Assembly (NCBI GenBank): GCA_016217725.1
Contig: JACRHB010000223.1
Coordinates: 1 to 34,185 of the forward strand
Direction of reading: 5' to 3'
From: Nitrospirota bacterium
GTDB lineage: Bacteria; Nitrospirota; Thermodesulfovibrionia; UBA6902
Length of the DNA stretch: 34,185 nt
This document shows, piece after piece, positions 1 to 34,185 of this stretch (the stretch's first letter is position 1; every line of letters starts with the position of its first letter). The notes beneath the pieces were generated by a model. The model saw only the letters and a program-made list of their open reading frames with translations. It was not told the origin of the DNA and did no database searches. The position numbers and the translations under genes are program-made.

Positions 1-132
1 ATACGTTATGAGGTAACTACAAACAGATACTATCTTTCAGTAGATGCTATCCATCAATCGATTCGTCTCCAACAGCATCGATGGAAGCCAAAAAAGATTC
101 GTTCATTATGTCGTGTTACTTAATGCCGTTAG

Positions 133-582
133 TATAGTTATGTCAATACTCTTAACTACGATGGCTCAAGTGATAAAGGGTGGAATATCAGCGCTTCTAA
201 CAGTGCCTATCCAGGCAGTACCGGCAGTGATTTGGCTTATCTGTATTATTTTGAGCTAGGGAATGTAGGTGCGTATGACATCTATGGAAACAATTTGGGC
301 TGTAGCTCCTCACCATATTGCCCGACAAACACAGGTCCATTTGTAAACGTGCAAATTTCCGGTGGCTACTATTGGTCTGGTATGGAGTATACTCCCGATA
401 CTATCGAAGCATGGAATTTAAGTTTCAATGATGGACATCAGGTCAACAGCCATAAGGACAATTTACGGTATGCATGGGCAGTGCGTAGTGCTGGAGTAGT
501 GCCTGAACCAATAAGCTCTCTTCTCTTTATCACGGGCGGGACACTATTGGCAGGTAGAAGATTATTAAGAAGGAAGGTATAG
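133..582 (+). pseudogene. DUF1566 (Lcl_C) PEP-CTERM protein, 5' end missing or broken
   Basis: The frame is open from 133, just after an in-frame TAG at 130-132, to a stop at 580-582. The protein has a DUF1566/Lcl_C-like core ([24 protein letters not shown]) and ends in a PEP-CTERM sorting tail: VPEP, a hydrophobic stretch, then RRLLRRK. Such proteins are exported and, in known cases, processed at the PEP motif by an exosortase. The upstream part expected in this family, including a WRLP-like motif and a signal peptide, is not found in any frame of bases 1-132. No ATG with a good ribosome site precedes the conserved region; a TTG at 232 is the earliest conventional start. I read it as a pseudogene or a gene with frameshifts. 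A real gene starting at TTG 232 is less likely because it would lack a signal peptide. Confidence 0.6.
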
Positions 583-590
583 TCATTGCA

Positions 591-888
591 GTGAACGAGT
601 ACCACAGGACACTTTTTCAGGTAGCATTATTATGAGTAGTGCAAATTGGTTTGAAGGCATGTTGTTAAGATATAGTGGTACTCGTCACTGAATTCTACGT
701 TATGGTGAAACCAGCCATTTTTGAAATCCTCCATTGGTAACGAGTTGTTTAGGATGACACTCAAGTAGCCTTGAGCCGCCCAATGTAGAATTGGGTGACA
801 AGGCGCATGAATGACAACCAACTGCAAAAAACCGTTTGAACGTGAATATTAATGATGGCCGAAAAAGCGTCCTACGGCACTCGTTCAC
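591..888. mobile_element. Decayed element with imperfect 31-bp terminal inverted repeats
   Basis: Bases 591-621 and the reverse complement of 858-888 match at 25 of 31 positions, with the first ten (GTGAACGAGT) identical. Five of the six differences are transitions. A third related arm lies inside: 589-605 is inverted at 675-690 with one base inserted. Two short overlapping minus-strand ORFs cover the interior, but I recognise no transposase. It fills most of the gap between the PEP-CTERM fragment and livK. I infer a MITE-like or decayed transposon; no clear target duplication is visible. Confidence 0.5.
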
Positions 889-901
889 ATCCACTGTCTT
901 T

Positions 902-2011
902 TTACGGCTTCCAGTATTCTACAAAGCTCCCGCCTTTTGTAATCCACACGACATAGGGAGCGACCGTTACGTCGCCTTTGGCGTCGAATTTTATATTACC
1001 CAGGGCGCCGGTGAATTCCAGGGCATGAAGCTGATCCATAATCGCCCTGCCCTCGGTTGATTTTGCGGCTTCAATCGCTTTCAGCATGATGTTTGCGGCA
1101 TCATATGCATAGATGGAATAAGGGCCGAGCTCGCCGAATTTTTTATTGTACTGCTCTATGAAAGTCTTTGCGCTCGGGATGTTTTTCGGGTCGGGGCTGA
1201 ATGTCAAATATGTGCCTTCGGCGGCATCCGCTCCTGCGATCTCGATAAACTTAGGGTCTATCACCCCGTCGCCGCTCATGAAAGGGACGTTCAGGCCTAT
1301 CTCGCGGGACTGTTTTACAAGCAGACCGCCTTCAGGGTATATTCCTCCGAAGAAAATAAGCTCCGGTTTCTTCTCTTTGATTGAAGTCAGCACGGTTTTA
1401 AAATCCTTGTCTCCCTGAACTATGCCTCCGTAGTAAACGACTTCAGCTTTGTCGCCCAAAAATTTTTTAAATTCATCGGCGAGTCCCTGACCGTACGTCG
1501 TCTTGTCATGGATGACGGCGATCTTTTTCAGGGTCAATTTAGAGGTTATAAAATCAGCAGCCACTTTACCCTGCTGGTCATCCCTTCCGCAGACCCTGAA
1601 AACCCCGTGATAACCTTTCTCGGTAAGCTGCGGGTTTGTTGACGCCGGCGTTATCATGGGGATGCCGGCGCGGTTATATACGTCTGAAGCGGGTATCGAA
1701 CAGCTTGAATTGAAATGACCGATTATGCCTTTCGCCCCCTGCGTAACGAATTTATTTGCTATGGAAACCGCCTGCTTGGGGTCCCTCTGATCGTCGCCTA
1801 CGACAAGCTCGAGCTTCTTGCCGAGCACCCCGCCTTTGTTATTCCATTCCTCGACCGCAAGCGTAACGCCGTTCTTGAAATCCATCCCCATCTTCGCCTG
1901 ATCTCCGGTCATCGGACCGGCGATGCCGATCTTTATCGTGTCTTCACCTTTCTTAACACAGCCGAATAAAATAACGACTGCGAATAAAAACAGAATAAGT
2001 CTTTTAATCAT
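902..2011 (-). CDS. livK: Branched-chain amino-acid ABC transporter substrate-binding lipoprotein
   Basis: Periplasmic binding protein of the LivJ/LivK type (Peripla_BP_6 fold) that would deliver branched-chain amino acids or a related ligand to the LivHM-GF permease. The start was placed at the ATG at 2011 because GGGAGGAAG precedes it at normal spacing; a longer open frame upstream adds only low-complexity sequence. The protein is 369 aa, normal for the family. The N-terminus is a lipoprotein signal: MIKR, a hydrophobic stretch, then lipobox LFGC with Cys18. Family features include KIGIAGPMTGDQAKMG and the GGVLGKKLELVVGDDQ region. It is the last gene of the liv cluster in transcription order, separated from livF by about 325 bp of repeats, so it may have its own promoter. 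Ligand specificity cannot be read from sequence. Confidence 0.93.
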   Translation of the reverse strand: MIKRLILFLFAVVILFGCVKKGEDTIKIGIAGPMTGDQAKMGMDFKNGVTLAVEEWNNKGGVLGKKLELVVGDDQRDPKQAVSIANKFVTQGAKGIIGHFNSSCSIPASDVYNRAGIPMITPASTNPQLTEKGYHGVFRVCGRDDQQGKVAADFITSKLTLKKIAVIHDKTTYGQGLADEFKKFLGDKAEVVYYGGIVQGDKDFKTVLTSIKEKKPELIFFGGIYPEGGLLVKQSREIGLNVPFMSGDGVIDPKFIEIAGADAAEGTYLTFSPDPKNIPSAKTFIEQYNKKFGELGPYSIYAYDAANIMLKAIEAAKSTEGRAIMDQLHALEFTGALGNIKFDAKGDVTVAPYVVWITKGGSFVEYWKP

Positions 2012-2053
2012 TTCTTCCTCCCTTTCAAGAATTTCAGAAATTCTAACAAAAGC

Positions 2054-2337
2054 AGTGCAAAAGTGCAAAAGAGCAATATTGCAAAAGCTCAAAAGTAAAG
2101 ACTGGATTTGATTGAAGATGCCTGAGTTTTATTATGAAGTGTTACTTGTTAATTTTTTATAATAAGAGGCTCTTGCAAAAGTCTCAAAATTGTCACCCTG
2201 AACGGAGTGAAGGGTCTCGTATTTCATTGATAACATGAGATTCTTCGTTTCACTCAGAATGACAGCGTCGGTTGTTTTCATACTTTTGCAAGAGCCTCAT
2301 AATTCTTTTACTTTTTAGGCTGTTGCACTTTTGCACT
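2054..2337. repeat. 284-bp interval bounded by a perfect 15-bp inverted repeat
   Basis: AGTGCAAAAGTGCAA at 2054-2068 is perfectly inverted at 2323-2337. The right arm reaches the first base of the livF stop codon. A second inverted-repeat element (2166-2298) sits inside, so this looks like one palindromic element nested in another. The remaining bases between livF and livK are AT-rich with no ORF I can support. Confidence 0.6.
2166..2298. mobile_element. MITE-like element with 17-bp terminal inverted repeats, copy 1
   Basis: The element is 133 bp with perfect ends: GAGGCTCTTGCAAAAGT at the left and its reverse complement at the right. It is flanked on both sides by ATAA, a possible 4-bp target duplication. 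Inside are two related arms in opposite orientation (TGTCACCCTGAACGGAG and GTCATTCTGAGTGAAAC when reversed), so the whole could fold into one long hairpin. It encodes no protein. The first 124 bases are identical to the sequence at 34062-34185. Confidence 0.8.
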
Positions 2338-3071
2338 CATTCCCCAAGATACGCTTTCTTGATATCCGGGTCATCGAGAAGCTCGCCGCCCTTCCCTTCT
2401 TTTGTTACCTTCCCGGATTCCATGACGTATCCCCTGTGCGCGGATTTTAAAGCAGCCTTCGCATTTTGCTCGACAAGCAGTATCGTCAAACCTTCGGCGT
2501 TCAGCTCCCTGATCGTCTTAAAGATCTTACTCACAATGATGGGCGCAAGCCCGAGCGAAGGCTCATCAAGCAGAAGGAGCTTCGGCTTCGACATAAGCGC
2601 CCTGCCGATTGCAAGCATCTGCTGCTCCCCGCCGCTCAGCGTGCCGCCGAGCTGTTTCCGTCTTTCTTTGAGCACAGGGAATAAATTGAAGACATGCTCA
2701 AGTTGATTTTCAAAATCCCCTCTGCCCCCCTTTGACAAAGGGGGGATTTCCCCCTTGCCCCTTAAATATTCTCCCATCTCGAGATTCTCCATTACCGTAA
2801 GCTTCGGAAAAATCCTCCTGCCTTCGGGAACCTGCGATATTCCCATCGAGACAATCCTGTGCGGCGGCAAGGCGTGAATCTCTTCTCCCTCAAATGATAC
2901 TCTTCCTTCTTTAGGCCTTAGAATTCCCGAGATTGTCATCAGCGTGGTGCTTTTCCCGGCGCCGTTGCTGCCGATGAGGCAGACGATCTCTCCCTTTTTG
3001 ACTTCAAGGGTTATCCCTTTAATCGCCTCAATGCGTCCGTAAAATGTGTGTACGTTTTCGAGTTTAAGCAA
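2337..3071 (-). CDS. livF: Branched-chain amino-acid ABC transporter ATP-binding protein LivF
   Basis: Cytoplasmic ATPase subunit of the Liv transporter, pairing with LivG. It is 244 aa. Walker A GSNGAGKST is at 34-42, the Q-loop region QVPEGR at 80-85, signature LSGGE at 145-149 and Walker B LLLLDEP at 165-171, followed by the LivF-type LLVEQNA. The start is TTG at 3071, six bases after the MNT gene's stop; an in-frame stop lies just upstream and no ATG fits. Residues about 108-120 (EIPPLSKGGRGDF) are encoded by a palindromic repeat at 2712-2749 that inserted in frame, making the protein roughly 8-12 residues longer than the usual LivF. The insert lies in the helical subdomain between the Q-loop and the signature, a tolerant place, so I expect a functional protein. 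Confidence 0.94.
   Translation of the reverse strand: MLKLENVHTFYGRIEAIKGITLEVKKGEIVCLIGSNGAGKSTTLMTISGILRPKEGRVSFEGEEIHALPPHRIVSMGISQVPEGRRIFPKLTVMENLEMGEYLRGKGEIPPLSKGGRGDFENQLEHVFNLFPVLKERRKQLGGTLSGGEQQMLAIGRALMSKPKLLLLDEPSLGLAPIIVSKIFKTIRELNAEGLTILLVEQNAKAALKSAHRGYVMESGKVTKEGKGGELLDDPDIKKAYLGE
2712..2749. repeat. Palindromic repeat inserted in frame within livF
   Basis: The core at 2725-2745 is a near-perfect palindrome: six C, TTT, a 3-base centre, AAA, six G. On the minus strand it is flanked by AAATC and GATTTT. Read in frame it gives PPLSKGGRGDF, a peptide characteristic of this class of dispersed bacterial repeat rather than of LivF. Confidence 0.8.
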
Positions 3072-3077
3072 CCCGCT

Positions 3078-3404
3078 TCATTTCCTTAGACAGATATTCA
3101 CCGGTAGGATTTCTTCGAGAAAAGTGCCCTTTGTATCTTTGACTTCTTCTTCTGTATAACCTACGGCTTCTATTGGTTCAAATACCCTTCCCGCAGCAAG
3201 TCCGAGGGTTTCAAGCCTTTCACGAAGATTCATATGTCTGAAGTCCCCGGAAATAACAATAAGGTCTATATCGCTGTCTTCGCGGGGATTGCCTTTCGCA
3301 TATGAGCCGTAAAGAATGATTCTCTGAGGAAATACACCAAGCTCCTTAAGCGCGTCTTTATAACGCTCAATTATTTCTTCAACTTCTCGTTCTGTTTTAA
3401 CCAT
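3078..3404 (-). CDS. MNT-type nucleotidyltransferase, putative antitoxin of a HEPN/MNT pair
   Basis: A 108-aa minimal nucleotidyltransferase. The pol-beta-type active site is intact: GSYAKGN at 33-39, then D45-x-D47 followed by LIVI. In studied HEPN/MNT modules the MNT protein neutralises the HEPN ribonuclease, in some cases by adding nucleotides (AMP) to it; that role is inferred here. The ATG at 3404 has GGAG about ten bases upstream. The start lies inside what would be the 3' end of the HEPN gene if its premature stop were read through, an overlap common in these pairs. Its stop is six bases before livF, so livF may be translated from the same message. Confidence 0.88.
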   Translation of the reverse strand: MVKTEREVEEIIERYKDALKELGVFPQRIILYGSYAKGNPREDSDIDLIVISGDFRHMNLRERLETLGLAAGRVFEPIEAVGYTEEEVKDTKGTFLEEILPVNICLRK

Positions 3405-3763
3405 GTTAATACTTTCTCCGTATTTTCAAGATATTATTTAACAACATTCTCGGGATAACTTTCTATAAGCCGGTTAAAATCCTCAGGATACCTTGTGACT
3501 ATACTGGCATTGTTAATCTTTGCTACAAAGTCAAACAAATCCTGCGGCATGCTCAGACATGCAAGCTTAATGAGGTACAAAAGATTGTGAGTCTTTGGAG
3601 GCACTCTGTCAGTTGTTTCCGCGACAATGGCCTTCAGCAGTTTCTCTACTGCGATATGGCACATGAACACTACATACACGTAGCGGCCTGTGTTGAACAT
3701 GTGACGAGCAGTGGTCAAGTCATATTCGGATGAGAGAATAAAGCTTTCAGTATCCTTTCTCAT
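3371..3763 (-). pseudogene. HEPN-domain protein with in-frame premature stop (truncated form 3434-3763)
   Basis: The intact frame from ATG 3763 gives 109 aa with HEPN features: YDLTTARHM, YVYVVFMCHIAVEKLLKAIV, KTHNLLYLI and VTRYPEDF. HEPN partners of MNT proteins are typically RNases. The frame stops at TAA (3434-3436), but in the same frame it continues for 20 more codons (YLENTEKVLTWLKQNEKLKK) to a second stop at 3371-3373. That continuation is the C-terminal helix expected of this family and would restore a normal length of about 130 aa overlapping the MNT start. I infer one nonsense mutation or one base-call error. The shortened protein could still be made and be partly active. No strong ribosome site precedes ATG 3763. 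Confidence 0.75.
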
Positions 3764-3809
3764 ACAACTATATTATTAAAGTATCCTTAATAAGTAAACT
3801 GGTTTTCCC

Positions 3810-3834
3810 AGTAACCCTTCACTGAAGGGTTACT
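3810..3834. repeat. Short hairpin between HEPN gene and livG
   Basis: AGTAACCCTT and its reverse complement are separated by five bases. No T-run follows on either strand, so it is not a clear terminator. Confidence 0.4.
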
Positions 3835-3865
3835 ACCCCGGCAAAGCCGAAGCCAAAACATTTCT

Positions 3866-3996
3866 TAACCACAGAGGCACGGAGGCACAGAGAATGAAAA
3901 AAAGAAGTTGAGAAGACAAGGAGATAGTAAGTTGAGAAAAGGCAATAATTATTTTTACTCTCATCTTCTATTCCCCTCCGTGCCTCTGTGGTTAAT
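3866..3996. repeat. Inverted-repeat element of the CCACAGAGGCAC family
   Basis: TAACCACAGAGGCACGGAGG at the left is inverted near-perfectly at 3975-3995. The interior is AT-rich with no ORF. Related arms occur at 14471-14586, 15518-15540 and 27798-27822, and a variant at 10105-10170 and 11804-11830. The element separates livG from the HEPN/MNT genes. Confidence 0.75.
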
Positions 3997-4035
3997 TTTT
4001 CTTTTCATTTTGTACAAAATCTATCTCTTATGGGA

Positions 4036-4800
4036 CTAACCAACCTCCTCCTTCCCGAGATACGCCTCTATAACGTACGGGTTGTTCCGTATCTCGTCAG
4101 GCGTGCCTTCCGCGATCTTTACGCCGTGGTCGAGGACGATGATCCTGTCGGAGATACCCATGACGACCTTCATGTCATGCTCGATTATGATCACCGTTTT
4201 CCCCCATTCCCTGATCCTTTTTATGAGCTCCATCAATTCCCACGTCTCCTGGGGGTTCATGCCTGCCGCCGGCTCATCGAGGAGCAGCAGCTTAGGCTCC
4301 GTTGCAAGCGCCCTGGCGATCTCGAGACGCTTTTGATCTCCGTAAGGAAGGTTCTCTGCAAGTGTATCCGCATAATCCTGAATGCCGGCAAATTCCAGAT
4401 ACTCGAGCGCCTTTGACCTTATCTCGTCTTCTTCTTTGCGAAAAGTATCCGTGCCTAATATCGCAGTGAATAATCCTTCCTTTGAGCGGAGATGCTGACC
4501 GATCATAACGTTCTCCAGAACCGTCATGGAGCCGAACACCCTGATGTTCTGAAATGTCCTTGCAACCCCCTTTGCGGTTATCTCGTGCGCCCTTTTATTC
4601 GTGGCGTCTGCGCCTTCGAATAGCACCCTCCCCCTGGTAGACGAAAGCACCCCGGTAAGGCAGTTGAACAGGGTGGTTTTCCCTGCGCCGTTAGGCCCGA
4701 TGACGCTGAGAATGATCCCCTGCTTCACCTTGAAGCTTACCTCTTCAATCGCCTTTAAGCCCCCGAAGATCTTTGTCAAATCCCTGACTTCAAGTATCAT
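4036..4800 (-). CDS. livG: Branched-chain amino-acid ABC transporter ATP-binding protein LivG
   Basis: ATPase subunit of the Liv importer, 254 aa, normal length. Walker A GPNGAGKTT is at 35-43; TFQNIRVF follows (Q-loop), then the LivG-type signature LPYGDQKRLEIARAL, Walker B LLLLDEP, and IIIEHDM with the switch His. The C-terminus (GTPDEIRNNPYVIEAYLG) is the branched-chain ABC C-terminal motif. It starts with ATG at 4800, about 78 bases after livM. Normally livF follows directly; here a repeat element and two toxin-antitoxin genes lie between. Confidence 0.95.
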   Translation of the reverse strand: MILEVRDLTKIFGGLKAIEEVSFKVKQGIILSVIGPNGAGKTTLFNCLTGVLSSTRGRVLFEGADATNKRAHEITAKGVARTFQNIRVFGSMTVLENVMIGQHLRSKEGLFTAILGTDTFRKEEDEIRSKALEYLEFAGIQDYADTLAENLPYGDQKRLEIARALATEPKLLLLDEPAAGMNPQETWELMELIKRIREWGKTVIIIEHDMKVVMGISDRIIVLDHGVKIAEGTPDEIRNNPYVIEAYLGKEEVG

Positions 4801-4878
4801 AGCTATCCTTAAGTTAAAAGTTGAAAGTTAGAAGTTAACAGTGTAAAAATAATTATTTTATTAATCATCATGTAACTC

Positions 4879-5940
4879 TTAACTCTTTTTTATCAACCCA
4901 TCCGGCCTGAAGATCATCATTAATACAAGACCTACGCCAAGCGCGAGCATCCTGTATAACTGGAAATCTCTCAGCAATTCGGGCAGTAAAACGAGGATCA
5001 GCGAACCTAAAATCACGCCGGGCACGCTGCCGAGACCGCCGAGGATGATCATGCAGACGACAAACACCGATTCCATAAATGTAAAACTCTCAGGCGACAC
5101 AAAGTGCATCTTGCTTGCGAACAATGCGCCTGCAAGCCCCGCCCAAAACGCGCCGAAGGTCAGCGCCATGTATTTGTACTTCCTCGTATTGATCCCCATC
5201 GACTCTGCCGCTGTCTCATCTTCGCGGATTGCAAGCCAGGCCCTGCCCGTCCTTGAGCGTTGAACGCGCTTCACAACAAATGCAGCGATCAAAACAAAAC
5301 CGAAAACAAGATAGTAATAATGAGTCAGCCTGCCGATCTCAAAGCCTAACAAAACCGGGGATGGAATGTTTGAAATCCCGTTTGGCCCGCGGGTCACACT
5401 GTCCCAGTTGTTGAGCACGAGCCTTATTATCTCGCCGAAGCCGAGAGTGACTATTGCAAGATAATCCCCTCTTAATCTCAGCGAAGGGAAGGCAAGCAGG
5501 AAGCCTGCAAGAGAAGTCAAAGGCAAGGTGAGAACAAGGGCGCTCCAGAAATCGAGCCCGAGCGACGTCGTGAGCAGGGCGTTTGAATATGCGCCGATGC
5601 CGTAGAACGCGGCGAAACCGAGATGCAGGAGACCACTGAAGCCTATCACGATATTTACGCCGAGGGCGAGAATAATATAAATGCCTGCGAGTATGGCGAT
5701 ATCGGTATAATAATCTTTCATCAGAAACGGCAGGATGAGCGCTGAAATAATTGCCGCTGTAGTCGCAATTTTTGCATTGAACGGAACAGCGGGCAATTTA
5801 ATCCTGTCGAAGGTATTTGCAAGAAAAATATATAAGCCGTATGACGCACAGATCCCGAGGAATAAATACGCGCCGCCTTTGATCCCCATGAAAGGCATGG
5901 ACAGCAGGGAGAGCCAGAGCATGAAAAGGATTTTCTTCAC
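4879..5940 (-). CDS. livM: Branched-chain amino-acid ABC transporter permease LivM
   Basis: Inner-membrane permease, 353 aa, with about ten hydrophobic segments. The family core is clear: LGVNIVIGFSGLLHLGFAAFYGIGAY, FLLAFPSLRLRGDYLAIVTLGFGEIIRLVLNN, and GRAWLAIREDETAAESMGIN, the EAA-like loop that contacts the ATPases. The N-terminal ~90 residues are an extra hydrophobic region common in LivM. Start is GTG at 5940, in a four-base GTGA overlap with the livH stop and with GGAGG upstream, which indicates translational coupling. LivM pairs with LivH to form the channel. Confidence 0.95.
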   Translation of the reverse strand: MKKILFMLWLSLLSMPFMGIKGGAYLFLGICASYGLYIFLANTFDRIKLPAVPFNAKIATTAAIISALILPFLMKDYYTDIAILAGIYIILALGVNIVIGFSGLLHLGFAAFYGIGAYSNALLTTSLGLDFWSALVLTLPLTSLAGFLLAFPSLRLRGDYLAIVTLGFGEIIRLVLNNWDSVTRGPNGISNIPSPVLLGFEIGRLTHYYYLVFGFVLIAAFVVKRVQRSRTGRAWLAIREDETAAESMGINTRKYKYMALTFGAFWAGLAGALFASKMHFVSPESFTFMESVFVVCMIILGGLGSVPGVILGSLILVLLPELLRDFQLYRMLALGVGLVLMMIFRPDGLIKKS

Positions 5941-6839
5941 GACCTGCCTCCTTCCGTTTTACCTAACAGTCCCGTCGGTTTAATAAGAAGGATCACGATC
6001 AGCACAATGAACGCATATGCATCCTTATATTCACTCGACAGATAACCGGCGCCCAGACTCTCGATAAGCCCGAGCACCAAACCGCCGATCATTGCGCCGG
6101 GAATGCTGCCGATCCCGCCGAGCACGGCAGCGGTAAATGCCTTTATGCCCGCTATATAACCGATGGAATAATTCACAAGTCCGTAATACATGGCGACCAT
6201 CAATCCCGCAACCGCAGCCAATCCGGAGCCGATCACAAACGTAACTGAAATGATCCTGTCTATATTTATTCCAAGCAGCGAAGCCATGACCTTGTCCTGC
6301 GCCGTCGCCCTCATGGCCTTGCCTGTTTTCGTCTTCATGATGAACAGGTGAAGCCCCGCCATAAGCAGGAGCGAGACAATGATAATAAAAAGCTGGAGCG
6401 TCGTCATTGTCACATTGTAAAACTCGATTATCGTGACCGGCAGAACATGCGGGAACACCTTGTCGGTCGCGCCCTGCGTGAGCATGACGTAATTCTGGAG
6501 GAAAATGGAGACCCCGATCGCGCTTATCAACGGATTCAGTCTCGGCGCATTCCTCAGCGGCTTGTAGGCGAGCTTCTCGACGGTAAAGCCGTAGGCCGAG
6601 CAGACAAGGACCGACATGATAAAAGTAAGAAACAGGGAGAGAAACAGACTGTACTGCGTCAGTCCGACTGCCGTGAATATACCGATAAATATAATTCCCA
6701 GATAAGCGCCTATCATGTAAATCTCGCCGTGCGCGAAATTTATCAGCTCCAGTATTCCGTAAACCAGCGTGTACCCCAGCGCAATGAGGGCGTACACCCC
6801 TCCGACCGTCAGACCGTTGATAATCTGCTGGAGAAACAT
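5937..6839 (-). CDS. livH: Branched-chain amino-acid ABC transporter permease LivH
   Basis: Inner-membrane permease, 300 aa, typical LivH length. Motifs: QQIINGLTVGGVYALIALGYTLVYGI at the N-terminus, INFAHGEIYMIGAY, and KTKTGKAMRATAQDKVMASLLGIN, the ATPase-contacting loop. The C-terminus has GGIGSIPGAMIGGLVLG. It is the first gene of the liv cluster in transcription order. No strong ribosome site precedes ATG 6839, and the 70 bp upstream to thiE contain no repeat. A -10-like TATACAAT is visible on the minus strand in that gap, too weak to call a promoter. Confidence 0.95.
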   Translation of the reverse strand: MFLQQIINGLTVGGVYALIALGYTLVYGILELINFAHGEIYMIGAYLGIIFIGIFTAVGLTQYSLFLSLFLTFIMSVLVCSAYGFTVEKLAYKPLRNAPRLNPLISAIGVSIFLQNYVMLTQGATDKVFPHVLPVTIIEFYNVTMTTLQLFIIIVSLLLMAGLHLFIMKTKTGKAMRATAQDKVMASLLGINIDRIISVTFVIGSGLAAVAGLMVAMYYGLVNYSIGYIAGIKAFTAAVLGGIGSIPGAMIGGLVLGLIESLGAGYLSSEYKDAYAFIVLIVILLIKPTGLLGKTEGGRS

Positions 6840-6910
6840 TGCGTTGAATTTTAACAGATTGGAGAGGAGAATTGTATAAGAACTATAGGGGGGTAAGCGG
6901 CCTTTAGCGC

Positions 6911-7537
6911 CTATAATATTTCAATCGCCGACAAAAACTTCTTTGTATTTTTTCGGATATCCCCTCTCAATATCGCCGACATCACGGCGGGTGCGTCCGC
7001 GCCTGCTCCCAGTACAGACAATAAATTCTCCGGCGTAATTCCTCCGATTGCAACGATGGGAATTTTGATATGTCTCCTGATTTGCTTCAATGCCCGAAGT
7101 CCCTTCGGCCTGCCTGCGTCTTTTGTCGCGGTGTGAAACATGGGGCCGAAGCCGATATAGTCAGCCCCTGCCCTCTCCGCTTCAACAGCCTGTTTCAGGG
7201 TATGCGTTGATATGCCGATGATCTTCTTCCCCATTATTCTCCTTGCCTCTTCAAGCGGCATGTCTTCCTGTCCGAGATGCACGCCGTCGGCGTCGACGGC
7301 AAGGGCCATGTCGATGTAATCGTTGATGATGAACAGCGCTTTGTGTTTAAACGTAAGCTTGCGAATGGCAAGCGCCTCATTGAAAAGCTCTTTCTTCGAC
7401 ATTTGTTTTTCTCTCAGTTGAATTATTCTGATGCCTGCCGAGATCGCCCGACGGGCGATTTGAATATGAGATAGTCCCGCAACATTTCTGTCTGTGATGA
7501 GGTAGAGACAGTTGTGTCTGTTGAACGGTTTGGTCAA
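6911..7537 (-). CDS. thiE: Thiamine-phosphate synthase
   Basis: Joins the hydroxymethylpyrimidine diphosphate and thiazole phosphate units to form thiamine phosphate in the cytoplasm. It is 208 aa, the usual length for a single-domain TIM-barrel ThiE. Visible motifs: LYLITDR, IIQLREK, FIINDYIDMA, DGVHLGQED, GFGPMFHTATKDAG with PKG, and VAIGGITPEN for the phosphate. The late phosphate-binding segment reads GADAPAVMSAIL, slightly off the usual GADGVAV form. The start is TTG at 7537; no in-frame ATG fits. No TPP riboswitch is visible in the short upstream gap, which holds a repeat. It does not lie beside other thiamine genes here. Confidence 0.93.
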   Translation of the reverse strand: MTKPFNRHNCLYLITDRNVAGLSHIQIARRAISAGIRIIQLREKQMSKKELFNEALAIRKLTFKHKALFIINDYIDMALAVDADGVHLGQEDMPLEEARRIMGKKIIGISTHTLKQAVEAERAGADYIGFGPMFHTATKDAGRPKGLRALKQIRRHIKIPIVAIGGITPENLLSVLGAGADAPAVMSAILRGDIRKNTKKFLSAIEIL

Positions 7538-7551
7538 GTTACCTAATAATC

Positions 7552-7621
7552 GTCATTCCCGTGAAAACGGGAATCCAGGAAATACAAAACTGGATTCCGG
7601 CTAAAAGACTGCCGGAATGAC
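7552..7621. repeat. Inverted-repeat element, GTCATTCCCG family
   Basis: Starts GTCATTCCCGTG and ends CGGAATGAC, with an inner pair GGAATCCAG/CTGGATTCC. This double-hairpin class recurs at 29556-29632 and in part at 22289-22352. It lies between accC and thiE. Confidence 0.75.
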
Positions 7622-7646
7622 AGACAAATAAAAGTTATTAAATAAA

Positions 7647-8993
7647 CTATTTTTTATTCAGCTTCTCTAAAAAATGCGTATTGAAATTGCCGCTGATGAA
7701 ATCGGGGTTGTCGAGGATATTCAGATGAAACGGGATCGTTGTCTTAATACCCTCGATCACGAACTCCCTCAAGGCCCTTTTCATCTTTGAGATCGCTTCC
7801 TGCCGGTCCTTGCCGTGAACGATCAATTTTGCGATCAGGGAATCATAATGCGCGGGGACCGTCCAGCCTGAATATGCGGCTGTGTCCACCCTTACCCCGG
7901 GGCCTCCGGGCGGGATGAAGAGTGTGATCTTCCCGGGGGAAGGGATGAATTTTTCGGGGTCTTCCGCATTGATCCTGCATTCAATGCTGTGTCCTGTAAA
8001 TTTTACGTCATGCTGCTTGAAGGGCAATATTTCGCCTGCCGCCGCCTTGATCTGCTCTTTAATGATATCGAAGCCCGTGATCATCTCCGTCACGGGGTGT
8101 TCCACCTGTATCCTTGTGTTTACCTCCATAAAGTAGATCTGCTCGTCCTTGTCGAGGATGAATTCAATCGTCCCCGCGTTTCTGTACCTGAGCGCTTTTG
8201 CCGCCTTTATTGCGGTCTCGCCGACCTTCTTTCTGAATTTGGTATTCGCAAAGATATAAGGCGCTTCCTCGATAAGCTTCTGGTGTCTCCTTTGTATGGA
8301 ACAGTCTCTTTCGCCGAGGTAAACGATGCCTCCCTTATTATCGGCGAGTATCTGGACCTCTATATGCCGCATCTCCGATATGTATTTTTCAATGTACATA
8401 TCGCCGTTCCCGAATGCGGCAAAGGCCTCTTTTTGCGCAGTGTGATACAACTGGGGAAGGTCTTTCTCATCATTCACTATCCTCATGCCCCTCCCGCCGC
8501 CTCCGGCGGAAGCTTTTAAGATCACCGGGAAGCCGATTTTCTTCGCGGTCTTCATCGCATCCTCTTCATCTTTTACGGGACCGTCGCTCCCGGGGACTAC
8601 CGGCACGCCTTTTCTTTTCATTATCTGCCTCGCGCGTGATTTGTCGCCGCCGGAGCGGATATTTTCTGCGGAAGGCCCGATGAAAGTGATCCTGGAGGCA
8701 GTGCAGGCTTCTACGAAATGCGCGTTTTCCGAAAGGAATCCGTAGCCGGGATGGATCGCTTCGGAATCCGTTATCTCTGCGGCGCTGATGATCGCGGGGA
8801 TATTCAGATAACTCTGCGCCGACGGGGCCGGGCCTATGCAGACCGCTTCATCAGCCATCCTTACATGCAATGCGTCTTTATCCGCAACCGAATAAACGGC
8901 GGCGGTATTTATGCCGAGCTCGCGGCAGGCCCTGATGACCCTGACCGCTATCTCTCCTCTGTTGGCAATAAGGACCTTTTTGAACAATGTCAT
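7647..8993 (-). CDS. accC: Acetyl-CoA carboxylase, biotin carboxylase subunit
   Basis: Carboxylates the biotin carried by AccB with ATP and bicarbonate, the first half of malonyl-CoA formation for fatty acid synthesis. It is 448 aa, the family norm. Domains in order: N-terminal [26 protein letters not shown]-grasp with the glycine-rich loop [14 protein letters not shown]; the metal-binding region [22 protein letters not shown]; and the C-terminal domain with [15 protein letters not shown] 8993 overlaps the accB stop by four bases (ATGA), which indicates coupled translation. A pyruvate carboxylase A subunit is possible, but the partner BCCP directly upstream favours AccC. Confidence 0.95.
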
Positions 8994-9439
8994 AACGCAG
9001 GCTCAATAAGGAAGAGCGGCTCGCCGTATTCAACGGGCTGGCCGTTTTCTACGAGAATCTTTGAGATGACGCCGTCCGTGTCGCTCTCTATTTCATTCAT
9101 AAGCTTCATCGCCTCAACGATGCAGAGCACCTGTCCCTTCTTAACCGCGCTGCCGGCTTCGACAAAAGGCGGGGCCTCAGGAGAAGGCGCCCTGTGGAAT
9201 ATTCCGACAATAGGAGAAGGAATGGTCACAAGCTTTTTCTCTTCAACGGCAGCCTCCGCTCTTTCTTCCACGGGTTTGCTGGCGGCGGCAGGCTGTTTAA
9301 CGGGCTGAAACGCCTCAAAAGACGACAGAAACTTTTCTCTCTTGATCTTAAGCTTTGAGCCCTCTCTTTCGAGCTGAAGCTCGGTTATATCCGTCTCCTT
9401 CAAAAGCTCAATCAGTTTTTTTATCTCGTCAAGTTCCAT
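8990..9439 (-). CDS. accB: Biotin carboxyl carrier protein of acetyl-CoA carboxylase
   Basis: Carries CO2 on biotin between AccC and the carboxyltransferase. The biotin site EAMKLM is near the C-terminus, with Lys112 in this numbering. Before it are a typical N-terminal helix ([20 protein letters not shown]), an Ala/Pro/Glu-rich linker and the barrel motif [20 protein letters not shown], in which the thumb of bacterial AccB is recognisable. I chose ATG 9439 (149 aa) because GGAG lies six bases before it. An ATG at 9451 would add four residues but has a poorly spaced ribosome site. It sits between efp and accC, the common efp-accB-accC order. Confidence 0.94.
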
Positions 9440-9458
9440 TTCGTTCTCCATCCTTTTC

Positions 9459-9519
9459 AGTTGTTAGTTTTTAGTTGTTAGTTGTTAGACTAAAAACTAA
9501 CAACTAAAAACTAACAACT
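9459..9519. repeat. Perfect 23-bp inverted repeat made of GTTAGTT-like units
   Basis: Bases 9459-9481 are the exact reverse complement of 9497-9519. The arms are built from repeated TTGTTAG/TTTTTAG units. The right arm touches the efp stop codon. As RNA it would fold into a long AT-rich stem between efp and accB. It resembles a simple-repeat palindrome more than a classic terminator, since there is no GC stem with a T-run. Confidence 0.75.
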
Positions 9520-10079
9520 TATCTGACCCTCTCAATATACTCCGCTGTCCTCGTATCCACTTTTATGACGTCGCCTTCGTTCAAATGAAACGGCACTTTT
9601 ACGGTAACGCCCGATTCCAGCACGGCAGGCTTGCTGCCGCCGCTTGCAGTGTCTCCCTTGTACCCGGGATCGGTTCTGATTATCTTTAACTCTACAAACA
9701 TGGGTATTTCTACTGAAATAGGCGAGCCGCTGTAAAACAGGATCTTCACCTCCATGTTTTCCTTTAGAAACTTTTTCGCATCGCCCAGATGCTCCGAAGT
9801 CAGCGGGAACTGCTCATAACTTTCATTATCCATGAAATAGCATGCTTCACCCTCTTTGTAAAGATACTGCGCGGTCCTTTCTTCGAGATCGGGCGTCTCA
9901 AATTTTTCCCCTCCCTTGAAGGTGTCTTCAAAAATGCTGCCGGTAACCAGGTTCTTGAGCTTGGTCCTGATGATGGCCCCGCCCCGGCCCATTTTGTGAT
10001 GCTGAAAATCAACAATCTCATGCGGCGCGTCCTTGTATTTGAGCTTTGCGCCTTTTTTAAATTCACTCGTTGAAATCAA
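9519..10079 (-). CDS. efp: Translation elongation factor P
   Basis: Binds the ribosome between the P and E sites and relieves stalling at proline runs. It is 186 aa from TTG 10079, which has AGGAGG upstream at ideal spacing and gives the normal N-terminus (M)ISTSEFKKG; a longer frame upstream is repeat sequence. The three-domain layout is standard: KOW-like domain I, then the OB domains ending FHLNEGDVIKVDTRTAEYIERV. The tip of the domain I loop reads HHKMGRGGA. In the common form of this loop (VKPGKGGA) the tip is Lys, which is modified in many bacteria; here it is Arg32. EarP-type EF-Ps also use an Arg, modified with rhamnose, but the surrounding sequence is not clearly of that type and no modification gene is in the window. 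Confidence 0.95.
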   Translation of the reverse strand: MISTSEFKKGAKLKYKDAPHEIVDFQHHKMGRGGAIIRTKLKNLVTGSIFEDTFKGGEKFETPDLEERTAQYLYKEGEACYFMDNESYEQFPLTSEHLGDAKKFLKENMEVKILFYSGSPISVEIPMFVELKIIRTDPGYKGDTASGGSKPAVLESGVTVKVPFHLNEGDVIKVDTRTAEYIERVR

Positions 10080-10104
10080 TGTAAAAGCCTCCTGAAAAAT
10101 ATTT

Positions 10105-10170
10105 ATAGGCACAAAGCAGCAAAGGTGCAAAGGCACATAGAAAGTATGAACTTTGTCCCTTTGTGCCTAT
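10105..10170. repeat. Inverted repeat ATAGGCACAAAG upstream of efp
   Basis: ATAGGCACAAAG at 10105-10116 is inverted at 10159-10170, with further CAAAGG/GCAAAGG units inside. It lies between the peptidase gene and efp and forms part of the efp leader on the minus strand. It is related to the repeat that supplies the end of coaBC. Confidence 0.65.
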
Positions 10171-10190
10171 GCTACTTTGTATCCTTGTTA

Positions 10191-11252
10191 TCATATCACC
10201 TTAAACTTCTTCGGCAAACTTGTCAAAACTTCCGCGCCGTCTTTTCTCACAACGACCATATCCTCTATCCTGACACCGCCGAAACCGGGCAGATATATTC
10301 CCGGCTCTATTGTGAATACCATGTTCTCTTTAATGTCATCTTTGCTGCGCCATGAGACGTAAGGCTTCTCATGCACTGCAAGTCCGACGCCGTGACCCGT
10401 GCCGTGCCCGAAATTTTCTCCATAACCTTTTTGCTTAATATGATTCCTCGCAGCGGCGTCCACAACCTTTGCCTTTATGTCCGCTTTAACCGACTCTATC
10501 GCTCTCTGCTGCGCCTCAAGGACAATGGAATATATCTCCTTTTGTCTTGGAATATTCCCGCCTTTCACGACAACGGTCCTCGTCATGTCGGAATAATATC
10601 CATTATACTCGCCTCCCCAGTCAAAAACTATGAAGTCGCCTTTTTTAATGACCTTATCGGTAGGCATGGCATGAGGAAGCGCCGACTGTGAACCAGAAGC
10701 TACTATAACTCCGAAAGGCAGGGTTTTGCAACCTTCTTCCTTGAGAAATTCTTCAAGTTTCAGGGCAAGTTTCCGCTCCGTGGTCCCGGCCTTTATAAAA
10801 GGCTGCAATCTCCTGAAGGCTCTTTCGGCCTTCCTAACGGCCTTCCGGATACAAGCGATCTCCTCAGGCGATTTAATGATCCTTAATGATTCAACGGTGT
10901 CGGTCAGCGGCTTGAGTCTGATTTTCTTTTTTAAAAGTTTTTTATAAAACCCGTAGGTTACTTGATGGTCTTCAAATCCGAGTTTTTTACGTCCTAATTC
11001 ATCAATTAAATCTTTAATCTCCCTGGCCCTATCCCCGCGCTCTATTTTAATCTTGAAACCCTTCACCTCCTGCCTTGATTGCTCCTGATAACGAAAATCG
11101 GTCACGAATACCGCATCTTTAGAGGTGACAAGGGCATAACCCGCCGAGCCTGTAAATCCGGTGAGATATTTCACGTTAAGGAGGTCGGTAATAAGAAAGC
11201 CGTCAACCTTTTGTTTTTGAAGTTTCTTTCTGAGAAGAGCTTTTCTGTCCAT
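10191..11252 (-). CDS. Xaa-Pro peptidase family protein (M24B)
   Basis: Cytoplasmic metallopeptidase predicted to cleave N-terminal residues before proline, or Xaa-Pro dipeptides. It is 353 aa from ATG 11252. The creatinase-like N-terminal domain covers about 1-125. The catalytic pita-bread domain has all five metal ligands in order: Asp in FDWGGEYNGYYSDMTRT (two), His in FGHGTGHGVGLAVHE, Glu in FTIEPGIY and Glu in VRIEDMVVV. There is no clear ribosome site; a TTG two codons upstream is an alternative. It lies between aroQ and efp, an arrangement often seen (aroQ-pepP-efp-accB-accC). PepP versus PepQ cannot be decided. Confidence 0.92.
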   Translation of the reverse strand: MDRKALLRKKLQKQKVDGFLITDLLNVKYLTGFTGSAGYALVTSKDAVFVTDFRYQEQSRQEVKGFKIKIERGDRAREIKDLIDELGRKKLGFEDHQVTYGFYKKLLKKKIRLKPLTDTVESLRIIKSPEEIACIRKAVRKAERAFRRLQPFIKAGTTERKLALKLEEFLKEEGCKTLPFGVIVASGSQSALPHAMPTDKVIKKGDFIVFDWGGEYNGYYSDMTRTVVVKGGNIPRQKEIYSIVLEAQQRAIESVKADIKAKVVDAAARNHIKQKGYGENFGHGTGHGVGLAVHEKPYVSWRSKDDIKENMVFTIEPGIYLPGFGGVRIEDMVVVRKDGAEVLTSLPKKFKVI

Positions 11253-11335
11253 GTGCAATTATAGCAGATTGTGGAATGATGTCGGGAGGAAACTCACGAT
11301 ACGGTGAAATTTAAAAATTGATTGCCATCAACTTC

Positions 11336-11791
11336 TTATCTTCTTTTCTTAACGCTCTGTGGCTTCTTAGGAATTGAGACCGCAGCCCGTAAGCCGAGTA
11401 GATAGCTTTCATATCCGAAGCCGGAGATCTGGCCGTGCGCAACAGGGGCGATTAGTGATTTGTGCCTGAATTCTTCGCGCTTGTGGATGTTCGATAAATG
11501 CACTTCAACGGTGGGTATCTCAACCGCGGCTATTGCGTCCCTGATCGCAACGCTTGTGTGGGTATAGGCTGCGGGATTGATGACGAGGGCGGCGTATTGC
11601 TTTGAATTCTGTATCATATCCACAATCTCGCCTTCATGGTTGGACTGCCTGATGTCAAGCTCGACCTTCAGCTCCTTCGCAAGCTGCTTTAAAAGTTTAT
11701 TGATTTCATCAAGCGTCTTAACACCGTAAATGTCAGCTTCCCTCTTGCCGAGGAGGTTTAGATTCGGCCCGTGGATAATTAATATTTTCAT
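11336..11791 (-). CDS. aroQ: 3-dehydroquinate dehydratase, type II
   Basis: Third step of the shikimate pathway, dehydrating 3-dehydroquinate. It is 151 aa. Type II motifs are present: [16 protein letters not shown] with the catalytic Arg and Tyr, [30 protein letters not shown], and [18 protein letters not shown] with the catalytic His. I chose ATG 11791 because AAGGAAGG precedes it at good spacing; a GTG at 11800 would overlap the coaBC stop. The C-terminus ends in a basic tail [10 protein letters not shown]. The ribosome site lies within the repeat that also forms the 3' end of coaBC. Confidence 0.95.
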
Positions 11792-11796
11792 AAACT

Positions 11797-12999
11797 TCAC
11801 CTTCCTTTGTGCCTTTGTGCCTTTGTGGCTAATTCCAGCATTCTGTCAAGGATTATATTCGCGACTTCAATTTTTTTCAATAACGGATATTCGGCAATCT
11901 TCCCTTTCCCGTCGATTATCGTCACGACGTTTGTATCTACGTCGAAGCCCGCGCCTTTTTGGGTTACGTCGTTCAATACTATGATGTCGAGATTTTTTTG
12001 CTTTAATTTATTCTTTGCGCTTTCGACGTCCCTGCCCGTCTCCGCTGCAAATCCTATCAGGATGCGTTTGCCTTTTTTGCTTCCGACTTTTTTAAGTATG
12101 TCGGGAGTCTTTCTTAAAGCTATTGTTGAAATATCGTCTTTCCCGAGTTTCGAGCTGCTCCCGGCGGCAGGCGCGAAATCAGCTACTGCCGCAGCCATGA
12201 TGACGGCCGTTGCCTTCGGAAGACGTTTAAGAACCGCCGCTTCCATTTCAGAGGCTCTTTTAACAGGTATAAAAGTTACATTTTCCAACTGTGGAAGTGA
12301 TACCGGCCCGCTGATTAATGTTACTGTTGCACCACGCCGCGCCGCTGCCCGTGCAACAGCAAAGCCCATTTTCCCTGAAGAGCGGTTTGAAATATATCTG
12401 ACCGGATCAATCGGCTCTATTGTCGGGCCTGCCGTGACAAGGATATTGTGCCTGCTTAAATCCTTCGGCGTCAGCGCGGTAACGGCGGCTTCGACAATCG
12501 CCGATACATCGGCCATCCTGCCTTCACCTTCTTCTCCGCAGGCAAGACTGCCGGTGCTAGGGCCGATAAATTGCACGCCTGACTTTTTAAGCTCCTTTAT
12601 GCTGTCCTGAACCGTCGGATGGCGATACATCCTGTGATTCATTGCAGGGGCAATGACGGTCCTTCCTTCATGAGTCAAGCAAAGATTGCCGAGGAGGTCG
12701 TCCGCAATTCCACAGCGCAGCTTGTTGATGGTATTCGCCGTTGCAGGGGCGATAAGCAATAGGTCGGCCTCTTTTGACAGATTGATATGACTGAAAGGAC
12801 CGCTGAATAAATCAATAAGAACGGGGCTGCCGGTTACGGCTTCAAACGTCAGGGGAGTTATGAATTTGCAAGCGGCGTGGGTCATCACCACCCTCACGCT
12901 TGCGCCTTCGTCCATCAACCGCCGTGCAATGTCCACGGCCTTGTACGCCGCTATGCTGCCTGTAACTCCGAGAAGGATATTTTTCTGTTTGTCATGCAA
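11797..12999 (-). CDS. coaBC: Phosphopantothenoylcysteine decarboxylase / phosphopantothenate-cysteine ligase
   Basis: Bifunctional coenzyme A enzyme, 400 aa. The N-terminal CoaC flavoprotein half has [18 protein letters not shown], the active-site His in [17 protein letters not shown] and the conserved Cys in [13 protein letters not shown]. The CoaB half has [19 protein letters not shown] and the later RKTPDIL and GFAAET motifs. I chose TTG 12999 because GGAG lies nine bases upstream; TTG 13008 is the alternative. The last residues ([11 protein letters not shown]) come from a GCACAAAGG-type tandem repeat at 11804-11830, so the natural C-terminus has been replaced or extended by repeat sequence. 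This should not affect the catalytic domains. Confidence 0.94.
11804..11830. repeat. Short tandem repeat forming the 3' end of coaBC
   Basis: Three units of about nine bases (TTTGTGCCT on the plus strand). On the minus strand they encode ATKAQRHKG at the end of CoaBC and include the aroQ ribosome site. The family is the same as the CCACAGAGGCAC/CACAAAGGCAC arms elsewhere in the window. Confidence 0.7.
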
Positions 13000-13032
13000 G
13001 GCAGTCAACTCCAGGAAAAAGTTTTGACTTAA

Positions 13033-13089
13033 GTAGCGCCCTCATTTATTGAGGGCGGTTTTTTCGTTGGGGATAAACCCCAACGCTAC
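13033..13089. repeat. Twin-hairpin REP-like element
   Basis: Two adjacent hairpins: CGCCCTCA/TGAGGGCG and CGTTGGGG/CCCCAACG, bordered by GTAGCG at the left and CGCTAC at the right. It lies between rpoZ and coaBC. The same units surround the RAYT gene at 25435-25492 and 26062-26243, and recur at 26845-26905. Confidence 0.85.
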
Positions 13090-13103
13090 ACTTTCAGCTT
13101 TTC

Positions 13104-13487
13104 TTAACTTTCCCCGAATATATCCTCGATGGTCCTCTTTTGCTCGGACTCGCCTTTTTCGCTGAGGTAGAACTTAAGGTCTTTTTCGAGCTCCGTCAGG
13201 TCTTCCGGCAGGGTCTCTTTCTGCTGGGCTTCGTCCATCATGCGCTTATGGACCAGCTTTTTGGCTTCTTCGTTCGCCGTTATCGCAGCTTCGCCGGTGA
13301 GAATGCTTACGGCTCCCTTGGCGACTTCTTCCAGGGCGAGGGTCGTTATTTTTTTCGCCTTGGACGATATCTTCGGCAGCGACCCCTGAGACAGGTCTTT
13401 GGCTCTTTTTACGGCGGCAATTACCAGCCTGTAGTTGCCGTCGATCTTTTTCTTGTCATATTCTATCGGCAGTGAAATGATATCCAT
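13104..13487 (-). CDS. rpoZ: DNA-directed RNA polymerase omega subunit
   Basis: Small subunit that helps fold and assemble the beta' subunit. It is 127 aa. The family core is YRLVIAAVKRAKDLSQG, then KKITTLALEEVAKG, at about 19-65. The C-terminal half is acidic and lysine-rich, longer than in the roughly 70-90-aa omegas of many bacteria, and ends IEDIFGES. ATG 13487 has AGGAGG upstream at good spacing. It directly follows gmk (28 bases), the classic gmk-rpoZ pair linking guanylate metabolism and transcription in one operon. Confidence 0.93.
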   Translation of the reverse strand: MDIISLPIEYDKKKIDGNYRLVIAAVKRAKDLSQGSLPKISSKAKKITTLALEEVAKGAVSILTGEAAITANEEAKKLVHKRMMDEAQQKETLPEDLTELEKDLKFYLSEKGESEQKRTIEDIFGES

Positions 13488-13514
13488 ACAACCTCCTGAG
13501 TAACTTGTCTATTT

Positions 13515-14168
13515 TTAATTTAATATATTTTTTATCCGGTCAGGGTCCAACGTCTTCGTCCGCGCTCTCATAGAGAGTATAATGCTTTCAAGCTCGCGAT
13601 AAGCCTTTTCAAGTCTGTCGTTAATGATAACATAATCGTAATCTTTATATCCCCCCATTTCAAGCCTGGCCCTTTCAAGACGCCTGCTCACCGTCTCTTT
13701 TGAATCCGTCCCGCGTTTTGTCAGCCTCTGCTTTAAAAGCTTCATCGAAGGGGGCAGGATAAATACATATACGGCATTATCATATTTCCTTCTTATCTGC
13801 TTTGCCCCTTCAACGTCTATGTCAAGTATCACGTCATAGCCTTCTTTATTCAATTTTTTCAGCCTGTTAAGCGAGGTGCCGTAAAGATTTCCATGGACCA
13901 TAGCCCATTCGGCAAATTCTCCCCTGTTAATCATGTTCTTAAATTTCTTTTGAGTGACAAAGGTATAATGCACGTCGTTGAGTTCTCCCTTTCTGGGCTG
14001 ACGGGTTGTGTAAGAAACGGAAAGCTTAAGGTCCCCAAATTTGCGAAGCAGCTCTTTACAGAGAGTGGATTTGCCGGCGCCTGAAGGAGCGGAAATGACG
14101 AATAACGCTCCTTTTCTTCGAGAACGACCTCTCACCCGACTTTTCTTTTCAACCGTAATCTCCGCCAA
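13515..14168 (-). CDS. gmk: Guanylate kinase
   Basis: Phosphorylates GMP to GDP. It is 217 aa. The P-loop APSGAGKST lies at about 27-35, followed by the GMP-binding region VSYTTRQPRKGE and DVHYTFV, and the lid-proximal RLTKRGTDS with VSRRLERA. The start is TTG at 14168, one base from the remA stop, with GGAAG just upstream; no ATG precedes the P-loop in frame. This gives a basic N-terminal extension (KKSRVRGRSRRKG) longer than usual for the family. If a shorter product is made, its start would not be conventional. The order remA-gmk-rpoZ is common. Confidence 0.95.
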   Translation of the reverse strand: MAEITVEKKSRVRGRSRRKGALFVISAPSGAGKSTLCKELLRKFGDLKLSVSYTTRQPRKGELNDVHYTFVTQKKFKNMINRGEFAEWAMVHGNLYGTSLNRLKKLNKEGYDVILDIDVEGAKQIRRKYDNAVYVFILPPSMKLLKQRLTKRGTDSKETVSRRLERARLEMGGYKDYDYVIINDRLEKAYRELESIILSMRARTKTLDPDRIKNILN

Positions 14169-14169
14169 T

Positions 14170-14427
14170 TTATTCTTCCTGGAATCTCTGCGTGATCGTC
14201 TCGACCTGGAGCGCGGACAGGATTATATGGTCGCTGTCGGTGACTATTATGGAGCGTGTTTTCCGGCCCTGTGTCGCATCGACGATCTTTCCTCTTCCGC
14301 CGGCTTCTTCACGCAGCCTTTTCATCGGCGAAGATCCGGGATCGACAATCGCAATCACTCTTGAAGCCGATACGACATTGCCGAAACCGATGTTTATAAG
14401 CGGCAAACCCTTATCGGTTCTTTTCAT
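14170..14427 (-). CDS. remA: RemA family protein (DUF370)
   Basis: A small 85-aa protein of the RemA/DUF370 family. In Bacillus RemA is a DNA-binding activator of biofilm matrix genes; in other bacteria the role is not settled. The family core is present: [29 protein letters not shown], then [32 protein letters not shown] 14427 has AGGAG at good spacing. It sits between yicC and gmk, its usual place in Nitrospirota, Desulfobacterota and Firmicutes, so it is probably cotranscribed with gmk and rpoZ. Confidence 0.92.
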
Positions 14428-14470
14428 TTTTATCTCCTAACTCTGAACGTTCGAACTAATAAATATTTTT

Positions 14471-14586
14471 TAGCCACAGAGGTCACAGAGTACACAGAGA
14501 AAAAATAAAAAAAGACAAGGGATTGAGAAGCTGGAATAAACAATTATATGGTCTTTTCTCAATAACCTCTGTGTTCTCTGTGGCTA
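14471..14586. repeat. Inverted-repeat element of the CCACAGAGG family
   Basis: AGCCACAGAGGTCACAGAG at the left is inverted, with small changes, at about 14566-14586. The interior is AT-rich, and the internal AGACAAGG...GAGAAG words also occur in the 3866-3996 copy. It separates yicC from remA. Confidence 0.75.
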
Positions 14587-14617
14587 TATTTTCCAATTTT
14601 TTTGTTTGGTGTTACGC

Positions 14618-15472
14618 CTACTGTAAATTCTGCACCTGCTCCTTTATCTTTTCAATCTCATGTTTCATCTCTATAATATTATTTGCGATCTCGACGTCTT
14701 GAGACTTTGAGCCTATGGTATTGACCTCCCTGCGTAATTCCTGCACGAGAAAGTCCAGTTTTTTCCCGACGACGATGTCGGATATTATTGTTTTTTCAAC
14801 GTGCTCGAGATGACTTTTCAGTCTTACAATCTCTTCCGTGATGTCCGCTCTCTCGATCAGGACGGCCGCTTCCTGGATCAATCGCGCTTCGTCGATCATG
14901 ATGCCGCCCAAAAACTCTTTCAGCCTTTCACACAGTCTCTGCTTTGTATCGGCTATTATGCCGTTCCTTCTGTCTTCAATGTCGCCGAGATATTTACTTA
15001 AAAGCCTCACCCTGAGATTAATGTCAGCGATAAGGCTGCTACCCTCCTCAATGCGCATCTTCTCAAGCTCCCGTAAGGCGATCTCAACGGCTGTCTGCAG
15101 CTCCCCGCTCTTTGCTTCTTCCTCAAAGCAAAATATGTCCCTGTATGACGCAAGCACTTTAATGTCAATTTCTCCCGCTATAGAGAGCTCATCTTTTAAA
15201 GAGGCGAGGGCGTTATAATACTCCTTCGCAAGAGGTTTGTTTATCTTTACCTGAACGGCGGCCGCTTCCGATTCTGTAATGCTCAGCTCGATATGCCCCC
15301 GGCTGAATTGCGTCTTGACCATCTTTCTTACGTCGTTTTCATAGGCATACAGGAATGACGGCAGCTTGATCTGGATATCAAGATACTTGTGGTTTGAAGC
15401 CCGCGCTTCAACCTTGATATTGCCTGCAACCCCTCTTCCGTAGCCTGTCATGGACTGTAATTGCGTATTCAA
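14618..15472 (-). CDS. yicC: YicC/YloC family endoribonuclease
   Basis: A 284-aa member of the YicC family, whose characterised members are endoribonucleases. The N-terminus has SMTGYGRG, the middle the conserved SRGHIELSI, and the C-terminus LDFLVQELRREVNTIGSKSQDVEIANNIIEMKHEIEKIKEQVQNLQ, in which the RREVNTIGSKS segment is the family hallmark. The start is TTG at 15472 with AGGAG about nine bases upstream; ATG at 15451 would remove seven residues. It is first in the yicC-remA-gmk-rpoZ-coaBC series. Confidence 0.93.
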   Translation of the reverse strand: MNTQLQSMTGYGRGVAGNIKVEARASNHKYLDIQIKLPSFLYAYENDVRKMVKTQFSRGHIELSITESEAAAVQVKINKPLAKEYYNALASLKDELSIAGEIDIKVLASYRDIFCFEEEAKSGELQTAVEIALRELEKMRIEEGSSLIADINLRVRLLSKYLGDIEDRRNGIIADTKQRLCERLKEFLGGIMIDEARLIQEAAVLIERADITEEIVRLKSHLEHVEKTIISDIVVGKKLDFLVQELRREVNTIGSKSQDVEIANNIIEMKHEIEKIKEQVQNLQ

Positions 15473-15517
15473 AATCCACGTCTCCTAACCCGGACAAGCC
15501 GAGTCAAAATATTTTTT

Positions 15518-15540
15518 ACCACAGAGGACACAGAGAAAAA
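15518..15540. repeat. Single arm of the CCACAGAGG family
   Basis: ACCACAGAGGACACAGAG with a following A-run; a matching but inverted arm is at 27798-27822. No partner arm lies nearby. It is in the yicC leader region on the minus strand. Confidence 0.55.
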
Positions 15541-15636
15541 CAACAGGATGTGGTTAATTTTTCTTTTCTTTATGAAAAAGTATAGCACTATATAATACTT
15601 GTAAAGATATGTCAATTAGCCCGCTTGTTTTTTTTC

Positions 15637-15691
15637 AACTCTTAACTCTTGACTCTTGACTCTTAACTCTTAACTCTTAACTCTTAACTCT
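15637..15691. repeat. Tandem heptamer array, unit AACTCTT, nearly eight copies
   Basis: Seven full units plus a partial unit, two of them with GACTCTT. The array ends inside the stop codon of the phosphodiesterase gene. Units of the same kind occur near 4870-4885. Such an array can change length by slippage, but here that would alter only the 3' end of a gene. Confidence 0.8.
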
Positions 15692-17582
15692 ATAGAAGCA
15701 GGGCCTTTCCTTCCATGTCCGGTGCGGACATTCCGAAAGATGATAACACGGTGGGCGCGATATCCATCAGGCCGGGGGCATCATTGTTTATCTTAAAATT
15801 AGTTAACAGTATACCGGGAACGATTGAAGGGTCCATGATGTGGTCGCCGCTCCATTTCTTTAAATTATCCTGGAAAATCTCCGCAGGCGAGCCTCCGACG
15901 GCAGTCTGCCATGACGCCCTGAACCCCTCCTGAAAGCCTACAATAATATCGGGCGCTTGCTCAACCTGACTGCCGGAATATATCCTGCTGTTTCTGTATG
16001 CGCCTTTGAGGGCGGGCTTGCCGTCCCTGGGATCGGTTAATTTAACGAGCTGGTCCGCAATATTATTTGCGACGGATTCGGCTTGCGCTCCGGGCGCAAC
16101 CACCCCGTGTTTCTCTCTCCCTTTAATGTTCAAATAAATGCTTCCGAAGCCGAGTGCGTAAGCCTGTGTATTTTTCCAATCGACATACTGGAAGAGACCG
16201 CCGCCTTCCTTATCGTCTTTGGAGACCTGCCGGGTCAGTTTCATAAAGCCGTTTTGTGCAAGCCAGGAATTCAGATGCACCGCCCTTCTGAAGCTGGCAA
16301 ACCCGTGGTCGGAAAAAACCATGAGCGCCGTGCTCTCATCGACCTGTTTCATTACTTCTCCGAGGATCCCGTCCATCTTTCGGTAATAATCATCAATGAC
16401 ACGGCCGTATTTTTCAGCATATGCTTTATCATAAAGAGGATGCTGCGGGTCCTTCGTGACCCAGAAGATATGCTGTATTCTGTCGGTCGAAAAGAATGCA
16501 GCCGCCAGCAGCCCCTCCTGGAACCTGTTTAATTCATGCCACAGCATCTTTTCCTGTTCGGCGATAATCTCGTCGCACATGGCGATAAAAGCCTCTTCGT
16601 CGGTCCTGCCTTCTTCGAGGGCCTTTGTATCTTCCGGCATTCCAAGAGTGTAGAAAGGTCCCAGCTCATTTGCCAACTCCTGTATATAGCCGTCCGGACT
16701 CGAGATTATAAATGCAGGGTCTTTGGGATTTATCTGCACGGCGCTCATGTAAAGCTCGAATTCAGGATTAATCCGATTAAGATAAAATTTAACGATCCCC
16801 GACGCCGTTCTCATAAGCCCGACTTTGAATTTTACCTCGAGCCATTCACTCCACTCACCCTTGTTGACGATAAAACGCTTCCCGTCAATGTTTATGTCGA
16901 TCTCTGTATCAGAGGAGATATTTATATCGATATCGGCTTTCGCCTCATCTCTTGCCGTCAGCTTTACAATGTTCGGCCCGGGGATATAGGTTTTTATCTT
17001 GCCGCTGCTTTTCTGAACCTTGATGACTTTTTCGAAGCCTTCTTCATTCTTAGAAACGTTTTTAGTGGTATAGAAAGAATATCTGCCGAGCCCCCCTTTT
17101 ATGTCCGGCACGCCAAGCCCTGCGTAAAGCTTAGTCTTATTCTGCTTCGGCTGAAAGGTCATCGGCCATTTCAAAACAGTCGACGGGATGTTGTTGTCGG
17201 AAGTATGATCCCAGAAAGAATTCCCGTTCATAACGGGCAAGAACATCAATTCTCTTTTGCCGAACACATTCTTCGGGTTTACCTTTAAAATGGCAAGCTG
17301 GGGCATATAATCAGTTACCCTGCGGTTTAAAAAATCAAAGACGCCGTGGTACCCCGGATTATTGCCGGTGGCTAGCGAGGCCCAGGCCACGGGGCTTTGC
17401 GCCGGGTTGCTCGTAGCTAAAGGGGAATACGCCCCGGTTTGGCCGAGCCTGGAGAAATTCGGCAGGTCGCCTTGCCGCATCAGCTCCGACAGCACTTTGG
17501 GGTCCAGGCCGTCTATTCCGAGTGTTATGACTTTTTTGAATTTCGGATTACCGGAAGGCTTTACAGGATTTGAGTTTTCCAT
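15690..17582 (-). CDS. Alkaline-phosphatase-superfamily phosphodiesterase / nucleotide pyrophosphatase-like protein
   Basis: A 630-aa protein of the type I phosphodiesterase group (PF01663-like). The metal site and nucleophile are visible: IDGLDP with Asp24, NPAQSPVAWASLATG with Ser63 as probable nucleophile, then STDRIQHIFW, FSDHGFASFRRAVH and MDIAPTVLSSFGM. A large insert at about 180-300 looks like a beta domain. No signal peptide is seen, so cytoplasmic, or exported by an unknown route. The substrate is unknown; related genes often lie in polysaccharide or lipid-modification loci, and here the neighbours are a LamG protein and an O-antigen ligase. ATG 17582 has only a weak ribosome site. 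Confidence 0.85.
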   Translation of the reverse strand: MENSNPVKPSGNPKFKKVITLGIDGLDPKVLSELMRQGDLPNFSRLGQTGAYSPLATSNPAQSPVAWASLATGNNPGYHGVFDFLNRRVTDYMPQLAILKVNPKNVFGKRELMFLPVMNGNSFWDHTSDNNIPSTVLKWPMTFQPKQNKTKLYAGLGVPDIKGGLGRYSFYTTKNVSKNEEGFEKVIKVQKSSGKIKTYIPGPNIVKLTARDEAKADIDINISSDTEIDINIDGKRFIVNKGEWSEWLEVKFKVGLMRTASGIVKFYLNRINPEFELYMSAVQINPKDPAFIISSPDGYIQELANELGPFYTLGMPEDTKALEEGRTDEEAFIAMCDEIIAEQEKMLWHELNRFQEGLLAAAFFSTDRIQHIFWVTKDPQHPLYDKAYAEKYGRVIDDYYRKMDGILGEVMKQVDESTALMVFSDHGFASFRRAVHLNSWLAQNGFMKLTRQVSKDDKEGGGLFQYVDWKNTQAYALGFGSIYLNIKGREKHGVVAPGAQAESVANNIADQLVKLTDPRDGKPALKGAYRNSRIYSGSQVEQAPDIIVGFQEGFRASWQTAVGGSPAEIFQDNLKKWSGDHIMDPSIVPGILLTNFKINNDAPGLMDIAPTVLSSFGMSAPDMEGKALLL

Positions 17583-17691
17583 CTGCTTGCTGTTAATGAT
17601 AAATTTTACGTTAACTGAACTTGCTATGTCAAATAACCGCTAAGAAGTCCGTAAATAAACCCACATCGTTGCAGCACAAACTTTTCGGAAT

Positions 17692-17724
17692 AAAAAAGGG
17701 GGACGAATTCGTAATTCATCCCCC
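17692..17724 (-). terminator. Rho-independent terminator after the LamG gene
   Basis: On the minus strand, a 12-bp stem beginning GGGGGATGAATT (one G-T wobble) with a 3-base loop is followed by six T. It lies 27 bases past the stop of the LamG-repeat gene and is well placed to end its transcript. Confidence 0.85.
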
Positions 17725-17750
17725 TCATCGGTGTTTATTCTTTTATTGAG

Positions 17751-19838
17751 CTAAAACGATTTACCCTCGGTCCAGCCGCCGGTCCAATCTACGTTGTACG
17801 GGCTCATAATAGTTCCTGAAAAACCATATCCCGAGAGGTCATTGGCGGTTTTGTCTTCGCCTTCATTAAAACGCCAGTATCCTTTCAGTTTAGTGATGTC
17901 TATATTGCAATCACCGGTGACCGCAAGCTCCTGATTCATGCATCTCTGAATCTCTGCCTGTGTCCTCGCCACGGTCCAGAATCTGACTTCGTCAACTGCG
18001 CCTTCTAATCTTGTATCGTTACAAAGGCCTTCAAATCCTCTATTGCAGGTATTTGCTTTTACTGTTCCCTCGGACAAAGCTATCATCCCTATGAACAAAT
18101 CATTGCCATCGTCATTAGAGACAAATTGTGAATCCGTGGTGGCGCAATTCTTATATTCTCCGTTGACATAAATATCTATGTGTGGCTTTGTGCCCCTGCC
18201 GTTTGCTTCAACGGTTTCAGTTGCCCAGGAACCGGAGACATTTGTTGCGTACTTGAAGGCGTTGTTGGTTGCATCATAGTAGCTGATATACGCTTTATTG
18301 TCTGAGTCTAACGCAATGGATGTATACTTGCCGACGTCTCCGGTGTTGTCTACCGTGGTTTTGGTCCAATTTGCAGCATTGGTGCAACTTGCGCTGCATG
18401 TTGCATACTTAAGGTAACCGTTGGTATCGTCATAATAGCTGATGTATATCTTATTGGATGAATCTTTCACCGCAGATGCATACTTGCCGACATCTACTCC
18501 GGCGCTGTTGTCAACTTCAGTGAGAGTAGTCGGCTCCGGATTAAGAGTAGAGGGAGTTGTAGTAGCGCCGCCGGTCCTTGTAAACCCGGAAGTAGCCCTG
18601 GCATATTTAAGTATGCCATTGGCATCATAATAACCAATATGAATTCCTGTGCCGGAATAAGTGCTGCCGTACCCCGTCTCACCGAACGCGGGGGATTTCG
18701 AAATTGCTTCTAATGGCATGAGGGATGTATATTGACCAACATCTCCACTGCTTCCTACCGTTGTTTGTGCCCACAAACCGGAGGCGTTTGTCGCATACTT
18801 AAGGTTTCCATTTGTTGCATCATAATAGCTGATATACGCATTTTTGTTTGAGTCTAAGGCAATGGATGTATATTGGCCGACATCCCCTCCGCTGTTATCA
18901 GCGTTTTCTGATTGCCATGACCATACGGCAGGGGTGCCTGTACCTGCATACTTGGCATATTTAAGTATGCCGGCAGCATTATAATAACTGATATACAGCC
19001 TATTATTATCTTCGCCGGATCTTTTCGTAGGTTCTGCGGATATGGATGAATACTTGCCTACATCTCCGCCCTCTGCAACGGCCACAATTGCTCGAGCCCA
19101 TGAACCGGAGGCATTTGTCGCATACTTAAGGGTTTTATTAGTAGGATCATAATAACTGATATATGCCTTATCTGATGAGTCTAAAGCAAGAGCAGGATAG
19201 CTTCCGACGTCAATGTTTTTGCTTATGCTTTCAATTATGGAAGTACCCCATGCGCCTGATGTATTTTTTGCAGCATACTTAAGATGGCCGTTATAATAGG
19301 CGATATGCGGTTTCTTTGAAGAGTCTATCTTTATAGAAGTAGAAAAACTCTCGGCAAACTGACAGGCCCCATGAATATTGCTGTGATCTTCGTTGACAAG
19401 CACGCCCGCGACATGGGTCCATTCGTTTTTTGATAAATCAACGTTTGCTGATACCTTGTAATATACACTGCCTACTTTGACAACAAACCGGGGTTGATTG
19501 TTTTTTACATAAGACGACAAGCCGCCGCTCAAACTAAAGCGTGAGAAAATGCCTCCGTTAAAAATACCGTCTGTTTTTCTCTTTATCCATGCCTCAGCGG
19601 TAAATTCTTTATTATTAATACCGGCGTGGTAAAGTATTTTTGCATCGGAGGCGTACGCTCCGCAGCTGCCGTCGGGAGATTGGCTGCAATCAAGCGCAAA
19701 GCTTCCGGCATTTGCCGCCGGCACCTTTTGCTGCGGGTGATTTCCACAGTTTAAAAATATAAAGCCTGCACATAAAGCTGCGATAGCCGCAGCAAGAAAA
19801 AAAACGGGGTTGCTCTTTCTTTGTCTTGCTATCTTCAT
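17751..19838 (-). CDS. Secreted LamG-domain protein with seven YISYYD repeats inserted in the LamG fold
   Basis: A 695-aa exported protein of unknown function. The N-terminus is basic, then hydrophobic, ending FIFLNC; Cys31 could be lipidated, but the lipobox is atypical (Asn before Cys). A LamG/concanavalin-like domain begins near residue 45 (FTAEAWIKRKTDGIFNGGIFSRF) and runs to EWTHVAGVLVN at about 141. The chain then leaves for seven imperfect repeats of 40-70 residues (about 163-547), each with I(S/A/G)YYD...LKYA and usually GDVGxYTSIALDS. It returns to complete the LamG domain at HIDIYVNGEYK, GAVDEVRFWTVARTQAEIQ and LKGYWRFNEG. Seven repeats suggest a seven-bladed propeller. ATG 19838 has AAGGAGG. 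Adhesion or glycan binding is plausible only by inference. Confidence 0.85.
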   Translation of the reverse strand: MKIARQRKSNPVFFLAAAIAALCAGFIFLNCGNHPQQKVPAANAGSFALDCSQSPDGSCGAYASDAKILYHAGINNKEFTAEAWIKRKTDGIFNGGIFSRFSLSGGLSSYVKNNQPRFVVKVGSVYYKVSANVDLSKNEWTHVAGVLVNEDHSNIHGACQFAESFSTSIKIDSSKKPHIAYYNGHLKYAAKNTSGAWGTSIIESISKNIDVGSYPALALDSSDKAYISYYDPTNKTLKYATNASGSWARAIVAVAEGGDVGKYSSISAEPTKRSGEDNNRLYISYYNAAGILKYAKYAGTGTPAVWSWQSENADNSGGDVGQYTSIALDSNKNAYISYYDATNGNLKYATNASGLWAQTTVGSSGDVGQYTSLMPLEAISKSPAFGETGYGSTYSGTGIHIGYYDANGILKYARATSGFTRTGGATTTPSTLNPEPTTLTEVDNSAGVDVGKYASAVKDSSNKIYISYYDDTNGYLKYATCSASCTNAANWTKTTVDNTGDVGKYTSIALDSDNKAYISYYDATNNAFKYATNVSGSWATETVEANGRGTKPHIDIYVNGEYKNCATTDSQFVSNDDGNDLFIGMIALSEGTVKANTCNRGFEGLCNDTRLEGAVDEVRFWTVARTQAEIQRCMNQELAVTGDCNIDITKLKGYWRFNEGEDKTANDLSGYGFSGTIMSPYNVDWTGGWTEGKSF

Positions 19839-19856
19839 CGGGCCTCCTTAAACATT

Positions 19857-19891
19857 TTTTATAGAAATTTTATAGAAGTCATTTTATAGAA
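19857..19891. repeat. Three direct copies of TTTTATAGAA upstream of the LamG gene
   Basis: Copies at 19857-19866, 19868-19877 and 19882-19891 lie 19-53 bases before the ATG on the minus strand, in the leader or promoter. They could be regulator sites or simply AT-rich repeats. Confidence 0.35.
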
Positions 19892-19978
19892 ATAAACGGC
19901 TAGAATGAGAAATTATAATTTATGACTTATGGAGAAGTCAATAGATACGCTGTTAATTTTTTAAATTCCGTTATTTGA

Positions 19979-22228
19979 TTAATCTATAATTTCCTTCACC
20001 TTTTTTTTAAAATTTACAGGGTCAAGCTCCAGCGCCTTTTCAGCTTCTTTCCGCGCATTATTTCTATCGCCGAGCGCAAGATAGAGCTCCGCAGCGTCAA
20101 AATGGTATTGAGCGCTGCCGGGAGATATCTTTAATATTTTGTCGTAAAATTGAAGCGCGTTCTTATAATCCTTCACCTCTATTGCCGCCTGAGCGCAAAC
20201 CAAAAGCTCGTCAATTTTCAAAAAATATTTTTCGCCTGAAGCAACGCTTCTATCGCGCGACGTTCTGATCTTCCTCACGTTTTCGAGCGCTTCATTTGTT
20301 ATGTCATTTCTTGACGTCATAATTCCGGCTACAGCCAGCTTCGCCTGCACATCATCGTTTCGCGGGTCGATGTCCACCCCCTTCTTCACGGACAAAAAAG
20401 CATTTTCATAGTCTTTTTTCAGAATATAATTATCAGCGAGGGCAAAATAATTCCATGTGTTTTCGGGGCTTATGCTCATAGATTCTTTAATGAGGGCTTC
20501 CGCCTTGCTTATGAACGACGGCTCATAGGCTGCGACGGCATGATACAGATCGACAACTTCCATCCGATATTCCAGGTTATAAAAATCCTCTTCAATAAAT
20601 TTTTTTGCTTCCTCTGCAGACGCCTTTATAAACTCCAGCGCGCCCTCGATCCCAAAGGCTTTAATTCCCAATATTCCACTTGAAATACTGGACATTAATC
20701 GTCTTATCTCCGTATTGCCGAATGTATCAAGAGACAAGGCTTTTTTAAAATCATGCAGCAACGGCAGGAAAGACTTATATTTATTTTCTTTAAAATCGAA
20801 GATCATGCGATTGGTAAGATATGACTCCCGCATGGGCTTATAATGAATGAAATACGCAGCCGATAAAAATACAAATAACGCGAGGAAGGCGGCGCATAAG
20901 GATTTAATCCGACGTCTGTTTAAATTAATGTCGTCCCGGGACGTCGCTTTCCCCGGATCATGGAGGTTGTCAATGTACGCCAACAAACTAAAGAATATCA
21001 AGTAAGAATTGATCGTATCAAAAACAGACAGGTTCTGTACAAGATAAACGCCAAGCGCCGTTATCAGAGTGGCCGCTTCAATTTTTGCAACAGTCCCATT
21101 CTTATATGCTGCCCGGATGAGGTGGATCGCCGCGCCGAAAATCAAGAGGTAAGAAAGCAATCCTGAAATTCCCGCGTTTACCAGCCATTCTAAAAATATA
21201 TTATGCGCCCTATCGAGAAAACTTTTACCGCCGTAAGGGATGGGGCTTACTGTGTATAAACTTATAAAGTTTTCCTGTCCCCATCCCAGGATCGGTCTTT
21301 CCTTAATGCCCGCCCATGCGACCTTCCAGGCTTCAAATCTGGAATGAAGCGACAAATCAATTGTAGCTGTAGCAAACCTGGGTAACAAGCTGTGAAATTC
21401 CGAACCCGGCGGCAGCGGCGGAGCTTTATAAAAAAACAAAATCATGATCGGCACAAGAATTGAAGCTGCAATGACCGATAATGCGATCCCCCGGTACAGC
21501 CTTTCTTGAGATGTTTTCGGTTTGCCGAAGGCATAAAAAGAGCTGAACAATAATGCGCCGAAAAATAATCCCAGAAAAGCGCCCCTTGTAGCCGAATAAT
21601 AAATAGCCGATGTGTTTAATAAGATAGACGCCGCGTAAAAACATCTCAGGCGGAAAGAGCTGGTTGTAAAAAAAAGCTTTAATCCTATAAAAACAGCGAC
21701 CAGCATATAAGCGGCTAAAAAGGACGGATGCCCTATCGTACTGTACTCCCTGAGCTCCCCTCCCTTCAACAATTCATGAAATAAGGCATACGAGCTGACG
21801 CATAGACTCGCAAAAAAGACGACATTAAGGAACAAGGTCCAATCCTTTCGGGTGCTGAGAACGCTCTTGATGATCGCAAAATACAACGTGAGATGAAGAA
21901 TTGTTAAATAGCCCTCCATGCGCTCATAGCTGGACCAGAAGCTTTTAAAAGGGTTTACGCCGAATAAATCAGCCAGTCCCGCGATAAAAGTAAAAATCAA
22001 TATCGCGAGGAATACAGGCGTATTTTTAGGACGGTATTCTTTGTTCAGCGCTATAAGACCGCACCATAAGACCGCTGCAATCTCGAGCAATATCCTGAAA
22101 ACGTAGTTCTTTCCCTCAATGTATGGGAAGATGAATGACATGGATGTATAAAGGGGGGTAAAAGCGATCAAAAAAATAACAATCTTTATCCCCGCAATAT
22201 AAAGCTTATTCAGTTTTTCAGAATTCAT
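19979..22228 (-). CDS. O-antigen ligase family membrane protein with C-terminal TPR repeats
   Basis: A 749-aa inner-membrane protein. The first ~450 residues hold about a dozen hydrophobic segments. The O-antigen ligase/polymerase (Wzy_C) region includes SATRGAFLGLFFGALLFSS, and the large periplasmic loop has GWGQENFI and DRAHNIFLEWLVNAGISGLLSYLLI, matching WaaL/PglL-type proteins. Residues about 580-745 are TPR units (NTWNYFALADNYILKKDYENAF; AQYHFDAAELYLALGDRNNARKEAEKALELDP). Members join glycans to lipid A or to protein, or act in polysaccharide polymerisation; which one applies cannot be decided. No clear ribosome site precedes ATG 22228. It lies in the surface-related group with the LamG and phosphodiesterase genes. 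Confidence 0.88.
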   Translation of the reverse strand: MNSEKLNKLYIAGIKIVIFLIAFTPLYTSMSFIFPYIEGKNYVFRILLEIAAVLWCGLIALNKEYRPKNTPVFLAILIFTFIAGLADLFGVNPFKSFWSSYERMEGYLTILHLTLYFAIIKSVLSTRKDWTLFLNVVFFASLCVSSYALFHELLKGGELREYSTIGHPSFLAAYMLVAVFIGLKLFFTTSSFRLRCFYAASILLNTSAIYYSATRGAFLGLFFGALLFSSFYAFGKPKTSQERLYRGIALSVIAASILVPIMILFFYKAPPLPPGSEFHSLLPRFATATIDLSLHSRFEAWKVAWAGIKERPILGWGQENFISLYTVSPIPYGGKSFLDRAHNIFLEWLVNAGISGLLSYLLIFGAAIHLIRAAYKNGTVAKIEAATLITALGVYLVQNLSVFDTINSYLIFFSLLAYIDNLHDPGKATSRDDINLNRRRIKSLCAAFLALFVFLSAAYFIHYKPMRESYLTNRMIFDFKENKYKSFLPLLHDFKKALSLDTFGNTEIRRLMSSISSGILGIKAFGIEGALEFIKASAEEAKKFIEEDFYNLEYRMEVVDLYHAVAAYEPSFISKAEALIKESMSISPENTWNYFALADNYILKKDYENAFLSVKKGVDIDPRNDDVQAKLAVAGIMTSRNDITNEALENVRKIRTSRDRSVASGEKYFLKIDELLVCAQAAIEVKDYKNALQFYDKILKISPGSAQYHFDAAELYLALGDRNNARKEAEKALELDPVNFKKKVKEIID

Positions 22229-22288
22229 AAGAACACAATAAAAAGTATATGCTTAATTTTAGCGTCTTTTTATAATAAATTAGTGCCT

Positions 22289-22352
22289 GTCATGCCGGCG
22301 GTCCTTAGCCGGAATCTGTAGGGGCGTATTGCAATACGCCCCTACTAATGAC
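22289..22352. repeat. GTAGGGGCG palindrome nested in a GTCAT...ATGAC element
   Basis: A perfect inverted repeat GTAGGGGCGTATTG/CAATACGCCCCTAC occupies 22318-22345. It is flanked by what look like the left arm (GTCATGCCGGCGG...CCGGAATC) and the final ATGAC of the GTCATTCC-type element. After it, 22367-22390 matches 29641-29664 at 21 of 24 bases, so the longer element may extend there. It lies in the divergent gap between the O-antigen ligase gene and ppdK; the rest of that 316-bp gap is AT-rich with no ORF. Confidence 0.65.
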
Positions 22353-22451
22353 GGTTCAAATGTTGAGTTTATGAACAGACCCTGAATAATACCTACAATT
22401 AATTATAATTGATTTTATATTAAAACCGCGAAGCCCCATTAAATTTTGTGT

Positions 22452-22481
22452 TTGAATTTGGACTTTACTTTTGTGTAGAAT
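22452..22481 (+). promoter_or_regulatory. Possible sigma70-type promoter for ppdK
   Basis: TTGAAT, 18 bases, then TAGAAT, with the -10 box ending 63 bases before the ppdK ATG. Matches to consensus are 4 of 6 and 5 of 6. This is pattern only. A GGAGG ribosome site at 22534-22538 is well placed for ATG 22545. Confidence 0.4.
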
Positions 22482-22544
22482 AACTAACTCTGTAAGATTA
22501 CTTATTTTTTTAAAACATTAATCTCATAAGTCTGGAGGATTAAA

Positions 22545-25364
22545 ATGGCTAAGAAATACGTCTACTTCTTCGGCGCCGGCAAAGCCGATGGAAATGCAGG
22601 CATGAAGAATCTCCTCGGCGGCAAAGGAGCAAATCTTGCTGAAATGGCGGGGCACCCTAAATTAAAGCTCCCTGTCCCGCCCGGTTTTACCATCACAACC
22701 GAAGTCTGCACCCTTTATTACGAAAACAACCGCAAATATCCCAAAGAGCTCAAAGGCCAGGTTGATGCGGCGCTTGCCAGAGTTGAAAAAATAATGGGGA
22801 AGAAGCTCGGCAACGCCAATGATCCTCTTCTCGTCTCCGTCCGCTCAGGCGCGCGCAGCTCCATGCCGGGCATGATGGAGACGGTTTTGAATGTCGGTCT
22901 TACAACAAAGACCATTCCCGGGCTTATCAAAAAGACAAACAATGAAAGATTAGTATATGACGCATACCGCCGTCTCATGATGATGTATTCGGACGTCGTC
23001 ATGGAAAAGGCAGCAGGGATCGAACCGAAAGACGGCGAAGGCATTCGTATGAAACTCGAACATGCAATGGAACACATAAAGCACGAGAAAGGTTACAGAG
23101 TCGACACCGATCTGACAGTAGACGACCTGAAAAGACTTTGCGATGAATTCAAGGCAATAATTAAAAACACCCTCGGAAAAGATTTCCCTGATAACCCGCA
23201 GGAGCAATTATGGGGCGGCATAGGCGCGGTCTTCCAGTCCTGGATGGGCAAACGCGCTGTCTCATACCGCAAGATAGAGGGAATTCCCGGGCATTGGGGC
23301 ACAGCCGTCAATGTCCAGGCAATGGTCTTTGGAAATACGGGAGATAATTCGGCAACAGGCGTAGCCTTCACCCGCAACCCTGCAACAGGCGAAGATATGT
23401 TCTTCGGCGAATGGCTTCCCAATGCACAGGGCGAGGACGTTGTCGCCGGGATCAGAACCCCGAACCCGGTAAATAAGGCGGGGAAAACGGAAGACACACA
23501 GCATCTCACTTCATTAGAAGAAAATATGCCGAATCTGTATAAAGAGCTTTTCACCTATCAGAAGCGCCTCGAAAACCACTACACGGACATGCAGGACCTT
23601 GAGTTCACCATTGAAGACGGAAAGCTCTGGATGCTCCAGACAAGGGTCGGCAAACGCAACGGACAGGCTGCAATCAGGATGGCGGTTGAAATGGCGAAGC
23701 AGAAATTGATCACAAAAGAGACCGCTGTTTTGCGCGTGAAGCCCGACCAGATTGATGAGCTTCTGCATCCGAGCGTAGACCCTGCGGCTGAGAAGAAAGC
23801 GATTGAGCTTGCAAAAGGTCTTCCCGCAGGCCCCGGCGGCGCAACAGGAAAAGTTGTCTTCACCGCTGACGATGCTGAAGCTTGGGCCAAGAGAGGCGAG
23901 AATGTCATCCTCGTAAGAAACGAAACCTCACCCGAAGACGTTCACGGAATGCATGCGGCACAGGCGATCCTCACGGCGAAAGGCGGCATGACAAGCCATG
24001 CGGCTCTCGTAGCAAGAGGCTGGGGCAAATGCTGTATCGTCGGATGCTCGGCGCTCAACATTAATCCGGCAAATAAAGAAATCCGCGTAAGCGACAGGGT
24101 TGTCAGAGAAGGCGAATGGATAACCTTAAATGGAACAAAGGGACGTGTTTATGAAGGGCAGTTAAACCTGTTGGCAGCCGATCCCGAACATAACCTTTGG
24201 TACAAAGAGCTGATGAAATGGGCGGACCAGATCCGGACGCTCAAAGTCAGGACCAATGCCGATACTCCTAATGACGCTGCAATTGCAAGGAACTTCGGCG
24301 CAGAGGGTATCGGTCTTTGCAGGACAGAGCATATGTTCTTCGGCCCCGACAGGATAAAGGCTGTCAGAGAGATGATACTCTCCGACACGCTTGAAGGCAG
24401 AAAAAAGGCGCTTGCCAAACTCCTCCCGATGCAGAAGGGAGATTTTATCGGCATATTCGACGCCATGCACGGCCTGCCGGTAACCATCAGGCTCCTTGAC
24501 CCGCCTCTTCATGAATTCCTCCCGCACACCGACAAAGAGCTTCAAGAGCTTGCAAATGATATGGAAGTTCCCTTTGATAAACTTAACGCCAAGAACATGT
24601 CCCTCCACGAATTCAACCCCATGTTAGGACATCGCGGCTGCCGCCTCGGAGTAACGTATCCTGAGATGTACGAAATGCAGGCGCAGGCGATAATGGAAGC
24701 CGCGTGCGAGCTTGCACAGAAGAAGGTAAAAATCATCCCCGAAATAATGATCCCGCTTGTAGGACATGTCAATGAGCTGAAAAAGATGAGAGAGGTTGTG
24801 GTCTCCGTTGCTCAAAGAGTCCGGAAGGAATACAAGATAAAAGTCCCGTACACAGTCGGCACTATGATAGAACTCCCCCGCGCATGCGTAACCTCCGACC
24901 GGATTGCAGAGGTTGCGGACTTCTACTCCTTCGGCACAAACGACCTCACACAGACAGTTTATGGACTCTCACGTGACGACGCAGGAAGATTCCTGCCGTT
25001 CTATGTAGAAAATAAAGTTCTCTCGGAAGACCCCTTCGTCACCATCGACCAGGAAGGCGTCGGCGCATTCATGAAGCTAGCCGTAGAAAAAGGCAGGAGT
25101 ATTAAAAAAGACCTCAAAATGGGCATCTGCGGCGAACACGGCGGAGAGCCCAAGTCAGTCGAATTCTGCCACAACATCGGGCTTAATTACGTCAGTTGCT
25201 CACCCTTCAGAGTGCCTATCGCAAGATTTGCGGCAGCGCAGGCGGTGCTGAAAGAGAAAGCGGGAAAGAAACCTGTCAAAAAAGCAGCAAAAAAAATAGT
25301 TAAAAAGGTTTCCAGGAAAACCTTAAAGAAGATAACAAAGAAAGCAGCTAAAAAGAAGAAATAG
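22545..25364 (+). CDS. ppdK: Pyruvate, phosphate dikinase
   Basis: Interconverts pyruvate, ATP and phosphate with PEP, AMP and pyrophosphate in the cytoplasm; it serves gluconeogenic or glycolytic flux in many anaerobes. Domains: N-terminal ATP-grasp (MKNLLGGKGANLAEM, SVRSGARSSMPGMMETVLNVG); the phosphohistidine domain with GGMTSHAALVARG, catalytic His about 485; and the C-terminal PEP/pyruvate barrel (GLCRTEHMFF, RLLDPPLHEFLPH, PMLGHRGCRLGVTYPEMYEMQ, GTNDLTQTVYGLSRDD, GICGEHGGEP). The enzyme proper ends near residue 902. Residues 903-939 are an added tail of 37 residues, 19 of them Lys, made of KKAAKK-type units. Such a tail is unusual for PPDK and resembles histone-H1-like sequence. ATG 22545 has GGAGG. 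It is transcribed alone. Confidence 0.97.
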   Translation: MAKKYVYFFGAGKADGNAGMKNLLGGKGANLAEMAGHPKLKLPVPPGFTITTEVCTLYYENNRKYPKELKGQVDAALARVEKIMGKKLGNANDPLLVSVRSGARSSMPGMMETVLNVGLTTKTIPGLIKKTNNERLVYDAYRRLMMMYSDVVMEKAAGIEPKDGEGIRMKLEHAMEHIKHEKGYRVDTDLTVDDLKRLCDEFKAIIKNTLGKDFPDNPQEQLWGGIGAVFQSWMGKRAVSYRKIEGIPGHWGTAVNVQAMVFGNTGDNSATGVAFTRNPATGEDMFFGEWLPNAQGEDVVAGIRTPNPVNKAGKTEDTQHLTSLEENMPNLYKELFTYQKRLENHYTDMQDLEFTIEDGKLWMLQTRVGKRNGQAAIRMAVEMAKQKLITKETAVLRVKPDQIDELLHPSVDPAAEKKAIELAKGLPAGPGGATGKVVFTADDAEAWAKRGENVILVRNETSPEDVHGMHAAQAILTAKGGMTSHAALVARGWGKCCIVGCSALNINPANKEIRVSDRVVREGEWITLNGTKGRVYEGQLNLLAADPEHNLWYKELMKWADQIRTLKVRTNADTPNDAAIARNFGAEGIGLCRTEHMFFGPDRIKAVREMILSDTLEGRKKALAKLLPMQKGDFIGIFDAMHGLPVTIRLLDPPLHEFLPHTDKELQELANDMEVPFDKLNAKNMSLHEFNPMLGHRGCRLGVTYPEMYEMQAQAIMEAACELAQKKVKIIPEIMIPLVGHVNELKKMREVVVSVAQRVRKEYKIKVPYTVGTMIELPRACVTSDRIAEVADFYSFGTNDLTQTVYGLSRDDAGRFLPFYVENKVLSEDPFVTIDQEGVGAFMKLAVEKGRSIKKDLKMGICGEHGGEPKSVEFCHNIGLNYVSCSPFRVPIARFAAAQAVLKEKAGKKPVKKAAKKIVKKVSRKTLKKITKKAAKKKK

Positions 25365-25434
25365 TTAACTTGCAGTTTAAAAGCGCTGAGGAAATAATCT
25401 TTCAAAAGCGCTCCTGTTTTTGTATTTATAAAAA

Positions 25435-25492
25435 CGCCCCCAATAAATGAGGGCGCTACCTCAAAATGTAGCGTCGGGGTTTATCCCCGACG
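25435..25492. repeat. REP-like hairpin pair upstream of the RAYT gene
   Basis: CGCCCCC...GAGGGCGCTAC at 25435-25458 and GTAGCGTCGGGG...CCCCGACG at 25468-25492: the same two hairpins as at 13033-13089 but in the opposite order. A further degenerate CGGGATTCAATCACGACG follows near 25506. The ppdK transcript may end in this region, where an AGCGCT pair with a following T-rich stretch also lies at 25383-25423. Confidence 0.85.
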
Positions 25493-25538
25493 AAATATTA
25501 ATAATCGGGATTCAATCACGACGAAAAAGGTTTTTGAT

Positions 25539-26057
25539 ATGAATAGGGGACATGGAAGAAATTCTTGTGATGAATATAAAACATGGGGCAAGAGTCGTTC
25601 CAACAGATTCCCCAACTACGATTACTCAATTGATAACCCAGTCCATTTGGCAATATGTACAAAAGACAAGAAAACAATTTTCAGCGTAGAAAATCATGCA
25701 AAGGTTTTAATTGCCGAATTATTGAAAGCCGTAGATGATCTGAAATTTATAATCCTTTGTTATTGTCTCATGCCCGACCATATTCACATTATTATTTCTC
25801 CCGGCAATTCAGGTCTTCCATTGTCAAAGTTTTTAAATATTTTCAAGGGGCGGACGGCGGCAGTTTTTCGTACAAGCTTTGGCGTAAGCGAATTATGGCA
25901 GCGGTCAGGTTTCGACCATGTGATCAGGGCGGAAGAAGATTTGAAGACAATAATTAAATACATCCTGAATAATCCTGTCAGAAAAGGTATCGCAGAAACA
26001 GCAGAGAGCTACCCCTATAGTAAATGGTTTGAAGAAAAAACGAAAAGTTACCTTTAA
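25539..26057 (+). CDS. REP-associated tyrosine transposase (RAYT, Y1_Tnp family)
   Basis: A 172-aa HUH endonuclease of the IS200-like Y1 family. Motifs: LCYCLMPDHIHIIIS with the HUH pair His81 and His83, and IIKYILNNPVRKG with the catalytic Tyr141. NNPVRKG is the hallmark of RAYTs rather than mobile IS200. RAYTs are single-copy genes that are thought to move short palindromic REP sequences placed around them. Here the gene is bracketed by such palindromes (25435-25492 before, 26062-26243 after). The frame is complete, and ATG 25539 is the only good start, though the ribosome site is weak. Confidence 0.93.
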   Translation: MNRGHGRNSCDEYKTWGKSRSNRFPNYDYSIDNPVHLAICTKDKKTIFSVENHAKVLIAELLKAVDDLKFIILCYCLMPDHIHIIISPGNSGLPLSKFLNIFKGRTAAVFRTSFGVSELWQRSGFDHVIRAEEDLKTIIKYILNNPVRKGIAETAESYPYSKWFEEKTKSYL

Positions 26058-26061
26058 TAAC

Positions 26062-26243
26062 GTAGCGTTGGGGTTTATCCCCAACGTTTCCTTAATCCGG
26101 GGTCATGTATCGCCCGGATTTACTCCCGGCGAAATGAATTGTTTATTGTAGCGTCGGGGTTCATCCCCGACGAAATATAATTAATCAAATCGGGATTTAC
26201 TCCCGACGTTAAATAAAACGCCCCCAATAAATGAGGGCGCTAC
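26062..26243. repeat. Cluster of REP-like hairpins downstream of the RAYT gene
   Basis: Units at 26062-26086 (GTAGCGTTGGGG form), 26148-26172 (GTAGCGTCGGGG form), 26190-26208 (CGGGATTTACTCCCG form) and 26219-26243 (CGCCCCC...GGGCGCTAC form), with another degenerate unit near 26111-26131. Variation is mainly in loop bases and compensated stem pairs, as expected of structure-conserved REPs. Confidence 0.85.
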
Positions 26244-26329
26244 GAGCTTTCCTGCTTGAATTTACCACCCGGCGGCGTTAAGATATTCCATAAATTTAAT
26301 CTGTCTTTTAATCAGAGGGGATGTATTAA

Positions 26330-26524
26330 ATGAAGGTGCGTGATATTATAAAACTGATTGAATCGGATGGTTGGTATCTTGTTGCTACGAAAGGGAGTCA
26401 CAAGCAATATAAACATTCGATAAAGTCAGGCAGGGTAACAATCGCCGGACATCCCAATGATGATTTAGCTCCCGGCACCTTAAACAGTATTTTAAAACAG
26501 GCAAAATTAAAGGGGGTAAAATAA
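26330..26524 (+). CDS. hicA: HicA family mRNA interferase toxin
   Basis: A 64-aa toxin with a double-stranded-RNA-binding-like fold that cuts mRNA. Family features are complete: VRDIIKLIESDGW, then KGSHKQYKH with catalytic His24, then VTIAGHPNDDLAPGTLNSILKQAKL. AGGGG lies about nine bases before ATG 26330. The antitoxin gene follows within three bases but is frameshifted. With an apparently intact toxin, either some antitoxin is still made or the toxin is silent or neutralised by another locus. Confidence 0.93.
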   Translation: MKVRDIIKLIESDGWYLVATKGSHKQYKHSIKSGRVTIAGHPNDDLAPGTLNSILKQAKLKGVK

Positions 26525-26526
26525 AT

Positions 26527-26738
26527 ATGCATCGTTTCCTTATCATCATTGAAAAAGCCAACGGCAACTATTCCGCATATTCGCCTACCTGCCGGGATGC
26601 ATTGCTACAGGCGCTACACGGGAGGAAACAGAATTAAATATGCATGAAGCAATCAAAATGCATATTCAGGGACTGACTGAAGACAATCTGCCGATTCCCG
26701 AATCCACTTCTTTTGCCGAATATATAGCAGTCCCTTAA
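26527..26738 (+). pseudogene. hicB: HicB antitoxin gene with a one-base frameshift
   Basis: ATG 26527 starts MHRFLIIIEKANGNYSAYSP, the usual HicB beginning, then runs out of frame and stops at 26635-26637. The expected continuation (LPGCIATGATREETELNMHE, then AIKMHIQGLTEDN and ending FAEYIAVP) is present in another frame from 26589 to 26738. A single base is missing in the stretch 26584-26592, where the family has Pro-Asp-Leu-Pro-Gly-Cys. The restored protein would be about 70 aa. The rest of the gene looks undamaged, so the change is recent, a base-call error, or bypassed. Confidence 0.88.
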
Positions 26739-26741
26739 AAG

Positions 26742-26831
26742 ATCCTCAGAGCCTTTGCCCCCCCTTACAAGCCGTCAAGGATCGAACTCGGAACAATGGG
26801 CAGTATGCAGCCGGAGGTGTGGGAGAAGTAG
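26742..26831 (+). pseudogene. Short orphan coding remnant
   Basis: An open stretch reads LRAFAPPYKPSRIELGTMGSMQPEVWEK then stop. It has no start codon and no upstream part. It looks like the last ~30 codons of a gene cut off by the hicAB/REP region, perhaps from a mobile element. I do not recognise the family. Confidence 0.3.
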
Positions 26832-26844
26832 AGGTTTTTATAAT

Positions 26845-26905
26845 GTAGCGTCGGGGTTCACCCCCGACGTTTTCCAGAAACGCCCCCAATAAATGGGGGC
26901 GCTAC
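26845..26905. repeat. REP-like hairpin pair before the YwbE gene
   Basis: GTAGCGTCGGGG...CCCCGACG at 26845-26869 and CGCCCCC...GGGGGCGCTAC at 26881-26905, in mirror order to the copy at 25435-25492. It ends 16 bases before the next gene's start. Confidence 0.85.
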
Positions 26906-26921
26906 GACAGGAGACTACTAT

Positions 26922-27116
26922 ATGGACGGGACCAGACGTTCCGATATAAGACCGGGATTACGTGTTTCAATCGTATTGAAGAAAGACCAGCGCACCGGAA
27001 AACTGACAGAGGGAATTGTAAAGGATATACTTACAAACTCACCCGCACATCCGCACGGGATTAAAGTCCGCCTGGAAAACGGGGATGTAGGGCGTGTAAA
27101 AAAGATATCGGCTTAG
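26922..27116 (+). CDS. YwbE family protein (DUF2196)
   Basis: A 64-aa protein of the YwbE/DUF2196 family, function unknown. The conserved body is clear: RSDIRPGLRVSIVLKKDQRTGKLTEGIVKDILTNSPAHPHGIKVRLENGDVGRVKKI. The fold is likely a small beta-barrel (KOW/SH3-like), which suggests nucleic-acid or protein contact, but that is inference. GGAG lies about eight bases before ATG 26922. It stands alone between a REP element and a convergent DedA gene. Confidence 0.9.
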   Translation: MDGTRRSDIRPGLRVSIVLKKDQRTGKLTEGIVKDILTNSPAHPHGIKVRLENGDVGRVKKISA

Positions 27117-27155
27117 ATGAGGTTGACTTTAAAATAAATTCGACCGTTTCACCCC

Positions 27156-27776
27156 TTAATCCCCGGTAATTGCGTTCATTTGTCTTTTCTTTTTATGCGA
27201 CCGGATGTAGAAGTAAATAATGGCGATGCTGACAAGCACTACGCCGATCAGCGCCTGGTGGGAATATTTCATAATCAGCTCCTGGTTTTCACCGATGAAA
27301 TAGCCGATATAGGTGAGGATAGTCACCCATATGCCTGCTCCCATCAGGGTATAAAGAGAGAACTTGAAGTGGTTCATACCGGCAATCCCGGCCGGCAGTG
27401 AGATCAGGTGCCGCACCACGGGCAACAATCTGCCGATGAAGGTGGATATCTCTCCATGCTCCAGGAAATACTTTTCCACCTTTGTAAACTTCTCCTCAGT
27501 GATCCATACGTACTTGCCGTATTTGAGCAAGAGGGGTCTGCCTAAATAGTGGGAAGCGAAATAGTTCGCATAGGCGCCGACAAGGCTCCCCGCTGTCCCC
27601 CAGAAAATGGCGATCCAGATACTCATCTTCCCCTGCTGCGCAAGATATCCTGCCGGCGGCATCACCAGCTCGCTCGGCACGGGGATCACCGAGCTTTCCA
27701 TGGCCATAAGCAGAAAGATGCCCGGATAGCCGAGCTTACCTATGGTATCAACAAGCCACATAATCAACTCATGCAT
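27156..27776 (-). CDS. DedA family membrane protein
   Basis: A 206-aa inner-membrane protein of the DedA/SNARE-associated superfamily; studied members flip lipid carriers such as undecaprenyl phosphate or phospholipids and support membrane homeostasis. Motifs: MESSVIPVPSELVMPPAGYLA near the N-terminus, GTAGSLVGAYANYFASHYLGRPLLLKYGKY, and FIGRLLPVVRHLISLPAGIAGM with the conserved Arg residues. The hydrophobic C-terminal helix is followed by a basic end. GAGG lies eight bases before ATG 27776. It is on the same strand as the diguanylate cyclase upstream, with about 70 bases between. Confidence 0.93.
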   Translation of the reverse strand: MHELIMWLVDTIGKLGYPGIFLLMAMESSVIPVPSELVMPPAGYLAQQGKMSIWIAIFWGTAGSLVGAYANYFASHYLGRPLLLKYGKYVWITEEKFTKVEKYFLEHGEISTFIGRLLPVVRHLISLPAGIAGMNHFKFSLYTLMGAGIWVTILTYIGYFIGENQELIMKYSHQALIGVVLVSIAIIYFYIRSHKKKRQMNAITGD

Positions 27777-27797
27777 GATGTTAACCTCGCTCTCCTA

Positions 27798-27822
27798 TTT
27801 TTTTCTCTGTGTCCTCTGTGGC
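27798..27822. repeat. Single arm of the CCACAGAGG family (inverted)
   Basis: TTTTCTCTGTGTCCTCTGTG is the reverse complement of the arm at 15518-15540. It lies between the DedA gene and the diguanylate cyclase gene. Confidence 0.55.
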
Positions 27823-27846
27823 AAATCGCCTTTTTAAGTTTCATTT

Positions 27847-29292
27847 CTAAGCCTTGCAAACCCGGTTGTGCCCGGTTTTCTTAGCTTCATACAGCGCCTT
27901 GTCGGCCCTTGAAATAAAATCTCGCGCGCTTTTCATCCTTCTATCATACTGGCAGATCCCGGCGCTGATGGTAAAACCGACGGTGCGATTTTTTTTAAGC
28001 GGGATTTTGGCCTGTTCGATCGCCGCGCGAAGACGCTCGGCCACCTGCAGCCCGACGTCCATCTTTGTCTCTACCAATATTAAAACAAATTCATCCCCGC
28101 CGAATCTACCGGCGAGGTCGGTGATCCTGATGGTCTCTTTTACTATTACGGCGGATTCCTGTAATACTTTATCGCCCACGACGTGACCGAACGTATCGTT
28201 GATCTTTTTGAAATTATCGATATCGAACATTATCAAAGAAAGCGGCTCCCGGTATCTGTTAGCCCTGTTGATCTCCTCATTAAGCCTCTTATCCAGGCGC
28301 TGCCTGTTCAGCAATCCGGTTAGGCCGTCCGTCTCGGAGATGCGCTCAAGCTCTTTTATCAGCATTTTTCTCTCTTCTTCCATCCGCCTTCTTTCCGAGA
28401 TATCCCTGTCAATCACGAGGATCATGTTCTTTTCTCCGGTCTTTACAAGCGTTGAACTTACATCAACGGGAAAAACCGTTCCGTCTTTCTTTCTGTGCAT
28501 AACCTCCATCTGCAAGCTTCCCCCTGCGAGAAGACGTCTGATGCTCCCGGCGGCCTTCCCGGCAAATTCAGGCGTAGCAAGATCAAAAAGCGACAGGCGC
28601 AGCATCTCCTTTTCGGTATAGCCGTGCATCTTGCACGCGGCTTTATTGGCCGACATGATATTGCCGGCTCCGGGACCCTCGGCCTCGAGCATCAAAATGG
28701 CGTCGCTGGACTGCTCGAACAGCGAACGGTACCGCATCTCGCTCTCATAAAGCTCTCTCTCCATTCTCATGCGCTCGGATATATCGCGGCACGACTCTAT
28801 CATATATGCCACTTCTCCCGTTCTGTCCAATATGGGCGAGGCGACTATCTCGACAAGGATCTTGTTATTCGCGCTGTCATAGTGAGTATGCGTAACCGTA
28901 ACCGGAGACCTGGTTTTTAATATCTTTCTCAGAGGGCATGGGTCTTTTCTCCCGATACAAGGTTTGTCGTTGTGATGCGAGACCTTGTAGCAGAAAAGCC
29001 CGGCTTTGACGGGGTCAATCCCCCCTGCCATCTCCTTTACCATTTTATTGGCAAAGACAATGCGATATTCGCGGTCGATGACGAGCGTGGGATCATAGAT
29101 ATTGTCTATCACGGTTTGAAGATAATCGCGTGAGGTCTCAAGCAGATCCCTCTTTTGAACGGACTCCTTCTGAAACACCTCGAGAGACAGCTCGAGCTCG
29201 TTTATACGCTGCTTCAGACTTAGAATTTCTTCAATAAGCTGAGCCATTCTTTTATCCGTGTAGTTCGCCATCCCTGTCAAAAATTCTAACAT
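27847..29292 (-). CDS. PAS-PAS-GGDEF diguanylate cyclase
   Basis: A cytoplasmic sensor that would make c-di-GMP from GTP. About 481 aa from ATG 29292 (a GTG at 29316 is possible). The order is: a short coiled coil (LIEEILSLKQRINELELSLEVFQ); PAS1 (TVIDNIYDPTLVIDREYRIVFANK); PAS2 (YRSLFEQSSDAILMLEAEG...KMHGYTEKEM); then GGDEF (TDGLTGLLNRQRLD, FDIDNFKKINDTFGH, GRFGGDEF at about 397). The active-site GGDEF is intact, and RITD five residues earlier is a product-inhibition I-site. PAS1 contains a Cys/His cluster, CYKVSHHNDKPC with CPL further on, which may bind metal or sense redox state. No membrane segment is seen. Confidence 0.92.
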   Translation of the reverse strand: MLEFLTGMANYTDKRMAQLIEEILSLKQRINELELSLEVFQKESVQKRDLLETSRDYLQTVIDNIYDPTLVIDREYRIVFANKMVKEMAGGIDPVKAGLFCYKVSHHNDKPCIGRKDPCPLRKILKTRSPVTVTHTHYDSANNKILVEIVASPILDRTGEVAYMIESCRDISERMRMERELYESEMRYRSLFEQSSDAILMLEAEGPGAGNIMSANKAACKMHGYTEKEMLRLSLFDLATPEFAGKAAGSIRRLLAGGSLQMEVMHRKKDGTVFPVDVSSTLVKTGEKNMILVIDRDISERRRMEEERKMLIKELERISETDGLTGLLNRQRLDKRLNEEINRANRYREPLSLIMFDIDNFKKINDTFGHVVGDKVLQESAVIVKETIRITDLAGRFGGDEFVLILVETKMDVGLQVAERLRAAIEQAKIPLKKNRTVGFTISAGICQYDRRMKSARDFISRADKALYEAKKTGHNRVCKA

Positions 29293-29316
29293 TTGATTAA
29301 GAATTCTTACAAGCAC

Positions 29317-29555
29317 TAAAATGAGTAAAATTCCTCAGCCTTAGGTCATATCAAACACCGCGCAAGGATCTAAAATATATAACTGCTTGATTTTTATGTA
29401 ATAAATCAATTTCTATCAATGGTATTGTTTTTGCTATTTTATTCTTTAAGGGATAACCCGACCGATGTATTATACATTGGGGGGAATATTTCCCTCATTT
29501 TCTTGAAGTTAAAACGCTATTAAATAGAGACTGGTTATAAACTAAACTGTAAGAC
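29317..29555. other. AT-rich divergent intergenic stretch, no gene seen
   Basis: It lies between the diguanylate cyclase gene and the cytochrome gene. I see no ORF, RNA gene or riboswitch fold here, and specifically no GEMM-type c-di-GMP motif. Promoters for both neighbours must lie in this stretch or around the repeat that follows. Confidence 0.5.
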
Positions 29556-29632
29556 GTCATTCCCGCAGTCTTTTAAGCGGGAATCCAGTGTTTTTTTCAA
29601 GGCTTCTGGATTCCCGTTTTCACGGGAATGAC
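29556..29632. repeat. Inverted-repeat element, GTCATTCCCG family
   Basis: Starts GTCATTCCCGC and ends CGGGAATGAC; the inner arms are GGGAATCCAG and CTGGATTCCC. It is the same family as 7552-7621. It lies 82 bases before the cytochrome ATG. Confidence 0.8.
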
Positions 29633-29713
29633 AAACAGATGTTTATGGACAGACTCTAAATAATTTTTCACATTAACAACTAAACTTATTATTCAATACG
29701 AGGGAGAATGAAA

Positions 29714-32700
29714 ATGAATAAGCGGACGATTTTCAGGTTTTTATTGTCAGCATTAATAATCATCATCTCGGCAGGGCGCGCCGATGCGCTCGACTATCCT
29801 CATACGACCTTAAACAACATCGGGTGCGATTCCTGTCATTTTATCTACGGAGATGAGCCTTCGCTTTTACCCCCGTGGACCAGCCACGTTCCCCTTGACA
29901 TAGACGATACGCAGTTCAATACGCTTTGCTGGAGCTGTCACAATGACCTGGATGCTCCGTACATGAGAACTCATTCAAGCCTCCAGATAGACAACAGCTA
30001 CGGAGACTGGACTGTGGAGTGCAAGGTCTGTCACAACCCTCATTATCAAAGGCAATTCAGGATATACGGAAGCGCAAGCTATCTGTATTCAGGGGCCTCG
30101 ACAAGCGTAAATGAAACAACGATTACAAAGACAGACGCCGGATGGACTGATAATCAGTATCAGGGATTAGTGGTCGTTCCTAACATCTCAAAAAGGGATT
30201 ACAACTATAAAATCATAAGCAATACGGGCGACACGTTGACCGTAGTAGGGCCGATGGATTTGACGAAAGTAAGCTCCGGGAACACCTTTGCTATAGTCTA
30301 TGGAAGGCTGATAAAAGATTCGATGGACCTCAGCAAGATCACTCCTCCGAAGAGCGGCAGCAAGACGACAAGATTTTTCAATTCCACGGGAAGCAAATCC
30401 TTTGCGGACGGAGACGCGACTTATGACGGGGTCTGCGAAGTATGTCATACGCAGACGACGCATTTTAGAAACAATGGCGGAGGGTCTGACCAATTGCATT
30501 CGAATATGGGCTCGCCTGCCGGAACGCGATGCACAAGCTGTCATCAGCATATTAACGGCTTCAGGGGAATGGGCGGAGGAGCGCATTCTACACATGTCCT
30601 GGAAGGGTATGGTCCGCTGCTAACATGCGCGGATTGCCACGGCGCAAATGTTCCCCCGCTGCTCGCGGACGGGCAAAATCTTGCGAATACGACGGTGTGC
30701 AATAACTGCCATTCCGCAAGCGGAGCGGCCATTGCAAAACAATACTGGAGCATTGCAGGGTCTTCCGAAGGTGAAGCAGGCAGTTGGGCAATGGTAGAGA
30801 GCGAAGCCGTCTATTGCGGCAGTTGCCATGATGCAACCCCGGGAAATACAAAGAAGGACGGCACAGGCGATACAGCGCCCAATGTAATGGGAAACGGGGC
30901 CACGTACGGATATTCAATTTCGGGACATGGAAAAGCCACGGGCAGTTACCAGCGGCTTTCCTGGCAGGATACAACTGCGACGGGCAATCCTGCGGCAAAT
31001 AGGCAGTGCAGCGCCTGTCATAATCTTACATCCCAGCATTTCAATAATTCAGATAAGAGACTGAAAACCGGATATGAGAATGACAACAACAACAACTGCA
31101 AGCAGTGTCATGACCCCGGAGCTGCGGCTACAGCCGATCCCCGGTGGTATACGACTTACACAGCCTATGAGAGCTCTGCGCATAAAGCGGTTGGAAATCT
31201 GAAGTGTACAGCCTGCCACGACGTGCACGGAGCCTCAGGCGCGTATCCCGGCATGACTAAATTAAATCAGGAATCTCTCTGCAATCAGGGAAGCTGTCAT
31301 TCAGGAATTGGAGGTCATCCCGGAGTCGGCTCCACGACATTTACGATTAACAGTAAAAACTATACCCTTGAATGTGTATCTTGCCATAATGTGCATCTTG
31401 TAACAGGAACTTATGCGCAGGCTGCCCAGGACAAGAGCCCTGTAACGAAATTTTCCGAGAACACTCTTGTATGGGGTGATGACTGGAATGAAAAAATGGA
31501 CTTCTATGCAGGAAGCGGCACGTATAGAACCCCTATCGGAGAGTCATTCACCGACGCTCAATTGCCTGATTACCCCTCTTTCTGTCTGGACTGCCACGGA
31601 ACAGGAGGCGCCAACCACACTGATTACGAGCCGTCCCCCTACTTCCGTATAACCTGGGACGGCGACGCTCACGGCAGACAATCGGCAAATGAGCCGAATG
31701 GTTACGGAGTTTGTCCTAACTGGTTTGCATGCGGTCTTGCTTCCGGATGGGAGAACGATGATTGTGTCGCAGCCGATAAAAACGATTGCTGGCCCGTTAT
31801 CACGAGAGGAAAAGGAGACGAGCTTTTCTCAAGAAATCCATACAATCATGAAGAAAGAATAGCAGGCGCAAACTTCACACTCTCATGTACGGACTGCCAC
31901 ACGGGGCATGGCTCAGGGACACTGGGCAGACCGAATGTTAACGGCGGCTCATTCAGCTCGATATGGAACACCATGTGCAACAACTGCCACTATTATTACA
32001 GCGACTGGCACGCAGGAATGGCCTGCGGTAACGCCAGTTGTCATGAACAGAATTCCATACACCGTGGTAAAAAGATGTCAGGCTCCGGAGGCACGAGGAC
32101 TTTTAATCCCGGGCTGGTGCTGGATATGAGGTTTGAAAACAATCTGAAGGATTCCGGCACATGGCAGATGGACGGCAAGTGGTATTCCACTGAAGGTTCA
32201 TTTACAACAGGGAAATCGGGACAGGCAGCATTGCTCGGCGAGGATATCGGTGTGCAGGTCGGTACCGAAAACAGTAACTGGTCAACGGACGAAGGATATC
32301 ACGGCACATGGAAATATACGGAGATGAAATACAACACCTCTCTTGAGGCATGGGTCTATCCGACGGACAATGCCAAGAGCGAATATACGATTTTCAATAA
32401 GCATGTCGGCGTCAGCAACAACGGCAGTTATACTTTCACGCTCAAGAAGATCAACGGCACATTACGGGCCGTCTTCAACATGGCGGCGGATAATAACGGG
32501 GTTGCACAGGACGGCAGGGCGGGAGTGCGCGGCGCCTATAGTTCAGTCGCGGCGCCGCTGAACAAATGGACGCATGTTGCGGCGACGTTCGACAAAAACG
32601 GTCCGAACAGAAATCCAGCCGATCCTTCTGTCGGAAGGATAAGGATATATGTAAACGGGGAGGATGTGACGACCAGCGATTCCTCGGGCAACAATATGCA

Positions 32701-34054
32701 GCCCGGAGTAAACGAAACATCTATATACGCCTTTTCTGAAAACAGCGGATGGAACGAGGCAGGTGTCTGTTATGCTGATTCCTGGTGTGCGTCTGAATTT
32801 TCGATCGGCGGATTCGACTGGGAGGCGACAAACTTCATCGGCAGGATAGACGAAGCAAGGGTCTGGAATATAACAAAAGACGCTACATATTTCTCGTCTT
32901 ACGATTCACAGGCAGGCCCATACATCAGCCATGTCGAAGGGCTGATAGGAAGCAACCAGCTCACGGTCAGGTTCTCCGAAGGGGTTTATACGAACACAGG
33001 TTCATCGGGGGCATTAGTTCCTGCAGACTTTGTGTTGACGGATACAGGCGGAAACAATCCAAGGTCCATAACCGGAGTTACACATACGGCAGGCTCATCC
33101 ACGGCAGTGATTACCATGAGCGCTCCGCTCAATGTTGCAGACGTAAATGCGGATACTCTATCAGCCGCAGGCAACGCGATCTATGACAACTACAATCTTG
33201 CGGCAGGGACAGAGGCAGTGACAATAGGGCTGTCGTCACAGTGTCCGACGTCGCCGGTGAGCATGCAGCTTAACGAGGTTTCGGGCAGCACATATGTTAT
33301 GGATACGCAGAGTATCCTCTATGGCGCGGTTTACGGCGGCGCAGATGCATTAACAGGCAGCGCATATTCAGGCGGCGGCGATGGAAGCGGCAGGTATATA
33401 ATGTTTGACTATAATACGTCATGCCTGCAGGCATCCACGGCCATGACCGTTGAGGCGCGCATTAAACCGACAGGGCTGTCAACCGTGACCGGAGACACTC
33501 AATATGTCAGACGTATCCTGGCGAGAGACGGCAGCGGCAATTACCAGATCTCAGTCTGGAGAAACAACACATGGAACAACCCCACAACCGATACCTACAA
33601 TGCCCCTGACGGTCAAGCCTCAATTGCCCTTTGGATATACGTTGCCGATGCGCACGGCGGCAATGTATGGAAACCTGTATTAACCAACTATCAGGGGGCG
33701 AAGACCGGCTCTGAGAATGATTGTCCTATCGTATCCGACCACTGGTATCAGGTAAAGGCGGTATGGAATTCGAATAAACCGGGAGGCGCGCCGGGGCAAT
33801 TCTTTACACCTGCTGACGTGTATATCGATGACCAGGGCACGGACGGCGCCGGCGCAGGCGAAAACTGGTCGGGTTATATTAACTGTACGGATACAGACCA
33901 ATCGCTGAAGTTCGATGCTGTAAAATTCTATACGGCAGACGAGATTAAACCGGCAAACGGGAACTTTGCCGTCGGCGCCAACAGAGGCAATCCTGCTAAC
34001 AACCTCTTTAACGGCCTGATCGACTGGATAACCTGGAAGGACAGCGTTGATTAA
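29714..34054 (+). CDS. Exported multiheme c-type cytochrome fused to two LamG-like domains
   Basis: A 1446-aa exported protein. A signal peptide (MNKR, hydrophobic, cleavage after ADA) is followed by a cytochrome part at about 38-776 with 15 CXXCH motifs (first Cys38) and two CX4CH motifs (CNQGSCH and CGNASCH), up to 17 hemes. Several further His and NPH/DVH/NVH words could be distal ligands. A small non-heme beta insert lies near 125-195. After the hemes come a LamG domain (about 798-1060: SLEAWVYPT, WTHVAATFDK, GRIDEARVWN), an Ig-like domain (about 1070-1172, QLTVRFSEGVY) and a second LamG-like domain (about 1190-1446). ATG 29714 is favoured because GGGAG is seven bases before it; ATG 29708 is too close. 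A role in periplasmic or surface electron transfer is inferred; partners are not in the window. Confidence 0.92.
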   Translation: MNKRTIFRFLLSALIIIISAGRADALDYPHTTLNNIGCDSCHFIYGDEPSLLPPWTSHVPLDIDDTQFNTLCWSCHNDLDAPYMRTHSSLQIDNSYGDWTVECKVCHNPHYQRQFRIYGSASYLYSGASTSVNETTITKTDAGWTDNQYQGLVVVPNISKRDYNYKIISNTGDTLTVVGPMDLTKVSSGNTFAIVYGRLIKDSMDLSKITPPKSGSKTTRFFNSTGSKSFADGDATYDGVCEVCHTQTTHFRNNGGGSDQLHSNMGSPAGTRCTSCHQHINGFRGMGGGAHSTHVLEGYGPLLTCADCHGANVPPLLADGQNLANTTVCNNCHSASGAAIAKQYWSIAGSSEGEAGSWAMVESEAVYCGSCHDATPGNTKKDGTGDTAPNVMGNGATYGYSISGHGKATGSYQRLSWQDTTATGNPAANRQCSACHNLTSQHFNNSDKRLKTGYENDNNNNCKQCHDPGAAATADPRWYTTYTAYESSAHKAVGNLKCTACHDVHGASGAYPGMTKLNQESLCNQGSCHSGIGGHPGVGSTTFTINSKNYTLECVSCHNVHLVTGTYAQAAQDKSPVTKFSENTLVWGDDWNEKMDFYAGSGTYRTPIGESFTDAQLPDYPSFCLDCHGTGGANHTDYEPSPYFRITWDGDAHGRQSANEPNGYGVCPNWFACGLASGWENDDCVAADKNDCWPVITRGKGDELFSRNPYNHEERIAGANFTLSCTDCHTGHGSGTLGRPNVNGGSFSSIWNTMCNNCHYYYSDWHAGMACGNASCHEQNSIHRGKKMSGSGGTRTFNPGLVLDMRFENNLKDSGTWQMDGKWYSTEGSFTTGKSGQAALLGEDIGVQVGTENSNWSTDEGYHGTWKYTEMKYNTSLEAWVYPTDNAKSEYTIFNKHVGVSNNGSYTFTLKKINGTLRAVFNMAADNNGVAQDGRAGVRGAYSSVAAPLNKWTHVAATFDKNGPNRNPADPSVGRIRIYVNGEDVTTSDSSGNNMQPGVNETSIYAFSENSGWNEAGVCYADSWCASEFSIGGFDWEATNFIGRIDEARVWNITKDATYFSSYDSQAGPYISHVEGLIGSNQLTVRFSEGVYTNTGSSGALVPADFVLTDTGGNNPRSITGVTHTAGSSTAVITMSAPLNVADVNADTLSAAGNAIYDNYNLAAGTEAVTIGLSSQCPTSPVSMQLNEVSGSTYVMDTQSILYGAVYGGADALTGSAYSGGGDGSGRYIMFDYNTSCLQASTAMTVEARIKPTGLSTVTGDTQYVRRILARDGSGNYQISVWRNNTWNNPTTDTYNAPDGQASIALWIYVADAHGGNVWKPVLTNYQGAKTGSENDCPIVSDHWYQVKAVWNSNKPGGAPGQFFTPADVYIDDQGTDGAGAGENWSGYINCTDTDQSLKFDAVKFYTADEIKPANGNFAVGANRGNPANNLFNGLIDWITWKDSVD

Positions 34055-34061
34055 AAAAAAC

Positions 34062-34185
34062 GAGGCTCTTGCAAAAGTCTCAAAATTGTCACCCTGAACG
34101 GAGTGAAGGGTCTCGTATTTCATTGATAACATGAGATTCTTCGTTTCACTCAGAATGACAGCGTCGGTTGTTTTCATACTTTTGC
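34062..34185. mobile_element. MITE-like element, copy 2, cut by the window edge
   Basis: The 124 bases seen are identical to 2166-2289, beginning GAGGCTCTTGCAAAAGT. It starts seven bases after the stop of the cytochrome gene; the right terminal repeat lies beyond the window. Its position and hairpin potential could make it act as the transcript end. Confidence 0.85.

Follow-up and report, generated by a model that had tools for sequence, protein, structure and literature searches.

A 17-heme cytochrome with a LamG-containing tail, a member of a family of giant Nitrospirota cytochromes

The cytochrome gene and its surroundings

The window analysed here is a stretch of 34,185 nucleotides from a Nitrospirota genome (2.77 Mb in 225 contigs, 93% complete), and near its end lies a gene for a large multiheme cytochrome with a heme-free C-terminal tail (Table 1). 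The open reading frame, 29708-34054, is uninterrupted and complete including its stop codon, and the ATG 6 bases inside it matches the start of the paralogs (MNKR...) equally well or better. A Sec-type signal was read by eye from the sequence; no lipobox or other sorting signal was seen in the protein, and no porin gene adjoins its gene. The first-pass annotation had described one exported chain with 15 CXXCH and 2 CX4CH motifs, a description borne out by the intact reading frame, the visible Sec-type signal and a shuffle test, in which CXXCH arose by chance 0.046 times on average and at most 2 times in 2000 shuffles of the cytochrome, against 15 observed.

Table 1. Features of the cytochrome gene and its divergent neighbour, with positions in the window
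Feature	Positions	Strand	Residues	Remarks
PAS-PAS-GGDEF diguanylate cyclase, divergent neighbour	27847..29316	-		
17-heme cytochrome with LamG/Ig/LamG-like tail	29714..34054	+	1446-1448 aa	ATG at 29708 or 29714
Sec-type signal peptide ending in ADA	29714..29788	+		read by eye
N-terminal head module, hemes 1-6	29789..30667	+	about 28-320	core (residues 24-295) common to many Nitrospirota megacytochromes
17 heme-binding motifs	29825..32044	+	40-779	motif count; conservation in orthologs
Small, heme-free beta domain separating heme 3 from heme 4	30080..30322	+	125-205	
CX4CH motif CNQGSCH	31280..31300	+	525-531	CXXCH in several orthologs
Four conserved non-heme cysteines	31712..31789	+	669, 675, 686, 694	conservation 0.89-1.0
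CX4CH motif CGNASCH	32024..32044	+	773-779	CX4CH in 8 of 9 aligned sequences
LamG1	32096..32905	+	797-1066	Pfam PF13385; weak PDB profile match to NanA CBM40 (4c1w); Foldseek
Ig-like segment	32906..33232	+	1067-1175	repeated in some orthologs, e.g. L224
C-terminal LamG-like beta domain	33233..34051	+	1176-1448	four invariant cysteines

It is hardly conceivable that the gene is an artefact, whether of chimeric assembly or of chance motifs. The contig does end only 131 bases past the cytochrome stop codon, but the motif count is far beyond chance, and the C152 and C223 copies show the join between heme half and tail as well, as do other genera (here and below, C denotes contigs of the window genome, L loci and G genomes). 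Since the same join recurs in other copies of the same genome and in independent genomes, an assembly error that fused two genes is ruled out and the gene is taken as intact. Separately, an exact 27-base repeat lies near both contig ends (2237-2263 and 34133-34159), its second copy 79 bases past the cytochrome stop codon; this is a dispersed repeat, which may have caused the assembly break.

Three of the cytochrome copies in this genome adjoin c-di-GMP genes (GGDEF or PilZ), and a two-component system adjoins several orthologs. The second LamG protein reported nearby was found at 17751-19838 (695 aa, without hemes); it stands in a row with genes for a phosphodiesterase and a Wzy/O-antigen ligase-TPR protein (15690-22228), possibly a surface-polysaccharide locus. 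The window also holds a REP/transposase element (25425-26905), in which repeated palindrome-like units flank the gene for a REP-associated tyrosine transposase (25539-26057; above the cut-off of NCBIfam NF047646), and a HEPN and nucleotidyltransferase (MNT-like) pair (3078-3763) that interrupts an operon for a branched-chain amino acid ABC transporter (902-6839).

The heme-binding half

Profile searches with the window cytochrome gave c3/c7/Mtr-type heme families over cut-off in Pfam and a doubled-CXXCH match in NCBIfam, where the DmsE/MtrA-type decaheme model TIGR03508 stayed below threshold (50.1 bits, curated cut-off 192.2). Among orthologs with 47-57% head identity the 17 heme sites are broadly conserved; the exceptions are in L054, where one site reads CX3CH and another is without its His. 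Besides the 17 motif His, 19 non-motif His are conserved at 0.75 or more in the orthologs, which amounts to about one candidate distal ligand per heme. Because of these conserved sites and further conserved His, 17 bis-His hemes are plausible in the window cytochrome, and the His pattern would suit bis-His electron transfer rather than an open catalytic site.

The first-pass annotation had also supposed that the rarer CX4CH sites may need a dedicated heme lyase, a proposal for which the comparison gives no support. Site 525 is CX4CH in five and CXXCH in four of the nine aligned sequences, and because it alternates in this way among orthologs, no dedicated lyase is required to account for it. 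At site 773 the one sequence that departs from CX4CH has a spacing one residue longer. In addition, CX4CH makes up 17% of the heme motifs in the wider family. A CX4CH family from Geobacter, PF09698, exists in Pfam already; it resembles the present one in mixing CX4CH and CXXCH motifs and is matched by the relative L070; the window protein itself has no PF09698 match in Pfam. As for cytochrome c maturation genes, which the first-pass annotation had proposed to look for elsewhere in the genome, three ResB/CcsA-like pairs were found, with CcsA identified by Pfam and ResB by position and size only.

The structure model of the heme half has a pLDDT of 32 and is unusable outside the small beta domain that follows heme 3, which is the sole part of the N-terminal half modelled with confidence and has no Pfam match. 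For searches with the head module, its core (residues 24-295), spanning hemes 1-5, was used.

The heme-free tail

Some 670 residues follow the heme motifs, for which two LamG domains separated by an Ig-like segment had been proposed. LamG1 matches Laminin_G_3 (PF13385) at 51.9 bits against a curated cut-off of 27.6, with the best stretch at residues 876-997. The second domain fares differently: its strand and motif order is LamG-like, while the C-terminal 273 aa of three orthologs have no Pfam match even at E<=5, the profile comparison with LamG1 (hhalign) is not significant, and a PDB search gave no LamG support. In the AlphaFold2 model of the tail (mean pLDDT 62) the C-terminal domain is a beta-sandwich and may therefore be LamG-like; the tail would thus contain one established LamG domain and possibly a second. 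Pfam does not match the Ig-like segment of the window protein itself, but the C152 paralog has the unit twice, with SWM_repeat over cut-off and Big_5 below cut-off in Pfam, and a homolog in G455 gives several further SWM_repeat matches.

When the whole tail model was compared by Foldseek, which does not tell apart the domain responsible, the best domain-sized matches were LamG, pentraxin and CBM40 binding domains (PAPP-A, PTX3 and NanA CBM40). A relationship to botulinum neurotoxins, which ranked high in the same search, was rejected, as these matches have 9-12% identity and mostly large rmsd over several domains; they are taken to reflect no more than a common jelly-roll lectin fold.

Copies in the genome and the wider family

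In a family-by-family search of the genome, three or more further large copies of the cytochrome were found, along with remnants. The C152 copy is full (1540 aa, 15+2 heme motifs), two copies on C223 are both cut by contig ends, and C107 encodes a truncated copy of 344 aa. Remnants lie on C102 and directly upstream of the C152 copy, where a decayed cytochrome head (L007:5851-6271) is found between an NHL/BACON/FG-GAP gene and the intact gene. Identity between C187 and C223 is 93% for the heads (86% at fourfold sites) and 65% for the tails, which suggests gene conversion or a recent duplication of the head.

The Nitrospirota are a phylum mostly known from uncultured genomes, and the relatives of the cytochrome that carry names are Nitrospirae MAGs; one of them, locus L051, is apparently the same sequence as L225 from G458, which belongs to the same family as the window, and this assigns the window to the Nitrospirota. 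The first-pass annotation had proposed a search for the same domain order in this phylum, among others; within the Nitrospirota, several other genera and families have the same architecture, and of 230 genomes of the class, 13, from 10 genera, encode this type of tail. Nine further species of the window's genus were examined and all lack a gene with this tail, and the gene is therefore regarded as accessory. The head alone is more widespread, being present in 46 of the 396 Nitrospirota genomes sampled, in many families and more than one class, and a scan of 85k species with two 8-residue patterns returned Nitrospirota records only. No plasmid relatives of the cytochrome were found.

Seventy-four members of the head family were examined. 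Chains not cut by the end of a stretch contain from 6 to 55 heme motifs, the largest number being seen in L174:1535-8614 (40 CXXCH and 15 CX4CH in one chain of 2360 aa). Heme-free tails of more than 300 aa are present in 21 of the 74, or about a quarter, and across the family the tails include LamG, beta-helix, Calx-beta, Big_5, fn3, kelch and GEVED domains. Secreted NHL/BACON/FG-GAP propeller homologs are encoded upstream in 30 of the 68 members with a visible upstream open reading frame, nearly always 64 bases away or less. These proteins constitute an unnamed, widespread family of giant Nitrospirota cytochromes with a frequent propeller partner gene, and the placement of the window protein as a tail-swapped member of this family, a more general finding than the first-pass annotation had seen, is sound.

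Conflicting histories of head and tail

The head of the window protein is 52%, 48% and 44% identical to those of its relatives in G326, G252 and G439, while the tails are 84%, 83% and 81% identical, respectively. The congeners G252 and G347 show the reverse, with heads 82% but tails 64% identical. In AU tests the tail data reject the head tree (p about 5e-8) and the head data reject the tail tree (p about 5e-5), a conflict (p<1e-4) from which it follows that tails have been swapped between lineages.

Tail identity to other genera and families (80-84%) exceeds that of biotin carboxylase between the same genomes (72-75%), and tail fourfold sites are 41-49% identical to these relatives, near saturation; together, these values indicate purifying selection on the tail. 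A recent transfer of the tail was considered and rejected on the same near-saturation, from which it follows that the exchange is old, or that constraint is strong.

Proposed function and alternatives

The best reading, to which we give a probability of roughly 55%, is that of a docked extracellular electron-transfer cytochrome with an exchangeable tail, which would dock it on its target, a polymer or a surface. Once exported by the Sec route, the protein would bind 17 bis-histidine c-hemes in its N-terminal 750 residues and electrons would pass along this chain, while the tail (LamG1, Ig-like spacer and LamG-like end) would serve as a docking module on an extracellular polymer, surface or partner. 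The docked relay might deliver electrons outward from a porin-cytochrome conduit, or take them up, and within the family the heme head would stay constant while the heme-free tails can be exchanged. Heme loading, outer-membrane export, ligand binding and electron direction are here what we infer from sequence. The idea of a heme wire with its own attachment module, as put forward in the first-pass annotation, agrees with the anatomy of the protein, the conserved His, the conservation and exchange of the tail and the cytochrome-rich genome, whereas its extracellular location, its ligand and electron transfer itself are parts that we infer. The tails of relatives, being extracellular-type modules, count for docking; against it, LamG folds may instead be purely structural or mediate assembly.

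As to the conduit and the genome at large, the MtrB/PioB porin model TIGR03509 had no match in the window genome, nor in the control genomes. At several loci of the genome, multiheme cytochromes are encoded together with NHL, PPIase and barrel-like proteins; one of these is C137, where the order is NHL, a 5-heme cytochrome, a 662-aa protein ending in Phe (a putative barrel), NHL and an 11-heme cytochrome. A further cluster (L108:644-13749) encodes a PPIase, cytochromes with 26, 16, 6, 8 and 7 heme motifs and a 754-aa protein ending in Phe that has no Pfam match. dsrA is over cut-off in the genome, which makes the organism a dissimilatory sulfur organism.

Recognition of a partner cell in direct interspecies electron transfer, with the partner changed by exchange of the tail, would be a special case of docking and is a doubtful one. 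It would account for the strong conflict between head and tail histories and for the patchy distribution (13 of 230 class genomes), and the fibronectin domains of OetF have been proposed to act in partner recognition or matrix binding (PMC10553843); the same pattern would nevertheless result if tails were exchanged to suit different mineral, matrix or polysaccharide targets. It is less probable still that the protein is a subunit of an extracellular cytochrome filament (nanowire), its heme domains stacked end to end and the LamG/Ig tail decorating or capping the filament. The many conserved, predicted bis-His hemes would fit, and the NHL propeller genes beside many relatives (30/68) recall those beside OmcE-like and Uet cytochromes (PMC12016550, PMC10734462), but a PDB profile search gave no match to OmcS, OmcE or OmcZ, and the very large size and the range of 6 to 55 hemes across the family are unlike a fixed repeating subunit. 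A periplasmic electron store or relay, the tail of which would anchor to peptidoglycan or to the inner face of the outer membrane, appears equally improbable; a Sec signal is the only one visible, with no outer-membrane sorting signal seen, but relatives carry adhesin-type tails of great length (as much as about 2000 aa), the G326 ortholog adjoins a T2SS operon, and the window genome encodes two T2SS pseudopilins.

Relation to known systems and significance

The fusion type is not wholly new, since cytochrome-adhesin domain fusions have already been described. OetF, from an extracellular electron-transfer cluster of syntrophic sulfate-reducing ANME partners, is a multiheme cytochrome with fibronectin domains (PMC10553843), and by domain architecture both proteins are multiheme cytochromes fused to adhesin-type domains; they differ in that OetF belongs to another phylum and has fibronectin domains in place of LamG/Ig. 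In the literature collection searched, no paper joined a multiheme cytochrome with LamG or with concanavalin A-like domains. In the Uet undecaheme porin-cytochrome pathway, multiheme cytochromes are encoded beside NHL propellers (PMC10734462), and NHL-linked cytochrome clusters are known from Desulfovibrio ferrophilus and Geoalkalibacter (PMC9769857, PMC12016550). The C137 locus resembles Uet clusters by content only (NHL, putative barrel and 11-heme cytochrome), whereas the window cytochrome gene is without a porin neighbour. Relative to the MtrC/MtrF-type outer-surface decahemes there is a local match (PF22113, 49.7 bits against a cut-off of 30) covering part of the Mtr domain model, but the window protein has 17 hemes, is far longer, carries a LamG tail and shows no lipobox.

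Mineral respiration and interspecies electron transfer both pose the unsolved question of how cells bring extracellular cytochromes to the correct surface or partner. With relay and attachment in one chain, tails that are exchanged and orthologs that differ in their tails, this question becomes directly testable by tail comparison. More tentatively than the docked relay itself, we suggest that the constant-head, variable-tail giant cytochromes of the Nitrospirota may be re-aimed by recombination near the junction of heme half and tail, and that the upstream propeller may be a common assembly or docking partner. If so, tails would move between heads and between species, and thereby direct the relay to new polymers, minerals or partner cells.
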